In this document: piece by piece, positions 1 through 64,000 of the stretch
How the letters are laid out: every line of letters begins with the position of its first letter
How positions within the stretch are numbered: the stretch's first letter is position 1
DNA from: Paraburkholderia phenazinium
Lineage (GTDB): Bacteria > Pseudomonadota > Gammaproteobacteria > Burkholderiales > Burkholderiaceae
Assembly: GCF_900141745.1 (NCBI RefSeq)
Contig: NZ_FSRM01000002.1
Coordinates: 1-64,000, forward strand
DNA: 64,000 nt
Direction of reading: 5' to 3'
Program-made: the position numbers and the translations under genes
The notes under the pieces: generated by a model
What the model was told of the DNA's origin: nothing
Seen by the model: the letters and a program-made list of their open reading frames with translations, nothing else
Database searches by the model: none

Positions 1-384
1 GACATCGTCGACCAGCCCGCGGTGATCGTGGGCGACCCGTATCGCCTCACGCAATTGCTGAAGAACCTGCTGGAAAACGCCCTGCGCTATACCGATCCTG
101 GCGGCAAGGTATGCGTCAGCGTTTCGATGCACGGGCAGCAATTGCATATCGATGTTCAGGACTCTTACCCAGGCGTACCCGAGCCTCTATTGCCTCACCT
201 GTTCGAGCGCATGTTCCGCGTGGACATCTCACGCAGCAGACAAAGCGGTGGCGCGGGTCTGGGACTCGCATTGTGCCGCCATATCGCCGAGGCGCACGAA
301 GGCACCATCGAGGCTGCACGCTCGCCAATCGGCGGTCTCTGGATCAAACTGCGCTTTCCGCTTCAGCCCTCTCACCATGACTGA
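1..384 (+). CDS. baeS: Sensor histidine kinase, C-terminal ATPase part (BaeS-like), 5' end outside window
   Basis: This is the catalytic end of a two-component sensor kinase, which would autophosphorylate and pass phosphate to the regulator encoded next. The open frame runs in from the window edge. Visible motifs are the N box (NLLENALRYT), a G1-like DSYPGVPE, an F box (LFERMFRVD) and the G2 box (GAGLGLALC). The G1 motif has Tyr where many kinases have Gly, but E. coli BaeS, as I recall it, also departs here. The stop overlaps the start of the next gene by 8 bp, so the pair is translationally coupled. The BaeS assignment rests mainly on the very BaeR-like partner. The membrane and sensor domains are not in the window. 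Confidence 0.85.
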   Translation, partial: DIVDQPAVIVGDPYRLTQLLKNLLENALRYTDPGGKVCVSVSMHGQQLHIDVQDSYPGVPEPLLPHLFERMFRVDISRSRQSGGAGLGLALCRHIAEAHEGTIEAARSPIGGLWIKLRFPLQPSHHD

Positions 385-1135
385 TACGCCCACTACCATT
401 CCAATCCTGATCGTCGAGGACGAGCCGAAGCTTGCCGCGCTGCTTTCAGATTATCTGCAAGCGGAGGGTTACAGTACGACGATCATCGCCGACGGCCTGC
501 AAGTGATTCCATTCGTGCGTGCGCAACCGCAGGCACTGGTTCTTCTCGACCTGATGCTGCCCGGACGCGGCGGACTCGAAATATGCCGCGAATTACGCAG
601 CTTCTCGGCGGTGCCGGTGATCATCCTGACCGCGCGGGTGGATGAAATCGATCGTCTGCTCGGTCTCGAGCTCGGCGCGGACGACTACGTCTGCAAGCCG
701 TTCAGTCCACGCGAAGTGGTCGCGCGCGTGAAGGCTATTTTGCGGCGCGCAGGCAAACTGGCGACGACGACGGCAACGACGACGCAGCCCGAAGCTGTAC
801 CGAAGCCGCCGTTGCTGGTGGATGTCGACCGGCACGTCGCGCTGCTCGACGACAAGGATCTGCAGCTCACGCCGATCGAGCTTCGGCTGCTGGCGTTGCT
901 GCAGTCCACGCCCGGCCGGATCTACCGGCGCGATCATCTGCTGCGGCAGCTCTACGACGATCACCGCGTCGTCACCGACCGCACCGTCGATACACACGTC
1001 AAGAACCTGCGCCGCAAGCTGCAGGCCGTCCGTCCGGGGCAAGACATGATCCGCTCGATCTATGGGGTGGGCTATCGGCTCGACCCGGATCTCGAGACTG
1101 ACTCCAGCGAAGGGCCATCTACCGGTTTGCAGTAA
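377..1135 (+). CDS. baeR: OmpR-family response regulator, BaeR-like
   Basis: DNA-binding response regulator of 252 residues, the partner of the kinase just upstream. The receiver domain (about residues 8-125) has the acidic pair in LIVEDEPK, the phosphoacceptor aspartate in LLDLMLPG and the conserved lysine in YVCKPFSPRE. The C-terminal winged helix (about 145-240) has LTPIELRLL and VTDRTVDTHVKNLRRK. Its sequence follows E. coli BaeR closely, for example DRLLGLELGADDY and YDDHRVVTDRT. I chose the ATG at 377, which overlaps the kinase stop. BaeR in enterobacteria responds to envelope stress and controls efflux pumps; here the targets are unknown, although a porin gene lies convergently downstream. 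Confidence 0.93.
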   Translation: MTDTPTTIPILIVEDEPKLAALLSDYLQAEGYSTTIIADGLQVIPFVRAQPQALVLLDLMLPGRGGLEICRELRSFSAVPVIILTARVDEIDRLLGLELGADDYVCKPFSPREVVARVKAILRRAGKLATTTATTTQPEAVPKPPLLVDVDRHVALLDDKDLQLTPIELRLLALLQSTPGRIYRRDHLLRQLYDDHRVVTDRTVDTHVKNLRRKLQAVRPGQDMIRSIYGVGYRLDPDLETDSSEGPSTGLQ

Positions 1136-1150
1136 CGCGCCGCTGCAAAC

Positions 1151-1178
1151 AAAAGACCCGGCATTTGCCGGGTCTTTT
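1151..1178. terminator. Bidirectional intrinsic terminator between baeR and porin
   Basis: A perfect 12-bp inverted repeat (AAAAGACCCGGC, loop ATTT, GCCGGGTCTTTT) lies between the two convergent stop codons. It has T-runs on both strands, so it should end transcription from both sides. Confidence 0.92.
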
Positions 1179-1207
1179 GCATCACGCGGGGCGAGACGAA
1201 GCAGACC

Positions 1208-2350
1208 TTAGAACCGGTGACGAATACCGATCGTGGCCGCCACCTGGCTGTCCGTCGACGACGTGCTCAGGCCGTTGATATCGGCCGTGATACCCGAATC
1301 GCCGGTGTCGCTGACATGCTGATACACCCCCATCAGGTAGACATCCGTGCGTTTGGACAGCGCATACGCCGTCTGCAGGCTGAACTGGTTGTACTTCGGG
1401 CTCACGCCGTCGAGATGCGCATCGGTGAACGTGTACGCAGCCGAGAGCGACCATGCCGGCGTGATGTTGTAACGGCCGTTCACCTCATAGTTCGTGAAGC
1501 TTGCGCCGCCGCCCGTCAACGTCAGGCCGGACGACGTGCCCGAAGCCGACGCGCCGATGCTGCTCGCGTTGTAGAGATGGGTCTGCGTGAACACAAAACC
1601 GACCTTCGCCGGACCGAAGGCATAGTTCAGGCCTGCACCGTAAGTGCGTTGCGTGCCGGCCGTGAAAGTCGCATCGCTGGTCACCGCGCCGCTCGAGTTG
1701 TACGACGTGCCCGCCTTGTTCAACTCCAGGTAGCCTGCTGCCACATTCAACGGACCGTAGTTGTACGAAGCGCCTGCGCTGTAGGCGCGGTTCGTGGCGA
1801 AGCCCCCCGCGTCATTCGAGAAGCCATACAGGGTGCCGAACTTGAAACCGCCATAGTTCACGCTCGAGTACTTGATCGAGTTGTTGATGCGGAACGAGTT
1901 GTCGAGGTTGTCGTTGTCGAACGGGTGGGCAGCCTGGGTGCCTCCCGATCCTGTACCGGTGAGGGCCAACGGAGCCAGGTAGTCCACGACTGAGTCATAT
2001 TGACGACCCAGTGTGACCGCGCCGTACTGATCGCTCGACAGGCCCACAAAAGCCTGGCGGCCGAACTCGAGACCGTTCTGGCCGAGCTTGCCGGTCGCCA
2101 CGCTGAAGCCGTTTTCCAACGTGAAGATTGCCTTCAGGCCGCCACCCAGGTCTTCCGAACCGCGCAGGCCCCAGCGGCTGCCGTTCACTGCGCCGCTGGT
2201 TTCCTGGACGTTATGTGCGCCACCCTGATTGCTCGTGTAGGTGATACCGGCGTCGATCAGGCCGTAGAGCGTGACCGTGCTCTGCGCGTGAGCTGCGCCC
2301 GCACCGCCTAGAACCGCCAGCGAGAGGCCAGACAGGACGAGTTTCTTCAT
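1208..2350 (-). CDS. Gram-negative porin (Burkholderia OmpC/Porin_4 type)
   Basis: Outer-membrane trimeric beta-barrel porin for passive diffusion of small hydrophilic solutes; 380 residues, a usual length for the family. An N-terminal signal peptide ends at AHA-Q (about residue 22). It is followed by the typical first strand STVTLYGLIDAG, the GSRWGLRGSEDLGGGL region, and a C-terminal strand ending in Phe (IGIRHRF), which is the outer-membrane insertion signal. The start is supported by a GGAGAA ribosome site 4 bp upstream. It is transcribed alone and convergent with baeR. The substrate cannot be judged from sequence. Confidence 0.95.
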   Translation of the reverse strand: MKKLVLSGLSLAVLGGAGAAHAQSTVTLYGLIDAGITYTSNQGGAHNVQETSGAVNGSRWGLRGSEDLGGGLKAIFTLENGFSVATGKLGQNGLEFGRQAFVGLSSDQYGAVTLGRQYDSVVDYLAPLALTGTGSGGTQAAHPFDNDNLDNSFRINNSIKYSSVNYGGFKFGTLYGFSNDAGGFATNRAYSAGASYNYGPLNVAAGYLELNKAGTSYNSSGAVTSDATFTAGTQRTYGAGLNYAFGPAKVGFVFTQTHLYNASSIGASASGTSSGLTLTGGGASFTNYEVNGRYNITPAWSLSAAYTFTDAHLDGVSPKYNQFSLQTAYALSKRTDVYLMGVYQHVSDTGDSGITADINGLSTSSTDSQVAATIGIRHRF

Positions 2351-2796
2351 TGCTTCTCCGTTAACCTTGAATCGGTTGTTATTGAGTGGCGGAGATTATC
2401 GCAATCCTGTCAATTCTGTATTTCGTAATTCCTTACGCTTCACTTTTTCTGCCGTTTATTCGTTTTTCCTGTAACGCTACAACTAGAAAATACAAAAGCG
2501 GCGCGTCGATACGAACGGAGCATGCCGCTCTCGCGAACATGCTCCGAACCCATACTGAATGGACCTTCATGAGAAATCCGGAGGTGCGTTGGCAGCATCA
2601 ATCCCGGGCAATGCCAAGCCGCGCAACTTCAGATAATATTTCCTCAACTTTCTTTTAATCAGCCACATCGAATGGCAATTTCAATAGCGACAATTTTAAT
2701 TCTCCAAAGTTCCGAAAAATTAGATACGCAATTTATTACCAGTTTCGCTTAATCCGGCTTACCCAGCATTACGTCGATGACTCAAGCAGATGCCGG
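2351..2796. other. AT-rich intergenic region, no gene seen
   Basis: Upstream of the porin and downstream of the chemoreceptor. It is clearly richer in A and T than its surroundings (especially 2390-2510 and 2640-2760), as expected for a strong porin promoter region. I could not fix a convincing -35/-10 pair. The one plus-strand open frame here has no ribosome site and an implausible composition. Confidence 0.6.
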
Positions 2797-4353
2797 TCAG
2801 GCACCCGCGACCTTGAACACCGAAACGGCCTCCATCAGCCTGGCTGCCTGCTCCTCCAGCGACTGGGATGCGGCCGCGGCCTGCTCGACCAGCGCCGAGT
2901 TCTGCTGGGTCGTCTGGTCCATTTCCGTCACAGCGAGATTCACCTGCTCGATACCTTTGCTTTGCTCGCTTGCAGCGAACGAGATTTCGGCGATGATCTT
3001 CGTGACCTTCTGCACCGAGCTAACCACATCGTTCATCGTCGAGCCCGCGCGTTCGGCGAGCGCCGAGCCCTGCGCGATCTGCCCGACCGAGTCGTTGATC
3101 AGCTGCTTGATCTCGCGCGCGGCAGAGGCACTGCGTTGCGCGAGATTGCGGACCTCGCTTGCGACGACCGCAAAGCCACGCCCATGCGCGCCTGCACGCG
3201 CGGCTTCGACCGCTGCGTTCAACGCGAGGATATTGGTCTGAAATGCGATGCCGTCGATCACACCAATGATCTCGGAGATTTTGCGCGAATGCACGGAAAT
3301 CCCCTGCATGGTCTCGACGACGTTGCCGACCACCTGGCCACCAAGCACCGCCGTGTCCGATGCGCTCAACGCAAGGGTATTGGCCTCATTCGCGTTGTCC
3401 GCATTCTGTTTCACCGTCGACGTGAGCTGCTCCATGCTGGACGCGGTGCGTTCGAGCGACGCCGCCTGTTGCTCCGTACGATGGGACAGGTCGCTATTGC
3501 CCGAGGCGATCTCCTGCGCGCCGACGTTGATCGATTCCGTGCTGCTGCGCACAGTCGCCACCGTCGTCACCAGAGCGTGCTGCATTTTCTTGAGGCCGGC
3601 GAACACCGCGCCCATTTCATTCTGACGTTCGATCGTGATCTCGCCGCGCAGATCGCCAGAGGCGATGCGCTCAAAATGCGCGATGACATGTACCAGCGGT
3701 CGCACGACGGCGCCGATCAGGATGTGTCGTGCAAGAAAGCCCAGCAGCAACGCAACGACCGCGACGCCACCGAGCACACCGACCATCGACTTGAAACGTG
3801 TCTGCGCTTCGGTATAGCGGGCCCTTTCGCGCTCGGTAAGCGCGTTTTCGAGGCTGGACATTGCGCTTTGATAGGCGTCTGACAAGGCTTTGGTTTCCTT
3901 GCCTTGCAGCGTCTTGAAGGCGCTAAAGTCCATCTGTTCGAGGGCATCGAAAGCGGGCAGCAACGCCTGTTTGACAAACGCACTGCGCTTGCCCTGCAAC
4001 TGCGTCGCCAGATCCCGTACCGCCGGATCCATTGGCTGGTGCGCGAAATAGTCGGCAAATTGCCGGTCGGACTCCTTGATATCCTGACGGGCATTCACGA
4101 GCAACTGCGGTTCAGGATCTCCGACTCCGTACAGCGCGTGATAGCTGTCAAGCGACACGCGCACCCGTTGCAGCAATTCGCTGCTGGTCTTCAGATCGAC
4201 CAGTATCCGGGTATCCTCCTCGACCATCTTGCTCATGCCTTCATTGCTGAGCTCGAGCATGCCGACGCTGATACCGATCACGCTCAGCAGGATCACGACA
4301 AAGGCCGTGATGACGAACGTGATGCTCCCGCGGATACTGGTGTCCTTGAACAT
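2797..4353 (-). CDS. Methyl-accepting chemotaxis protein, Tar-like periplasmic sensor
   Basis: Inner-membrane chemoreceptor of 518 residues that signals to CheA/CheW. It has a first membrane helix at about residues 11-33 and a periplasmic four-helix-bundle-type sensor (about 35-190). A second membrane helix ([15 protein letters not shown]) leads into a HAMP segment. The cytoplasmic hairpin has the conserved tip [20 protein letters not shown]. There is no C-terminal NWETF-like tether for methylation enzymes; it ends in FKVAGA. It lies 78 bp behind araH on the same strand, so it may be co-transcribed with the arabinose transporter and sense arabinose through AraF; that link is inference. The start ATG is followed by typical short cytoplasmic residues. 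Confidence 0.93.
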
Positions 4354-4431
4354 CGTGCCCTTCCCCGTATTTTTTGATGTCCCCGCCGGCGTGTAATTGA
4401 TTTTTGCCGTACGGGGTGGCCCAAAATCCGC

Positions 4432-5457
4432 TTAGCCCACTCGTTTGCTACGCCGGTACCGGTCGAACAGCACGGCGAGCAACAGGATGCCGCCGCGAAT
4501 CAGGTATTGATAGAACGTTGGCACGTTCAGCAGGCTCATTGCGTCCTGCACCGACCCCATGATCAGCACGCCCACGAGCACGCCGGAGATTGTTGCAACG
4601 CCGCCCGTCAAGGAGACGCCGCCGAGCACGCACGCCGAGATCACACCGAGTTCCAGGCCGACCGAAGTCTTGGGGTCACCGAGGCTCATCCGCGATGCGA
4701 GCATCACGCCGGCAAAACCGGTGACGAGGCCCTGCAGTACAAACACCACGATCTTGATGCGCGTAACAGGCAGGCCCGCCAGCAACGCGGCTTCGCTATT
4801 ACCGCCCACAGCCAGCACATTCTTGCCGAACACCGTCTTTTTGAGCAGGAATCCGAACAGGACGAAGCCGACGATGTTGCTCCAGATCGGAAACGAAATA
4901 CCGAGGAACGAACCGCCGCCCAGATCGAAGAAGCTTTCTTCGGAAATCATCACCGCGTCGCCGTTCGACGTGATGTACGCGAGACCGCGCACCACTTCCA
5001 TCATGGCAAGGGTCACGATCAGCGAGTTGATCTTGTAGCGTGCGACGAGCACGCCATTCACGAGGCCGACGGCGCCTCCCGCCAGCACGCCGCCGGCAAT
5101 GCCGAACATCACGCTATGCGTCGCGGTGATCAGCGTCGAAGCCACGACGCCCGAGAACGCAACGATCGATGCCACCGACAGGTCAACTTCACCGAGCGCC
5201 AGCACGAACATCATCGTGACCGAGATCGAACCGATCAGCGTAACCGAGAGCAAAAGCCCCTGAATATTGCGTGCGCTGATGAAATCCGGCACGGTCAGCG
5301 ACAACGCGCCAAACAGTATGATGAAGACCATCACAATGCCTGACTTGTTGATGAAGTCCCATGCCTGCATGGCGCGCGGACGCGTGGCGACGCCGGACGC
5401 CGGATTCGTGGCTGCGGTGTTGGTAGGTTCTTGTGTTTGCATTGTGTCTGTTTCCAT
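4432..5457 (-). CDS. araH: L-arabinose ABC transporter permease AraH
   Basis: Membrane channel subunit of a class II sugar ABC importer, 341 residues with about eight to ten hydrophobic segments. It follows E. coli AraH through its length, for example GEVDLSVASIVAFSGV, INSLIVTLAMMEVVRGLAYI, VGGNSEAALLAGLPV and ISACVLGGVSLTGG. It is the last transporter gene of the operon, 15 bp behind the ATPase gene. Two in-frame ATGs lie five codons apart (5457 and 5442); neither has a strong ribosome site, so the exact start is uncertain. RbsC or XylH are related alternatives, but the AraF and AraG neighbours support arabinose. Confidence 0.92.
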   Translation of the reverse strand: METDTMQTQEPTNTAATNPASGVATRPRAMQAWDFINKSGIVMVFIILFGALSLTVPDFISARNIQGLLLSVTLIGSISVTMMFVLALGEVDLSVASIVAFSGVVASTLITATHSVMFGIAGGVLAGGAVGLVNGVLVARYKINSLIVTLAMMEVVRGLAYITSNGDAVMISEESFFDLGGGSFLGISFPIWSNIVGFVLFGFLLKKTVFGKNVLAVGGNSEAALLAGLPVTRIKIVVFVLQGLVTGFAGVMLASRMSLGDPKTSVGLELGVISACVLGGVSLTGGVATISGVLVGVLIMGSVQDAMSLLNVPTFYQYLIRGGILLLAVLFDRYRRSKRVG

Positions 5458-5472
5458 TCGGTCAGTCTGGCC

Positions 5473-7053
5473 TTAGCGCGGCAGGGCGAGCTTGATCAGC
5501 GCGTCTGGGCTCGCCTGGGCCTTCGGCAAATCGCCGACGATGCGGCCTTCCTTCATCACCAGCACCCGGTCCGCGATGCCAATGACTTCTGCGAGGTCGC
5601 TCGATACGACGATCACCGTGCGACCCGCTTCGGCCAGCCCATAGAGCAGGCCGTAAATTTCGCTGCGCGCGCCGACGTCGATGCCGCGGGTCGGTTCGTC
5701 CATCAGGAACACGTCGATCTCTTCGGCAAGCCAGCGCGACAGGATCACCTTCTGCTGATTGCCGCCCGAAAGCGTGCCAATAGGCGTCTCGCCATTGCGC
5801 GTCTTGATTGCCAGCTTCGCGATGAATTCCTTCGCGGTCTGCGCTTCCTTGCGGCTGTTGAGCACGTTGAAGCGGCTAAAGTGGCGGCGGCAACTGATGT
5901 TCAGATTGTCAGAGACCGACGCGATCGAGACGATGCCTTCCTGCTTGCGATCTTCTGGACACAGCGCCACGCCGGCTCGCACCGCATCGCGCGGCGTCGT
6001 AAAGCGCACCGGCTTGCCTCTCAGCACAATCTCACCGGCAGCCGGTTTCACCGCGCCGTAGATCAGCTTCATCAATTCGGACCGGCCCGCGCCCACAAGG
6101 CCAAAGAAGCCGACGATCTCACCCTTGCGCGCGGAAAACGAGGCGGGCTCCTTGAGCCCCTTTCCCATCAGCCCCTTCACTTCCAGTTGCACATCGCCCG
6201 TGGGACGCGCGCGGTAACCATACACATCCGCAATCGAGCGCCCCACCATGCAACTGATCAGGCGGTCCCGATCAAGCCCCGCACCTGCTTCGAAGGTGTC
6301 GATATGGTGTCCATCGCGAAACACCGTGACGCGATCGCACAGCTCATAGACTTCCTCCATGCGGTGCGTGACGTAGATAATCGCGCGACCTTCGGCCCTG
6401 AGCGCGCGGATGATGCGGAACAGCTGCGTCGTCTCGCGCGACGAGAGCGAACTGGTCGGCTCATCGAAGGCGATCACGCGGGCATCGCGCATCAGCGCCT
6501 TGCCGATCTCGATCATCTGACGCTGACCGATAGACAGATATTTGACCTGCTGTGCCGGATCGATCTTTTCGCCGAGGCGTTCGAGTTCGCGCATGGCGCG
6601 GGCCAGCAGCGCCTTCTCGTCAAGCACACCGAAGCGGTTGGGGAGCGCGCCGAGCATCAGGTTCTCCGCCACCGTCAGCTCCGGCACCAGATGCAGTTCC
6701 TGATAGATGATCGCGACGCCCGCCTCGATGGCGGCCTTGGTAGTGGTGAACTGTTGCACCACGCCGTTCAGCGCGAGCGTGCCCGCGGCCGGCTGGTTCA
6801 CGCCCGAGAGCACTTTCAGCAGCGTGGATTTGCCCGCGCCGTTTTCGCCCATCAAGCCATGGACTTCGCCGCGACGCACGTCGAGCGAAACCTGATCGAG
6901 CGCCAGTACGCCCGGAAACTGCACGGTGATGCCGGCAAGCTGGAGATACGCCTCGGTATCTGCGGAACTCCCGCCAGGAGCCGCGCTGGACACAGCAGCA
7001 GACGCCGCACCGCTGGAACTCAGATGCGCCGCGTCGGGTTGGGAAACCGTCAT
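5473..7053 (-). CDS. araG: L-arabinose ABC transporter ATP-binding protein AraG
   Basis: Energy-coupling ATPase with two fused nucleotide-binding domains; 526 residues, close to the roughly 500 of AraG/RbsA. The first domain has Walker [10 protein letters not shown] and the signature [15 protein letters not shown]. The second has a degenerate Walker A ([10 protein letters not shown]) and the signature LSGGNQQKV, as in this family. A TTG-ATG pair begins the frame; I chose the ATG at 7053, preceded by AAGAGG. An N-terminal extension of about 35 Ala/Ser-rich residues precedes the first domain. It is co-transcribed with araF and araH. Confidence 0.93.
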
Positions 7054-7080
7054 CAAATGCCTCTTGCTGGTGAATACGAC

Positions 7081-7123
7081 GCGCGGGCGGACACCTTGAA
7101 CACCTCAGGTGTGCCGCCCGCGC
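7081..7123 (-). promoter_or_regulatory. Long intercistronic hairpin between araF and araG
   Basis: GCGCGGGCGG at 7081-7090 pairs perfectly with CCGCCCGCGC at 7114-7123, and inner arms ACACCT/AGGTGT extend the stem. There is no T-run, so it is not an ordinary terminator. In sugar importer operons, stable hairpins behind the binding-protein gene commonly protect its mRNA and reduce downstream expression; that role is inferred here. Confidence 0.7.
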
Positions 7124-7188
7124 CGCGAGTGTTGCCCGTCATGCGGGCAGGCTCACGTGCACGCTCTTTCGAGCGCTCATTCGAACGC

Positions 7189-8193
7189 TTAAATACCGAG
7201 TTCCTTGCGCACGCTTTCCCAGTTGCTGCGCACCATCAACTCACCGGTCGTCTGCGTATCGGCGGGCGGCTGCTTGCCCGTCTTGATCCACTCGACGAGG
7301 TTCTCCGTGCTCTGCTTGCCGTGGTTCGTCGAGCTGACGGCGATCGTGCCGTAGAAGCCGGTCGGTTCCTTCTTCTGGAACTCGGCGAACGCTTCGCCAG
7401 CGCCGTTGATGCCGACGCCAATCACATCGGACGCGGGAATGTGCAACTGCTCGGTCGCGCGCACGCCGCCCAGCACCGTTTCTTCGTTGAGCGCGAAGAT
7501 CACCCACTTCTTGATGTTCGGATGCTGTGCAAGCACCGGCGAGACTGCGTTGAAGCCGCCTTCGTCATCCGTCGTCTTTTGCGGTGCATCGAAGATGTTT
7601 TCTTTCTTGAAGCCGTTGGCGAGCAGCGACTGCGTGGCGCCGTCGGTGCGTTGCTTGGCGGTCGGCAGTTCGTAGTCGGTGATGCGCAGCGCGCCGACTT
7701 CTTCCGGCTTCCAGCCGCGACGTTTCATTTCATCGGAGATTGCCTGGCCCACCTGATTACCGATCTTGATGGCCGACATGCCGAGGTGCGGCACATCGCC
7801 GAGCGGCTTGCCCGTCGAGTCCACCAGTTGATCGTCGACGGTGACGAACTTCATGTTGTAACGCTTGGCGCGTGCTTCGATTGCCGGTCCGAGACGCACG
7901 TCAGGCGCGCAGATCACAAAGCCCTTGGCGCCTTGCGCACCGAGGTTATCGATTGCAGCCAGCACCTTTTCGCCGTCCGGCGTGCCGATGTTCACTACCG
8001 AGAAGCCATCCTTCTGACCGACAGCGGTCGCGGCCTTCTGTTCATTGATGAACCACGCCTGTTCCGGCATCTTCACGAGGAAGCCGATCTTGAGGGGTTC
8101 ATCTGCGCGCACCGAAACCTGGGCCGCGAACGGTACCGCGAGGACAGCCGCGGCAACTGCGGACAGGGTCAATCGGCGAAGCTTCTGGTTCAT
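7189..8193 (-). CDS. araF: L-arabinose-binding periplasmic protein AraF
   Basis: High-affinity periplasmic receptor that delivers L-arabinose to AraGH; 334 residues. A signal peptide ends near VRA-DEPLKIG (about residue 30). The mature start IGFLVKMPEQAWFINEQ and later PDVRLGPAI, NEETVLGGVRATEQ and GTIAVSS segments match AraF. A ribosome site AGGAG precedes the ATG. It follows the L-arabinose 1-dehydrogenase gene by 70 bp and should be in the same transcript. A 43-nt hairpin lies between it and araG. Confidence 0.94.
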   Translation of the reverse strand: MNQKLRRLTLSAVAAAVLAVPFAAQVSVRADEPLKIGFLVKMPEQAWFINEQKAATAVGQKDGFSVVNIGTPDGEKVLAAIDNLGAQGAKGFVICAPDVRLGPAIEARAKRYNMKFVTVDDQLVDSTGKPLGDVPHLGMSAIKIGNQVGQAISDEMKRRGWKPEEVGALRITDYELPTAKQRTDGATQSLLANGFKKENIFDAPQKTTDDEGGFNAVSPVLAQHPNIKKWVIFALNEETVLGGVRATEQLHIPASDVIGVGINGAGEAFAEFQKKEPTGFYGTIAVSSTNHGKQSTENLVEWIKTGKQPPADTQTTGELMVRSNWESVRKELGI

Positions 8194-8263
8194 CTGGGTC
8201 TCCTGGAATACAACTTGGGTTTGACTACGTGTGGTCTAAGACTTGTGACTCGGCAGACGGCGT

Positions 8264-9202
<939 letters not shown>

Positions 9203-9270
9203 TCAATGATTTTTACGCTGCTTCCGGCCACACCTCGCCAGCGAGGTTGCGGCGTCCGTCACAATTTTTA

Positions 9271-9351
9271 ATAGTCACACTATATTGCGGGTGTTTTGGC
9301 ACAAATATTCGTGAATACCCTAGTGAACACTCTAAATAGTCTTACTATAAT
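9271..9351. promoter_or_regulatory. Divergent arabinose control region with paired operators
   Basis: Two perfect palindromes of the form ATAGT-N3-ACTAT occur at 9271-9283 (N3 = CAC) and 9336-9348 (N3 = CTT), 65 bp apart. A perfect plus-strand -10 TATAAT at 9346-9351 overlaps the second. A minus-strand -10 TATAGT at 9279-9284 overlaps the first. A third palindrome, AGTGAACACT, lies at 9322-9331 near the plus-strand -35. The GT-N3-AC core is typical of FadR-subfamily GntR operators. Repression of both promoters by one regulator is inferred; no GntR gene is in the window. Confidence 0.8.
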
Positions 9352-9370
9352 GTGGGATCAGGAGGGCATC

Positions 9371-11113
9371 ATGCCAGACAAAAAACGAGCGTTGCGCTCG
9401 ACGCAGTGGTTCGGCACAGCCGACAAGAATGGTTTCATGTACCGCAGCTGGATGAAGAATCAGGGCATCCCCGATCACGAGTTCCAGGGCAAACCGATCA
9501 TCGGCATCTGCAATACATGGTCGGAGCTGACCCCGTGTAATGCGCACTTCCGCAAGATCGCGGAGCATGTCAAACGCGGGGTGTTCGAAGCAGGTGGCTT
9601 CCCGGTCGAGTTTCCGGTCTTCTCGAACGGCGAGTCGAACCTGCGCCCCACGGCCATGTTTACGCGCAACCTTGCGAGCATGGACGTGGAAGAGTCGATC
9701 CGCGGCAATCCGATCGACGCGGTTGTTCTGCTCGCGGGCTGCGACAAGACCACCCCTGCGCTCCTGATGGGCGCAGCGAGTTGCGACGTGCCCGCCATTA
9801 TGGTCAGCGGTGGCCCGATGCTCAACGGCAAACATCAAGGCCGTGACATCGGCTCCGGCACCGTTGTGTGGCAACTGAGCGAGCAGGTCAAGGCGGGCAA
9901 GATCTCGCTGCACGAATTCATGTCCGCTGAAGCCGGTATGTCGCGCTCGGCGGGTACCTGCAATACGATGGGCACCGCTTCGACCATGGCCTGCATGGCT
10001 GAGGCGCTTGGCGTCACGTTGCCGCATAACGCCGCGATTCCTGCGGTGGATGCACGCCGCTACGTGCTTGCCCATATGTCCGGCATGCGTATCGTCGAGA
10101 TGGCGCTTGACGACCTGCGCCTGTCGAAGCTGCTGACGCGCGAAGCATTCGAGAACGCGATTCGCGTGAATGCCGCGATTGGCGGCTCCACCAATGCAGC
10201 GATCCATCTGAAGGCGATTGCCGGGCGGATTGGCGTGGACCTCGAACTCGACGACTGGACCCGCGTGGGCCGCGGCACGCCGACGCTCGTCGACCTGCAG
10301 CCGTCGGGCCGCTTCCTGATGGAAGAGTTTTACTATGCGGGCGGCTTGCCTGCGGTGCTTCGACGTCTCGGCGAAGCGGGCCTGCTGCCGCATCCGGATG
10401 CGTTGACCGCGAATGGTCAGTCGCTGTGGGACAACAACAAGGAAGCGCCGCTCTATAACGACGAAGTGATTCGTCCTCTGGACAAACCTCTCGTCGCCGA
10501 CGGTGGGCTCTGCGTATTGCGCGGCAACCTCGCACCGAATGGCGCCGTGCTCAAGCCCTCCGCAGCCACGGCGTCGCTGCTCAAGCACCGCGGCCGCGCT
10601 GTCGTGTTCGAAAACTTCGACGACTACAAGGCACGCATCGGCGACCCCGAACTCGACGTGACCGCGGACTCCGTGCTCGTGATGAAGAATTGCGGGCCGA
10701 AGGGTTATCCGGGCATGGCCGAAGTGGGCAACATGGGCTTGCCGCCGAAGCTGCTCGCTCAAGGTGTGACGGACATGGTGCGCGTCTCGGATGCGCGCAT
10801 GAGCGGCACCGCTTACGGCACCGTCGTGCTGCACGTGTCGCCGGAAGCGCGGGCGGGCGGCCCGCTCGCCGTGGTCCGCGAAGGCGACTGGATCGAACTG
10901 GACGCCCTCGCCGGACGGCTCCACCTGGACGTCAGCGCGGAAGAACTGACCGCGCGTCTGGCCGACTGGGCAGAATCGCAGCAGAAGTCGCCGGCTGATA
11001 CGAGCGGATACCGCCAGCTTTATGTCGATCACGTTCTGCAAGCCGATCAGGGTTGCGACTTCGACTTCCTGGTGGGATGCCGCGGCGCCGAGGTGCCTCG
11101 CCACTCGCATTGA
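9371..11113 (+). CDS. L-arabonate dehydratase (IlvD/Edd family)
   Basis: Iron-sulphur dehydratase converting L-arabonate to 2-keto-3-deoxy-L-arabonate, second stage of oxidative arabinose catabolism; 580 residues. The ATG at 9371 has GGAGG 5 bp upstream and gives the family N-terminus (ALRSTQWFG). Cluster cysteines are visible in ICNTWSELTPCN, LLAGCDKTTPA and SAGTCNTMGTAS. C-terminal KNCGPKGYPGMAE and RMSGTAYGTV are family signatures. It is divergent from the dehydrogenase-araFGH operon across a shared operator region, which fixes arabinose as the likely substrate over other sugar acids. The downstream steps (ketodeoxyarabonate dehydratase, ketoglutarate semialdehyde dehydrogenase) are not in the window. 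Confidence 0.92.
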   Translation: MPDKKRALRSTQWFGTADKNGFMYRSWMKNQGIPDHEFQGKPIIGICNTWSELTPCNAHFRKIAEHVKRGVFEAGGFPVEFPVFSNGESNLRPTAMFTRNLASMDVEESIRGNPIDAVVLLAGCDKTTPALLMGAASCDVPAIMVSGGPMLNGKHQGRDIGSGTVVWQLSEQVKAGKISLHEFMSAEAGMSRSAGTCNTMGTASTMACMAEALGVTLPHNAAIPAVDARRYVLAHMSGMRIVEMALDDLRLSKLLTREAFENAIRVNAAIGGSTNAAIHLKAIAGRIGVDLELDDWTRVGRGTPTLVDLQPSGRFLMEEFYYAGGLPAVLRRLGEAGLLPHPDALTANGQSLWDNNKEAPLYNDEVIRPLDKPLVADGGLCVLRGNLAPNGAVLKPSAATASLLKHRGRAVVFENFDDYKARIGDPELDVTADSVLVMKNCGPKGYPGMAEVGNMGLPPKLLAQGVTDMVRVSDARMSGTAYGTVVLHVSPEARAGGPLAVVREGDWIELDALAGRLHLDVSAEELTARLADWAESQQKSPADTSGYRQLYVDHVLQADQGCDFDFLVGCRGAEVPRHSH

Positions 11114-11172
11114 AAATACGACGGCAACGGTAGCGGCCATGCCCTGCTAACCCGCGGCGTCGAATCCACTCA

Positions 11173-11202
11173 CCGGCAGGCTCGCAACGCGATGCCTGCC
11201 GG
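11173..11202 (+). terminator. Hairpin behind L-arabonate dehydratase
   Basis: CCGGCAGGC at 11173-11181 pairs with GCCTGCCGG at 11194-11202 across a 12-nt loop, 60 bp after the stop codon. No T-run follows, so it is only a probable terminator. Confidence 0.5.
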
Positions 11203-11722
11203 GTCGCAACGCCCACCTTCCGCCAATGCATCGACCCAGCTCGACGCATATCTTCAGTCACTCCTCCCACCGAATTTCGGTCGTCAAAAGCCAAATAAAT
11301 CCTGAGACTTTTATAAGGATTTTCTGAATCTCCAATTGAATTTCTTTACCAAATCCAACAATCGCGAAATTTATTTCTTACCAGATAAAATAACTCTAAC
11401 ATTTACCCTTCAGGCCGCGTGATATCCGCCGTTTACAAAAAGAGGTGGCGATCATAGGCAGACTTCGCCACCGCGGCAAATCCAATCCGCCGTATCTGGC
11501 GTATTGAATAGCCGGAATAAATCGATCTGCATCGGCATTAAGATTTGATGTCGTAAATCGAATGCATACCCGTACCAGGCGTTTCTATAAAAAATAGGAA
11601 TGCAAAGTACTGGGTGCCGCATGGAAAGCACCCGCAATGAAGTGGTCCGCCGTTCAGTCCGGAGGAGGAATGGCGCGGGCCAGCGCGCAAACGTTTGCCA
11701 ACTATTCAGGAGTGTGAAGGGT
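11203..11722. other. Intergenic region with AT-rich core, no gene seen
   Basis: About 520 bp before the Tat lipoprotein gene. Bases 11285-11410 are strongly AT-rich in an otherwise GC-rich window and probably hold its promoter. The minus-strand open frame at 11452-11856 overlaps the real gene and looks like chance. Confidence 0.5.
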
Positions 11723-14026
11723 ATGAAGAGGTCGAAACCGAGGCTGGTCGATACACAAAGAATCGTTGCGAATCCGGGCACATCGGAGACGCAGTCTGGA
11801 CAGTCAGACAGTCTCGCCATGCAGACACAAATTGCTGCAAGCATTTCGCGCCGCACTTTTCTTTACAGCCTGGGCGCCCTGGCGCTGTCGGCATGTGGTG
11901 GTGAGGGAGTGGGAACCTCGTCCGATCAGGCGGCGCAGACATCCGAAGCGTCCAGATCCGCGACGACGGCATCGGATCTGGCGCAAAGCAGTTCCTCCAC
12001 CGGCACGTTCGTGCATCCGGGCTTGCTGCACACCCAGAGCGATTTTGACCGGATGAGCCAGAAGGTCGCGGCGCAAGCTTCTCCGTGGATAGATAGCTGG
12101 AACATCCTGATCGCGAACAGTCACGCGAGCCTGTCCTATTCGCCCCGCCCGCAGGCGGTCGTCTACCGGGGCAGCGACGGCGTGCATTCGCAGAACTACA
12201 CTTTGCTGTACAACGACATCGCAGCCGCGTACGCCTGCGCGTTGCGCTGGAAAGTGACGGGCACAACGGCGTATGCCGACAAGGCGGTGCAGATCATGAA
12301 CGCCTGGTCGTCCGCATTGACCGCACTCGGCGGCGATACGAATGTCGACCTTGCCGCCGGCATTTACGGCTACGAATTTGCCAATGCTGGCGAAATCATG
12401 CGCACGTATTCGGGTTGGGCAGCCGCCGACTTCGCACGCTTCCAGAACATGATGTCCAGCATCTTTTATCCGATCAACCACGACTTCATCAACCGGCACA
12501 ACAACACCCAGGAGACGCACTATTGGGCCAACTGGGATCTGTGCAACCTGGCATCGATCATGGCCATCGGCGTGCTGTGCGATAACCAGTCGCTCTTCGA
12601 CGAAGCCGTTACGTTCTTCCAGAGCGGCCCCGGCAACGGCTGCATCCTGCAGGCGGTCTACTACGTGCATCCGGGCTATCTCGGCCAATGGCAGGAATCG
12701 GGACGTGACCAGGGGCATGCCACACTCGGCATCGCGCTGGCAGGCGCGATCTGCGAAATGGCCTGGAATCAGGGTGTCGATCTCTACGGCTACGACAACA
12801 ACCGCTTCCTCATGGGGGCTGAATACGTGGCGAAAAGCAATCTGATCGAATCGGGCACGACCTATTACACGGTGCCCTTCGTGCGCTACAACAACGTCGA
12901 CAATGTCAATCAGACCGGGTTTTCAACCTCCGCTCAGGGTACCGCGCGGCCTTGCTGGGCGCTCGTCTACAACCATTACGTCAACCGCAAGGGCATGGCC
13001 GCACCTTATACGCAGAAGTTCGCCGTGCTGGTCCAGCCGGAAGGCGGCGGAGGCAACTATGGATCAACCAGCGGCGGTTACGACCAGTTGGGCTATGGAA
13101 CGCTGACCTGCACGCTGGACGCCATCGCCAATGGCGTACCGCCGAGCGGGCTCGCCGCGACCGCAAGCGCGGGACAGGTCATCCTGTCGTGGTGGGGTAC
13201 GGCCTATGCAACGAGCTATAACGTGCAGCGCGGCACTGCATCCGGCGGCCCCTACACGACGATTGCAAGCGGCGTCACCGATCTGCTCAGCTATACGGAC
13301 AGTGGCCTCGCAGCAGGAACCTATTACTACGTCGTGACTGCGCACACGCCGTCCGGTGAAACAGCCGCGTCGAACGAGGCGGTCGCCATCACCGCCGTAC
13401 AACTGCAGACCTACCTGACTTTCGACGAAGGCAGCGGCACGAATGCGGCCGATTCAAGCGGCAAAGGGCACACGGGTACACTAACCGGCGGTGCGACCTG
13501 GGTGGCCGGCAAGCAAGGCCATGCTGTATCGCTCGACGGCAACACAGGCTATGTCAGCCTGCCCGCCAACATCGTTGCGGACATCTCTGACTTCACGATC
13601 GCGGCCTGGGTGTACTGGAACGCGTCGAAGAACTGGGAACGCATATTCGACTTCGGCAGCGGCACGGGCCGCTACATGATGCTGACACCCCGCGCCAACA
13701 CGGGCATCGCGCGCTTTGCGATCACACTCAACGGCAGCGCGGGCGAGCAGGACATCAACGGCAATGTCGCGCTGCCCACCGGACAGTGGGCGCATGTCGC
13801 GGTAACGCTGTCGGGCAGTGTCGGCACGCTGTACCTGAATGGCAACGCCATCGGCTCCAATACGGCAATGTCGTTCGCGCCGTACCTCGTGGAAAGTACC
13901 AACCAGAACTGGATCGGCCGTTCGCAGTTTGCAGCAGACCCCTACTTCAACGGCTTGATCGATGAGTTCCGCATCTATCGCAACGCGCTCACTGCCGAAC
14001 AGATCACTGCATTGATCTCGGCATAG
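11723..14026 (+). CDS. Tat-exported lipoprotein with alginate-lyase-like, FnIII-like and LamG-like domains
   Basis: Probable polysaccharide lyase anchored to the envelope; 767 residues from this start. The twin-arginine signal SRRTFLYSLGALALSAC (RR at 43-44, lipidated Cys58) marks folded export and lipid attachment. Residues about 95-470 resemble the alpha-helical alginate-lyase family, with HNNTQETHYWANWD and an ESGRDQGHATLG motif. A fibronectin-III-like module follows (about 472-558), then a LamG/concanavalin-like C-terminus (about 561-766) with FDEGSG, SLDGNTGYV and GLIDEFRIYRNALTAEQI. The start at 11723 has AGGAG 10 bp upstream; the ATG at 11819 would give a more usual short signal n-region. 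The polysaccharide substrate is unknown, and no lyase partner genes are adjacent. Confidence 0.75.
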   Translation: MKRSKPRLVDTQRIVANPGTSETQSGQSDSLAMQTQIAASISRRTFLYSLGALALSACGGEGVGTSSDQAAQTSEASRSATTASDLAQSSSSTGTFVHPGLLHTQSDFDRMSQKVAAQASPWIDSWNILIANSHASLSYSPRPQAVVYRGSDGVHSQNYTLLYNDIAAAYACALRWKVTGTTAYADKAVQIMNAWSSALTALGGDTNVDLAAGIYGYEFANAGEIMRTYSGWAAADFARFQNMMSSIFYPINHDFINRHNNTQETHYWANWDLCNLASIMAIGVLCDNQSLFDEAVTFFQSGPGNGCILQAVYYVHPGYLGQWQESGRDQGHATLGIALAGAICEMAWNQGVDLYGYDNNRFLMGAEYVAKSNLIESGTTYYTVPFVRYNNVDNVNQTGFSTSAQGTARPCWALVYNHYVNRKGMAAPYTQKFAVLVQPEGGGGNYGSTSGGYDQLGYGTLTCTLDAIANGVPPSGLAATASAGQVILSWWGTAYATSYNVQRGTASGGPYTTIASGVTDLLSYTDSGLAAGTYYYVVTAHTPSGETAASNEAVAITAVQLQTYLTFDEGSGTNAADSSGKGHTGTLTGGATWVAGKQGHAVSLDGNTGYVSLPANIVADISDFTIAAWVYWNASKNWERIFDFGSGTGRYMMLTPRANTGIARFAITLNGSAGEQDINGNVALPTGQWAHVAVTLSGSVGTLYLNGNAIGSNTAMSFAPYLVESTNQNWIGRSQFAADPYFNGLIDEFRIYRNALTAEQITALISA

Positions 14027-14039
14027 CGACGGCCTGCCG

Positions 14040-14070
14040 GATGCCGATGCCTTCTACAGGCATCGGCATC
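14040..14070. terminator. Hairpin behind the lyase-like gene
   Basis: A perfect 12-bp inverted repeat, GATGCCGATGCC / GGCATCGGCATC with a 7-nt loop, starts 14 bp after the stop codon and sits between two convergent genes. No strong T-run follows. Confidence 0.65.
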
Positions 14071-14094
14071 CACGCACGCGCAGCCTTGCTACTC

Positions 14095-15165
14095 TCACGC
14101 GAAATCCACCACCGTGCATTGCAGCCCTGCCATCTGTCCTGCGGCGTCTATCGCCGCCTCAAGAGCGGCGAATGAATACGACTGCAGCTCGACCGCGTCG
14201 AGCGGTATCTGGCCCGACGCTACCAGTGCAACCAGCGCAAGATAATCGGCACGCGTGTACATGAAATTGCCGATCAACTCCCAGTTGTTTAGCATCATCT
14301 CCTGATACGCGATCGGCAAGTCCACCTGCATGCTGCCCATCAGCACGAGCCGGCCGCCGCGGCGCAAGCTGCGCAGCGCGGCGAGCGTCGCCTGAGGATC
14401 GGTTGCCTGGCCAACCATGTCGAACGCGAGATCCGCACCGCCGCCCGACGCGGTGCGAATCGCGGCAGCGTCCTGGGTGGCATCCCCCGTCAATACGACC
14501 GGTATGACCCGCCCTCGCCCCAGTTCGACGAGCGCCTGCAGCGGTTGAGGCCGCCGGCCCAGCGCGATCACACGGGTCGCGCCCATCGCGAGCGCAGCGA
14601 GTACCGCGGCCGATCCGAAATAACCAGTGGCGCCGTTTATCACGACGGTTTCACCCGCCGTCAGCCGGCCGCGCCGCAGGCCGCCGAACGGCACCGCAAA
14701 CTTGCCGAGCACCGCAAGCCGCGTGGCTGAAACGTCTTCGAGGCCATCGAGCGCGATCAGCGTCGCAGCAGGAAACTCGGCCAGCTCGCGCAACGTGCCG
14801 TGCGGGAAATCAGCCAGCAACACACCGCTGTCCGCGCTGATCGCTGTCAGGCCGAGCAGCGCCTGAGCAGGTTCGCGCACGGTTTCATCCGCCACCCAGT
14901 AGGGATTCACCGCAACGCGTTGACCGGCGTGGAATGCCACTACGCCCTCACCGACCGCCTCTACCCGGCCCACACCGTTCGTGCCGGGTGAAAACGGCCC
15001 CGGCGGGTATGCATAGGGCAGCTTTCCTTCGACGTAGCTGCGCGTGTAACTCAAAAGCGGCACCGCTTCCATCCGCACCAGCACCGCGCCGCGACGCGGC
15101 TGCGGTTGTGCGACCTCGCGCAGGGCGAGCGGTTGACCGGGTTCATCGAGCATCCAGGCTTTCAT
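14095..15165 (-). CDS. Zinc-independent MDR alcohol dehydrogenase / quinone oxidoreductase-like protein
   Basis: NAD(P)H-dependent medium-chain oxidoreductase of 356 residues with unknown substrate. The N-terminal GroES-like part has the SPGTNGVGRVEAVGEGV segment. The nucleotide-binding fold shows VVINGATGYFGSAAVLAALAMGA. It lacks the cysteine-rich structural zinc loop of classical alcohol dehydrogenases. I chose the ATG at 15165 (GGAG 7 bp upstream) rather than an upstream in-frame codon at 15195. Just upstream, on the opposite strand, lie the leftover start and control region of a LysR gene, suggesting it was once divergently regulated. It may also be transcribed from the operon ending with the IdnO-like gene. 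Confidence 0.8.
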   Translation of the reverse strand: MKAWMLDEPGQPLALREVAQPQPRRGAVLVRMEAVPLLSYTRSYVEGKLPYAYPPGPFSPGTNGVGRVEAVGEGVVAFHAGQRVAVNPYWVADETVREPAQALLGLTAISADSGVLLADFPHGTLRELAEFPAATLIALDGLEDVSATRLAVLGKFAVPFGGLRRGRLTAGETVVINGATGYFGSAAVLAALAMGATRVIALGRRPQPLQALVELGRGRVIPVVLTGDATQDAAAIRTASGGGADLAFDMVGQATDPQATLAALRSLRRGGRLVLMGSMQVDLPIAYQEMMLNNWELIGNFMYTRADYLALVALVASGQIPLDAVELQSYSFAALEAAIDAAGQMAGLQCTVVDFA

Positions 15166-15198
15166 GTCTGACTCCAGAGAGAAGGTTGACTGCATGCC

Positions 15199-15300
15199 TT
15201 GACTCTAGAACCTGGCCACGTATTCCTGAAATCAATTACTCAAATGCGACCCATCAGCATGATTGATACAGATGGTATGAGGTCCGGCGTCGCACGCTGC
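15199..15300 (+). pseudogene. Remnant of a LysR-type regulator gene: control region plus first codons
   Basis: Bases 15199-15266 align, with about three-quarters identity and one gap, to 32479-32547, the region just upstream of and including the start of the intact LysR gene at 32540. The alignment includes ACGTATTC, GCGACCCATCA and the start ATGATTGAT. In the remnant the frame beginning at 15259 reads MIDTDGM and then loses all resemblance, running straight into the end of the IdnO-like gene. A T-N11-A box (ATT-N9-AAT, 15222-15236) is kept in both copies. The rest of the regulator gene is missing. Confidence 0.6.
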
Positions 15301-15303
15301 CAA

Positions 15304-16077
15304 TCACAGCGTCGCCGTGACTCCGCCGTCCACGTAAAGAATGTGACCGTTCACGAAGTTCGACCCGTCGCTTGCGAGGAATACCGCCGCGCCGACGAGG
15401 TCTTCGACTTCACCCCAGCGCCGCGAAGGCGTGCGTCCGATCAACCACGCGCTGAACTTCTCGTCGTTGACTAGCGCTTCAGTCAGTTCGGTTTTGAAGT
15501 ACCCCGGTCCCAGTCCATTGACCTGAATGCCGTGCTGGCCCCAGTCGATGGCCATGCCCTTGGTCAACATTTTCACCGCGCCTTTGCTCGCCGTGTAAGC
15601 GGCGATATTCGGCCGACCCAACTCGCTCTGCACCGAGCAGATGTTGATGATCTTGCCGCGCTTACGTTCGATCATATGACGCGCCACCGCTTGCCCCACC
15701 AGGAAGACGCTTTCGACGTTCGTCTTCATCAGCTCTTCCCACTGTGCATGGGAAAACTGCTCGAGGGGTGCGCGCCGTTGCATGCCCGCGTTGTTGACCA
15801 GAATATCGATCGGGCCGATCTCCCGTTCGATACGCCCGATCGCCGCCTCCACTTCGTCCGGCGACGTCACATCGAAGCTGGCGGCGTGCGCGGTTGCACC
15901 GTCGGCATTCAGCCGGCCGACAGCGTCGTTCAGGCGCGCCTCGCTGCGGGCGTTCAGAACGACCTCAGCCCCCGCTGCGGCAAGTCCTGTTGCCAATGCA
16001 TAACCGATCCCGGTACTCGAACCCGTAATCAAGGCACGGCGGCCCGCCAGATCGAACATCCCCAAGATATTCTTCAA
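15304..16077 (-). CDS. idnO: 5-keto-D-gluconate 5-reductase-like SDR (IdnO-like)
   Basis: Short-chain dehydrogenase of 257 residues, likely interconverting a 5-keto sugar acid and its alcohol with NADPH. It shows TGSSTGIGYALATGL for cofactor binding, NNAGMQRRAP, the catalytic Ser-Tyr-Lys (INICSVQSELG, then YTASKG) and the C-terminal NGHILYVDGG. The line QSELGR, GPGYFKTELTEALV and AWLIGRTPSRRWG follow E. coli IdnO. The frame begins with TTG at 16077, preceded by AGGA; an ATG at 16059 is the alternative. An L-idonate 5-dehydrogenase-like gene, its usual partner, lies 14 kb away at 30518. It follows the transporter binding-protein gene on the same strand. Confidence 0.82.
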   Translation of the reverse strand: MKNILGMFDLAGRRALITGSSTGIGYALATGLAAAGAEVVLNARSEARLNDAVGRLNADGATAHAASFDVTSPDEVEAAIGRIEREIGPIDILVNNAGMQRRAPLEQFSHAQWEELMKTNVESVFLVGQAVARHMIERKRGKIINICSVQSELGRPNIAAYTASKGAVKMLTKGMAIDWGQHGIQVNGLGPGYFKTELTEALVNDEKFSAWLIGRTPSRRWGEVEDLVGAAVFLASDGSNFVNGHILYVDGGVTATL

Positions 16078-16115
16078 CTCAGATCCTTTGCGTCCTTGCT
16101 AAAGACACCGTTTTA

Positions 16116-16146
16116 CCGCACCGGCGCACAAGGCGCCAGGGTGCGG
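16116..16146 (-). promoter_or_regulatory. Intercistronic hairpin between binding-protein and idnO-like genes
   Basis: Outer arms CCGCACC/GGTGCGG (16116-16122, 16140-16146) and inner arms GGCGC/GCGCC form a stable stem with no T-run on the transcribed strand. Placement just behind a binding-protein gene suggests mRNA stabilisation or partial attenuation. Confidence 0.5.
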
Positions 16147-16165
16147 CACATTTCAATGCGTCTCT

Positions 16166-17014
16166 TCACGACACCGGCGTGAACTTGAGCTGACTGATCG
16201 GCGTGACCTTGTCGGTCCGCACGAGGCCGTACGGTGTCTTCGGACCCAGCCACTTATTGAACACACCGCTCATCTCGCCGCTCTGCTCCATCGCCGCCAG
16301 CGCCTTGTTGACCGCATCGAGCATCGCCGGTTCGTTCTGACGCAGGCCCACCGCGATCGGCTCGATCAACATCGGCTCGGAAGCGATCGCGACCGCGCCA
16401 TCCGTGCCGTCAACCTGTTTCGTGATCTTGATGGCAGTCATCTGGTTCGTGACGAAGCCCTTCACCTTGTCCTGCTCAAGCGCGAGGAACGCCGAACTCG
16501 TATCGTGGAAGGTCACCGCCTGGCCATCCTTGATGGACAAAGGAATCGACTGCGCGGAAGTCGAACCGTCCGCGGCACTGATCTTCTGTCCAGCGAAGTC
16601 AGTTAATTTCTTCGTCGCATCGGCTTTCTTGACGACCAGCACTTCCTTGGTTGAATAGTAAGCATCGCTGAATGCAATCTGCGTTGCACGCGTCTTCGTA
16701 TAGGCAAGGTTAGCCACGACCACATCGACGCGTCCAAGCTTCAGTTGCGGAATACGCGCTTCCACAGCCAGCGGTTCGAGCTTCGCCTTGACGCCCAGTT
16801 GTTTGGCGATCCCATTGCAGAGGTCGACATCCATGCCTTCGAGCTGGCGTGTCTGCGCATCCGGATACGAAAACGGTTCGACGTTCGAATAGACACCGCA
16901 GGTCAACTCGCCGTGGCTCTTGATATCAGCCAGTTGATCCGCGTAAGCAGGAGTCAAACATGCAGCCGTACCACCAAGGACTAACAGCCCCGCAACAAAC
17001 TTCTTCCCTTGCAT
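16166..17014 (-). CDS. Amino-acid-type ABC transporter substrate-binding protein (SBP family 3)
   Basis: Periplasmic receptor of 282 residues. A signal peptide ends at AYA-DQ (about residue 25). The family 3 fold is shown by GELTCGVYSNVEPFSYPD, MDVDLCNGIAKQLGV, LKLGRVDVVVANLAYT and FSDAYYSTKEVLVV. Family members bind polar amino acids, opines or related small acids; the ligand here is not clear from sequence. Of two in-frame ATGs, the one at 17014 has AGGAG at a good 7-bp spacing, while that at 17020 is too close. It is the last transporter gene, after the two permeases and the ATPase. It sits amid sugar-acid and 5-oxoproline genes. Confidence 0.88.
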   Translation of the reverse strand: MQGKKFVAGLLVLGGTAACLTPAYADQLADIKSHGELTCGVYSNVEPFSYPDAQTRQLEGMDVDLCNGIAKQLGVKAKLEPLAVEARIPQLKLGRVDVVVANLAYTKTRATQIAFSDAYYSTKEVLVVKKADATKKLTDFAGQKISAADGSTSAQSIPLSIKDGQAVTFHDTSSAFLALEQDKVKGFVTNQMTAIKITKQVDGTDGAVAIASEPMLIEPIAVGLRQNEPAMLDAVNKALAAMEQSGEMSGVFNKWLGPKTPYGLVRTDKVTPISQLKFTPVS

Positions 17015-17085
17015 CGTCATGCTCCTGAGTTATATGAGTAAGGCTATCGATCAGCCAGGTAGTACAAGATGTCTACATCGAATCG

Positions 17086-17814
17086 TCAATGCGTACGCAG
17101 ATCGGACAGGAATCGCTGCGCACGCGCATGCTGCGGGCGTGAAAAGAACTCTTCGGGCGGCGCCGTCTCCAGAATCTTGCCGGCATCCATGAACCAGACC
17201 CGGTCGGCCACTTCGCGCGCGAAACCCATCTCGTGGGTGACGCACATCATCGTCATGCCTTCCTGGGCCAGACTCTTCATTACGTTCAGGACTTCACCCA
17301 CCATCTCCGGGTCGAGCGCGCTGGTCGGTTCGTCGAACAGCATCGCAGGAGGGTCCATTGCCAGCGCACGGGCAATCGCCACGCGCTGCTGCTGGCCCCC
17401 CGAGAGTTGCGGCGGATAGGCGCTCGCCTTGTTGGACAGTCCCACGCGTGCCAGAAGATCGGCCGCCTTACGCTCGGCGTTCGCGCGCTTCAGACCGTTT
17501 ACACGCATCGGCGAGAGCGTGATGTTCTCCAGCACCGACAGATGCGGAAACAGGTTGAACTGCTGAAACACGAAGCCGATGCGGCTTCGATAAGCATTCA
17601 GACTGAGCTTCCGGTCGTGAATATTCTGGCCATCGAACGAAATCTGTCCGCGATCGATTTCCTCGAGCCGGTTGACCGTGCGAATCAGCGTCGATTTGCC
17701 GGAGCCGGACGGTCCGCACACGACGACCACTTCGCCCTTGCGAACCTCGGCGTTCACATCCACGAGTGCGTGATATTCGCCGTACCATTTGTTGACGCTG
17801 GAAAACTTGATCAT
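17086..17814 (-). CDS. Amino-acid-type ABC transporter ATP-binding protein (GlnQ/GltL-like)
   Basis: ATPase of 242 residues that powers the polar amino acid-type importer. It has Walker [11 protein letters not shown]-loop [10 protein letters not shown], signature [15 protein letters not shown], Walker [14 protein letters not shown] and the switch histidine in VTHEMGFA. Length and sequence are typical of the family. It is preceded by GGAATT and lies 25 bp behind the permease gene, ahead of the binding protein. Confidence 0.92.
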
Positions 17815-17839
17815 GCGAATTCCTTGGATAGTGGGACGC

Positions 17840-18595
17840 CTAGTTCTCGCTAGGCAGCGGATCAGGCAGAGAGGCCAAGGCCACCTTGCTGTTCCTCGCA
17901 GCCGAACCCGCCCGCTTCTTCGTCACGCGGCGCTCCAGATGGCGCGCGAAGCGCGTCAGCGCATAACACAGCACGAAGTAGCTCAGCGCGAGAATCAGAT
18001 ACACGGAGAACGGTTTCGTCAGCAGCCGGTTGTTGATCTGGTCGGCCGCGAACGAGATTTCCTGGACGTTGATGATGTAGCCGAGCGAAGTTTCCTTCAC
18101 CGTCGAAACGAACTGAGTGACCATGCTTGGCAGTACGTTATAAAGCGCCTGCGGCAGGATGATCGCGCGCATCGTCCCCAGGTAGCTCATGCCGAGCGCG
18201 CGCGACGCTTCGACCTGGCCTTTCGGAAGCGCCTCGATACCGGCCCGGATGATTTCGCCCAGATACGCCGAGTCGTAGACCACCAGGGCGCACAGCATCG
18301 TCACGAAGCCCGTGACCGGATAGCCGGTCAGCACGGGCACGAGAAAGTACACCCAGAAGATCACCATCAACAACGGGATGCCGCGCACCATATAGACCAG
18401 GCCCGTAGCCGGCGCACGCAGAAGCGGGAACGGACTGATCCGCGCAAGCGCCACGAGGATGCCCAGCGGAAAGGCAATGACGAGAGCCGACAGCGACAGC
18501 AGTATCGTCAGGACGATGCCGCCCAGCGGGCCATGCGGATACTGCCCGATCAGCAGCAGCGTCCAGTTGTCGCGCAGGATCTGCAACATGATCAC
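17840..18595 (-). CDS. Amino-acid-type ABC transporter permease (GltK/HisM-like)
   Basis: Inner-membrane permease of 251 residues with about five hydrophobic helices. It carries the coupling loop that contacts the ATPase ([23 protein letters not shown]). The frame starts with GTG at 18595, overlapping the stop of the previous permease by 4 bp (GTGA) with GGAG just upstream, so translation is coupled. An ATG two codons later is an alternative. The C-terminus is long and basic ([12 protein letters not shown]). Confidence 0.9.
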
Positions 18596-19293
18596 TTCAC
18601 TCCCGGAATGCGGTAGTGCGTCGCGAGCTTCGCTCCCGCCAGCATGATGACGAGCGAGATCGTGAGGTAGACCACCGTCGCGACAAAATACGACTCGAAG
18701 GAGAGGAACGTTTCGTTTTCAATCTGCCGGGTGACGTAGGTCAGCTCGGCCGCTCCGATTGCCATCGCAAGACTCGTGTTCTTGAACAGCAGGACGGCGT
18801 GGTTGACCATCGGCGGAATGGCATTGCGAAGGGCCTGGGGCAGAACGACGTAGCGCAGGCCGCTGACAAAATTCAGGCCCAACGCGCGCGAGGCTTCGTA
18901 CTGGCCATAAGGAATGGCACGCAGGCCGCTGCGAATATCTTCGGAGAGGTAAGCCGCGCTGCACAGGCCGATCGCAATCACGGCAAACACGAACTGGCCG
19001 TTGTACTGGTTCAGCAGATCCTGCAAACCTTGCGGCAAGACATTCGAAATGCCGAAGTACCAGAACAGGATCTGGACCAGCATCGGCACATTGCGGTGGT
19101 AGGCCACGAACGCTGACACGAAGGCAGTCGCGGCACGATTGTTGGTCAGGCGGATCAACGTCAGCAGAATCCCCACCACCAGCGAAAGAAGCCACGCCAA
19201 TACGGCCATCGCGAGTGTGAGTTCGACACCGTGCAGGAAGAGCGCGCCGTAGTCGCCTTGCAGCACCGTCGCCAGGTCAAAATGAAGTTTCAT
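18592..19293 (-). CDS. Amino-acid-type ABC transporter permease (GltJ/HisQ-like)
   Basis: Partner inner-membrane permease, 233 residues, about five helices, with the EAA-type loop EASRALGLNFVSGLRYVVLPQAL. It is the first gene of the four-gene transporter operon (permease, permease, ATPase, binding protein). A possible weak promoter with a LysR box lies about 110-170 bp upstream. GGGG precedes the ATG by about 8 bp. Confidence 0.9.
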   Translation of the reverse strand: MKLHFDLATVLQGDYGALFLHGVELTLAMAVLAWLLSLVVGILLTLIRLTNNRAATAFVSAFVAYHRNVPMLVQILFWYFGISNVLPQGLQDLLNQYNGQFVFAVIAIGLCSAAYLSEDIRSGLRAIPYGQYEASRALGLNFVSGLRYVVLPQALRNAIPPMVNHAVLLFKNTSLAMAIGAAELTYVTRQIENETFLSFESYFVATVVYLTISLVIMLAGAKLATHYRIPGVK

Positions 19294-19640
19294 ATTGCAC
19301 GCCCCAATGATTCGGATCGGACCGATGTTCGCTGCATTGCATGATCAGCAGTCACATCGTCTTTGAAAGCGGAAATGCCGTCTGCTCCCACGTTGAATTC
19401 ATACTAGCTCGCGAAAATAGACCCTTGCAGAGGCCTTTCTTCTGGCGCAATAAGTTTCGCGAATGATGCGGGTGACGACCGGCGGACAACCTGATGGACC
19501 GGGCTTTGCATGACTTTTGTCTCCATGACAGGGGGCGTTTCCAGCCACCCTGCTTTTTTAAGCGCGCTTTTGCGTCGAGGCAAAAGCGCGTAACACTCAA
19601 ACGCGCAGGCCAGTGCCGCCTGTGTCGCGTTACGGCACGC
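19294..19640. other. Intergenic region with weak LysR box and hairpin
   Basis: ATAAG-N5-CGAAT at 19450-19464 has the T-N11-A form of the Nac-like boxes in this window. It lies upstream of a poor minus-strand promoter (-10 TAGTAT at 19401-19406). A perfect 11-bp inverted repeat, CGCGCTTTTGC / GCAAAAGCGCG, lies at 19563-19590 behind the GhrB-like gene. No run of T follows it on the transcribed strand, so terminator function is doubtful. No gene is seen. Confidence 0.45.
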
Positions 19641-20651
19641 TCAGACGGTGGCCGCCGCGTGCGTCAGCACTTGCGGATTGATCGGGGTGGGCGGCTTGCC
19701 CGGCGTATTACCCAGTCCGAGTGCGGCGATCAGATTGTCTACACAAAGCGCCGCCATGGCCCGCCGGGTGGCGACCGAGGCACTGCCGATATGCGGCGTC
19801 AGAACCACATTGCTCAACTCGAGCAGTGCGGGATTCAGCGCCGGCTCGCCCTCGAAGACATCAAGGCCTGCCGCTGCGATGCTGCCCTCGGCCAACGCAA
19901 CCGCCAGCGCGGCATCGTCGACCACGCCACCGCGTGCGATATTGGTCAGCGTCGCCGACGACTTCATCTGCTTGAGCTGCGCCGCGCCGATAGCGTGATG
20001 CGAACTCGCCGAATACGGCACGACGATGATCAGGTGATCGGATTCGCGCAGCAGCGTGTCCTTGTCGACGTAACGCGCCTGGCAACTTGCCTCGACTTCA
20101 GGCGCGAGCGGCGAGCGGTTGTGATAGATCACCTGCATGCCGAAACCCAGGGCGCCGCGTCGCGCGATGGCCTGGCCGATACGGCCCATGCCGAGAATCC
20201 CCAGGGTCGCGCCGTGCACATCGCCGCCGACGAACATTTCGTAACGCCCCGTCTTGATCCATTCGCCGCGGCGCAGAAAGCGCTCCGACTCCGTGATGCG
20301 CCGCGCGGCTGCCATCATCAGCGCGAAGCCGAAGTCGGCGGTCGTGCCGGTGAGGACGTCCGGCGTGTTCGTGACCAGTACGCCACGCGCCGTACAAGCG
20401 TCTACGTCGACGTTGTTGTAACCCACGCCGATATTGCAGACGGCGCGCAACTGCGGACAGGCGTCGAGCAGGGTGACGTCGATCCGGTCGCTGCCCGCCG
20501 TCACCGCGGCCGTTTTGCCTTGCAGGTGCGCGATGAGTTCGGGTTGGGTCCAGACGGTGTCATCAGGGTTATCGGTCACATCAAAATGCACCCGCAGACG
20601 ATCAACGATGTCGGGAAACGACGCACGGGTAACGAGGACCGATGCTCGCAT
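19641..20651 (-). CDS. D-2-hydroxyacid dehydrogenase (GhrB / 2-ketogluconate reductase-like)
   Basis: NAD(P)H-dependent reductase of 2-keto acids, 336 residues. It has the nucleotide motif LGILGMGRIGQAIARR, the catalytic Arg in NIARGGVVDD, the Glu in DVFEGEP and the His in LTPHIGSA. Family members act on glyoxylate, hydroxypyruvate and 2-keto- or 2,5-diketogluconate. The IdnO- and IdnD-like genes nearby favour a sugar acid. It follows the SDR gene by 57 bp on the same strand and is likely expressed from the Nac-type promoter at 21532-21594. AAGGAG precedes the ATG. Confidence 0.87.
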   Translation of the reverse strand: MRASVLVTRASFPDIVDRLRVHFDVTDNPDDTVWTQPELIAHLQGKTAAVTAGSDRIDVTLLDACPQLRAVCNIGVGYNNVDVDACTARGVLVTNTPDVLTGTTADFGFALMMAAARRITESERFLRRGEWIKTGRYEMFVGGDVHGATLGILGMGRIGQAIARRGALGFGMQVIYHNRSPLAPEVEASCQARYVDKDTLLRESDHLIIVVPYSASSHHAIGAAQLKQMKSSATLTNIARGGVVDDAALAVALAEGSIAAAGLDVFEGEPALNPALLELSNVVLTPHIGSASVATRRAMAALCVDNLIAALGLGNTPGKPPTPINPQVLTHAAATV

Positions 20652-20708
20652 GGGACAGCTCCTTGGTTGGATTCAGATGATGTTCTTGCGCATGCCGGAC
20701 GCGTTCGA

Positions 20709-21467
20709 TCAATCTGCGTGATCAACAGGCTCACGCTTGATCGTCGTCAGGCCGCCGGGCACCTGCAGCGTCGGCAAAATTTCCATGTTGCTGATGTTGA
20801 CGGCCAGCGGCGCGGCGATCGCGAACGCAATCGCGTCGGCGATATCGGACGGGAGCGGCAATTCGAAGCCGTCGATGAACTTCTTGCGTGCTTCTTCGAT
20901 ATCGCCATGCACGTGGCCAAAGATATCGGTCGCAACGCGGCCTGGACAGATCTCGGTGATACGCACCCGCTTGCCAGTGGCATCCACCCGCAACTGACGC
21001 GACAGCGCATGAATACCCGCCTTGGTCGCGTGATAGATCGAGTTGCCGTTGAAGTTGTAGATGGCCGCAATCGAGCTGATGTTGACGATATGACCGCGGT
21101 CGCGCGCCACCATGCCCGGCATGGTGAGACGCACAATGTGCAGCACTGCTTGCAGGTTCACTTCCACCTGCACGTCGATGTCTTCGACATTCGCATCCAG
21201 AATCGAGCCTTTGCGCGACACGCCGGCATTGTTCACGACGATATCGAACGGCACTTCTTGCGTCAGCTTCGTCACGGCAGGCAGATCGGAGACGTCGATC
21301 GCATGCGGAATGCACCCGGTGCGCTCGGCCAGTTCATTCAGACGATCCGCGTTGCGTGCAAGCGCATGAACCTCGAGTCCTTCCCGGCAAAAGCGCTCGA
21401 CGATTGCCGCACCCATTCCGGTAGAAGCACCAGTCACCAGCGCGGTTTTATAGTCTGAAAACGGCAT
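20709..21467 (-). CDS. SDR family oxidoreductase (YdfG / serine 3-dehydrogenase-like)
   Basis: Short-chain dehydrogenase of 252 residues. Motifs are TGASTGMGAAIV, NNAGVSRKGS, the catalytic SSIAAIY region and YHATKAG, and the PGRVATDIFG segment. Closest in feel to YdfG-type 3-hydroxy acid or serine dehydrogenases, but substrate is uncertain. It is the first gene behind the promoter at 21532-21594, with ribosome site GAGGTAAT. The 3-hydroxyacid specificity would fit with the hydroxyacid dehydrogenase that follows. Confidence 0.85.
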   Translation of the reverse strand: MPFSDYKTALVTGASTGMGAAIVERFCREGLEVHALARNADRLNELAERTGCIPHAIDVSDLPAVTKLTQEVPFDIVVNNAGVSRKGSILDANVEDIDVQVEVNLQAVLHIVRLTMPGMVARDRGHIVNISSIAAIYNFNGNSIYHATKAGIHALSRQLRVDATGKRVRITEICPGRVATDIFGHVHGDIEEARKKFIDGFELPLPSDIADAIAFAIAAPLAVNISNMEILPTLQVPGGLTTIKREPVDHAD

Positions 21468-21531
21468 GAATTACCTCTATTTGTGGTTCTGAATCTATCG
21501 CGGTTCGAATGACGGCAACCTTGAGATTCAA

Positions 21532-21594
21532 TGTATACGGCGTGAAAACCGCACGCCAAGACGAAATGGATTTGTAGGGATAAGTCGACCTTAT
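21532..21594 (-). promoter_or_regulatory. Nac-type LysR-controlled promoter of the SDR-ghrB operon
   Basis: Read on the minus strand: box ATAAG-GTCGA-CTTAT (21580-21594, T-N11-A), 20 bp, -35 TTGGCG (21554-21559), 16 bp, -10 TATACA (21532-21537). The box centre falls near -65 of the expected start of transcription, the standard LysR activation position. The 67-bp block 21529-21595 matches 26617-26683 at about 49 positions with no gaps. Confidence 0.82.
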
Positions 21595-21621
21595 GACGCG
21601 CCAGATCGGCTTGCGCACTGT

Positions 21622-22389
21622 TCAGCGCACCAGCTTCGATACCGGCACGACCCGTCCACCCGCCGCTTCGATTCCCGCGCGCACCGTGCGTGCGAGTTCG
21701 ACGGCGCCTGGCGTATCGCCGTGCAACAGAATCGACTGCACTGCGACCTTGAGCTTGCCGCCCGTGACCGTCGTAATCGTCCCGTCTTCAAGCAGTTCCT
21801 TGACGCGCGCAAGCACCGCGGCGCGATCCTTGATCACGGCGCCTTCCAGCTTGCGCGAGACGAGCGCGCCCTGATCGTCGTAAGCGCGATCGGCGAGGAA
21901 AGTGTTGGCCGTGCGGATGCCTACCTTGTCGGCGGCACGCTCGATTTCCGTGTTGGTCGAGACGCTGATGATGAGGTCACGATCGAACTCGGCCACCGCC
22001 CGCACCAGCGGCTCGGCCAGTTCGTACGACGCAGCAGCCATGTTGCCGAGCGCACCGTGAAAGCTCATGTGCGTGACGCGGTGCCCCGCAGCCTTCGCGA
22101 TCCCGGCCAATGCCCCCATCTGATAGAGCACGTACTTGGCCAGTTCCAGCGGATCGGCCTGAATCTGCCGCCGGCCGAAGCCCAGCAGATCGGGAAAGCC
22201 GACATGCGCGCCAATCTCGATCTGCCGCGCGAGTGCCATGCGGACCGTCTTGTCCATGATGACCGGATCGCCTGCATGGTAGCCGCAGGCCACGTTGGCG
22301 GACGAGACGATATCGAGCATCGCTTCATCCTCGCCCATGGTGTACGGGCCGAAGCCTTCGCCGAGGTCGGCGTTCAGGTCGATTTCCAC
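21622..22389 (-). CDS. pxpA: 5-oxoprolinase subunit A, LamB/YcsF family
   Basis: 255 residues. In E. coli and Bacillus, PxpA with PxpB and PxpC cleaves 5-oxoproline to glutamate using ATP. The N-terminal signature DLNADLGEGFGPYTMGEDE and NVACGYHAGDP are visible, as are HGALGNMA and GDTPGAV. The start is GTG at 22389 with GGAGAG 6 bp upstream. It is the last gene of the operon that runs accB, accC, pxpB, pxpC, degenerate BCCP, pxpA. The unusual biotin partners raise the possibility that the ring substrate is not simple 5-oxoproline. Confidence 0.88.
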   Translation of the reverse strand: MEIDLNADLGEGFGPYTMGEDEAMLDIVSSANVACGYHAGDPVIMDKTVRMALARQIEIGAHVGFPDLLGFGRRQIQADPLELAKYVLYQMGALAGIAKAAGHRVTHMSFHGALGNMAAASYELAEPLVRAVAEFDRDLIISVSTNTEIERAADKVGIRTANTFLADRAYDDQGALVSRKLEGAVIKDRAAVLARVKELLEDGTITTVTGGKLKVAVQSILLHGDTPGAVELARTVRAGIEAAGGRVVPVSKLVR

Positions 22390-22423
22390 TCTTCACTCTC
22401 CATTGTCTGATCCCGATTTACCC

Positions 22424-22888
22424 CTATGCCGAAGCTGCCAGCACGAACAACGGCGTTCCGTAACCCACCTTATCGCCGTGCGTCGCAAGTACCCGCAGGA
22501 CACGACCGTCGATCGGCGCGAGAACTGGCACGCACAACTGAGCAATCTGCAGCAGGCCGACAATATCGCCCCGCAAGACGTGATCATCGACGCTCACGAA
22601 CGGCGTGGTGCGCGCCGGATGCGCGACCAGAAAAATCCCCACCGAACTGGCCGTCACCGTAGTCACCTGCTTCTGCGCACCTTCCAGCACATGGGCCGCT
22701 GCAGCGGTACCTCCGCCCGGCACCGCCGGCAGCGGCGATTCGTGCGAGGCACCGCGCTGCTGCGCCTCTGCGGTTAGCCGAATAGTCGTTCCAGGCCTGC
22801 TGATCTCGACGAATTCGATATCGACCTCAGTCAGCCACGAGGTGATCTGCCGAAGTTCGCTGACCTGTACTTCGATTTTCTGTGTCAT
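22424..22888 (-). CDS. Biotin carboxyl carrier-like protein lacking the biotinyl lysine
   Basis: 154 residues. The first 45 or so residues and the C-terminal domain (about 80-154) resemble AccB: TPFVSVDDHVLRGD and GDKVGYGTPLFVL align to the biotinyl fold. At the biotinylation site, where AccB reads EAMK(L/M)M, this protein reads QIAQLC, with Gln117 in place of lysine. It therefore cannot carry biotin in the usual way and may be structural or regulatory. It lies between pxpC and pxpA, 3 bp behind pxpC. An intact BCCP is encoded in the same operon at 26079. Confidence 0.82.
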   Translation of the reverse strand: MTQKIEVQVSELRQITSWLTEVDIEFVEISRPGTTIRLTAEAQQRGASHESPLPAVPGGGTAAAAHVLEGAQKQVTTVTASSVGIFLVAHPARTTPFVSVDDHVLRGDIVGLLQIAQLCVPVLAPIDGRVLRVLATHGDKVGYGTPLFVLAASA

Positions 22889-22891
22889 GTT

Positions 22892-23899
22892 TCAGTGTCT
22901 GGACCCGCGAAAAAGGTCGACCAGGTTGCGAACCTTGGCGAGATAGCGCTCCACGTCTTCGAGTGCGGCCACCGCTTCAGGATAGGTGGTCTGCACAAAA
23001 CGGAGCTTCGTTCCGATGCGAGCCTGCGCGAGCCGCCACAGGTCTGCCTCGATAACGGTGCCGATCTTCGGGTAACCGCCCGACGGCTGCGCGTCGCGCA
23101 ACTGGATGATCGGCTGGCCGTTGTGGGGCACCTGAATCACGCCGGGCACGATGCCGTGCGAGCGCTTTTCGATTACACGCACCGCGCTCAACGTCGGACC
23201 TGCAAGGCGGTAGCCGTAGCGGTCGCTCTGCGGCGTCACCTTCCATCCTTCGCTCCAGAACGCAGCGAGCGATTCCGGCTGGTAGCAGTCGTATTCGGCG
23301 GCGGGCAGCACACGCACCACCGTTTCGGTCGCCTCGGCCTCAGGGACGGCCAGCGGACGGGGTATCGAAAACTCAGGCGGCACGGTGCCGAACCCGGCTT
23401 CGCGGGCCAGCTCATATAGCGGCGCAGCCTGCTCGAGGCCGACAGCCTGCACCACATCGCCTTTCTGCAACTGGCGCCCGTTGTAGCCGCCGAACTGCCC
23501 GCGCAACTGCGTGCTGCGCGAACCGAGCACGACAGGCACGTCGACACCCCCTGCGAGCGACAGATAGCAGCGCGTGCCGCTTGCCGGTACGCCGATCGTC
23601 AGGACGTCGCCTTTGCTTGCCTGCGCGGTCCACCAGGGGAGCACCGAACGCTCGCCCAGACGCGCGGCGCAATCGGCGCCGGTGATCGCGAAAGCGGTGT
23701 CTTCAAGGAAGCGAATGCGGAACGGAAACATCGGAATTTCGATGCCCGCCGCGTCCTCGGGATTGCCGAGCAGGAGGTTGCCGACCGAGAGTGCCAACCG
23801 GTCCATCGCGCCGGCCGTGCCGACACCGTAGCGCAGATAACCCTCACGCCCCTGGTCCTGCACCGTGGCAAGTGCTGAGGAAGACAGGATCTCGATCAT
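22892..23899 (-). CDS. pxpC: 5-oxoprolinase subunit C (carboxyltransferase-like, KipA/AHS2 family)
   Basis: 335 residues. Family marks are the N-terminal TVQDQGREGYLRYGVGTAGAMD, GNPEDAAGIEI and, later, SDRYGYRLAGP and GVIQVPHNGQPI. AHS2 domains also form half of the carboxyltransferase part of urea carboxylase. The start overlaps the pxpB stop by 4 bp (ATGA), so the two subunits are translated together. With the AccBC-like genes in the same operon, a biotin-dependent carboxylation is possible. Confidence 0.9.
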   Translation of the reverse strand: MIEILSSSALATVQDQGREGYLRYGVGTAGAMDRLALSVGNLLLGNPEDAAGIEIPMFPFRIRFLEDTAFAITGADCAARLGERSVLPWWTAQASKGDVLTIGVPASGTRCYLSLAGGVDVPVVLGSRSTQLRGQFGGYNGRQLQKGDVVQAVGLEQAAPLYELAREAGFGTVPPEFSIPRPLAVPEAEATETVVRVLPAAEYDCYQPESLAAFWSEGWKVTPQSDRYGYRLAGPTLSAVRVIEKRSHGIVPGVIQVPHNGQPIIQLRDAQPSGGYPKIGTVIEADLWRLAQARIGTKLRFVQTTYPEAVAALEDVERYLAKVRNLVDLFRGSRH

Positions 23900-24654
23900 G
23901 AGACGATCCTCTCGACGCGAAAACGAATCATGTCACCGGGTGCCAGGGTAGCCGGATTGTCGCGCATCGGATCGAAGAAGGACATCGAGGTATGGCCGAT
24001 GGTGTTCCAACCGCTGGGCCCTGTGGAGGCCGAAACGCCCGTCTGCACGCCGCCGATCGACACAGCGCCCCCTGGCAGGCCAAGCACGGGCACCTTGCGG
24101 CGCGGAGTGGCAATACGCGGATCCATGCCGCCGAGGTAGCAGTAGCCTGGGTGGCTGCCGAGTGCGAAGACGGTATAGAGCGGCGCGCAATGCAACTGCA
24201 CGACCTCATCCACGGACAAGCCGGTGTGGGCCACCACGTCGTGCAGATGCGGCCCGAACTCGCCACCGTATTCCACCGGCAGCTCCACCACTTTGCCTTC
24301 AATCTGCAGTTCGCCCGCCGCGGCCCACGCGTCGCGCAAAGCGGCGTCGAGCGAGCCCGGATCGGCAGGCGGCGTGGAGAACGTCAGCATCAGATTGGTC
24401 ACGCCCGGCACCGCCTCACGCACACCCGGCCACGATTCGACCTCGCGCGCCAGCGTCCAGATGCGGCGTTGCGCACGCAGATCGAGCGCGCCGGGCGCTT
24501 CGAAGAGCATCGCCGTCGTGCCCAGCATGCTGATGCAAAGCGGAGGGTCCGAATCGTCCTGTTTCATCGCGTGGGCGGTCCTTTCTGAATCCAGTCGCAT
24601 CTGTCCGGCCGTGCCGGCGTACGCGATCGATGCATGTTCGATGATGCACGTCAT
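23896..24654 (-). CDS. pxpB: 5-oxoprolinase subunit B (KipI/AHS1 family)
   Basis: 252 residues from the ATG at 24654. This start overlaps the accC stop by 4 bp; a start further upstream is possible but would lie inside accC. Family motifs include the [13 protein letters not shown] segment, [30 protein letters not shown] and GPSGWNTIG. The first 40 residues are poorly conserved, so a later start cannot be excluded. AHS1 forms the other half of the carboxyltransferase-like pair with PxpC. Confidence 0.88.
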
Positions 24655-26003
24655 GTCGGTTTCCTGTTTGCAAGCCAGCGTTCCAGATGGTGAATATCGA
24701 CGCCGCCCGCACAAAAACCCTCGTCTTCAAGTATGGCCTGATGCAACTGCACATTAGTACGAATGCCTTCGATGCGCATCTCCGAGAGTGCGAGACGCAT
24801 GCGCACCAGGGCTTCCTCGCGGCTCGCGCCGTAGGTGATGAGCTTGCCGATCAGCGAGTCGTAATACGGCGGCACCACGACGCCGCTGCTCATGTGCGAA
24901 TCGATCCGCACGCCGTTTCCTCCCGGCAATTCCCACGCTGTGATCTTGCCGGGACACGGCAAGAAAGTGAAAGGGTCCTCGGCGTTGATACGGCATTCGA
25001 GCGAATGGCCATTGGTGCGGATGTCCGATTGCCGGATCGTCAGCGCATGGCCTTGCGCAATGCGAATCTGTTCCTTGACGATGTCGATGCTGGAGGTCAT
25101 CTCTGTCACCGGATGTTCGACCTGCAGGCGCGTGTTCATTTCGATGAAGTAAAACTCGCCGTTCTCGAACAGGAATTCGAACGTGCCCGCGCCGCGGTAG
25201 CGGGTCTGCCGGCATGCCTCCACGCAGCGCTCGCCGACCTGCCTGATCAGCCCCGGATCGATGCCTGGCGCCGGTGCTTCTTCCAGTACCTTCTGATGAC
25301 GCCGCTGCAGCGAACAGTCACGCGAACCGAGCCACAGCGCATTGCCATGGGTGTCGCACAGGACCTGAATCTCGACGTGGCGCGGATGCTCGAGAAACTT
25401 CTCGACGTACAGTTCGGGCTTGCCGAAAGCGCGGCGCGCTTCCTCGCGCGTCACCGAGACCGCTTCCAGCAACTGCCCGGCACTCTGCACCACCCGCATC
25501 CCGCGCCCGCCGCCGCCCCCGGCCGCCTTGACGATAACGGGAAAGCCGATCGCTTCGGCTACCTTAAGGATCGCTGCGGGATCATCGGGCAAGCCGCCGT
25601 CCGGGCCCGGAACGCAGGGCACACCGGCTGCGCGCATGGCGCGCTTGGCCGCGACCTTGTCGCCCATCGTCCGGATGGAGCGCGGTTCCGGACCGATGAA
25701 ACTCAGCCCTGCCGCTTCGACTTCTTCGGCGAAGTCGGCGTTTTCCGAAAGAAAGCCGTAGCCGGGATGAACGGCCTGCGCACCGCTGACATGCGCGGCA
25801 AACAGGATCGCGCCACGGTTCAGATAGCTTTGCCCGGGCGCGGCGGGACCGATGCACAACGCCTCGTCGGCCAGCCGCACGTAGCGTGCGTCCGCATCGG
25901 CTTCCGAATAGATCGCGACCGTCTTGAGCCCCAGCTCACGGCACGCCCGTTGGATTCGGAGTGCGATCTCGCCGCGGTTGGCAATCAATACCTTGTTAAA
26001 CAT
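24651..26003 (-). CDS. accC: Biotin carboxylase (AccC-like)
   Basis: ATP-dependent carboxylation of biotin on a carrier protein; 450 residues. Typical motifs are [26 protein letters not shown], the glycine-rich [12 protein letters not shown], the HIE-type [24 protein letters not shown] and [15 protein letters not shown] with catalytic residues. I chose the ATG at 26003, the family start. As a partner of PxpBC rather than AccAD, it is probably a second, catabolic biotin carboxylase and not the essential fatty-acid enzyme, in parallel with urea carboxylase-type systems. It lies between accB and pxpB. Confidence 0.92.
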
Positions 26004-26078
26004 CGTCGCCCGACCGGAAGAAATGGCACGTCGCCACAACGGAGCGGCAATTCATCGATGGATTCGTACGCATGGCCA

Positions 26079-26546
26079 TCATCTGATTCGAAACAGCGGC
26101 TGGCCGGCTTCCACCTCGTCACCCGGCCTGACGAGAATCTCGACGACGTTGCCCTTGAACTCGGATTCGATCGCGTTGAACATCTTCATCGCTTCGATCG
26201 TGCAGAGCGCCTGCCCTTCTTCAACGGCATCGCCTACGCCTACGAAGGGTGGCTCCCCGGGAGCCGGCGTCAGATGAACGATGCCGAACATCGGGGCGCA
26301 GACCAGCTGGGGCTCGCTCGCCGTGGCATCCACTGTGGTCGAAGCGGCGACGGGTGGGACGGCCTGCCCCGCTTCCTCGGCGGGGGTCGAACGCGCGGAG
26401 CGAGGGATGTCCTCGCTCGCATCGGACGTCGCGCGCCGATGTGTTTTGACAAGCCGAATCTTCTCGTCGCCCTCGATCAGTTCGAGTTCGGCAAGCCGCG
26501 ATTCGGCCAGCAGGTCAATGAGACCCTTAATCTTCTGAAGATCCAT
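26079..26546 (-). CDS. accB: Biotin carboxyl carrier protein (AccB-like)
   Basis: 155 residues from the ATG at 26546. It has the usual N-terminal segment, an Ala/Pro/Thr-rich linker (about 38-80) and a biotinyl domain with the intact site EAMKM, Lys121 carrying biotin. It is the first gene of the accBC-pxpBC-BCCP-like-pxpA operon, starting about 67 bp downstream of the expected transcription start of the Nac-type promoter at 26620-26682. The separate pathway context suggests a role distinct from fatty-acid synthesis. Confidence 0.92.
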   Translation of the reverse strand: MDLQKIKGLIDLLAESRLAELELIEGDEKIRLVKTHRRATSDASEDIPRSARSTPAEEAGQAVPPVAASTTVDATASEPQLVCAPMFGIVHLTPAPGEPPFVGVGDAVEEGQALCTIEAMKMFNAIESEFKGNVVEILVRPGDEVEAGQPLFRIR

Positions 26547-26619
26547 TTCTGAGTCCGTGGCCTGGTTAAGGCTAGTCGGTCCGGCTCCACTCAAGCTGGA
26601 CGATCTACGCTGGACTCAA

Positions 26620-26682
26620 TGTATCTGGCGCATAAAAAATGCGCCAAGACGGTTTGGGTTTGTAGCGATAAGGCGCGCTTAT
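26620..26682 (-). promoter_or_regulatory. Nac-type LysR-controlled promoter of accBC-pxp operon
   Basis: On the minus strand: box ATAAG-CGCGC-CTTAT (26668-26682), 20 bp, -35 TTGGCG (26642-26647), 16 bp, -10 GATACA (26620-26625). The box overlaps the stop codon of the nac-like gene. A further palindrome, TGGCGCAT/ATGCGCCA with a 5-A loop (26626-26646), spans the -35/-10 spacer. Confidence 0.82.
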
Positions 26683-27605
26683 GTATCGGCGCCGGCCTCC
26701 GAACGCACGTCGAGCGCAAGGTCACCCGCCAGTTCCAGCAGGATGTCCTTGACGGCCGCGGCGGGCTCGGAAAGGGGAAGATGGTCCGACAGGCAGACCG
26801 AGAGGGGGATCTTGATGACCGGCGAAACGATGCGGCACTGGACGATATCGCCCGCCGCCGCGACGACCCGCGCGGTGGAGTCCGGCAGGATCGTGGCGCC
26901 GATGCCGGCGCCCACGGCGGCCGAAAGCGTCGACGCCGATTCGATCTCGGCCACCACCTTGGGGATCATCTGGACACGCGCGAAGCCTTCGTCCACGTAC
27001 TTGCGCAGATAGTTATAGGGCCGCGGCAGCAGCAAGGGCACATCGCGCAGGGCCGTCACGTTGATCTGCTCCTGCGTGATGCCCATGCTGCGTGGCGCGA
27101 CGAGGAACAGCTCCTCGTTCATCAGAAGCTGGAACGACAGGCCGTGGACCGGCTTGTCGCCATAGAGGACGGCCATGTCCATCCGCCCGTTCATGATCAG
27201 CTCGCTAAGCGTGGTACCGAAGTTTTCGTTGATATACAGAAGGATGTCCGGATGGCGGGCGCGCACCGTGCGCAACAACGGCAAGGACAGGGCCGACGCC
27301 CCCGTGCCCGGCGCGAGACCCACGGACACCTGGCCTGACAAGGTTTGCCCGGCGCTCTTCACGTCCGCCTGCGCCTGCTCATACTGCCGCAGGATCAGCT
27401 GCGCGTGACGGTAAAGGGTGGCGCCCGCTTCGGTCGGCGTCACGCCGCGCTTCGTGCGCACCAGCAGTTGCTGCTGAAACTCGTCTTCGAGCGTGATCAG
27501 TTGCTGGCTCAGCGCGGGCTGGGCGATATGCAGCACTTCGGACGCCTGGGTCAGGCTGCCGATATCGACAATCTTCACGAAGTACTTCAAACGCCGCAGG
27601 TTCAC
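26679..27605 (-). CDS. nac: LysR-type regulator, homologue of nitrogen assimilation control protein Nac
   Basis: DNA-binding transcription regulator of 308 residues. The N-terminal helix-turn-helix (MNLRRLKYFVKIVD, SLTQASEVLHIAQPALSQQ) and following LVRTKRGVTPTEAG are almost those of Klebsiella Nac; GQVSVGLAPGTGAS and the substrate-like domain also follow it. Nac sites have the form ATA-N9-TAT, which is the form of the five boxes found in this window. The start is GTG at 27605. It lies upstream of accB on the same strand and divergent from the aminotransferase gene. It is the obvious candidate regulator of this region; whether it answers to nitrogen status or to a pathway compound is open. 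Confidence 0.87.
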   Translation of the reverse strand: MNLRRLKYFVKIVDIGSLTQASEVLHIAQPALSQQLITLEDEFQQQLLVRTKRGVTPTEAGATLYRHAQLILRQYEQAQADVKSAGQTLSGQVSVGLAPGTGASALSLPLLRTVRARHPDILLYINENFGTTLSELIMNGRMDMAVLYGDKPVHGLSFQLLMNEELFLVAPRSMGITQEQINVTALRDVPLLLPRPYNYLRKYVDEGFARVQMIPKVVAEIESASTLSAAVGAGIGATILPDSTARVVAAAGDIVQCRIVSPVIKIPLSVCLSDHLPLSEPAAAVKDILLELAGDLALDVRSEAGADT

Positions 27606-27789
27606 GCTGATTGCATCCGTGGTCGGTTAAGGGATTGCAGCAATCATAGGGCAAGCGCTGTTCGACGCACAGCCCTCAAAAAACCCGTGTGCCGACGACG
27701 CGACAGATGTGGCGCATTGCCCCCGGCAGCAGCGATTGCGGGAAGTACTAATTGCTGCGATGCGTGTGCAGTGCGCAGCTCGTCCCGTC

Positions 27790-27852
27790 ATAAGTGGATG
27801 TTATTACGCCAGCGGAAAGACATCTTAGCGACATCTTTTCTGCGCGCTTACT
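27790..27852 (+). promoter_or_regulatory. Nac-type LysR-controlled promoter of the aminotransferase gene
   Basis: Box ATAAG-TGGAT-GTTAT (27790-27804), 20 bp, -35 TTAGCG (27825-27830), 16 bp, -10 CTTACT (27847-27852). The GTG start is 36 bp further on. The box is also 185 bp upstream of the divergent nac-like gene, so it could serve in autoregulation. Confidence 0.75.
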
Positions 27853-27888
27853 GTTAGGCCTCATTAAACCCCCATCCAGGAGTCCAGT

Positions 27889-29097
27889 GTGAGTGCATCG
27901 CGCATCGCCGCCCGTGTCCAGCGCATCAAGCCGTCGCCTAGCAGTGCCGCGGCGGATCGTGCCGCCGAACTGCGGCGTCAGGGCAAAACGATCGTCAATC
28001 TGGTCGTTGGCGAACCCGACTTCGATACGCCCGAACATATCCGTCGTGCCGCATTCGAAGCGATGGAGCGCGGTGAAACACGCTATACACAAACCGCGGG
28101 CACGCCTGCACTGCGCGCCGCTATCGCCGACAAGCTCAAGCGCGAGAACGGGCTTTCGTATGATCCGAAGCACATCATCGTCACGTGCGGCGCCAAGCAC
28201 GCGATCTTCAACGCCCTCGCCATCACCGTCGAAGAAGGCGATGAAGTGCTGATTCCCGCGCCTTACTGGGTGTCTTACCCGGACATGGCGCTGGCCTGTG
28301 ACGGCGTACCCGTAGTAGTGCCATGCACCGAGGACGATGGTTTCAAGCTGACGCCTGCGACCCTCGAAGCCGCGATCACCCCACGTACACGCTGGCTGAT
28401 CATCAATTCGCCGACCAATCCGACCGGCGCGACCTATACGGCCGGCGAGCTGCGCGCACTGGCCGACGTGCTGCTGCGTCATCCACGTGTGCTCGTCATG
28501 CTGGACGATATCTACGAGCACATTCGCTTCGACGGCGAGGCGCTTCAGCATCTGCTCTCAGTCGAGCCTCTGTTGATGGACCGGACCCTGGTGGTCAACG
28601 GCGTGTCCAAAACCTACGCGATGACCGGCTGGCGTATCGGCTATGCAGCCGGTCCGGCCGACCTAATCGGCGCCATGGACACGCTCCAGTCCCAATCGAC
28701 CAGCAACGCGAGCTCGATCAGCCAGGCTGCCGCGCTTGCCGCGCTGACCGGCGACCAAAGCTTCGTCACCCGTTCGGTGCGTGTCTATCGCGAACGGCGC
28801 GACCACGCGCTGGCAGCACTCAATGCAATCCCGGGCATCAGTTGCCGCACGCCGGGTGGCGCTTTCTATCTGTATGTGAATTGCGGCGGCATGATCGGCC
28901 GCACCACCCCGCAGGGAAAACGCCTCGAAGGCGACGCCGATGCCGTGCTCTACCTGCTCGAACACGCAGGGGTTGCGCTGGTAGCGGGCTCGGCCTATGG
29001 GGTCTCCCCCTTCTTCCGGATGTCGATCGCCACCAGCGTCGAAACCATCGACGAAGGCTGCAAAAAGATCGCGGCGGCCGTAGCTGCCTTGGATTGA
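27889..29097 (+). CDS. Class I pyridoxal-phosphate aminotransferase (aspartate aminotransferase-like)
   Basis: 402 residues. Family motifs are LVVGEPDFDTPEH, TQTAGTPALRAAIADKL, PYWVSYPDM, INSPTNPTGATYT, the Asp-Tyr region LDDIYEHIRFDG, and the lysine motif NGVSKTYAMTGWRIGYAAGP that binds the cofactor. The start is GTG at 27889 with AGGAG 6 bp upstream. Substrate specificity is unclear; members act on aspartate, alanine or aromatic amino acids. A Nac-type promoter and a nac-like neighbour suggest that it supplies or removes the amino group in the same pathway as the pxp and sugar-acid genes. Confidence 0.9.
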   Translation: MSASRIAARVQRIKPSPSSAAADRAAELRRQGKTIVNLVVGEPDFDTPEHIRRAAFEAMERGETRYTQTAGTPALRAAIADKLKRENGLSYDPKHIIVTCGAKHAIFNALAITVEEGDEVLIPAPYWVSYPDMALACDGVPVVVPCTEDDGFKLTPATLEAAITPRTRWLIINSPTNPTGATYTAGELRALADVLLRHPRVLVMLDDIYEHIRFDGEALQHLLSVEPLLMDRTLVVNGVSKTYAMTGWRIGYAAGPADLIGAMDTLQSQSTSNASSISQAAALAALTGDQSFVTRSVRVYRERRDHALAALNAIPGISCRTPGGAFYLYVNCGGMIGRTTPQGKRLEGDADAVLYLLEHAGVALVAGSAYGVSPFFRMSIATSVETIDEGCKKIAAAVAALD

Positions 29098-29104
29098 GGG
29101 CAAA

Positions 29105-29132
29105 AATGCGGCGCGAAATATCGCGCCGCATT
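29105..29132. terminator. Intrinsic terminator behind the aminotransferase gene
   Basis: A perfect 12-bp inverted repeat, AATGCGGCGCGA / TCGCGCCGCATT with loop AATA, starts 7 bp after the stop codon and is followed by TTCT-like sequence. Confidence 0.75.
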
Positions 29133-29216
29133 CTCAGATAAAGACATGCCGCACTGTCTGGATGCGGCAGTTGAACTGTAATTTCCGTTTTCTTCAAACT
29201 GCAAGGGGATCTTCTC

Positions 29217-30329
29217 GTGAAAAAGAATACATTAGGTGTACTGATTGGAGTTGGATTGGCAGTATCTGGAACCGCGTATGCGCAGTCGAGCGTCACGCTG
29301 TACGGCATCATTGATGAAGCGGTGCGTTACGACAATCATCAGACGAAGACCGGCAGCGGCAGTCTTTTCACGATGGGCAGCGGCGGCGAAATTCAAGGTA
29401 GCCGCTGGGGCTTGCAGGGAACGGAAGATCTCGGTGGCGGCATGGCCGCAATCTTCCAGTTGGAAGGCGGCTTTACGCCGAACACCGGTGCGACGCAGCA
29501 ATCGGAGCCGAATGGCACGGCGCGTCTGTTCGGCCGCACGGCTCTCGTCGGGCTCACCACCAACTACGGCACGATCACAGCGGGCCGCCAGTACACGCTG
29601 GTCCACGAAATGGGCTGGACGCACGACATCTATGCGTTCGCCAATTACACCGGCACGGTCGGCTTCCAGGGAGCGGGCGAAACCGGCGGCGGACGTCTGG
29701 ACAACTCGGTGCGATACACGTCGCCGACTATTGCCGGCATTACCGCTAAGGGTTCCTATACATTCGGCCAGACCGCCGGCAATTTCCATCAGTATTCGTC
29801 GCCCGCATTCGCTCTTTCGTACGACAACGGTCCGTTGAGCGTCGGGGCGGCCTATCAGGTGATCAACGACATTGGCGGCCTGACGCCGGCCACGACCGAG
29901 TACGGCAGCACCTACTTTGGCCTCACGATTCCGGACAGCTCGCAAAAGGTCTTCACGGCCGGCGCAACGTACAAGTTCGGTTCGGCCAAAGTCTTTGCCT
30001 CATACATCTTCAGCCACGTCTATCCGGCGGACTACCGTAACGACTCGTTCTCCACAGCTCTTCAGTACTACATCACACCGGCCTTCGTTCTCGACCTGCC
30101 GCTCTATGTCGACTTCGTTCACCACGCCGGCGAGAGCGGTACGCGCATTACCGGTGGCCCGACGTTCGATTACTTCCTGAGCAAGAGCACGGACATCTAT
30201 ATCGGCGCCGACTACAACCATCTGACCGGCGCATGGGTCACGCTGGCTGCGGCTTCGGGTTCCAACCAACCGTTCTACGGCCATAACTCGCTGTTCGAGG
30301 CGGATATCGGCCTGCGTCACAAGTTCTAA
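29217..30329 (+). CDS. Gram-negative porin (Porin_4 type), second copy
   Basis: 370-residue outer-membrane porin. A signal peptide ends at AYA-Q (about residue 22), followed by SSVTLYGIIDEAV, GSRWGLQGTEDLGGGM and a C-terminal strand ending in Phe (DIGLRHKF). The start is GTG at 29217 with AAGGGGA 7 bp upstream. It lies between the aminotransferase and the idnD-like gene, each followed by a terminator-like hairpin, so it is probably transcribed alone. It is likely the outer-membrane entry pore for the substrate of this region. It clearly differs from the porin at 1208 in the loops. Confidence 0.94.
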   Translation: MKKNTLGVLIGVGLAVSGTAYAQSSVTLYGIIDEAVRYDNHQTKTGSGSLFTMGSGGEIQGSRWGLQGTEDLGGGMAAIFQLEGGFTPNTGATQQSEPNGTARLFGRTALVGLTTNYGTITAGRQYTLVHEMGWTHDIYAFANYTGTVGFQGAGETGGGRLDNSVRYTSPTIAGITAKGSYTFGQTAGNFHQYSSPAFALSYDNGPLSVGAAYQVINDIGGLTPATTEYGSTYFGLTIPDSSQKVFTAGATYKFGSAKVFASYIFSHVYPADYRNDSFSTALQYYITPAFVLDLPLYVDFVHHAGESGTRITGGPTFDYFLSKSTDIYIGADYNHLTGAWVTLAAASGSNQPFYGHNSLFEADIGLRHKF

Positions 30330-30345
30330 AACCTACTGAACCAGA

Positions 30346-30379
30346 GGTCTGCTTCGCGCCTCGTCAGCCGAAGCAGACC
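30346..30379. terminator. Hairpin behind the porin gene
   Basis: A perfect 11-bp inverted repeat, GGTCTGCTTCG / CGAAGCAGACC with a 12-nt loop, starts 16 bp after the stop codon. No T-run follows. Confidence 0.6.
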
Positions 30380-30400
30380 CGGCATCGCAAATCAACAACC

Positions 30401-30463
30401 ATAAGCTGTGCCGATTGGCCCAGACAAAATCGCTCTTGGTCGCTTGCATCGCACAGGCCTAAG
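30401..30463 (+). promoter_or_regulatory. Nac-type LysR-controlled promoter of idnD-like gene
   Basis: Box ATAAG-CTGTG-CCGAT (30401-30415, T-N11-A kept), 20 bp, -35 TTGGTC (30436-30441), 16 bp, weak -10 region around CCTAAG (30458-30463). The ATG lies 54 bp downstream. The second half-site is less well conserved than in the other copies. Confidence 0.68.
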
Positions 30464-30517
30464 GTATAGGTTGATCATTCACCCGAATCTCCCGATTCGC
30501 TGACCGAGACCTTTTCC

Positions 30518-31555
30518 ATGCACGCACTCGTCATTCACGCCCCGCTGGACTTACGCATCGAGGACGTTCCGACTCCCGAACCCGACGCTGACCAGCTGCT
30601 CATACGCGTTCGAGCTGGCGGCATCTGCGGTTCCGATCTGCATTACTTCAATCACGGCGGCTTCGGTACCGTGCGCATCAAGGAGCCAATGGTGCTCGGC
30701 CACGAGGTGTCGGGCGTCGTAGCCCGTACGGGTTCGGCCGTCACCGATATGCCGGTTGGCACACGCATCTCGATCAGCCCGAGCCGGCCGTGTGGACTCT
30801 GCCAATACTGTCAGCAAGGCCTGCAGAACCATTGCCTGGATATGCGCTACTACGGCAGCGCAATGCGCACGCCGCATGTGCAAGGCGCGTTCCGCCAGGA
30901 AATCGTCATCGATCGCTCACAGGCTCATGTCGTTGCAGACACCCTGACTGACGAAGAAGCCGCGATGGCAGAACCGCTGTCCGTCGCACTGCACGCGGTG
31001 CGCCGCGCAGGACCGTTGCTCGGCAAGCGCGTGCTCGTTACGGGATGTGGACCGATTGGCGCGTTGATCGTAGCGGCTGCCCGCCGCGCGGGCGCAGCGC
31101 ACATTGTTGCGACCGATGTGAGCCCGCTGCCGCTGCAAAGCGCACTCCAGGTTGGCGCAGATGTCGCGCTCAACGTCGCCGAGCAAGCCGACGCTCTTGT
31201 GCCCTTCTCGGCCAACAAGGGTAGCTTCGATGTCCTGTTCGAGGCAAGCGGAAACGCCGCTGCATTGCGCAGCGCGTTCGACGTGCTGCGTCCGCGCGGC
31301 ATTGTTGTTCAGGTTGGTCTTGGCGGTGGTGAAGTCAGCTTGCCGATGAACGTGGTTGTCGCCAAGGAATTCGAATTGCGCGGGGCATTTCGCTTTCACG
31401 AAGAGTTCGCGGTAGCAGTGGAGCTGCTGAACAAAGGCCTGATCGACGTCAAGCCGCTGATCTCCGGCGTGTTTTCGTATCGGGATTCGATCGCGGCATT
31501 TAAAGCCGCTGGCGACCGGTCGAAATCGATGAAGGTGCTGGTCAATTTCGAATGA
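30518..31555 (+). CDS. idnD: L-idonate 5-dehydrogenase-like zinc alcohol dehydrogenase (IdnD-like)
   Basis: 345 residues; oxidises the 5-hydroxyl of L-idonate or a similar sugar acid. It has the catalytic zinc site GGICGSDLHYFNHGG and GHEV, the structural zinc cysteines in PSRPCGLCQYCQQGLQNHC and the NAD motif VTGCGPIGALIVAAARRAG. DMRYYGSAMRTPHVQGAF and VQVGLGGGEVSLPMN match E. coli IdnD. Its product would be the substrate of the IdnO-like reductase encoded at 15304. It has its own Nac-type promoter and ends in a convergent hairpin. Confidence 0.88.
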   Translation: MHALVIHAPLDLRIEDVPTPEPDADQLLIRVRAGGICGSDLHYFNHGGFGTVRIKEPMVLGHEVSGVVARTGSAVTDMPVGTRISISPSRPCGLCQYCQQGLQNHCLDMRYYGSAMRTPHVQGAFRQEIVIDRSQAHVVADTLTDEEAAMAEPLSVALHAVRRAGPLLGKRVLVTGCGPIGALIVAAARRAGAAHIVATDVSPLPLQSALQVGADVALNVAEQADALVPFSANKGSFDVLFEASGNAAALRSAFDVLRPRGIVVQVGLGGGEVSLPMNVVVAKEFELRGAFRFHEEFAVAVELLNKGLIDVKPLISGVFSYRDSIAAFKAAGDRSKSMKVLVNFE

Positions 31556-31580
31556 TGTTTTGTTGCCAGTAGTTGGATCG

Positions 31581-31610
31581 CGACGGTTAGCGTGTGAGGC
31601 ATAACCGTCG
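31581..31610. terminator. Convergent hairpin between idnD-like and rraA-like genes
   Basis: A perfect 9-bp inverted repeat, CGACGGTTA / TAACCGTCG with a 12-nt loop, lies between two convergent stop codons. Confidence 0.55.
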
Positions 31611-31643
31611 CAAACAACTCAAAGCCTGCCCAAACTTCGGGCC

Positions 31644-32312
31644 TTAGTTATTGCAGCGCGCTTCCAGCGCGTCAATGAACGCCCGGTCCCAACGCCCTTC
31701 TCTCATCGCACGCATCGTTTCGGCCTCCGCTTCCAGCACGGCGAGCGCCTTCTCGATGACAAACCCGGCGTCTTCCTGAGGGATGGCCAGCAAGCCATCC
31801 TGATCGCCGACGACAATGTCGCCCGGGTTAACGACCATGCCGCCCACACATACCGGCACATTGATCTCGCCCGGACCGTCCTTATACGGTCCGCGGTGTG
31901 TGACACCGCGCGCATAGACCGGAAAATCCCGCTCACGAATCTCTGCGACATCGCGGATCGCGCCGTCGATCACTACGCCCGAGAGACCGATCGTGGCAGC
32001 GTAAAACGTCAAGATGCCACCGACAACCGCGTTGTTGAGGTCGCCGCCGGCATCGACCACCAGCACGTCGCCTGGGCGGCAAAACTCGAGCGCACGCAGA
32101 TAGGTCAGGTTATCGCCGCCGCGCGAACGCACCGTGACCGCTGTGCCGGCCATCGTCTTCTTCCCGGGGCGCTGGTAAGGATGCAGTCCCGCACTGCCGG
32201 TGTTGCGATGCATGTTGTCGCTAAGCGCGGAGACCGGAATGTCGCGCAACGCGTTCAGAGTGCTGACTTCGGCCTGAGCAGCCGAGGGGTTCTTGCGGAT
32301 GGCTTTGTACAT
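31644..32312 (-). CDS. RraA-like protein / 4-hydroxy-2-oxo acid aldolase family
   Basis: 222 residues from the ATG at 32312. The family core has ALSDNMHR, the GDNLTYLRALEFCRPGDVLVVDAGGDLNNAVVGG segment, the GVVIDGAIRDVAEI motif and NPGDIVVGDQDGLLAIP. Characterised relatives are 4-hydroxy-4-methyl-2-oxoglutarate/4-carboxy-4-hydroxy-2-oxoadipate aldolases as well as RraA, the RNase E inhibitor. The Asp/Arg residues of the aldolase site (DGAIRD) are present, and catabolic neighbours favour an aldolase or decarboxylase role. The Nac-type promoter lies about 60 bp upstream. A much longer upstream frame is not supported. Confidence 0.82.
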   Translation of the reverse strand: MYKAIRKNPSAAQAEVSTLNALRDIPVSALSDNMHRNTGSAGLHPYQRPGKKTMAGTAVTVRSRGGDNLTYLRALEFCRPGDVLVVDAGGDLNNAVVGGILTFYAATIGLSGVVIDGAIRDVAEIRERDFPVYARGVTHRGPYKDGPGEINVPVCVGGMVVNPGDIVVGDQDGLLAIPQEDAGFVIEKALAVLEAEAETMRAMREGRWDRAFIDALEARCNN

Positions 32313-32370
32313 AGTCGATGTTCGTGTCGGGAATAGAGGGAACAGCTTGACGCTGTCACGCACTCGTAAC

Positions 32371-32433
32371 GGTATGCTCGCCACCGCGGGCACGCCAAGA
32401 TGAAATCGGTCTGCCGCAATACCGAACACTTAT
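32371..32433 (-). promoter_or_regulatory. Nac-type LysR-controlled promoter of rraA-like gene
   Basis: On the minus strand: box ATAAG-TGTTC-GGTAT (32419-32433), 20 bp, -35 TTGGCG (32393-32398), 16 bp, -10 CATACC (32371-32376). GCACGCCAAGA next to the -35 is shared with the promoter at 21532. Confidence 0.78.
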
Positions 32434-32502
32434 GAAGCGAAGCGCGATCCGTCGCCGCCCTGATTAGCAAACGCGCGCTTGAACTCCAGCGCCCAGCTAC
32501 GT

Positions 32503-32517
32503 ATTCTTGTGATCAAT
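32503..32517. promoter_or_regulatory. Second type of LysR box, ATTC-N7-CAAT, upstream of the LysR gene
   Basis: ATTCTTGTGATCAAT has T-N11-A form and lies 23 bp before the LysR start. The same box, ATTCCTGAAATCAAT, is at 15222-15236 in the LysR remnant near the MDR gene. It is a candidate autoregulatory site for the 32540 regulator. Confidence 0.45.
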
Positions 32518-32539
32518 CCCTTGGAGGCGACCCATCAAC

Positions 32540-33451
32540 ATGATTGATCTACGCGGTATCGACCTGAACCTGCTGGTGTCACTCGATGCACTGCTCGCAG
32601 AGTCCAACGTCACGCGCGCAGCCGAGCGCCTGCATCTGACGCAGCCCGCCGTCTCGACGCAACTCGCGCGGCTGCGGCAGATCTTCGGCGATCCGCTCCT
32701 GATCCCCGCCGAAACCGGCCGCGGCATGACGCGTAGCGCGCGGGCGCTAGCCTTGATGGAGCCGTTGCACGCAGCCTTGAAAAACCTGGAGGTGGTGGTG
32801 CGCCATCAACCGGCCTTCGATCCGCATAGCGACGTGCGGCGCTTCGTCATCGCGGCTAACGACAACGCCACCTCCGTGCTCGGTTTGCCGCTGATGGAGC
32901 GGCTGCCCGAACTGGCCGGCCAGGGCGTGCGCATTGCGTTCGTCGTGGCCGATCAACCGTCGACGGCAGAGCGCCTCGAGCGTGGCGAGATCGATCTGCT
33001 GCTCGGTTCCGAGCGGATGATCCCAGCGTCGATGAAAGCCCGCAAACTGTTCGACGAGCGTTTCGTCTTCGTGCAGCGCAAGGGGCATCCACGAGGCACG
33101 ACGCCGCTCGATCTGGATACGTATTGCTCGCTAAAACATGTACTCGTCTCGACGAGTGGCGGCAGCTTCTACGGCTTCATGGACGAACATCTCGATGCGC
33201 TCGGCCGTGCACGGCGCGTCGCACTCTCAGTCCAGCATTTCACGCTAGTGCCCGAATTGCTGGTGAATTCGGATTACGTTTCGACGTTGCCGTCGCGCTT
33301 TGCAGAGCGCCATAACAAGCGGCTCGATCTGTTCGAACTGCCGTTCGAGGCGCGCGGCTTCACGCTATTCGCGGCGTGGCATCCGCGTAACCATGTCGAC
33401 CCGGCACTCGTGTGGCTACGCGAAACACTAACGGATCTGGCAGCAGCATAG
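32540..33451 (+). CDS. LysR-type transcriptional regulator (NodD/YafC-like branch)
   Basis: 303 residues. The N-terminal helix-turn-helix is in VTRAAERLHLTQPAVSTQLARLRQIFGDPLL, preceded by the characteristic DLNLLVSLDALLAE of this branch. The inducer-binding domain follows. It lies divergent from the rraA-like gene with 227 bp between. The start region is duplicated, in a degenerate form, at 15199-15300. The targets may include the MDR gene, since the same T-N11-A box is found there. A weak GGAGG lies just upstream, at 32523-32527. Confidence 0.9.
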   Translation: MIDLRGIDLNLLVSLDALLAESNVTRAAERLHLTQPAVSTQLARLRQIFGDPLLIPAETGRGMTRSARALALMEPLHAALKNLEVVVRHQPAFDPHSDVRRFVIAANDNATSVLGLPLMERLPELAGQGVRIAFVVADQPSTAERLERGEIDLLLGSERMIPASMKARKLFDERFVFVQRKGHPRGTTPLDLDTYCSLKHVLVSTSGGSFYGFMDEHLDALGRARRVALSVQHFTLVPELLVNSDYVSTLPSRFAERHNKRLDLFELPFEARGFTLFAAWHPRNHVDPALVWLRETLTDLAAA

Positions 33452-33782
33452 GGCTTCAATTCCTCTGTATGCCTTACCAATAGAACGTTTGACCGGCGAT
33501 TTGCCGCTCCGTGTCGGCATCAATAGCTCCTGCTGTATTGCGCAAAACAGTGTTTCTTTTCTAGCCCGATAACGGACGCTTGATCCTCTGCGGCATTGCA
33601 TATAGTTAATCGCAACGTGCAGCGATGCCGCGTCGCATCCGCATGTCCGGACGTCTTCCCGCAGTTCCCGCTCACCACCGCGGCATCGAAATTGCTGACT
33701 TCTCTACGCCGCCAGTGCATCGCATCGAACTCCCGACGTGTCGCGGGTTTGCATCGACCTTTCATGGAGCAAACAGAACGTT
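33452..33782. other. Upstream region of paoABC, no gene seen
   Basis: No convincing open frame, hairpin or box. The promoter of the molybdenum enzyme operon must lie here, but I could not locate it. Confidence 0.5.
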
Positions 33783-34490
33783 ATGTCCAGAAATCGAGTC
33801 CCCCCGGGTTCAGACGACGAACCTGACGCCACCCCCAATAAACCTTCGCGCCGCCGCTTCCTGCAATCCGCTGCGGCCGCCGCGACGGTAGGCGTTGCGC
33901 CGCATGTCCATGCCCAGAACCAACCTGCCGCCGTGCCGTCGCCCGAAGCGCCGCGCGCGCCCGAGCCGCCGCAGCCGGTCACGCTCAATGTCAACGGCCG
34001 CGCCTATACGCTGCAACTCGAGCCGCGCGTGACGCTGCTCGATGCACTACGCGAATACGCCGGGTTGATGGGCACGAAGAAAGGCTGCGACCGCGGCCAG
34101 TGCGGTGCGTGCACCGTCATGGTGGAAGGCCGTCGCATCAACTCTTGCCTGACACTTGCCGTGATGCACGATGGCGAAACCATCACTACAGTGGAAGGCC
34201 TGGCGAGCAATGGCGTGTTGAGTCCGATCCAGCGCGCCTTCATCGAACACGACGCCTTCCAGTGCGGCTACTGTACGCCCGGGCAATTGTGCTCGGCCAC
34301 TGCCATGCTCAACGAGTTCGGCAACGGTACCGCCAGCACCGTCACGGCCGATGTCCGCACGCACCCTTCCCAACTCAGCGACGATGAAATCCGCGAGCGC
34401 ATGAGCGGCAACATCTGCCGCTGCGGTGCGTATGCGAACATCGTCGCCGCCGTGCGCGCCGTGCATGACGGCAGCACGGGCAACGCCTAG
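33783..34490 (+). CDS. paoA: Aldehyde oxidoreductase 2Fe-2S subunit, Tat-exported (PaoA-like)
   Basis: 235 residues from the ATG at 33783. A Tat signal is visible (PSRRRFLQSAAAAAT, cleavage near VHA-Q), so the folded heterotrimer is carried into the periplasm. Two [2Fe-2S] clusters are bound by GCDRGQCGACTV...CL and by FQCGYCTPGQLC plus GNICRCGAY. The whole matches E. coli PaoA (YagT). Substrates of PaoABC are aromatic aldehydes; here that is inference. It is the first gene of the paoABC operon, 9 bp before paoB. Confidence 0.92.
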   Translation: MSRNRVPPGSDDEPDATPNKPSRRRFLQSAAAAATVGVAPHVHAQNQPAAVPSPEAPRAPEPPQPVTLNVNGRAYTLQLEPRVTLLDALREYAGLMGTKKGCDRGQCGACTVMVEGRRINSCLTLAVMHDGETITTVEGLASNGVLSPIQRAFIEHDAFQCGYCTPGQLCSATAMLNEFGNGTASTVTADVRTHPSQLSDDEIRERMSGNICRCGAYANIVAAVRAVHDGSTGNA

Positions 34491-34499
34491 GAGGCCGGC

Positions 34500-35501
34500 A
34501 TGGACGCGATCTCCTACGAACGCGCTGTGGACGTGAGCGGCGCGCTGCGCGCAGCGCAGCAACCCGGCACGATGTTTATCGGCGGCGGTACCAACCTGCT
34601 GGATCTGATGAAAGGCGGTGTGGAGCAACCCGTACATCTTGTCGATATCACGCACCTGCGCGGCCTCGACACTATCGGCACGCTGCCCGACGGCGGCCTG
34701 CGCATCGGCGCACTCGTGCGTAACAGCGATGCCGCCAATCACGCCCTGGTACGCGAGCAGTACCCGTTGCTGTCACAAGCGTTTCTGGCCGGCGCCTCGC
34801 CGCAGTTGCGCAATATGGCCACCGTTGGCGGCAATCTGATGCAGCGCACGCGCTGCGGCTACTTCTACGATACGGCATTTAGCCAATGCAACAAGCGCCA
34901 GCCCGGCAGCGGCTGCGCTTCGATAGAAGGGCAAAACCGCACGCATGCGATCCTCGGCGCCAGTTCGCAGTGTGTCGCCGTGAACCCGTCGGATATGAGC
35001 GTGGCACTCGCAGCGCTCGATGCCGTGGTGCGCGTGAGCAGTCTGCGCGGCGAGCGCACGATTCCGATCTCGGAGTTTCACCGCCTGCCTGCCGATCGTC
35101 CGGAAGTGGATACGACACTGCAACCCGGCGAGCTGATCACGGCGGTCGACTTGCCGCCCCCGCTCTTTAGCGACCACTCCCATTACCTGAAGGTGCGCGA
35201 CCGCGCGAGTTACGCGTTTGCGCTCGTTTCGGTCGCCGCGGCTTTGCAAATGGATGGCAATACGGTTAGGACTGCGCATATCGCGTTGGGCGGGGTCGCG
35301 CATAAGCCGTGGCGCGCGAGTGTCGCGGAGCAGATGCTGAGTGGGAAACCGATCTCGGATGCGAATCTGCGCGCGGCCGCCGCTGCCACGATGGGCGAGG
35401 CGCAGCCGCTCAGCGGCAACCGCTTCAAGGTGCAACTCGCGCAACGCTCGATCGTGCGTGCCGTGAATCAGGCCGCGGGCCGGACGGGAGGTGTCGCATG
35501 A
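34500..35501 (+). CDS. paoB: Aldehyde oxidoreductase FAD-binding subunit (PaoB-like)
   Basis: 333 residues with the FAD motif FIGGGTNLLDLMKGG and NPSDMSVALAAL. The extra cysteine segment RTRCGYFYDTAFSQCNKRQPGSGC holds the additional [4Fe-4S] cluster known in E. coli PaoB. AGGAGG lies 5 bp before the ATG. It passes electrons between the iron-sulphur and flavin sites. Its stop overlaps paoC. Confidence 0.92.
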   Translation: MDAISYERAVDVSGALRAAQQPGTMFIGGGTNLLDLMKGGVEQPVHLVDITHLRGLDTIGTLPDGGLRIGALVRNSDAANHALVREQYPLLSQAFLAGASPQLRNMATVGGNLMQRTRCGYFYDTAFSQCNKRQPGSGCASIEGQNRTHAILGASSQCVAVNPSDMSVALAALDAVVRVSSLRGERTIPISEFHRLPADRPEVDTTLQPGELITAVDLPPPLFSDHSHYLKVRDRASYAFALVSVAAALQMDGNTVRTAHIALGGVAHKPWRASVAEQMLSGKPISDANLRAAAAATMGEAQPLSGNRFKVQLAQRSIVRAVNQAAGRTGGVA

Positions 35502-37744
35502 CTACGAACCTGAACAAGAAGGCGCCACTGGTCGGTCAGCCGATGGACCGCACCGACGGCGTGCTGAAAGTCACGGGCGAGGCTCGCTATGCAGCGGAAT
35601 TTGGCGGAGCGCGCCTCGCGCACGCGGTGCTGGTGACGAGCACGATTTCGAGCGGCAGCATTGCCTCGATCGACGCGAGCCGCGCGCAATCGCTACCGGG
35701 CGTACTGCTGGTGATGACGTATCAGAACGCGCCGCGCCTGCCCAACGGCGGGCGTCCGCCGCTGGCGCCGCCTGCCGGCCGTCATCTGTCGTTGCTGCAG
35801 GACAACCAGGTTCACTACAGCAATGAGCCAGTCGCCGTGGTGGTCGCCGACACGCTGGAGCGCGCCACCGACGCCGCACAGCAACTGCGCATCACGTATC
35901 AGGCGACGCCTGGCGCGCATAACTTCACGCGCGCCAAAGCGACCATGCACGCGCCGATCAGCCCGCAGGGCCGCCAGACCGACACGCAACGCGGCAACTT
36001 CGATGAGGGCGTGGCCGCCGGCAGCGTGCGCATCGATCAGGTCTACACGACACCGGTCGAACATCACAACCCCATGGAGCCGCACGCCACCATGGCGCAT
36101 TGGGATGGCCCGCAACTGACGCTGTACGACTCCACCCAGGGCGTGAGCGGCACGCGCACCGCCGTGGCGAAAACGCTCGGCGTATCGCCAGATGACGTGC
36201 ACGTGATCTCGCCGTTCCTCGGCGGCGGTTTCGGCGGCAAGGGCTCGTCCTGGTCGCATGTGGTGCTCTGCGCGATGGCCGCGAAGCAGACGGGACGTCC
36301 GGTGCGCCTCGCCTTGACGCGCCCGCAGATGTTCGGCTCGGTCGGCGCGCGACCGCGTACCGAGCAGCATTTCCTACTTGCCGCGCGGCCCGACGGCACG
36401 CTCACCGCGATGCTCCACGACAGCATCTCGAACACGTCGACGATCGAAGACTGGACCGAGACCTGCTGCATGGTCACGCGCATGCTCTATGCCGTGCCGA
36501 ATCAGCTGACGACGCATCGCCTAGTCCAGTTGAACCTTGGTACGCCTACATTTATGCGCGCGCCAGGCGAAACCACAGGCTCGTTCGCGCTCGAATCCGC
36601 GATGGACGAACTCGCGTGGAAGCTCAAGATGGACCCCGTCGCATTGCGGCTAAAAAACTACGCGGAAGTCGATCCGCAGGAGAACAAGCCTTTTTCGAGC
36701 AAGGCACTGCGCCAATGCTATGAGATTGGCGCGGAAAAATTCGGCTGGTCGCGGCGTACTTCGACACCCCGTTCGATGCGCTCCGGCCATACGTTGATCG
36801 GCCTCGGCATGGCGAGCGCCACGTATCCCGCCAACCGAAGCCCGGCCGCGGCGATTGCGCGCATCCTGCCCGACGGAACGGCGATGGTCGGCTCGGGTAC
36901 GCAGGATCTCGGCACCGGCACCTACACGGTGATGACCCAGGTGTCGGCCGACGCGCTCGGCTTTCCGCCCGAAAAAATCCACTTCGAGCTCGGCGATTCG
37001 AGCTTGCCTCAAGCGCCCGGTTCGGGCGGCTCGCAATCGGCCGCGAGCGTCTCGCCGGCGGTGCACGATGCCTGCACGCAGGTGCGCAACCAATTGATGT
37101 CGCTCGCGCTGGCCGACAATGCATCGCCGGTACACGGCATGGATGCGTCCGATGTGACCGTGCAGGACGGCTGGGTGGTCAGCCGCGCGAATCCGTCACT
37201 GCGCGACCCCGCGGCCGCAATTCTCGCGCGCGCCGGCGGCAAACCGATCGAGGCCGTGGTAAGTGTGAAGCCCGGCCAGGAGCGCAGCGAATATTCGCTG
37301 CATTCGTTCGGGGCGGTGTTCACGGAGGTCCATGTGGATGCGGATCTCGGCACGATCCGGGTGCCGCGCATCGTCGGCGTGTACGACGTCGGCCGGGTCC
37401 TCAATGAGAAAACCGCGCGTAGCCAGATGATGGGCGGCATGGTGTGGGGCATCAGCGCCGCATTCGAAGAAGACACGCTGCTCGACGAGCGCTATGGACG
37501 CTTCGTCAATATGAATCTCGCCGAGTATCACGTGCCGGTGAATGCGGACATCGGCGCGCTGGATGTCACCTTCGTAAACGAACCGGATCCTCATATCAAT
37601 TCGCTGGGCGTGCGGGGGATTGGCGAGATTGGCCTGACCGGCGTGGTGGCAGCGCTCGCGAATGCGGTTTATCACGCCACTGGCGTGCGGGTGCGGGATT
37701 TGCCGATCACGCTCGATAAGGTGTTATCGCCGGTGCGGGTTTGA
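35498..37744 (+). CDS. paoC: Aldehyde oxidoreductase molybdenum-binding subunit (PaoC-like)
   Basis: 748 residues, xanthine oxidase family large subunit that holds the molybdopterin cofactor and the substrate site. The start at 35498 overlaps the paoB stop by 4 bp. Visible are PMDRTDGVLKVTGEARY at the N-terminus, GGGFGGKGSSWSHV, the APGETTGSFALESAMDELA pocket segment and the catalytic glutamate in GIGEIGLTGV near the C-terminus. There is no signal peptide, as expected for a subunit that is co-exported with PaoA. The exact substrate is unknown. Confidence 0.93.
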   Translation: MTTNLNKKAPLVGQPMDRTDGVLKVTGEARYAAEFGGARLAHAVLVTSTISSGSIASIDASRAQSLPGVLLVMTYQNAPRLPNGGRPPLAPPAGRHLSLLQDNQVHYSNEPVAVVVADTLERATDAAQQLRITYQATPGAHNFTRAKATMHAPISPQGRQTDTQRGNFDEGVAAGSVRIDQVYTTPVEHHNPMEPHATMAHWDGPQLTLYDSTQGVSGTRTAVAKTLGVSPDDVHVISPFLGGGFGGKGSSWSHVVLCAMAAKQTGRPVRLALTRPQMFGSVGARPRTEQHFLLAARPDGTLTAMLHDSISNTSTIEDWTETCCMVTRMLYAVPNQLTTHRLVQLNLGTPTFMRAPGETTGSFALESAMDELAWKLKMDPVALRLKNYAEVDPQENKPFSSKALRQCYEIGAEKFGWSRRTSTPRSMRSGHTLIGLGMASATYPANRSPAAAIARILPDGTAMVGSGTQDLGTGTYTVMTQVSADALGFPPEKIHFELGDSSLPQAPGSGGSQSAASVSPAVHDACTQVRNQLMSLALADNASPVHGMDASDVTVQDGWVVSRANPSLRDPAAAILARAGGKPIEAVVSVKPGQERSEYSLHSFGAVFTEVHVDADLGTIRVPRIVGVYDVGRVLNEKTARSQMMGGMVWGISAAFEEDTLLDERYGRFVNMNLAEYHVPVNADIGALDVTFVNEPDPHINSLGVRGIGEIGLTGVVAALANAVYHATGVRVRDLPITLDKVLSPVRV

Positions 37745-37832
37745 GGGGGCCGGCGCGCCCGCCACATTCGCGCTTGCCTGCTCGCCGGTTGCGCCGCACA
37801 ATCGACCTCATCCTCCTCTCCAGGTGCCGCCC

Positions 37833-38420
37833 ATGGCCTACGCCTCGCTCGCAACCGGCGTGCTGCTCGCCGCCGGCTACGGGTCGCGCTTCGATCCGGA
37901 CGGTCTGCACAATAAACTGCTCGCCCGCATGCCGGACGGCGGCATCGTCGCGCATGAAGCCGCGCATCGCCTGCTGCTGGTGGTCAGCCGCGTGCTCGCC
38001 GTGGTGAGGCCAGGATCCGAAGCGCTGGCCCGCATGCTCAATGAGGCCGGTTGCGACGTGGTGTTCTCGGCCGACGCCGAACGCGGCATGGGCGCGAGCC
38101 TTGCCGCCGGCATCGAAGCGAGCGCCGACTCGGAAGGCTGGATCGTCGCGCTGGCCGATATGCCGCGCATTGCTGTCGCCACGGTAGAAGCCGTAGCGCG
38201 CACGCTCGACGGCGGAGCATCGATTGTCGTGCCGTTTTATCAGGGCCAACGCGGGCATCCGGTCGGTTTCGGCGCGGAGCACGGCGAAGCCTTGCGCGGA
38301 CTCGACGGCGACACCGGCGCCCGTGCCCTGCTGGCCGCAAACCGGGTCGCACGTCTGGATCTCGACGATCCGGGCATCCTGCGCGACGTGGATACACCCG
38401 ACGATCTCGCCGGCGTGTGA
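37833..38420 (+). CDS. MobA-like nucleotidyltransferase, probable molybdenum cofactor cytidylyltransferase (MocA-like)
   Basis: 195 residues. The NTP-transferase motif is GVLLAAGYGSRFDPDG with a later Lys (NKLL), and there is a LADMPRI motif for metal binding and GHPVGFG. MocA adds CMP to molybdopterin, the form of the cofactor used by PaoC-type enzymes. Position 88 bp behind paoC supports this over MobA. The ATG at 37833 is chosen because upstream sequence in this frame overlaps paoC. Confidence 0.85.
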   Translation: MAYASLATGVLLAAGYGSRFDPDGLHNKLLARMPDGGIVAHEAAHRLLLVVSRVLAVVRPGSEALARMLNEAGCDVVFSADAERGMGASLAAGIEASADSEGWIVALADMPRIAVATVEAVARTLDGGASIVVPFYQGQRGHPVGFGAEHGEALRGLDGDTGARALLAANRVARLDLDDPGILRDVDTPDDLAGV

Positions 38421-38624
38421 CCGGACAACCCTGCGTGCAACCTCCCAGACGATCTCGCGCGACGCCTCCCGGGGCAGCGCCGCGCTCAGGCACACGCCTT
38501 GCGAATGCACTGACGTTGTGCGCAGCGCGCGCCAATACCGACTAAGCTGATGTGACGCGTTCCCGTCGTCGCGTCAGACGCGGTATCCCGCGTGCCTCGC
38601 CTCCGACAATCCAGTGCGACTCCC

Positions 38625-39347
38625 ATGAGCGAAACCAGCCCGCGTCTTTTTGTTGTCTCGCCCCATTTCGACGATGCCGTCTTTAGTTGCGGCGCGTTGC
38701 TCGCCACCCATCCCGACGCCGTCGTCTGCACCGTCTTCGCCGCGGCGCCCGAGCCGGATATGCAGACTGAATGGGACCAGCAGGCCGGCTTTACGAGCGC
38801 GCAGGAATCGGTGAATGCGCGCACACTGGAAGACAATCGTGCGCTCGAACTGCTCGACGCGGTCCCGGTCAGGATGCCGTTTCGCGACGGCCAGTATCTG
38901 GACTCGCCGTCGATCAGCAGATTGTCGGCTGCGCTTGAAGAAACCATTTACCGCTCGACCGCGAACACGCTGGTGATGCCGCTCGGTCTGCATCACGCCG
39001 ATCACGCGCTGGTCTACGACGCCTGCATCGAAATCCTGCCGCGGCTGTCGCACCTGACGTGGTTTGCCTACGAGGATGCGATCCACCGCCGCCAGCCGGG
39101 CGTGGTCGAGGCGCGCCTCGACGATCTGGCGCTACGGGGGATTATGGCGACGCCGGCGCACCCGTCGATCGCACACACGATCGATGCCGAACGTCAGGCG
39201 TACCTGAAGCGCGAGGCCGTCTATGCTTATGAGAGCCAGCTACGCGCATTCGGGCCGAAAGGTTACGAAGATGTGTTTCGCGCCGAACACTACTGGCAGT
39301 TGAGCGTGTCCCGTGCTCCCGCACGCCGCTCCTCTCCCGCGAGGTGA
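38625..39347 (+). CDS. PIG-L family deacetylase
   Basis: 240 residues. Family signature SPHFDDAVFSCGALL is a variant of the usual PHPDD zinc site (His-Phe-Asp-Asp), and a second His pair is in GLHHADHALV. Members remove acetyl groups from GlcNAc-type sugars in lipids, glycans or thiol cofactors. The substrate here is unknown. It lies next to, but in the opposite direction from, the phosphonate operon. An upstream in-frame GTG at 38592 is an alternative start. Confidence 0.8.
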   Translation: MSETSPRLFVVSPHFDDAVFSCGALLATHPDAVVCTVFAAAPEPDMQTEWDQQAGFTSAQESVNARTLEDNRALELLDAVPVRMPFRDGQYLDSPSISRLSAALEETIYRSTANTLVMPLGLHHADHALVYDACIEILPRLSHLTWFAYEDAIHRRQPGVVEARLDDLALRGIMATPAHPSIAHTIDAERQAYLKREAVYAYESQLRAFGPKGYEDVFRAEHYWQLSVSRAPARRSSPAR

Positions 39348-39351
39348 CGTC

Positions 39352-39504
39352 ATGTTTTTCCGCATGCATACCAACCCGATTCCCGACCCGCTTGCGGACC
39401 CGACACGCGATCCGGAGGGCGACCCGCTGGCGCCGCCCTCGCCCGGCCATCACAACGACGAGCCGCAGCGGCCCGAAGGGCCGCCGGATAAAGATCCGGT
39501 TTGA
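39352..39504 (+). CDS. Small Pro/Asp-rich protein of 50 residues, unknown function
   Basis: Starts at ATG 39352, with GAGGTGA just upstream overlapping the stop of the PIG-L gene. The sequence is disordered in character: N-terminal MFFRMHTNPIPDP, then repeated Pro, Asp and Glu, with (D/E)P(L/E)(A/G)DP-type repeats and an acidic C-terminus. No known domain seen. The good ribosome site and tight spacing to the previous gene support it as real. Confidence 0.5.
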   Translation: MFFRMHTNPIPDPLADPTRDPEGDPLAPPSPGHHNDEPQRPEGPPDKDPV

Positions 39505-39525
39505 CGCTGCGGAGTCGGGCTGGCT

Positions 39526-40596
39526 TTAACGCGTGATTTCGGTAAAGCCTTGCAGCAGACGGTCGACGTCCGCGGGATGGATGTTGCCCATCGTCGAGAT
39601 GCGGAACAGTTCCGCCGAGAGGCCGCCCTGGCCTGCGTAGATCACAAAACCGCGGGCCTTCAGCGCGTCGTGCAGTTGCGGATAGCTGATGCCAGCCGGC
39701 AGCCGGTAAGCGCGCAACACCACCGACGATTGTTCCGGCGGCAGCACGCTCTCCATCCCGCGCGCAGCCAGACCTGCACGCGCCTGCTCGGCAAGCGCCG
39801 CATAGCGCGCGTGACGTGCCTTCCAGCCGCCTTCGTCCTCGAGTTCACGCAATGCTTCGACGAGTGCGTAGTAGGCGTGCACCGACGGCGTGAACGGCGT
39901 ATTGCGCTGATCCTGCAGTTTGGCGAGACGCGCCAGGTCCAGGTAGTAGGTACGGCTTGCCGCGTGAACCAGGGCCTCGCGCCGCACCACGACAAACGAC
40001 GCGCCTGGCACGCCATGCAGACACTTGTTGGCGGTCGCCGCGACGGCTGCGATGGTGCTGTCGGCGAAATCGATTGCCTCGGCGGCGAAACTGCTGACGC
40101 CATCCACCAGCAGACGCACGCCATGCATGCGGCACACCTCGGCCAGCGCCTGCAGATCGTTCAGACGGCCGGTGGTGGTCTCGTGATGAATCACCGCCAC
40201 GTGCGTGACGCCCTCGCCCGCAGCGAGGCGTGCCGCTATCCGTTCGAGGTCGGGCGCCTGCATCCAGTCGTGCTTGAGCGCTTCGTGCGCGATACGGTAC
40301 TGGCTCGCAATCTGCGTAATGCGTTCGCCGTACACGCCGTTCTCGATCACCAGCAGCTTGCCGTTCTCCGGCACCAGGCCCGCAATCATGCTTTCGACAG
40401 CAGCGGTACCCGAACCGGTCATCAGCACGGCTTGCCACTCGGCGGGGTCAAGCTGATAGATCTGCAGCAGACGCTCGCGCGCCTCTTCCTGCAGATCGAA
40501 GAACTCGCTCTCGCGATGACAGAGATCGGGCTGCAGCAGACTCTGACGGACACGCTCGGTCAGCGTCACGGGGCCGGGATTGAGCAACAACATCAT
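39526..40596 (-). CDS. phnW: 2-aminoethylphosphonate-pyruvate transaminase (PhnW-like, biosynthetic direction)
   Basis: 356 residues from an ATG-ATG pair at 40596 with AGGAG upstream. N-terminal LLNPGPVTLTERVRQSL, GSGTAAVESMI, the HHETTTGRLND segment and Lys191 (TANKCLHG) for pyridoxal phosphate are typical of PhnW. In breakdown clusters PhnW removes the amino group from aminoethylphosphonate. Here, 4 bp overlapping phosphonopyruvate decarboxylase, it should run towards synthesis and make 2-aminoethylphosphonate (AEP) from phosphonoacetaldehyde. Confidence 0.92.
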   Translation of the reverse strand: MMLLLNPGPVTLTERVRQSLLQPDLCHRESEFFDLQEEARERLLQIYQLDPAEWQAVLMTGSGTAAVESMIAGLVPENGKLLVIENGVYGERITQIASQYRIAHEALKHDWMQAPDLERIAARLAAGEGVTHVAVIHHETTTGRLNDLQALAEVCRMHGVRLLVDGVSSFAAEAIDFADSTIAAVAATANKCLHGVPGASFVVVRREALVHAASRTYYLDLARLAKLQDQRNTPFTPSVHAYYALVEALRELEDEGGWKARHARYAALAEQARAGLAARGMESVLPPEQSSVVLRAYRLPAGISYPQLHDALKARGFVIYAGQGGLSAELFRISTMGNIHPADVDRLLQGFTEITR

Positions 40597-41768
40597 TGGG
40601 CTCCTTGAGCGGTGGCGATATGGCGCATGAGACGCGTCTTCACATCCGGCGGAGTGATGGTGGGACGCGGCAGGCCGTCCGGCGTGCCGCGACGGATCGC
40701 AAGGCGCACGAAACGCGGACCCTGCAGCGGCGGCGCGGCGAGTACTTCGTCGAGCACGGCCAGATCGTCGCTTTCGACCGCCGAGGCATAACCGCACGCA
40801 GCCGCGACGCCCGCAAACGACACCTGCGCAGACACCGTTGCCTGACCGCCGGTCGAATCGTGCGCGCCGTTGTCGAGCAGGACGTGTGTCAGATTGGAGG
40901 GACCGTATGCACCCAAGGTGGCGAACACGCCCATACGCATCAGCGCGGCGCCGTCGCCGTCGACTGCGACCACGTGCAGGTCGGGACGCGTCAGCGCCAG
41001 ACCGAGCGCGAACGGCGTCAGGCAGCCCATCGAGCCGACCATGTACAGCTGGTTCGGCCGGTCGTCGAGCGCATACAGTTCGCGCCCGCAAAAACCCGTG
41101 GATGCCAGCACCACCGTCGATTCAGCCGGCGTGTGCGCGATCACGCGCTGCAACGCGGCCTGGCGCGTCGGCAGCGCATCCGCCGCCGCGCCGCGCCACT
41201 GCGCTTGTGCCGCGGACGGCGTGCGCCGCGCCGCGCCGTCACCCTGCTTCAACTCATACGGCGCTACGCTGCCCTTCTGCATGACGAGCGCATACGGACG
41301 ACCGGTCTCGTCCATGTGAGCAATCGCGCGATCGAGCGCCGGGCCGATGGCGTCGGCTTCGGTCGGGAACGTTTCCCACGGAATTTCCATGGTATCGAGC
41401 ATGGCCGGCGTGACCGGTCCCATCAGCGCATGCTGCGGCTCGTCGGACACGCCGGGCTGGCCACGCCACGTGACGATCAGCAGTTGCGGCAGACGGAACG
41501 TCCAGGTCAGCGACGTCAGCGGGCTCACCGCATTGCCGAGCCCGGAGTTCTGCATCATCGTGACGCCGCGCCGGCCGTTCTGCGCGCCGAGCGTGACGCC
41601 GGCGATCAGCGCGACCGCGTCGCCTTCATTGGCCGCCGAGACGTAATGCAGCGACGGGTCCTGCAGCACATAGTTGATAAACGGCGTCAGATACGAACAC
41701 GGCACACCGGCATACCAGTCGAAGCCACGCTCGCGCGCCGCCTCGACAAACTTTGCAGCCTCGATCAT
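40593..41768 (-). CDS. Phosphonopyruvate decarboxylase
   Basis: 391 residues, thiamine-diphosphate-dependent. It converts phosphonopyruvate to phosphonoacetaldehyde, the step that pulls the unfavourable mutase reaction forward. Visible are the catalytic Glu in [41 protein letters not shown] and the cofactor-binding GDGAALM...[12 protein letters not shown]. It matches the Ppd/AepY family over the full length. Both neighbours overlap by 4 bp, so all three enzymes are made together. Confidence 0.94.
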
Positions 41769-43471
41769 TGCGCCTCTCCGCTGGCGGCGCCAGAGGCAAG
41801 CGGCGTTTGCGAGTGCGCGAAATCGCCGGCACGACGGAAGTCTTCCAGATCGTTGACGCCGCGCCAGTGACCGTGCACGTACTGCACTTCGATCGCTTCA
41901 CCGGCTTCGATCAGCGCGTTGAGCAGCGCGGGCATATCGAGCTTGTCGAAATCCGGACGCGCGCGCAACGTGGTGAGCACGGCGTGCAGACGCTCGCGTC
42001 CTTCGCCGCGCACGTTCAAGAGACCAACCCAGCGGCCGTCCGGCTGCTTGACGTCACCCGAAGTCGCGTTGCCCTGCAGTTCGCTCGAGACGCGCTTGAG
42101 CAGCACCTTGTTGCCGAACAGACCGCGATCGTCCGACGCCGAGCACCATGCGAAGTCGCGCACGCTGCTGTTGACCGGCTCGGTCAGTGACGAATCCACC
42201 ACGACGCTAAACGGCGCTTCGCTTTCGACCAGGTCGCGCACGATATAGCTGCGGAATAACAGATCGCCGTACGAGATGACCGTATCCGACTTGAGCGCAT
42301 CGACAGCGCAGGCGAGCGAGGCCAGTTCGCCGGTCTCCGCGTGGCGTTCGTTGACGACCAGCTTGATGCCGGCGGTTTCGATGGCATCGGCGCGATAGCC
42401 GCCGACCACGGTGATGTCGTTGACGCCCTGCTTCTTGAACGCATCGACGAGCCAGCGCAACAGCGGCTTGCCGGCGATCGGCAACATGACCTTGGGACGA
42501 TCCGCGGTCACGGCTTCAAGACCGGCGCCACGGCTGGCGGCCAGCACGACGGCCGAAGCCGACGCGCGCGAAGCCGACAGATAGCGGTTTTCGGCTTCCG
42601 AGTATTCATCGGCGTCCTGCAGACGGAAGATTTCGTTGACGGAGGCGATGCGGTCCTCGACATCGACGAGCGTTTCGCTGGCGTGGATTTCTTTGGCAAC
42701 CGCTTGCATAGCCGAGGTCGACGCGCGAATCAGATGGTTCGCCCAGATGACGGTGCTGATGCCCGCTTCGCGGAACACTTCAGTCGGCGTGCTGTAGTAC
42801 TTGGTCGGCACGATGACGAGCGGACCACGGCCGGCCCATTCGCGGGCGAACTCGAGGATTTCGTCGGGACGCGACAGCTTGCTGTGAATCAGGATCGCGT
42901 CGGCGCCGGCCAGACGATAGGCCTCGGCGCGGCGCAGCGCTTCGTCCATGCCCCAGCCGGCGATGAGTGCTTCGACGCGCGCGACGATCGAGAAGTCCTC
43001 ATCGGTCTGCGAGTCTTTACCGGCCTTGATCTTGCCGCAGAACTCGTCCATTTCGGCGAGCGGCTGACGCTCGCCGTTGATGAAGCTATTGGTCTTGGGG
43101 AACTGCTTGTCTTCGATACAGACGCCGGCGATGCCACGTTGTTCGAGTTTGCGCACGAGGCGGCGGACGTTATTGAAGTTACCGTAGCCGGTATCGCCAT
43201 CGAGGAGGATGGGGAGATCGCTGGCATCGGCCATGAATTCGAGGTTATCGACGACCTGGGTCCAGCTGGCTTCGTTGTTGTCGCGCACGCCGAACTGGGC
43301 GGAGATGGCTAGACCGGAGGCCCAGATGGCCTTGAAGCCGGCTTCCCGGACGATACGTGCGGAGAGGCCGTTATGGGCCTCCATCATGAATTCGAGCTGG
43401 GTGCTGGTGAGCATCTGGCGCAGACGGGAGCTGCGCGAGGCGGCGACGAAAGCGGGTTCGCGGGCGTTCAT
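41765..43471 (-). CDS. Phosphoenolpyruvate mutase fused to a PntC-type nucleotidyltransferase
   Basis: 568 residues in two enzyme domains. Residues about 12-290 are PEP mutase: [20 protein letters not shown] (91-97) and the diagnostic [10 protein letters not shown] (120-129), which separates the mutase from isocitrate-lyase relatives. Residues about 305-545 are a sugar-nucleotide-transferase-like fold with [11 protein letters not shown] and [15 protein letters not shown]. Such C-terminal domains (PntC) load CMP onto AEP, as described in Treponema denticola. The usual LAAGxGxRL loop is altered to LAASRGAGL. It is the first gene of a three-gene operon leading to CMP-AEP, for decoration of a lipid or polysaccharide. 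AGGAG lies 12 bp before the start. Confidence 0.92.
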
Positions 43472-43846
43472 GGTTTGGGTGTGCTCCTGCGGTGTCTGTT
43501 TGCTGTTTTTTGCCTGCCGCGGGGTTGGATGTGCTTTGCTCGCGGCGCGGGTTTGGGTTTCATTGCCAATGGCGGCGGGTGATGTTCGCGGGTTTCATTG
43601 CGGTGTCACCGTGGTCTGGGCCAGTCTGGCGTCTGAAAAAAAGTGACTATAACGGATAAGGATTGTTTTCGCTTTTGCGGATGCCATTGCGGTTGCCATA
43701 TATGGCGATTTTTGTGGAAATGTGGTGTTTTTTGCTGTTTTCAGTATTTAGGGTTCTTTTTCTCATACTGAGGGTTTTGATTTTTTTGTTTATCTGGAAT
43801 TGCGGTTTTTTATTTTCGCTTTCGCGGGTCGCTTGTTATTAGGGTG
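43472..43846. other. T-rich upstream region of the phosphonate operon
   Basis: No gene is seen. Bases 43640-43846 are T-rich on this strand, in sharp contrast to the surrounding GC-rich DNA. The A-rich stretch at 48512-48600 beyond the other repeat copy is its mirror in character. The operon promoter should lie near 43630-43690 but could not be fixed. Confidence 0.5.
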
Positions 43847-43904
43847 TTGGCCTTTCCTTGCATTTTTATCGGTCTATTAGCGATGCCCCTGCCCGGGGCG
43901 GCAC
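43847..43904 (+). repeat. Left copy of a 58-bp inverted repeat flanking the effector cassette
   Basis: Begins TTGGCCTTTCCTTGC and contains ATCGGTCTATTAGCGATG, then a 15-nt hairpin GCCCC-TGCCC-GGGGC. It matches the reverse complement of 48455-48512 at about 49 of 58 positions. From memory, similar sequences (TTAGCGATGCCCCT...) recur as dispersed repeats in Burkholderia genomes. Confidence 0.75.
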
Positions 43905-44117
43905 TTACTTTCGCGCGTCCGACGTCGTTGTGTGGACAGATTCATTTTCAATCCGGAAGAGACAGCGAATGCTAGCCATCCTGCCCTGAAATGGCGGGCG
44001 ACATGTGACAAGACGTCAGTCTGCAAGGATGCGATGGTCGTGCAAGCGGTGCTGCGCGTCGAGCCCGCGAAATGCGGCACTGACCTACGGATAATTCGGC
44101 TTCGTTGCCAATCTACC

Positions 44118-44819
44118 CTAGTGCGTGAGATCCGGATTCTGTTCAGTCGCACACGCGCGCAATGACGCCGCGATGGCAGGCTTTTTTATTTTGTCAAAGA
44201 CATCCGCCAACTGCGCCTGTGCAACCGGATCGCCTTCGCGTGCAGCGCGCCAGCGCAACGATTCGATCGTATCGAGCGTGCCGTCGCTGGGCGCGTCGCC
44301 ATCGTAGCCCGAACGCGCCTCGAGTACGTCTGCGAGCTTGTTGTATCCGGCCGGGACATGATGCACAAGCAGCCAGGCGACAATCGGTACCGCGCCTTCC
44401 CAGTACTCGTCCTCAAGACTACTGTTGACGAGCCGAGCTGCAGCGCGCCAATAACCAAGAGATGCCGCTTTCGCATATCCCCTGTCCGCTTCGGGCCCGC
44501 GCGTCATAGAAGCCTGGTTGAATGCGGAAAGCGCAGCGGGAGACGGAGGGGGAAGTTCCAGCTTTGTACAACTGAATTTGGTCGGTGCATTTTCCGGCAG
44601 ATTCGCCCAGCGCTCCTGCTCCTTTAACACGCGGTCGAGCGTAGATGCGACATCGCTATCCTTTAATGTTTTAAAGACCCAGTCGGTTCGGGCATGCTGG
44701 TTCTGCCACCAGTCGTCGTCCGCGCTGGCGTTCTGGGCAAAGACAACCATTGGAATCACTGCGATACAGCAGATCAGGCGCTTAAATCGTGATCTGCCAA
44801 TAGGTATATATCTGAACAT
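44118..44819 (-). CDS. Probable periplasmic immunity-type protein (Sel1/DUF6396-like), second copy
   Basis: 233 residues with a signal peptide (CCIAVIPMVVFAQNASA-DDD, about residue 34). The helical Ala-rich part includes EADRGYAKAASLGYWRAAARLV and a C-terminal EGDPVAQAQLADVFDKI, both of the Sel1-like repeat type. The shared VPAGYNKLADVLE / VPAGYYDIAHYLE segment links it with the neighbouring 426-residue protein. Location downstream of the phospholipase effector suggests it also protects against, or once protected against, a Tle5-type toxin. Function is inferred from context. Confidence 0.7.
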   Translation of the reverse strand: MFRYIPIGRSRFKRLICCIAVIPMVVFAQNASADDDWWQNQHARTDWVFKTLKDSDVASTLDRVLKEQERWANLPENAPTKFSCTKLELPPPSPAALSAFNQASMTRGPEADRGYAKAASLGYWRAAARLVNSSLEDEYWEGAVPIVAWLLVHHVPAGYNKLADVLEARSGYDGDAPSDGTLDTIESLRWRAAREGDPVAQAQLADVFDKIKKPAIAASLRACATEQNPDLTH

Positions 44820-44891
44820 AACGTGGTCTAAGTATTGATTGCGTCAGGAATCGAGGGCGGAAGTAGGCTTATATTCGTGTCGATTTATCCC

Positions 44892-46172
44892 CTATGCATG
44901 ATCGAGGTAAGCCTTGAGGCTCCATTCCTCGTTGGTGCGGTATACGCGCATGCCGAGCAGCCAGTCCAGGCCAGGAATGGGACGGGGATCCTTCAGGGCG
45001 AGTGGCGGCATCGTCTCGCCTTTCCTGAAACGGCGGGTCGCGTCGTAGCTGACCGAAGCGAATCCCCGGACACACCACACGCCGTCCTGCGGGCAGACTT
45101 CACCGGGGCGAACGAGCGTGCCCAGCGGTACGCGGCTCTCCAGTTCCTTTTCATGCGCGGTCCTGACCCGAAGGCCTGTCGCCGGGTCGAGGTTCTTCTC
45201 GCGGGCCAGCCGTTCAACCAGCGCATCGGACGGCTTCGGCGGCGGCACGGCTGCGGCCTGTTCCTTCTCCCACTGGAACGTGCCGTCCCACGGCGGTAGT
45301 TTCGCGGGCGGCAGTGGCACGATCTGGTCGACGTCGGGGACTTTCGGGTTCAGACCTTCGTTCCTGTCGAGGAATTTGCCGATCGCTTTGTAGCGGCGCG
45401 AGCGTTCGGGATCGTTCGGAACAGCTAGGTAATACAGCACCCGGTTTTCTGGAGTTACCGCAAAGCCATTTTCAAGAGCCCAAGCAGCCAGGCGATTTCC
45501 CGCCATGACGCCCTGCTGGAAAGCCCTGAGTGCTTCAGCGTAGACCTCGTCGTCGGCGCGACCAATCGCCAGAGAGGTCGCGGCCTTGCCATGTCCCTGG
45601 TCTGCTGAGCACCGGTACATCTGCAGCGCAACCTCAGGTGCGGCGTCAACCGGGAACAGTTTCTCCGCGAGGTAATACTGCGCATCCGGACTGCCCAGGT
45701 CCGCTGCCTTGCGGAAATAGCGCAACGCGGTCTCGCTGTTCTGCTTCAGCCCGTAGCCGAGTTCGAGGTAATGCGCGATGTCGTAGTAGCCGGCCGGCAC
45801 ACCCTGTTTGACCAGTTGCGCTGCCAGGTCGATCGTCTCTTTCGGTGCATCCGGAGAATCGGCCAGCCCCGTCGACACCAGCGCCTGAAGGTTGGTATTG
45901 GCCTTGTAGTGATCGTGAGCCGCCGCGATCCGGTAATACCGCGCGATATCGTCGAAGTCCTTCGGGCCGTCCTGCTTCTGCAGCCAGCGGCCGTATCTGA
46001 ACAACTGGTCCGCATCGGGATCGAGCGGCGGCAGATGGTCGTCCTCGTGTACGCAGGTAAAGGCGAGATTCGCGCGCACGGCGCTCAGGTCAGGTAGTGA
46101 AGCCAATGGGTTCTCCTTTGTACAGGCGCAGGCAAGACTCGCCACCAGGGCGATGAGAATGCCTCGTCTCAT
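44892..46172 (-). CDS. Probable Tle5 immunity lipoprotein with Sel1-like repeats
   Basis: 426 residues. The short N-terminus (MRRGILIALVASLACAC) looks like a lipoprotein signal. Sel1-type repeats are visible at about 65-190 (ARYYRIAAAHDHYKANTNLQAL, ALRYFRKAADLGSPDAQYYLAEKL, ALQMYRCSADQGHGKAATSLA). A proline-rich part (about 275-305) and a C-terminal domain of unknown type follow. Periplasmic Sel1-repeat proteins are the known immunity partners of Tle5 phospholipases (Tli5). It starts 3 bp after the effector stop with GAGG upstream, so effector and immunity are coupled. Confidence 0.8.
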   Translation of the reverse strand: MRRGILIALVASLACACTKENPLASLPDLSAVRANLAFTCVHEDDHLPPLDPDADQLFRYGRWLQKQDGPKDFDDIARYYRIAAAHDHYKANTNLQALVSTGLADSPDAPKETIDLAAQLVKQGVPAGYYDIAHYLELGYGLKQNSETALRYFRKAADLGSPDAQYYLAEKLFPVDAAPEVALQMYRCSADQGHGKAATSLAIGRADDEVYAEALRAFQQGVMAGNRLAAWALENGFAVTPENRVLYYLAVPNDPERSRRYKAIGKFLDRNEGLNPKVPDVDQIVPLPPAKLPPWDGTFQWEKEQAAAVPPPKPSDALVERLAREKNLDPATGLRVRTAHEKELESRVPLGTLVRPGEVCPQDGVWCVRGFASVSYDATRRFRKGETMPPLALKDPRPIPGLDWLLGMRVYRTNEEWSLKAYLDHA

Positions 46173-46175
46173 GAG

Positions 46176-48182
46176 TCAATCCTCGTAAGTGCGTGTGGGC
46201 GAGGTCCGCAGGAAGCCTACGAGGGACGCGATCGGAGCCCGCTTTGCGCTCTGTCTTTTGGTGTTCTTGGAAATGATGTAACTCCACTGCAAGTACGCCT
46301 CCGACACATCATCCTGAGCCCCCAGATTGTTCGTATGCAGCGCCCACATCTGTTTGCGCAGCGCGGACGTCAGGCCGCCATGCTCATGGCAGATATTCAG
46401 TTCGCTATCCACCTCCATGCTGCGCCGGTTGACATTGGCCGAGCCGTGCGTCGTAAACACGTCGTCGACGATCATCAGCTTCTGGTGGACATAGACGTAA
46501 TCCCACGCCTTGCCTGCAGGCGTGTCCGGTGCGACCAGGGTGCAGACCAGCACCTTCATCCCCGGCATATCCTGCGGCGGCACCAGTTCTCCCTCCTTCG
46601 TCATGCCGTCCGGGCTCACGCTCGCCACCCGCCGTTTCTCCTGCCTCGTCTGCTCCAGCTGCTGCCCGATTTCTGCCTGCCGGGTCTGTGCGCCCTGCAG
46701 GTAATTCGCGAGCCCCTGCATCTGCGAGAAACCCGCGCCCTGCATCATCGCGCGCTGGCTGGCCGCCTGTCCGTCAGCAAGCTGCTTCTCCAGCGTCTGC
46801 TCCTGCTGCGTAAGCTGGTCGTTCTTCTCCAGTGTCTCGACCCCGGGCATCCGGTCGCCATATCCGAGCGCCGCGAGCATCTGGTAGCTGCTCACTGTCC
46901 CGCGGCCGATGCCGTCGTCGTTCGAGTTCGTGACCACGAACAGATACACCTCACCATGCTTCGCCGGGTTGCGCCCCCCCTTGATCTGCGCGTTGACGTT
47001 CTCCCGCAGCCTGTCGGCCACCGGCATGTAACGGAAATACTGGTTTTCGATGTACACGAATCTCGTCGTGTTGTTCACCGCCTGAAGGTACAGCGAAGCG
47101 ATGTCCTTCGTGCCGTCCTTGCCGTGCTGCGACTGCGTGCGAAGGATCTGCGCCATCACCGGCGTACCGTGATCCGGGCGCAGCTTCAGCCGGCAAGCCA
47201 GCGCCGCCCGCGCCTGGGTCAGGTTCTGCCCGGTCGCGTCGTCCCACGCCTGGCAGAAATTCTCGTTCAGGTACTCGAGGACCGGACCCGTCACCTTCGC
47301 GGACATGTCCTGCCGCGGATGCAGGCCGTTGCGCCCCATTCGCGGCGCCTGCCGCAGCCAGGTGTGATCGTCCCGGTCCCAGTATTCATCCAGCGTGTTG
47401 TGCCCCATCACGAACCCGATGGCCCGCTCGGGAAGCTCGTAGTCGACAAGCACCATCTTCTGGTGATGCGAGGGCTCCGCCGTCATCGCCGCGGTGTTCC
47501 GCTCTCTCAGCGTGGGGTCGCCCGCCGGGCCGCTCATCCACGTGCGCCAGGCGATTTCGGCCCGCTCCCTCAGATCGAAATCGCGCGTGGCGAATTCAAT
47601 GTTTGTCAGCGGCTTTGGCGCGCCCGGCAATGCGTTCAATGCCGTGGTCACCACCGATTTCGCTGCGGGGAACGGATTGACCCTCGTCCCGGCCGACATC
47701 CGCGTGACATTGTTCCGGTTGGCCCGCCAGTACCAGAGCTGGTCGAATTCCCGCTGGGCGCGGGTGCGCCCGTCCTGTGCAGCCCCCGCCAGCCCGACTG
47801 GCCCGTGGTTGCCTGGCATCATGTCTTCCGAGAAGGACGCCACGTGCAGTGAGTCGCTCCAGACCAGCAGCCGGATCCTGATGTGAGGTTTCTCGAGGCC
47901 CTTGTATTCGAGCAGTTCACCGATCGATGGCGAACCCGCCGCGTCGCTGCCCCGTCTGAAATACATCGACGGCTGGAAACCCCAGCACAGGATATCGATG
48001 CTGTGCTCCGCGTTCCGTATGGCGTCGAACACCGCCGCAAAGGCCGTCTCGCCATTCACGAGCGGCAGGTAGGTGGCCAGCGCGGGGTTGTATTCGGTGC
48101 GCTGCACGAACCATGGGGACGTGAGCGTTGCGCTTCGCGTGCAGGAGAGCGCGAGCGGCGTGGTAGCGCTCTGCTGTTTCAT
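46176..48182 (-). CDS. Phospholipase D-type T6SS lipase effector (Tle5-like)
   Basis: 668 residues with two HxKxxxxD catalytic motifs: H240-Q-K242...D247 and H566-Q-K568...D573. The second is followed by the GSANVNRRS motif. A Gln-rich coiled-coil (about 453-518) lies between them. There is no signal peptide. This two-HKD arrangement with a Sel1-repeat immunity gene directly downstream is that of Tle5 (PldA/PldB-type) effectors, which attack membrane phospholipids of rival cells. No VgrG, PAAR or adaptor gene is visible, so delivery must depend on T6SS parts elsewhere. Confidence 0.86.
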   Translation of the reverse strand: MKQQSATTPLALSCTRSATLTSPWFVQRTEYNPALATYLPLVNGETAFAAVFDAIRNAEHSIDILCWGFQPSMYFRRGSDAAGSPSIGELLEYKGLEKPHIRIRLLVWSDSLHVASFSEDMMPGNHGPVGLAGAAQDGRTRAQREFDQLWYWRANRNNVTRMSAGTRVNPFPAAKSVVTTALNALPGAPKPLTNIEFATRDFDLRERAEIAWRTWMSGPAGDPTLRERNTAAMTAEPSHHQKMVLVDYELPERAIGFVMGHNTLDEYWDRDDHTWLRQAPRMGRNGLHPRQDMSAKVTGPVLEYLNENFCQAWDDATGQNLTQARAALACRLKLRPDHGTPVMAQILRTQSQHGKDGTKDIASLYLQAVNNTTRFVYIENQYFRYMPVADRLRENVNAQIKGGRNPAKHGEVYLFVVTNSNDDGIGRGTVSSYQMLAALGYGDRMPGVETLEKNDQLTQQEQTLEKQLADGQAASQRAMMQGAGFSQMQGLANYLQGAQTRQAEIGQQLEQTRQEKRRVASVSPDGMTKEGELVPPQDMPGMKVLVCTLVAPDTPAGKAWDYVYVHQKLMIVDDVFTTHGSANVNRRSMEVDSELNICHEHGGLTSALRKQMWALHTNNLGAQDDVSEAYLQWSYIISKNTKRQSAKRAPIASLVGFLRTSPTRTYED

Positions 48183-48676
48183 GGTCAGGCGTCCGTATCA
48201 GGGTTGAGCAGCGTGTTGCGCCTGATTCAGCAGGACTGCAAAGATCAGGAGGCCGCGATGCGGAGCTTGTTTAGCTCCTGAAGGTTTTTACCCCGCATGC
48301 CATCCCAATTCGTGCGGAAAAGTCTGCAAACTGGTCGTTGAAAGTCGAGGCGCCATTCGGCAGGCTTCGCTCTTGTCCAGAGACACCCAGAAAAGCCGTG
48401 CCCACTTCCATCTCGCGTACAAACTCTCCTGGTGCAATGGGGCTTAAGTTGGGAGCACTGCCCCGCAAAGGGGCATCGCTAATAGACCGATAAGGACGCA
48501 AGGAAAGGCCAAAACCCCAATAAAACAAATAAACCCATTAATCAGACAAAAACAAAAAACAAAAAACAAAAACCCAGGGTTCCCCCCTACTTCACCAAAA
48601 ACCCGGCGAAGCCGTTAAACACCATAACCCCAAGCCCGCCGCGGGCGAAAAAACACCCTCACCTGGAACTCGCAAA
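48183..48676. other. Intergenic region between effector cassette and chemoreceptor
   Basis: Contains the right repeat copy at 48455-48512 and an A-rich run at 48512-48600. An 85-codon minus-strand frame (48271-48528) begins inside the repeat and has no recognisable domain, so I do not call it. Confidence 0.5.
48455..48512 (-). repeat. Right copy of the 58-bp inverted repeat
   Basis: Reverse complement begins TTGGCCTTTCCTTGC and contains ATCGGTCTATTAGCGATG, then the hairpin GCCCC-TTTGC-GGGGC. The stem is the same as in the left copy, while the five loop bases differ. Confidence 0.75.
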
Positions 48677-50230
48677 ATGCCCTCCATGACCTTGAACAAA
48701 AAACTCGGGTCGATGATCCTCATCTTATGGATCGGCCTGATTCTGATCGGTGGCTTTGGCGCGTACCAAAACCGCGCCTCCATGATCTCCGAGCGCCGCG
48801 ATCAACTCATGGCCGTCGCCCAGCAATCCGTCAGCATCATTAACCACTACTACACACTGTCCCAGCAACACGCCCTCAGCGAGCCCGACGCCCAGAAACA
48901 GGCCCTCGCCGTCCTCGCCTCCGTGCGCTACGGCAAAGACGGCTACGTCTCCGTCAACAACTCGCAGCCGGTCGTGCTGATGCACCCCATCAAGCCCGAA
49001 CTCAACGGCAAGGACATGTCCCAGTTCACCGACCCAGCCGGCAATCATCTGTACGTCAACATCGTCAACGCGGGTAACAGCGACGTCAACGGCGGCTTCG
49101 TCTCGTATCTGTGGAGCAAACCCGGCCATGATCAGCCCGTCCCCAAAACCAGCGTCTCACTGCGCTTCGCCCCCTGGGACTGGTACGTCGTAACCGGTAT
49201 GTACATGGACGACGTTCAGCAAGCCTTCTACGCCAGTCTCATCGTCTGGCTCGCCATCACCACGGTCCTCGGCGGCATCGCCACGTTCGTCATGATGCTG
49301 GTGCTGCGCAGCGTACGTCACGCTCTCGGTGGCGAGCTCGAAATCGCCGTCGTCGCCGCACAGCGTATGGCAAGCGGCAATCTCGCCGTCAACGTGCCGG
49401 TCCAGTATCGCGACACCGGTAGCCTGTTGCACGCCCTGCACACCATGCAGGCCGGCCTCGTCGAAACCGTGTCGCGCGTGCGCACCGGGACGGAAAACAT
49501 CAACGTCGGCGCCTCTGAAATCGCCGCCGGCAATACCGATCTCTCGCAACGCACCGAGCAACAGGCCGCTGCGCTCGTCCAGACCGCCTCCAGCATGGAT
49601 CAGATGACGGTCAACGTGAAGCAGAACGCCGAGAGCGCCACCCAGGCCGCGCAACTCGCCGGCCAGGCAGCGGACGTCGCCACGCGCGGCAGCCGCGTCG
49701 TCGACGACGTGGTTCGCACCATGGGCGAAATCACCCATAGCTCGCGTCAGATCGGTGACATCATCGGCGTGATCGATGGGATCGCGTTCCAGACCAACAT
49801 CCTCGCCCTCAATGCAGCCGTCGAAGCGGCCCGCGCTGGCGAACAGGGCCGCGGCTTCGCCGTCGTCGCCTCGGAAGTGCGCAGCCTCGCACAACGCTCG
49901 GCCACCGCCGCCAAGGAAATCAAGGCGCTGATCGAAACCTCCACGAATACTGTCGAGGCCGGTGCATCGCTAGTCGCCAACGCCGGTTCGACGATGGGCG
50001 AGATCGTGCAGTCAGTACGCCGCGTCAACGAAATTCTCGAGGAAATCAGCCACGCCTCGCGTGAGCAAAGCGCCGGCATCGAACAGGTCAATCGCGCGGT
50101 CGGTGAGATGGATCAGGTCACGCAGCAGAACGCGGCATTGGTCGAGCAGGCTGCCGCCGCCGCGCACTCGCTCAAGGATCAGGTCGGCTCGCTGCGCGAA
50201 GCAATCTCGAGTTTTGCGCTGCCGGCCTGA
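48677..50230 (+). CDS. Methyl-accepting chemotaxis protein with single Cache-type sensor
   Basis: 517 residues. First membrane helix at about 12-30 ([18 protein letters not shown]), a periplasmic single-Cache sensor (about 32-185) with [20 protein letters not shown] and the [14 protein letters not shown] end, a second helix (about 190-212), HAMP and signalling hairpin with the tip [20 protein letters not shown]. It ends in FALPA without an NWETF tether. sCache receptors often sense organic acids. It has no catabolic neighbour that would suggest the ligand. An ATG three codons in is an alternative start. Confidence 0.93.
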
Positions 50231-50651
50231 GGGCGAGCGGCTATAGCTATACGTTAACTGTTTCTGCCGGGCGCCTTTAACACGCGCTCGATGCCTGAAA
50301 AGAAGGCGCCCGCAAAACGCCTATTGGGATGCGTTTGGTGGCCGGGCGCCTCTCAACACGCCGCGTCGGAGAGACGCATTGTTTGAACGAACCAGTCTCG
50401 CGGATTTTTCAGGCTGCGTGGCTGGTTTTTGACCCGCCGCCTTCCTTATCTTCGTGTTTCCCTACGCGCACCGATCTACGGAAGCGCAACTTCTCTCCCG
50501 TTTGCAACCCGCTTAAGCAAAGCCCGACGTCCTTGACGCGACGTGCTTCCTCGCCGTCGCTATGGGCTCGCATAGGCCTCGCATTAATATTACGTTTTAA
50601 TTACAATCACGGCGTTGCCGCCACCTGCGTTCGCTGCTCGCATCCGCACTC
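50231..50651. other. Intergenic region with hairpin and short direct repeat
   Basis: CGGGCGCCTT (50268-50277) pairs with AAGGCGCCCG (50303-50312), a possible terminator of the chemoreceptor gene. GCCGGGCGCC followed by a near-copy (T-rich then AACACGC) recurs at 50341-50360. AT-rich bases 50580-50610 probably contain the promoter of the FtsI-like gene. No gene is seen. Confidence 0.45.
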
Positions 50652-52448
50652 ATGTTCCAGAAGCCCAGATCGCAGCCACCTCGGACTTACGCATCAGCCG
50701 CGAGACACCCCATGCTCGCGTCGCGCCTGCCGACATGGCGTTCGAAATTCATCATCGTGCTGATGTTCGCGGCATTCGGCGGCCTCGCCGCACGCGCTTT
50801 CTGGGTCCAGGTGGTCAATCAGAACTTTTATGCCGGCCAGGGACAAAAGCGCTATCAACGCGTCATCGAACTGGACGCCACACGCGGACGGATTGTCGAT
50901 CGCAACGGTTCAATGCTCGCGGTCAGTCTCGCGACCTATGAGGTCTGGGCAACGCCCAGGCTGCTCGATGAGACATGCTTTTTGCCGCTCGCCAGGCTGC
51001 TCAAGGTGCCGCTCGTGGAACTACGCAGCCGTGTAGCGGGTGACAAAACATTCGTACTGCTCAAGCGCCAGGTGGACGCAGACACAGCCAGCGCGATCGA
51101 CAAGCTGCAACTCGCCGGCATCACGCAGATCGCCGATTCGAAGCGCTTCTATCCGGAAGGTGAATCGGCGGCGCATGTGGTCGGCTTCACGGATATCGAG
51201 GACAAAGGCCAGGAAGGCGTCGAACTCGCCGCCAACCTGCAGTTAAGCGGCGCGGCGGGTCAGCGCGAGGTGATCCGCGACCGGCTCGGCCGGGTGGTGT
51301 CGGACACGCGTCCACTCGTACCGGCGCACAACGGCGCGACGATCCGCCTGACCATCGACCGCCGCATCCAGCAACTCGCCTATGCGCAACTGAAGGCGGC
51401 GATTGCGAAGCACAGTGCGGAAGCTGGCAGCGTCGTGGTGCTCGACGCGCGCAACGGCGAGATCCTCGCACTCGCGAACTATCCGAGCTTCGATCCGAAC
51501 GACCGCACGCGGCTGAGCGGCCGCCAACTGCGCAATCGGGCCGTCGTCGATACGTTCGAGCCGGGGTCGACGATCAAGCCGCTGGTCGTCGCGCTATCCA
51601 TGGACAAGGGTATGGTCGGGCCGCAAAGCCTGATCGATACAACGCCGGGGTGGTACCGGATTGGACCAGCCGTGATTCACGACACCTCGAATCACGGCGT
51701 GATGACCGTGGCCGAAGCGGTGCAGAAGTCGAGCAACATCGCACTCGCCAAACTCGCGCTCAATCTGCCGGCCGAGACGATCTGGAACAAGTACCAGGAG
51801 TATGGCCTCGGGCGCCGGCCGGAACTAACCTTCCCCGGCGCTGCCGCGGGCAAGGTGCGCCCGCACAGACGCTGGCGGCCCATCGAGCAGGCCACGATGG
51901 CTTATGGCTACGGGCTGTCGGCGTCGCTGCTGCAACTCGCGCAGATGTACACCGCCTATGCGGGCGACGGCACGCTGCATCCGGTGCGTTTGCTGCTGGA
52001 GGATACGGTCGAACGGCAACCCGGTGGGCAAATGAATGAACAACAGGATGGTGACGGCCTCGCTCCTGCTGCAGACAGCGGCGACTCGCCGCTCACCGCC
52101 GGCTTTAGCCACGCAGTGACGACGCCCGCCACCGCACATGCCATCCGCGAGATGCTCGAAATGGCGACCGGACCGGGTGGCACCGGACGCGCCGCGGCAG
52201 TCGACGGCTACCGGGTCGGTGGCAAGACCGGGACGGCGCGCAAGCAGATCGGCGTGTCGTATGCGAAGAATCGCTATCGTGCGTTGTTCGTCGGCATGGC
52301 GCCGATGAGCGACCCGCGCCTGATCGTCGCCGTCATGATCGACGATCCGGCTGGCAAGGCTTTCTACGGAGGCACGGTTGCCGGTCCTGTGTTCGGCGCG
52401 GTGACCGGTGGGGCGTTGCAGTTGCTAGGTGTGCCGCCAGATGCGTGA
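50652..52448 (+). CDS. FtsI-like class B penicillin-binding protein, orphan paralogue
   Basis: 598 residues; septal-type peptidoglycan transpeptidase anchored by one N-terminal helix (about 33-55). It has a dimerisation/pedestal domain (about 60-230) and the transpeptidase with active-site S306-T-I-K309, S360-S-N362 and K525-T-G-T528. RGRIVDRNG at about 78-86 is the family N-domain signature. It is not in a division gene cluster, so it is presumably a second FtsI copy in addition to the essential one. Residues about 455-485 form a Gln/Gly/Asp-rich insertion just before the KTG region. A start 20 codons downstream (MLASRLPTW) is possible. Confidence 0.9.
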   Translation: MFQKPRSQPPRTYASAARHPMLASRLPTWRSKFIIVLMFAAFGGLAARAFWVQVVNQNFYAGQGQKRYQRVIELDATRGRIVDRNGSMLAVSLATYEVWATPRLLDETCFLPLARLLKVPLVELRSRVAGDKTFVLLKRQVDADTASAIDKLQLAGITQIADSKRFYPEGESAAHVVGFTDIEDKGQEGVELAANLQLSGAAGQREVIRDRLGRVVSDTRPLVPAHNGATIRLTIDRRIQQLAYAQLKAAIAKHSAEAGSVVVLDARNGEILALANYPSFDPNDRTRLSGRQLRNRAVVDTFEPGSTIKPLVVALSMDKGMVGPQSLIDTTPGWYRIGPAVIHDTSNHGVMTVAEAVQKSSNIALAKLALNLPAETIWNKYQEYGLGRRPELTFPGAAAGKVRPHRRWRPIEQATMAYGYGLSASLLQLAQMYTAYAGDGTLHPVRLLLEDTVERQPGGQMNEQQDGDGLAPAADSGDSPLTAGFSHAVTTPATAHAIREMLEMATGPGGTGRAAAVDGYRVGGKTGTARKQIGVSYAKNRYRALFVGMAPMSDPRLIVAVMIDDPAGKAFYGGTVAGPVFGAVTGGALQLLGVPPDA

Positions 52449-52484
52449 GGCGGAGGCGGTAACAGCGCCGCCGCATGCGCGTCC

Positions 52485-53321
52485 TCAGGCCGTATTCACA
52501 TGCACCCGCACATGCAGGCGCCGGAACGCGTTCGGCGTCATCCCTCTGCTTCTCTTGAACAGCCGCCTGAAATATCCGCTGTCCTCGAACCCACACGCAT
52601 AAGCGACCTGCGCGATCGTCAAGCGGTCTTCCGCAAGCAGGATGGCCGCGTGCAGCATGCGCTGTTCGTGTACCGCGTCCGTCAACGTGCGCCCATAGGT
52701 GGCGCGATACACGCGCCCCAGGTAGTCCGCATTGCAGTCAAGATGCGCGGCAATCGCCGAGGCGTTGATCGCTTCATGAAAATGCGTGCGAATCCATTGA
52801 TCGGCGCTTGCCGCGAGTTGCTGGGGCGCCCCGTCGGCCGCCGTCGCCGCGACCCGCGAGCGCTTGAGTTCCCATAGCATCAGCAGGATCGTCAGGCTGT
52901 CCGGCAACGGTTGCACGCCGTAGATCTGCTGATCGTTCAACAGGCGCTGGAACATGCCAGATAAATGATCGGGCCGCTCGACCCTGGCGTGTTGAGGAAT
53001 CTCCAGCAACACTTCCAACGCCGACCCGCTGTGCGGCGCGTCTGGCAACGTGAAATGCACCCAATAGAACCTGAGATCCGGTGCAAACGGCGACGTCCCG
53101 CCATGCAACCGCCCAGGCCAAAGCAGCAGTGTCTCCCCTGCGTTCACCTCGAATAGCTGTCCGCCTTCGTGAAGATTCAGGCAACCCTGCCGCACATAGA
53201 TCAGCTCGTACGACTGGATCGTTCGCGATGGATGCACGCCCACTCCGCGCGACACAAACAGCCCGCCATTGCTTGCTTCGAGACCCAGTGGAAATGCCAG
53301 ATGGAGCGCGGGATCGGTCAT
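52485..53321 (-). CDS. AraC-family transcriptional regulator
   Basis: 278 residues. An N-terminal cupin-like ligand domain (about 15-110, with SYELIYVRQGCLNLHEGG and the LLLWPGRLHGG segment) precedes a C-terminal pair of helix-turn-helix motifs (about 175-275; IAAHLDCNADYLGRVYRATYG and IAQVAYACGFEDSGYFRRLFKRSRGMTP). It is divergent from the ABC transporter/GH127 operon and is its likely activator, responding to an arabinoside or similar sugar. Confidence 0.92.
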   Translation of the reverse strand: MTDPALHLAFPLGLEASNGGLFVSRGVGVHPSRTIQSYELIYVRQGCLNLHEGGQLFEVNAGETLLLWPGRLHGGTSPFAPDLRFYWVHFTLPDAPHSGSALEVLLEIPQHARVERPDHLSGMFQRLLNDQQIYGVQPLPDSLTILLMLWELKRSRVAATAADGAPQQLAASADQWIRTHFHEAINASAIAAHLDCNADYLGRVYRATYGRTLTDAVHEQRMLHAAILLAEDRLTIAQVAYACGFEDSGYFRRLFKRSRGMTPNAFRRLHVRVHVNTA

Positions 53322-53329
53322 TACGCAAA

Positions 53330-53427
53330 AAGTCGGAATTAGCGCGTTTTACTGCGGTTTCTTCATCTTGCGAGGGCAGGTCGGGCGTGTCAAGCTTTCC
53401 AGACTTGGCGTTCGTGGGAAGTCGGAA
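53330..53427. promoter_or_regulatory. Divergent region with repeated AAGTCGGAA
   Basis: AAGTCGGAA occurs at 53330-53338, close to the AraC-type gene start, and again at 53419-53427, 89 bp apart in the same direction. Direct repeats of this kind are plausible AraC-family half-sites that might allow DNA looping. Confidence 0.4.
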
Positions 53428-53563
53428 AGATTCGGTACGACCCGCCAAGGTCGAAAAAATCACATTTCTCAGAAGCAACCGATGCGTGTACCCGGCTGGC
53501 ACAGCGAGCCCGACGGTCCGGAAAGCGTCGCGGGACGTGCATCGGCAATAGGAGGAGACACCT

Positions 53564-54808
53564 ATGATTCGTTGCAACCGATGGCTTCGTCTATGGGCAT
53601 GCGCGACAGTGCTCGCCGCCACTCACGCCCAGGCTGACGATGGTCTTTCTTTCTGGGTGCGCGCGTCGGACTCGGGTTTTGTGACTCCGGTCGTTACCGC
53701 ATGGAACGCGAGCCATCCCACCAAGGTCAACCTGACCATCATTCCGAATGACGACTTCGTGACAAAGTTCGGCACGGCGTCGGCTGGCGGCGCTGCGCCC
53801 GACGTGATTGCAATCGATCTGATCTACACGCCCGAGTTCGCGCACGACGGGCAGTTGACCGACATCACGGATGAAGCCAAAAAGCTGCCCTTCTATCAGA
53901 GCCTGAGTCCATCGCATATGCGGCTCGGGACCTATCAGGGCAAGCAATACGCGCTGCCCTTTAGCGCTGAAAGTTCGATGCTGTTGTACAACAAGACATT
54001 GTTCAAACGCGCCGGATTGAATCCCGACCAGCCGCCCAAAACCTGGGCCGAACTCGAAGCCGATGCGAAAAAGATCACCGCGCTCGGTGGCGGGGTTAAA
54101 GGTTTCTATTTCTCGGGCGCCTGCGGCAGCTGCAACATCTTTACGTTGACGCCTTATGTGTGGGCCTCGGGCGGTGACGTGCTGTCGGCCGACGGCAAGA
54201 CCGCGACGCTGAAGAATCCAGCGCTCGAAGGCACGCTCGCCATGTACCGTCGTATGTGGGAAGCGGGTGAGATGCCCGCAAGTGCCAAGACCGACAGCGG
54301 CGTCAACTTCATCAACGCGTTCGAGACCGGAAAAATCGGCATGGTCGGGTCCGGCGCGTTTTCAATCGGCGTCCTGAAGAAAAGCCATCCAGAGATAGAT
54401 TTCGGACTCTCGTATCTGCCGGGTCAGAACAGTGGCTGGGCGAGCTTCGCCGGTGGCGATGTGATCGCGATCCCAGCCGGTTCACAGCACAAGAAAGACG
54501 CGATGGAGTTCATCAAGTGGTGTCTTGGCGAACAGGTCCAGGTCGATCAGTTTGCGAAAAACGGCAGCATCCCCGTGCGGGTCGACCTCGCGAGCAACGC
54601 GTATAGCAAGCTCGACGGCCGTTATTTGACCGCCGCAACGGCTATGAGTCAGGGCAAAACGCCCTATAGCATCAAGTTCAACCAGTTGATCAACGATCCA
54701 AACGGACCCTGGGCCGCCATGATCCAGGAAGCTGTCTTCGGCAAAGGCGTGGATGTTGCCGTTTCAAATGCGCAAGACCGCTTCACCCAGATCCTGAACA
54801 CACCATAG
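53564..54808 (+). CDS. Sugar ABC transporter substrate-binding protein (SBP family 1)
   Basis: 414 residues, periplasmic. A signal peptide ends at THA-QADD (about residue 22), with no lipobox. Features are FVTKFGTASAGGAAPDVIAIDL, YALPFSAESSMLLYNKTLFKRAGL, KTWAELEADAKKI and FAGGDVIAIPAGSQHKKDAMEFI. AGGAGGA lies 8 bp before the ATG. It leads the operon with two permeases and a GH127 glycosidase, so the substrate is probably an arabinofuranose-containing oligosaccharide. No ATPase gene is present; the importer must use a shared MsmK/UgpC-like ATPase from elsewhere. Confidence 0.92.
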   Translation: MIRCNRWLRLWACATVLAATHAQADDGLSFWVRASDSGFVTPVVTAWNASHPTKVNLTIIPNDDFVTKFGTASAGGAAPDVIAIDLIYTPEFAHDGQLTDITDEAKKLPFYQSLSPSHMRLGTYQGKQYALPFSAESSMLLYNKTLFKRAGLNPDQPPKTWAELEADAKKITALGGGVKGFYFSGACGSCNIFTLTPYVWASGGDVLSADGKTATLKNPALEGTLAMYRRMWEAGEMPASAKTDSGVNFINAFETGKIGMVGSGAFSIGVLKKSHPEIDFGLSYLPGQNSGWASFAGGDVIAIPAGSQHKKDAMEFIKWCLGEQVQVDQFAKNGSIPVRVDLASNAYSKLDGRYLTAATAMSQGKTPYSIKFNQLINDPNGPWAAMIQEAVFGKGVDVAVSNAQDRFTQILNTP

Positions 54809-54820
54809 GATTTAACGACC

Positions 54821-55762
54821 ATGGATGTCCTTGGCGATCCGGCAACAGGCGGTGCGGGCCTCGCACCGCAGATGGGTCGAAAGAAGCCGCGTAAAGGGTT
54901 AGGCCGGCAGGGCGCAGGATACTGGTTTGTGCTGCCCTGCCTCGCTTTCACGGCGGTATTTTTTCTGCTGCCGCTGGCGATGACGATCGGCATGTCGTTC
55001 TATCAGTGGCCGCTGATGGGCGTGCCGTCGTTCAACGGGTTGAGAAATTACCTCGACCTGATGCACGACGAATCGTTCTCGGGCGCGCTCTGGTTTACGA
55101 CCAAATACACCTTGTTCGTCACGCCGGCGATCTTTGTCGTCGCTTTCGCGCTTGCGTTGCTCGTGAAGCGCGCGATCCGGTTCGTGGGCATCTTCAGGAC
55201 TGCCTTCTTCCTGCCGGTCGTGATCGGGCTGACCGCAGCGAGTCTGCTCTGGGTCTGGCTGTTCAACGACCAGGTGGGCATCTTCAGCGCGATCCTGATG
55301 CAACTGGGTATCGTCAGCGAGCCGGTTCAGTGGCTAGGCGATACCAACTCCGCGCTGGCGTCGTTGATCGTGATGGTGGTGTGGAAGGCGTGTGGATTCA
55401 CGATGGTGATCATGCTCGTCGGCATGCAGGCGATTCCATACGATCTGTATGAAGCAGCCCGCATCGACGGCGCGGGATGGTGGGCGCAGCAGCGCTTTAT
55501 CACCGTGCCCATGATGCGGCGCACCTTCGCGCTCGCACTGATCATGGCGGTGATCGGCTCCTACCTGGCATTCGAGCAGTTCTATGTGATGACCAAGGGT
55601 GGGCCGATGAACACCACCATCACGGTGGTCCACTGGATCTATCGTGCGTCGTTCACCTACTTCAAGCTCGGCTACGGCGCGGCGATGTCCGTGGTGCTGC
55701 TGATCGTGCTGCTCATGCTAAGCGTGATCCAGATAATTCTTCTGCGAGACGACGATGAGTAA
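54821..55762 (+). CDS. Sugar ABC transporter permease (MalF/UgpA-like)
   Basis: 313 residues, about six membrane helices. N-terminal region is basic (GRKKPRKGLGRQG), then YWFVLPCLAFTAVFFLLPL. The EAA loop is EAARIDGAGWWAQQRFITVPMM. It overlaps the next permease by 8 bp. It begins 12 bp after the binding-protein stop. Confidence 0.92.
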   Translation: MDVLGDPATGGAGLAPQMGRKKPRKGLGRQGAGYWFVLPCLAFTAVFFLLPLAMTIGMSFYQWPLMGVPSFNGLRNYLDLMHDESFSGALWFTTKYTLFVTPAIFVVAFALALLVKRAIRFVGIFRTAFFLPVVIGLTAASLLWVWLFNDQVGIFSAILMQLGIVSEPVQWLGDTNSALASLIVMVVWKACGFTMVIMLVGMQAIPYDLYEAARIDGAGWWAQQRFITVPMMRRTFALALIMAVIGSYLAFEQFYVMTKGGPMNTTITVVHWIYRASFTYFKLGYGAAMSVVLLIVLLMLSVIQIILLRDDDE

Positions 55763-56702
55763 CCGATTGCGTTCCGCCGACACCGGTTTCGCGCATGCGA
55801 CGCCAAAGCCGAGTCCCGTCACGTCCAATGTGGATGCGCTCCATTATTCAAGTCGCGTGACAAAGCTGAAGGCTAGGCTGTCGATCGCGCTTTACTACCT
55901 GATCTGCAGCGTGCTCACGCTGGCGTTTCTGTTTCCGATCGGCTGGTCCGCATTTACCTCGTTCTATTCGCCGGCCGACGCGAGCGCTTCGCCACCCAGA
56001 TGGATTCCATCCCATCTATCGTTCGAGAACTATCAGAACCTCGCGAGCTATGGCGCAGGCATCTGGCGATATCTCGGCAACAGTACGTCGGTTGCGATGC
56101 TGACGGTCGTGATGACGCTCGTGTTGTCCACCCTCGGCGGCTACGGATTCTCGCGATTCCGTTTTCCGGGGCGCAACCTGATCTTCGTCGTGATCCTCGC
56201 GACGCTGATGATTCCGTTCCAGTCGATCCTCAATCCGCTATTCGTCCTGCTGCGCTGGATGCATCTGCAGGGCACGCTGTTCGGCCTCGCGCTCGTCTAC
56301 ACGACGTTCCAGTTGCCGTTTGCAGTGTTCATGATGCGCAACTCGTTCGACGCCGTGCCCCGCGAGATCGAGGATGCCTCGCTGATCGACGGCTGCAGTT
56401 CGTTGCAGTCGCTGCGCATGATCATGGTGCCGCTGGTGTTGCCAGGGATCGTCACAGCGGGTCTGTTCGCGTTCTTCGGTTCGTGGAATGAACTGCTAGC
56501 CGCGCTGATCCTGATCGGCGACGCAAAAAACTACACGTTGCCGGTCATGCTCCTGAATGCGCAAAGCGGTCAGCTTGGCGCCGTCGACTGGGGGCTGATG
56601 CAAGCCGGCATCACGATTTCCATCCTGCCGTGCGCGATCCTCTTCCTGCTCCTGCAGCGCTTTTATATCAACGGTCTGATCGCTGGTGCGGTCAAGGCAT
56701 AA
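55755..56702 (+). CDS. Sugar ABC transporter permease (MalG/UgpE-like)
   Basis: 315 residues, six membrane helices, EAA loop EIEDASLIDGCSSLQSLRMI. The N-terminal 45 residues are hydrophilic and variable. The product completes the importer pore with the preceding permease. It ends 6 bp before the GH127 gene. Confidence 0.92.
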   Translation: MSNRLRSADTGFAHATPKPSPVTSNVDALHYSSRVTKLKARLSIALYYLICSVLTLAFLFPIGWSAFTSFYSPADASASPPRWIPSHLSFENYQNLASYGAGIWRYLGNSTSVAMLTVVMTLVLSTLGGYGFSRFRFPGRNLIFVVILATLMIPFQSILNPLFVLLRWMHLQGTLFGLALVYTTFQLPFAVFMMRNSFDAVPREIEDASLIDGCSSLQSLRMIMVPLVLPGIVTAGLFAFFGSWNELLAALILIGDAKNYTLPVMLLNAQSGQLGAVDWGLMQAGITISILPCAILFLLLQRFYINGLIAGAVKA

Positions 56703-56708
56703 CGCTCC

Positions 56709-58700
56709 ATGCACACCATGAACGATACGAGAACCTTGCGCCCACCTGTCGTTGTTGATGCAGCATCTACCCGCTATGCGCACATCAAACCCGTGGCGGT
56801 CAATGCAGTCGACCTGAAAGGCGATTTCTGGGGGCCACGGTTTGCGACCAATCTCGAGCGGACCCTGCCAAGCCAGTGGGATCTCCTCGAAAGCACTGGG
56901 CGGCTCAACAACTTCCGGCGGGTGTTCGGTGAGTACGACGGCCCGCACGTGGGGCTGTTCTTCAACGACAGCGACCTGTACAAATGGCTCGAAGCAGCGT
57001 CGTGGGTCGTCGCGCGTGGGCCCGATGCGCTGCTCGAGAAACGTATCGATGAGGGCATCACCCTGATCGAGCGTGCGCAGGGCGAAGACGGTTATATCGA
57101 CAGCTATTTCTGCCTGGAACGCGAAGGCGAACGCTGGACCAACCTGCGTGATCTTCATGAGATGTACTGTGCGGGCCATCTGATCCAGGCTGCGGTGGCC
57201 CACCATCGTGCGACTGGCCAGCGCCGCCTGCTCAATGTTGCCGTCCGTGTCGCCGACCTGTTGTGCGAGCGCTTCGGTCCGAAATCGGAAGGCAAGATCG
57301 AGGACATCGACGGACACGAAGAGATCGAAATGGCGCTCATCGAACTGGCGCGGGAGACGGGACACGAGCGGTATCTCAAGCTTGCACGCTTCTTTATCGA
57401 GGCACGCGGTCACGGCCTTCTCACAGGCGGCCGCTTCGGTGACGCGTACTTCCAGGACGACGTGCCGTTCGAAAAAATGGAAGCGCTTGCCGGGCATGCT
57501 GTCCGTGCCTTGTACATGGCATGCGGTGTGACGGATCTCTATCTGGAGACCGGCGAAGCAGCCCTGCTGCCGCGGCTTGAAACGCTCTGGAGCCGGCTGA
57601 CGGCACAGCGCATGTACATCACCGGCGGCGTCGGCTCACGGCATGATGGAGAGGCGATTGGCGCGAACTACGAGCTGCCGAATGCACAGGCCTATACGGA
57701 GACTTGCGCGGCGATAGGCAGCATGATGTGGTGCCATCGTCTGCTGGCCGCAACGGGCAATGCACGTTACGCAGACCTGTTCGAATGGACGCTGTACAAC
57801 GGCATGCTGCCGGGCTGGTCGCTCGACGGCCAGGCGTACTACTACGTGAACCCTCTGGAGGACGACGGCGGCCATCGCCGGCAACCCTGGTACTACTGTG
57901 CATGTTGCCCGCCGAACGTCGCACGCACCGTCGCTTCGCTTCCCGGATATGTCTACGGCACCGATGCCGATTCGATTTACGTGCAGCTGTATATGGAGAG
58001 CGATGCGCGTATCGACTTCAGTGGACACACGGTGAAACTGCGCCAGCAGACGCGTTATCCGTGGGACGGTGTGGTTGAGATCGGCATCGACGCGCAAGCG
58101 GAGTTCGCGCTGAAGCTGCGGGTTCCGGGGTGGGTGGACGGCGCGGGTGGATTGATCGCGGCGCAAGGGCAATCGGCAGCAACCGCTCACCCGAATCTGC
58201 CGGTCTCGGTAGCGGTCAATGGCAACGCGGTCGACGCCACGCCGGACGCGAACGGCTACATTGCGATTCGACGCCTGTGGGAACAAGGCGATTCGGTTCG
58301 GCTTGAGCTGCCCATGACGGCCCGTATATGGCAAAGCCATCCTAAGGTGGCCGAGAATCGTGGCCGGATCGCGCTGAGCCGCGGGCCGGTGCTGTACTGC
58401 GTCGAGCATGCCGACATGCCCGGTCTCGATCTCGACGAGCTATATGTCGATCCTCAACGCATCGAAACGGAATGGCGTGAGCAACAGCTTGGCGGCGTTG
58501 TCGTGCTCAAGGGCACTGCGCGACGGCAGGAAATAGAGTCAGACTGGTCGAGCTCGCTCTACAGGCCGTTGAATCCGGCAACGCGCGCAACCGAAGGAGC
58601 GCGGCCTGGAGAAACAACGTTCGTGGCCATCCCCTACTTCACCTGGCACAACCGCGAGAGCGGACCCATGAAGGTGTGGCTGAATTATCGGGGCGAATAA
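56709..58700 (+). CDS. GH127 beta-L-arabinofuranosidase
   Basis: 663 residues; releases L-arabinose from beta-L-arabinofuranosides. The zinc/thiolate active site of Bifidobacterium HypBA1 (Glu338, Cys340, Cys417, Cys418) is matched by Glu331, Cys333, Cys399 and Cys400 in TETCAAIGSM and YYCACCPPNVAR; Cys399 would be the nucleophile. GDFWGPRF, LHEMYCAGHLIQAAVAHH and GGVGSRHDGEAIG are family segments. No signal peptide is present, so it acts in the cytoplasm on imported oligosaccharide. It is the last gene of the AraC-controlled transport operon, 6 bp behind a permease. Its product is the substrate of the oxidation pathway encoded at 8264-11113. Confidence 0.92.
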   Translation: MHTMNDTRTLRPPVVVDAASTRYAHIKPVAVNAVDLKGDFWGPRFATNLERTLPSQWDLLESTGRLNNFRRVFGEYDGPHVGLFFNDSDLYKWLEAASWVVARGPDALLEKRIDEGITLIERAQGEDGYIDSYFCLEREGERWTNLRDLHEMYCAGHLIQAAVAHHRATGQRRLLNVAVRVADLLCERFGPKSEGKIEDIDGHEEIEMALIELARETGHERYLKLARFFIEARGHGLLTGGRFGDAYFQDDVPFEKMEALAGHAVRALYMACGVTDLYLETGEAALLPRLETLWSRLTAQRMYITGGVGSRHDGEAIGANYELPNAQAYTETCAAIGSMMWCHRLLAATGNARYADLFEWTLYNGMLPGWSLDGQAYYYVNPLEDDGGHRRQPWYYCACCPPNVARTVASLPGYVYGTDADSIYVQLYMESDARIDFSGHTVKLRQQTRYPWDGVVEIGIDAQAEFALKLRVPGWVDGAGGLIAAQGQSAATAHPNLPVSVAVNGNAVDATPDANGYIAIRRLWEQGDSVRLELPMTARIWQSHPKVAENRGRIALSRGPVLYCVEHADMPGLDLDELYVDPQRIETEWREQQLGGVVVLKGTARRQEIESDWSSSLYRPLNPATRATEGARPGETTFVAIPYFTWHNRESGPMKVWLNYRGE

Positions 58701-58925
58701 GGGCTTCAGATACCCGATGTACCCGTGGTGATGACTGACGGCATGCGACGGGGTTCGACCATCTGCGAACATTGATTTTCGCGGCCAACCCTCTCGCTCG
58801 CAAGGGGAATCGCGTCGGTTTGCGCGATAACGGGCACAATACGTGGCGATGGCGCCATCCATACGCTGCGCTCGACACTCGCATCGACTCATATCGCGCC
58901 CCGAATCCGTCTCTTCGATGCTGTC

Positions 58926-60188
58926 ATGAACCACACTCTCTCAGGCCGCGCCGGCATGCCCGCGCGCGAACCTAACTCGCCGCGCTTTCTGTTGCTCCTG
59001 ATCTGCCTGTTCGCCTCAGCCGGACAGCTCGCGATCGACATTTACGTACCCGCGTTACCCGCAATGGCACGTTTCTTCGCGACTTCGCCTCAAGCGATCC
59101 AGTCGAGCGTGTCCGGCTACATGGCCGCTTATGCGATCGGTCAGCTCGTCTTCGGGCCCGTAGCCGATGCATACGGACGCAAGCCCGTACTTGCATTCGG
59201 CCTCGTAATTTTTACAATCGGCTGCCTGTTGTCGCTCGCTGCGCCGAATCTGGAGACCTTCCTCCTCGCCCGCTGTCTGCAGGGCTTCGGTATCGCCGCG
59301 ACCAACCTGCTCGCGAAAGCGATCATCACCGATTCGTTCTCCGGGCAGACACTGGTACATGCATTCACCTACATGGCGATCGCGTGGGGACTCGCGCCGA
59401 TCGTGGCGCCCGTGATCGGCGCGCATCTGCAAACGTGGTTTGGCTGGCGCGCCTGTCTTGTCTTCCTGCTCGTCTATTCGCTAGTGATGTGGGCATTGGT
59501 GTGGCGCTATCGCGAGACGTTGCGGCGGCCGGTACATCTGGAACCGCGCACGCTATTGACGAACGCGGGCAAGGTGCTCTCGAGTCCGGTGTTCCAGAGC
59601 TGCTTTCTCGCGCAGGGGCTGTGCTACAGCATCCTGCTCGTGTTCAACATCGTCGGGCCGTTCATGGTGCAGAACACCTTGCACAAACCGCCGACCTTTT
59701 TCGCTTACCTCGCGCTCGGCATCGGCTTGATGTACTTCCTGGGCGGTCTGTCGAACCGCCTGCACAGCCCGCGTCTGCCGACCGCCGAGCAGCGGTTGCA
59801 GATCGGTGCGCGCATGATGGCCGCTGCCGCGATCGCCATGCTGCTGCTTGCGCTGACGGTCGGCCTGCGCATCTGGACACTCGCTACGCCCGTGCTCGTA
59901 ATGGGATTCTGCGCCGGCGCGATGTATCCCACGTTTATGGCCAAGGGCAATTCGCTGTTCCCGCATATTGCCGGCCTGACGAGCGCGATCCTTGGGTGTG
60001 CGCTGCTGCTGGTGTCGTCGGCGATGATGGGGCTCGCCGGCTTCGTGTCGGTGCAGGTCCTGACGCCGCTCGCAGCGTTCTTTGTGATCCTCTCGCTCAC
60101 CGTCGTCTGGATGGTGATGAAGCTGCTGCGACATCTGGCGCAACTACCGCCGGAGCCTGTGGTGTGCCCGGGCGGCGAAGCGGTGTGA
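58926..60188 (+). CDS. MFS multidrug exporter, Bcr/CflA family
   Basis: 420 residues, twelve predicted membrane helices. Family features are IDIYVPALPAMARFF, the loop GPVADAYGRKPVLAFGL between helices 2 and 3, and LLARCLQGFGIAATN. It probably exports drugs or metabolites by proton antiport; its substrate is unknown. It stands alone, 225 bp after the GH127 gene, and is convergent with the esterase gene. Confidence 0.92.
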   Translation: MNHTLSGRAGMPAREPNSPRFLLLLICLFASAGQLAIDIYVPALPAMARFFATSPQAIQSSVSGYMAAYAIGQLVFGPVADAYGRKPVLAFGLVIFTIGCLLSLAAPNLETFLLARCLQGFGIAATNLLAKAIITDSFSGQTLVHAFTYMAIAWGLAPIVAPVIGAHLQTWFGWRACLVFLLVYSLVMWALVWRYRETLRRPVHLEPRTLLTNAGKVLSSPVFQSCFLAQGLCYSILLVFNIVGPFMVQNTLHKPPTFFAYLALGIGLMYFLGGLSNRLHSPRLPTAEQRLQIGARMMAAAAIAMLLLALTVGLRIWTLATPVLVMGFCAGAMYPTFMAKGNSLFPHIAGLTSAILGCALLLVSSAMMGLAGFVSVQVLTPLAAFFVILSLTVVWMVMKLLRHLAQLPPEPVVCPGGEAV

Positions 60189-60210
60189 GGGCGTTCAGTC
60201 TCGCCCGGCG

Positions 60211-61368
60211 TTATGGCCGTTGCTGTGGATGCGCGAGAAAGAATCGCATCATCTCGGCGCTGGCATCCGGGCCGCTGGCGTCCGTGTACGTTCCGCGAGC
60301 GCTACCACCGGCCCATGCGTGCGGTGCGCCATGAATGGCCCAATACTCCGCGTCCACGCCGTTGGCCGCTGTCAGCCGCCGCCGTGTGCATGCACGCATG
60401 CCTGCGCGGCGTTCCGGCACCTCATCGACGGGTGAAATACCGGCGCTGAATTCCCGCACGAGCTCGCCACCATTGGACGGGTGAACCGTTGCGTCCGCGT
60501 CGCCATGAAAGACGATCAACGGCCGCTTCGGCATGTCCGGCCCATCGCGACGGTCTGCAAGCGGCCCGCGTCGTATCGGTTTGCCCCCCTTCATCGCGGC
60601 AAGTGCTGAAGGCAAGTCGTGCGCGCAGCGATAGGGCAGCCCCGAGTGAATTCCCGCTGCGGCATACAGTTCCGGATAGCTGTGAATCATCACTGCGGCC
60701 ATCGCTCCACCTGCCGACAAGCCGGCGACGTACACGCGGGCCGGATCGACGCTGTAGCTGGCCATCACGTCACGGGTGATTCCCGCAATCAACGAGGGCT
60801 CGCCGCGCTCGCGCTGCTGGTCGCCCGGCTTGAACCAGTTCCAGCATTTCGACGCGTTCGCCCTCTGCGGCTGGATGGGGTACGCCACGAGACAGTCATG
60901 GCGCTCGGCGAGCGCGTTCATGCGGGTGCCCAATGCGAAATCGTCCGCGTCCTGGGTACAGCCATGCAACATCACGATCAGCGGCAATGGTGTATCCCTG
61001 TAGCCGCTGGGCACGTAGAGCTTGTACTTGCGCTGTCCCGCTTCATTGGTGTAAGCGCGCTCAATGAAATATCCGCAGTCTTCGACATTTGTCTGCCTGG
61101 CAACATGCGGGTGTGAGGACGCATCCGTTGCATGCGTTCGGGCAAATCGACTCCCGGCGGCCGTGCTGTCGCGAGGAGGTGGCACATCGCGTGTAGCAGC
61201 AGGCGGCTGAGCCGTCGTGGAGCCTTGCCTGCCGGCTCCGTCGCCATCGCTATCGCTATCGCGCAGCGCTCGTTGAATCGCTGCGGTAGCTTCGAGCGGC
61301 CCAGCCGTACGCAGCAGACGCATCGCTTCCTGCATCGAGGACAGGAAATCTTCGTTCATCTTCATCAT
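60211..61368 (-). CDS. PHB depolymerase family esterase
   Basis: 385 residues, alpha/beta-hydrolase. N-terminal helix segment MNEDFLSSMQEAMRLL, then a linker, then the esterase (about 100-370): IVMLHGCTQDADDFA, the lipase box GLSAGGAM with catalytic serine, and a late HAWAGG with the likely catalytic histidine. There is no secretion signal. The family includes extracellular PHB depolymerase-like and feruloyl/acetyl-xylan esterases, so substrate is open. GGAACACG precedes the ATG. It lies 35 bp behind the ribbon-helix-helix gene. Confidence 0.87.
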   Translation of the reverse strand: MMKMNEDFLSSMQEAMRLLRTAGPLEATAAIQRALRDSDSDGDGAGRQGSTTAQPPAATRDVPPPRDSTAAGSRFARTHATDASSHPHVARQTNVEDCGYFIERAYTNEAGQRKYKLYVPSGYRDTPLPLIVMLHGCTQDADDFALGTRMNALAERHDCLVAYPIQPQRANASKCWNWFKPGDQQRERGEPSLIAGITRDVMASYSVDPARVYVAGLSAGGAMAAVMIHSYPELYAAAGIHSGLPYRCAHDLPSALAAMKGGKPIRRGPLADRRDGPDMPKRPLIVFHGDADATVHPSNGGELVREFSAGISPVDEVPERRAGMRACTRRRLTAANGVDAEYWAIHGAPHAWAGGSARGTYTDASGPDASAEMMRFFLAHPQQRP

Positions 61369-61403
61369 CGTGTTCCTTATGTCGGCTGAAGCAGCCGGCC
61401 GGG

Positions 61404-61841
61404 CTAGCTGATTCTTCCGGCTAACGCTGCCTTGACCGCGGGTGATGCGTGGAATGCGCCGAGCACCACGACCGACTCGATCGTGGCAAGCGCGAGTTCA
61501 GGGGTGACGTCGGATGCAATGCTGGCAAGTCCCAGCACATGAATATTCAGACGCTGTCTGGCTGCTCGTGCCGATTCCAGGTCTTGCCTGGAGAAGTGCT
61601 GCAGACCCAGCACCAACGCCCGGCGTGTGACCGTCTCACTGACAGTCTGGGCGTGGGTCGCCAACTGGTTTCTGATCGCCGTGCGAATCAGATCGGTGCG
61701 GTTCGAGTAAAAGCCTTCTTCGACCAGCAGATCGATCTGGCCGAGGTCGACCGGGCCGAGATTAATGGTGATCTTCTCGGTCTCCCCGCCCTTTGGACGA
61801 GGTGCGACGACAAGCGAATCCTGCGGTTTGTGTTTGTTCAT
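61404..61841 (-). CDS. Ribbon-helix-helix (CopG/NikR-like) transcription regulator
   Basis: 145 residues. The N-terminal ribbon-helix-helix is in EKITINLGPVDLGQIDLLVEEGFYSNRTDLIRTAIRNQL (about 20-60). The C-terminal half has a hydrophobic helix region (NIHVLGLASIASDVTPELA) that is not a known domain. It is located upstream of the PHB-depolymerase-like gene and probably co-transcribed with it. A strong sigma-70 promoter overlapped by GATGG repeats lies just upstream, suggesting autorepression. ATG 61841 is chosen over an in-frame ATG at 61859. Confidence 0.82.
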   Translation of the reverse strand: MNKHKPQDSLVVAPRPKGGETEKITINLGPVDLGQIDLLVEEGFYSNRTDLIRTAIRNQLATHAQTVSETVTRRALVLGLQHFSRQDLESARAARQRLNIHVLGLASIASDVTPELALATIESVVVLGAFHASPAVKAALAGRIS

Positions 61842-61854
61842 TTTCCATCCCCAT

Positions 61855-61910
61855 ACCATCCATCCAGATGGTCATGAGATGGTTATAGAGTGAACAGCGT
61901 GCCGTGTCAA
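61855..61910 (-). promoter_or_regulatory. Strong sigma-70 promoter with operator repeats for the RHH gene
   Basis: On the minus strand: -35 TTGACA (61905-61910), 17 bp, -10 TATAAC (61882-61887). ACCATC on that strand repeats at 61867-61872 and 61878-61883, and the opposite orientation is at 61855-61860, at and just after the expected start of transcription. These fit an RHH autorepressor site. Confidence 0.75.
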
Positions 61911-62266
61911 CCCCTACATATGGGGCCACCACACATCCGGCGCTCGCCGGTGAACAACCCCTAAAAGGCAAACGACCGACTCGTCGCGACTCGTTGCCGT
62001 TGCCCAAACGGAATTGCAGGATGGGCACAGCGCATGCTGCACTACTAGCGGCAACACGTTGCCATGCACGGCATCTTCGCCGTACATCCGCCAGAGCGTC
62101 CGTTGCTCTGAGAGCCGGGCGCCCATCGTTGGGTGCGGACAACCATTCCGGTTGTACCGCCGTCCGGGTTGATTCAAGGTCGCACGCGATTCTGCACAGG
62201 TACGACGTAACTACTTCACGTCCGCACCCTCATGGAGTTGCTTTGGCCAATCACCGGAGAAGTCTC
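61911..62266. other. Upstream region of manganese catalase, no gene seen
   Basis: The long open frame continuing upstream of the catalase has no ribosome site and the wrong composition. The true start has GGAGA. No other motif is recognised. Confidence 0.5.
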
Positions 62267-63139
62267 ATGTTCATTCACAACAAACGTCTTCAGTACACCG
62301 TACGTGTCGCCGCGCCGAACCCCGGTCTTGCGAATCTGCTGCTCGAGCAGTTCGGCGGACCTCAGGGAGAGCTCGGTGCTGCGTGCCGGTATTTCACCCA
62401 GGCGGTCGGCGAAGATGATCCGGGCCGCAAGGATCTGCTGTTCGATATCGCAACCGAAGAGTTGAGTCACCTGGAAATTGTTGGCTCGATTGTCGCGATG
62501 CTGAACAAGAGCGCAAAAGGCCAACTGGCCGAAGCTGTGGAGGCCGAAGCGGAGCTGTATCGATCCATGACAGGTGGAGGAAACGACTCCCATACGACAG
62601 CATTACTGTACGGTGGCGGTCCGGCCCTGACCAACTCGGCTGGCGTGCCGTGGTGCGCTTCGTACGTCGACACGATCGGCGAGCCGACGGCCGATCTGCG
62701 CTCGAACATTGCTGCTGAGGCTCGCGCGAAGATCGTCTATGAACGTCTCATCAACGTCACGGACGATCCGGGTATCAAGGAGACACTTGGATTTCTGATG
62801 ACACGCGAAATCGCCCATCAGAAATCCTTTGAGAAAGCGCTGCACTCGATCCAGCCGAACTTTCCTCAGGGCAAGCTGCCTGGCGTGCCGCAATACACCA
62901 GCGTGTACTACAACATGTCGCGAGGCGACGATGCGCCGCGCGGTCCATGGAACGACGGTCCGGATTGGGAGTTCGTCGAATCTCCCGAACCGGCGGTAGA
63001 TGGCGGCGACGGAATGGCCACGGTCAATGTATCGCGCGGCGATGTCAAGGTGCTGCAGGCGATGGCTGCGAGAACGGCATCGGATGCGACCTCGGACCCG
63101 ACCACGGGTGCTGATCTCGGCGCAGGTCAGACCGTCTGA
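62267..63139 (+). CDS. Manganese catalase
   Basis: 290 residues, non-haem catalase that splits hydrogen peroxide. By alignment in memory to Lactobacillus plantarum catalase (Glu35, Glu66, His69), the manganese ligands are Glu35 (GELGAACRYF), Glu65 and His68 (ATEELSHLEIVG); later Glu and His in EARAKIVYERL and TREIAHQKSF complete the site. ATG at 62267 has GGAGA 6 bp upstream. The C-terminal tail beyond about residue 230 is loosely structured. A terminator-like hairpin follows. Confidence 0.94.
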   Translation: MFIHNKRLQYTVRVAAPNPGLANLLLEQFGGPQGELGAACRYFTQAVGEDDPGRKDLLFDIATEELSHLEIVGSIVAMLNKSAKGQLAEAVEAEAELYRSMTGGGNDSHTTALLYGGGPALTNSAGVPWCASYVDTIGEPTADLRSNIAAEARAKIVYERLINVTDDPGIKETLGFLMTREIAHQKSFEKALHSIQPNFPQGKLPGVPQYTSVYYNMSRGDDAPRGPWNDGPDWEFVESPEPAVDGGDGMATVNVSRGDVKVLQAMAARTASDATSDPTTGADLGAGQTV

Positions 63140-63149
63140 AGCGGTTAAC

Positions 63150-63181
63150 GGAAGCGCGGTTGTCCTAACGGCCGCGCTTCC
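63150..63181 (+). terminator. Hairpin behind manganese catalase
   Basis: Perfect 10-bp inverted repeat GGAAGCGCGG / CCGCGCTTCC with a 12-nt loop, 10 bp after the stop codon; no T-run. Confidence 0.55.
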
Positions 63182-63242
63182 AGTGCCTCACGTCTGTCGC
63201 GAGATTCGCGACGAAATCGTCACGCCCGCTGCCGCGGGCTTT

Positions 63243-64000
63243 TCAGTCTGGATTGGCGTTCAGCAAAACCATCCCGTGTAGGGTCGAAAGTTCCTGTTGC
63301 CAGGAGGCGCTGTCCTGTTCGGCATCGCCGTCGCCAAGGAAGGGCTTCAGCAACGCCAGCAGATCTTTCGAGTTGGACGAGTTCGTCGGCGTAGTGACGT
63401 CCGATACCAGCAGCCCTCTCACATATTCGGACTTCTCTGTGGATTGACTGGACGACTGATTCAGCGTCGCCTGCACTATCTGGCCGCGTTGCGTCGCGAT
63501 GTTGACCGCGCTGTTGGCGTCGTCGTCGACCTGTATATAGTTGTAGCTCTGGGTCGATGGCGACATGCCCAGTTGAACCGGGCCACCCGATAGCGACTCG
63601 TGATAACTCGCTTGCAAACTCGAGTGCTGGGTTTGCGAAATCGCGCCGCTCTGCTGATTGCCGGTGGTTTGAGTACTTTGGGAGACCTGATAGGAAAACG
63701 TATCCGTTTGATCCGGCAGCCACGGATTGGACGACACCGCGTTATCGGTCATCGAGCCTGTGAAATCGGCCAGCCCGGTCAACATGGCGTGATCCGACTG
63801 CGCGACCCACGATACGCCGTCCGTACCCGGAAGCTGTTGCGACGACGTGCCATAGTCGCCGTTCATCTGGCTGAACGCGTCCTTGAACATCGACATCAGT
63901 GTGGCGTCGCCGTGGCCTTCCGTGTTGGCGTTGTCGAACTGTGTCAGATAGCTTGCAATGGCCTGGTCACGTTGCGCGCCCGATCCCCAGATCGCGGAAT
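63243..64000 (-). CDS. Unrecognised Ser/Thr/Gln-rich protein, C-terminal part (start beyond window)
   Basis: An ATG at 63896 would give 217 residues, but the frame stays open to the window edge; the extra codons read SAIWGSGAQRDQAIASYLTQ and continue FDNANTEGHGDATL before that ATG. The true start therefore probably lies outside. Visible composition is rich in Ser, Thr, Gln and Asn, with many short polar repeats, an aromatic-polar motif around SYNYIQVDDDANSAVNIATQRG, and few charged residues until the end. No domain, signal or membrane segment is seen in this part. It is convergent with manganese catalase. I do not recognise the family and give no function. Confidence 0.6.
   Translation of the reverse strand, partial: SAIWGSGAQRDQAIASYLTQFDNANTEGHGDATLMSMFKDAFSQMNGDYGTSSQQLPGTDGVSWVAQSDHAMLTGLADFTGSMTDNAVSSNPWLPDQTDTFSYQVSQSTQTTGNQQSGAISQTQHSSLQASYHESLSGGPVQLGMSPSTQSYNYIQVDDDANSAVNIATQRGQIVQATLNQSSSQSTEKSEYVRGLLVSDVTTPTNSSNSKDLLALLKPFLGDGDAEQDSASWQQELSTLHGMVLLNANPD

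Follow-up and report, generated by a model that had tools for sequence, protein, structure and literature searches.

The window analysed here, a 64,000-nucleotide stretch of the Paraburkholderia phenazinium genome (contig NZ_FSRM01000002.1, positions 1 to 64,000), carries a gene cluster in which several promoters share one layout around a gene for a LysR-type protein resembling Nac. This raises the question of whether these promoters belong to a nitrogen-wide regulon or to a regulon of the cluster itself. The initial annotation had proposed a Nac-like regulon, with one regulator controlling scattered transcripts.

Five 15-bp boxes, each followed by a 20-bp gap and a −35 element, were found where that annotation had placed them. 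Box A (27790..27804, plus strand; block 27790-27852; ATAAGTGGATGTTAT) precedes the aminotransferase gene, within the divergent regulator-aminotransferase gap, and box B (30401..30415, plus strand; block 30401-30463; ATAAGCTGTGCCGAT), the weakest of the five, precedes the idnD-like gene. Boxes C (26668..26682, minus strand; block 26620-26682; ATAAGCGCGCCTTAT) and D (21580..21594, minus strand; block 21532-21594; ATAAGGTCGACTTAT) lie before accB and SDR-ghrB, respectively, and are perfect palindromes of the form ATAAG-N5-CTTAT; box E (32419..32433, minus strand; block 32371-32433; ATAAGTGTTCGGTAT) precedes the RraA-like gene. The pattern ATA-N9-TAT is present in four of the five, box B reading ATA-N9-GAT. 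Over 67 bp, blocks C and D agree at 49 positions, as had been reported. The −35 element is TTAGCG in block A, TTGGTC in block B and TTGGCG in blocks C, D and E. A −10 at a fixed 16-bp spacing had likewise been claimed, and a hexamer stands there in all five blocks (CTTACT, CCTAAG, GATACA, TATACA and CATACC in A to E), although those of blocks A and B are poor −10s. Over all relatives of the aminotransferase (AAT) promoter, the six −10 columns hold only 3.8 bits; eight Pseudomonas AAT promoters read CGTACTGT at these columns and the window reads CTTACTGT, the register being shifted by one base.

Box sequence and spacing agree with a LysR-type (LTTR) T-N11-A site near −65, a position given here by geometry only; the available text of PMC4834489 describes such a site as textbook LTTR geometry. 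The 20-bp gap is itself conserved, with 22.7-29.6 bits across the five promoter classes, and probably constitutes a second, activation half-operator, exemplified in block C by CGCTACAAACCCAAACCGTC (26648..26667, minus strand).

A sixth box before the ABC transporter (box F, 19450..19464, minus strand; block 19402-19464), which had been suggested as a weaker site, has a degenerate distal half and shares the block geometry, reading ATTCGCGAAACTTAT-tgcgccagaagaaaggcctc-TGCAAG from 19464 on the minus strand. The block pattern fits this strand better, and a plus-strand assignment was rejected. In the register of box F, CTTAT, CAGA and TC recur in 19 of 20 Burkholderiaceae and Oxalobacteraceae upstream regions of the same permease. 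In four Caballeronia loci the ABC permease gene is preceded by sigma-54 cores; these are T-rich and missing from the other 16 loci displayed, and were set aside.

The genome measures 8.32 Mb, and regulator, operators and proposed members lie together in about 16 kb, making up a compact putative regulon. On the minus strand, upstream to downstream, are genes for the regulator (26679..27605), an accB-like biotin carboxyl carrier (26079..26546; above the TIGR00531 cut-off), an accC-like biotin carboxylase (24651..26003; family model), a pxpB-like carboxyltransferase subdomain C/D protein (PF02682; open reading frame scanned as 23896..24714, the real start probably being further in), a pxpC-like subdomain A/B protein (22892..23899; PF02626), a second biotin/lipoyl carrier protein (22424..22888; PF00364), a pxpA-like (LamB/YcsF) protein (21622..22389; above the NF003814 cut-off), a short-chain dehydrogenase (SDR; 20709..21467; family model), a ghrB-like 2-hydroxyacid dehydrogenase (19641..20651; under the equivalog cut-off) and an amino-acid type ABC transporter with two permeases, ATPase and binding protein (16166..19293; PF00528 twice, PF00005, PF00497). 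The TAA stop of the regulator gene is also the TAA of box C. The plus strand encodes an aminotransferase of the PRK06107 aspartate transaminase family (27889..29097; above the NF004769 cut-off), a porin (29217..30329; domain match) and an idnD-like zinc alcohol dehydrogenase (30518..31555; under the equivalog cut-off). An RraA-like protein of the PRK06201 subfamily (31644..32312, minus strand, scanned as 31644-32318; family model) lies beside a divergent second LysR gene (32540-33451). Rfam gave zero matches over 15000-34000, and literature searches for the cluster's substrate gave no pathway resembling it.

The 308-aa regulator carries HTH_1 and LysR_substrate domains and the LTTR fold, and scores 457.8 bits against the NCBIfam NAC equivalog model NF008410, for which the curated cut-off is 309. 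In trees and in the group table it falls with E. coli Nac (b1988), separate from other LysR proteins. Identity to E. coli/Klebsiella Nac is 51% overall; against the E. coli protein it amounts to 51/60 positions in the DNA-binding head and 86/206 in the sensor domain. By fold comparison, CbnR gives the best Foldseek E-value, and OxyR and CysB reach TM-scores of about 0.75. Nac binds ATA-N9-TAT, its site at hutU lying about 64 bp ahead of the start, and is active without coeffector. The window boxes are of the same type, and the NAC-family protein is the best candidate for their owner, so that this part of the earlier proposal stands.

The block proved to be restricted to the cluster. ATAAG-N8-AT-N18-TCTT-N-G has exactly five matches in the whole genome, all of them the boxes reported here, and its reversed control has none. 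The looser ATA-N9-TAT-N20-TTNGNS gives 16 matches (two for its control), four in the cluster and 12 elsewhere, so that ATA-N9-TAT by itself does not suffice to identify Nac. Two further ATAAG-N5-CTTAT palindromes (C2:388561 and C2:1598981) and five boxes matching 9/10 were found among the single-box matches listed, which extend to C2:2431018, and the −35 part is missing from all seven; the block searches covered the whole genome. The initial annotation had named, as an observation that would speak against it, the block standing before unrelated genes in genomes lacking a nac-like gene. Instead, block and gene co-occur: in the genus sample, all seven genomes over the NAC cut-off hold two copies of the strict block, compared with a single copy in one of 32 genus genomes without a NAC gene, and the looser block pattern occurs in 7/7 genomes with the regulator gene and 0/9 without it. 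One genome without a NAC gene over the cut-off (G008) retains the SDR box in a decayed cluster, in which regulator and accB were not found and accC is broken.

Promoters of the same layout are found across Burkholderiaceae, Pseudomonas, Enterobacterales and further groups. Counting only genes for which loci L077-L156 supply 150 bp or more of upstream sequence, a box matching at least 8/10 positions lies within 320 bp upstream of accB in 65/65 cases, SDR in 68/73, AAT in 59/71, idnD in 16/24 and rraA in 16/21, leaving 12, 8 and 5 upstream regions of the last three without such a box. For other genes of the same clusters the counts are 0/26 (ghrB), 2/56 (SBP), 4/67 (perm1) and 5/24 (porin), and of 4800 random 330-bp windows drawn from these loci, 374 contain a match of 8/10 or better, overlaps with true boxes included. 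TC-TT follows at offset 33 from the box in 65/65 accB, 68/68 SDR, 50/59 AAT, 15/16 idnD and 14/16 rraA upstream regions. The five SDR upstream regions lacking a box belong to loci in which SDR starts about 100 bp or less after pxpA, as expected if SDR has joined the pxpA operon. Box B was not seen in the four relatives examined for it (L077, L078, L157 and L086). Of these, L077 is the corresponding cluster of P. phenazinium LMG 2247. Among close relatives such conservation is partly shared descent. Across alpha-, beta- and gamma-proteobacteria, the boxes before accB and SDR keep palindromic arms around a variable centre.

We consider it highly likely, judging from sequence, that the five blocks and the degenerate sixth are operators of the protein encoded at 26679-27605, which would activate the cluster upon binding an inducer. 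One dimer of a regulator tetramer would occupy the high-affinity box ATAAG-N5-CTTAT and the other the weaker, conserved second site CA(A/G/C)A...CGTC abutting the −35, whose centre is displaced downstream from that of the box by about 21 bp, the length of two helical turns. The inducer-bound regulator, its inducer probably being one of the cluster's substrates or intermediates, would position RNA polymerase at sub-optimal sigma-70 promoters. This would turn on uptake (ABC transporter and porin), the transaminase, the dehydrogenases and a biotin-dependent carboxylase/PxpABC-type system opening amides or lactams. Through divergent box A, the regulator may also repress its own gene. Similar features are known from LysR activators of catabolic operons such as CbnR, BenM/CatM and ThnR, with which the window shares the T-N11-A palindrome (near −65 by geometry), the divergent regulator gene and the protein fold; unlike these systems, it has five to six proposed operators for its one cluster, all set at the same distance from the −35, and its second site is conserved in sequence.

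Alternatively, the protein could be a true Nac, driven by NtrC and sigma-54 and acting globally under nitrogen limitation, the five promoters being only the local part of its regulon. NtrC control is given as the hallmark wiring of Nac in the available text of PMC6299236. In favour are the NAC model score, the nearly identical head and the promoters of relatives: a TGG(C/T)-N7-TTGC sigma-54 core lies upstream of the regulator gene in 36/38 loci of the Pseudomonas group, 9/9 of Enterobacterales, 2/4 of Comamonadaceae and 1/1 of Oxalobacteraceae, with backgrounds in random stretches of 119/3900 for Pseudomonas, 12/900 for Enterobacterales and 16/2300 for Burkholderiaceae. In Burkholderiaceae, however, none of 23 loci has the core within 250 bp upstream. 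The window has none within 400 bp; all that stands there is a relic without the GG, TCGAACAGCGCTTGC, at 60 bp from the gene. The block with its −35 part is confined to the one cluster, and it was absent from 10 enteric genomes in which Nac but no cluster-linked copy was found; weaker sites without a −35 part may occur elsewhere. In the available text of a Paraburkholderia sigma-54 study (PMC5979394) the word nac has no match. A global role is unlikely, and a scattered or nitrogen-wide regulon is not supported. Unlike Klebsiella or E. coli Nac, the window regulator lies inside its proposed target cluster, would serve five or six promoters only and lacks the sigma-54 core; it appears to activate its own cluster, for amino-acid/amide uptake and breakdown, rather than to regulate nitrogen use globally.

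Ownership of box E, and of others, by the second LysR gene is very improbable. A LysR gene divergent from an adjacent target is the usual arrangement according to the available text of PMC4834489, but family models place this protein as BsrA/LeuO-like rather than NAC-like. It was not found in 86 related loci (E up to 1e-20, half length; some loci end near rraA), while 16 of 21 rraA upstream regions keep the box, and this candidate was rejected on family and absence. That the blocks are a constitutive sigma-70 promoter repeated by duplication, with no dedicated regulator, as the likeness of blocks C and D might suggest, is hardly credible given palindromic arms kept around a varying centre across three classes and the absence of blocks from all nine genomes without the regulator gene.

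To place enteric Nac, groups were defined by gene neighbourhood before trees were made. The first tree was built from 110 rows thinned to 74, without L121, the partial second copy in L123, the re-fetched genus loci L157-L162 and lysR2. In two trees enteric Nac nests inside the cluster-linked family. The alternative placement received an AU p of 0.0528, not reaching 0.05, with one outgroup set (the rows of the first tree minus five long ones, 69 remaining), and of 0.0059 with another (thinned ingroup, 55 rows; outgroups at 34-41% identity). Closer outgroups, between about 250 and 309 bits, were not found in the class and order samples. In a conservation count made without L147 and the long alpha row L178, 106 positions are conserved outside the head and 45 inside it; enteric Nac has lost 20 of the former and one of the latter, its sensor domain following a different pattern of conservation. 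The trees suggest that enteric Nac is a derived, globalised branch and the window-type arrangement ancestral; this protein family, its DNA-binding head almost unaltered, most likely gave rise to the global Nac.

We moderately favour a scenario in which enteric Nac, the textbook adaptor linking NtrC to sigma-70 promoters, descends from a catabolic activator of the window type, bound to its cluster, in which head, operator type and, in gamma- and some beta-proteobacteria, a sigma-54/NtrC promoter were already present. The sensor domain would then have changed, presumably with loss of the inducer pocket, and the gene moved to the nac-cbl/tRNA-Asn region and become global; the Burkholderiaceae branch, lacking the sigma-54 core, would answer to the inducer alone. 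No account of Nac's origin or of the present regulon was found in the literature, coverage of subscription papers being thin. If the arrangement is indeed the ancestral state, as seems likely, two questions become open to experiment: by what steps a LysR protein dedicated to one pathway acquires a global role, and which sensor-domain changes release Nac from its coeffector. Labels reading 'nitrogen assimilation regulator NAC' in Burkholderiaceae, Pseudomonas and others probably denote a pathway regulator. In one genome (G414) a cluster-bound copy persists alongside true Nac, and genomes with both copies are predicted to show cross-talk of the global regulator with the cluster.

A sequence check recovered all five 15-bp boxes at the positions and strands claimed in the initial annotation, that is at 27790 (+) before the aminotransferase gene AAT (box A), 30401 (+) before idnD (B), 26682 (−) before accB (C), 21594 (−) before the SDR gene (D) and 32433 (−) before rraA (E). 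The proposed layout also holds in 5/5, each box being followed by exactly 20 bp, a −35 of TTGGCG, TTGGTC or TTAGCG, 16 bp and a −10-like hexamer, and blocks C and D indeed have 49 of 67 bases in common. Two boxes carry the full palindrome ATAAG-N5-CTTAT; the other three match its arm bases at 9/10 (A), 8/10 (E) and 8/10 (B), and the −10 hexamers of promoters A and B are poor.

In the 8.32-Mb genome, ATAAG-N8-AT-N18-TCTT-N-G has five matches, exactly boxes A to E, versus none for the reversed control, which has a single match across all 16 genomes searched taken together. The five-block observation is thus far beyond chance. No other place in the genome matches, so the regulon, if defined by the box together with the −35, lies within one cluster. 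The loose pattern ATA-N9-TAT-N20-TTNGNS occurs at 16 places in the same genome (reversed control, 2), and since only four of these belong to the cluster, ATA-N9-TAT alone is not diagnostic. Six of the 16, all located elsewhere than the cluster, combine ATA-N9-TAT and the 20-bp gap with TTGGAC; such sites perhaps represent another LysR promoter class with the same geometry.

The regulator (26679..27605, minus strand; 308 aa, HTH_1 and LysR_substrate domains) scores 457.8 bits against the NAC equivalog model (cut-off 309) and, across 301 residues, shares 51% identity with E. coli Nac. Identity is unevenly distributed: the head (residues 1–60) agrees at 51/60 positions, the sensor domain at only 86/206. 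Five other cluster-linked relatives share 49–54/60 head and 115–144/208 sensor-domain residues with the window protein, and two α-proteobacterial copies are more distant in the head (35/60 and 33/60). Among positions conserved at ≥90% across 85 cluster-linked proteins, 12 enteric Nac proteins differ at 1 of 45 in the head and at 20 of 106 outside it, including N126, S134, R141, H154, F158, N198 and C271. The predicted model (mean pLDDT 86.3) has the LysR-type regulator fold; Foldseek gives the best E-value for CbnR and TM-scores of ~0.75 to OxyR and CysB. The regulator's stop codon is the TAA of the box at 26668–26682, so that operator and coding sequence overlap, as is also seen in 37 of the 80 loci scanned (best 80 of 121 relatives).

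In nearly all of these best 80 of 121 loci, the regulator is linked to accB, accC, pxpB, pxpC, pxpA, SDR, the ABC transporter and AAT; some loci end early, some lineages are without certain members, and accB/accC were not found by the linkage test in most of the Enterobacterales loci. With a box counted at ≥8/10 arm bases within 320 bp of the gene, accB has one in 65/65, every one 10/10, followed by SDR (68/73), AAT (59/71), idnD (16/24) and rraA (16/21), compared with 0/26 for ghrB, 2/56 for the binding protein, 4/67 for the first ABC permease (three being the half-site of the sixth box) and 5/24 for the porin (four being AAT-type blocks in Caballeronia). The TC-TT dinucleotides at offset 33 accompany the box in 65/65, 68/68, 50/59, 15/16 and 14/16 cases for accB, SDR, AAT, idnD and rraA, respectively. 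In the five upstreams without an SDR box (L089, L092, L093, L094 and L096), SDR lies at most about 100 bp from pxpA. The last four are Caballeronia loci with SDR directly 3′ of pxpA and an AAT-type block ~310–320 bp before the porin; the AAT gene was not found there.

The 20-bp gap contains 22.7 to 29.6 bits over the promoter classes. In the accB and SDR promoters it shows CA(A/C)A and CCA, in those of AAT, idnD and rraA CCAGA or CAGA, and it finishes with (C)GTC. The gap is thus not filler and may be read as a second half-operator, centred, by eye from CAnA and TCTT, ~21 bp or two helical turns from the box centre. Inverted repeats between −35 and −10 of block C (TGGCGCAT-N5-ATGCGCCA, 26626–26646) and block D (GGCGTG-N7-CACGCC, 21539–21557) are a possible second operator.

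The sixth box, ATTCGCGAAACTTAT at 19464 (−) before the ABC transporter, has the same gap signature, common to 19/20 Burkholderiaceae and Oxalobacteraceae upstreams. With a degenerate distal arm and −35, this site may be a weaker regulon member.

Blocks go with the regulator gene. Of 39 genomes of the genus, seven exceed the NAC cut-off and each has two copies of the strict block; one of the 32 others has a single copy, and the reversed block is absent from all 55 genomes searched. This exception (G008) holds a decayed cluster in which accC is broken, SDR with its box is kept, and neither the regulator gene nor accB was found. A looser pattern gives four to five matches in each of the seven (32 in total) versus 0/9 genomes without NAC; the 32 include an rraA-type block on another contig (G019) and a chance-like match on another contig (G007). 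Twelve enteric genomes carrying a NAC-family gene were compared: the two with a cluster-linked copy (G260, G414) have two blocks each, and the block is absent from the 10 in which no such copy was found. One of four α-proteobacterial genomes has one copy. The reading as a Nac-like regulon is upheld for site type and protein family and not supported in scope, the block being confined to the cluster.

Enteric Nac forms a single clade within the cluster-linked family in both trees drawn, joining first the Enterobacterales cluster copies (support 100/99) and then Pseudomonas (97/89). An alternative topology, with all cluster-linked copies in one clade, has an AU p of 0.053 with one outgroup set and 0.006 with another; its frequency among 200 bootstrap trees is 0% with either. 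Given distant outgroups and flagged long branches, the rooting of these sequence trees is good but not final. Gene neighbourhood is consistent with the nesting, as cluster copies occur in α-, β- and γ-proteobacteria. E. coli and each of the 10 short enteric loci L164–L173 have nac beside cbl; tRNA-Asn is present in five of these, in E. coli and in the further locus L175, where cbl was not found. G414 carries both a nac-cbl copy and a cluster copy. Descent probably ran in the reverse of the direction first read.

In the 250 bp preceding the regulator gene, a strict σ54 core (TGG(C/T)-N7-TTGC) is present in 36/38 Pseudomonas-group, 9/9 Enterobacterales, 2/4 Comamonadaceae and 1/1 Oxalobacteraceae loci, and in 12/12 enteric nac genes (E. 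coli included) and 2/2 enteric cluster copies. Random 250-bp stretches contain it in 16/2300 (Burkholderiaceae), 119/3900 (Pseudomonas) and 12/900 (Enterobacterales) cases. NtrC-like dyads (≥10/12) accompany the core in 16/38 Pseudomonas-group and 6/9 Enterobacterales loci. Since core and dyads are also present at cluster-linked loci, the NtrC-to-LysR-to-σ70 chain known for Nac (PMC6299236, in excerpt) seems older than enteric Nac. Within the same 250 bp, the core was not found in Burkholderiaceae (0/23), Hyphomicrobiales (0/2), Lysobacterales (0/1) or α copies (0/4); the window has no strict core in 400 bp, only a GG-less relic. Either the σ54 promoter was lost in Burkholderiaceae or it was gained in the other lineages.

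By profile matches, the cluster encodes an amino-acid type ABC transporter, a biotin carboxylase, PxpBC carboxyltransferase domains, PxpA, a transaminase and dehydrogenases. This gene set points to a pathway that scavenges a cyclic amide or a comparable nitrogen compound, in which case the inducer would most likely be that compound or one of its products. Two further observations concern individual loci. An Enterobacteriaceae locus (L189) has, after the regulator and at the position of the window's accB, a short, putatively carrier-like open frame with a box in front (10978–11448), and Brenneria roseae (L141) and Pseudomonas sp. T1-3-2 (L123) carry a second NAC-family gene or part of one.
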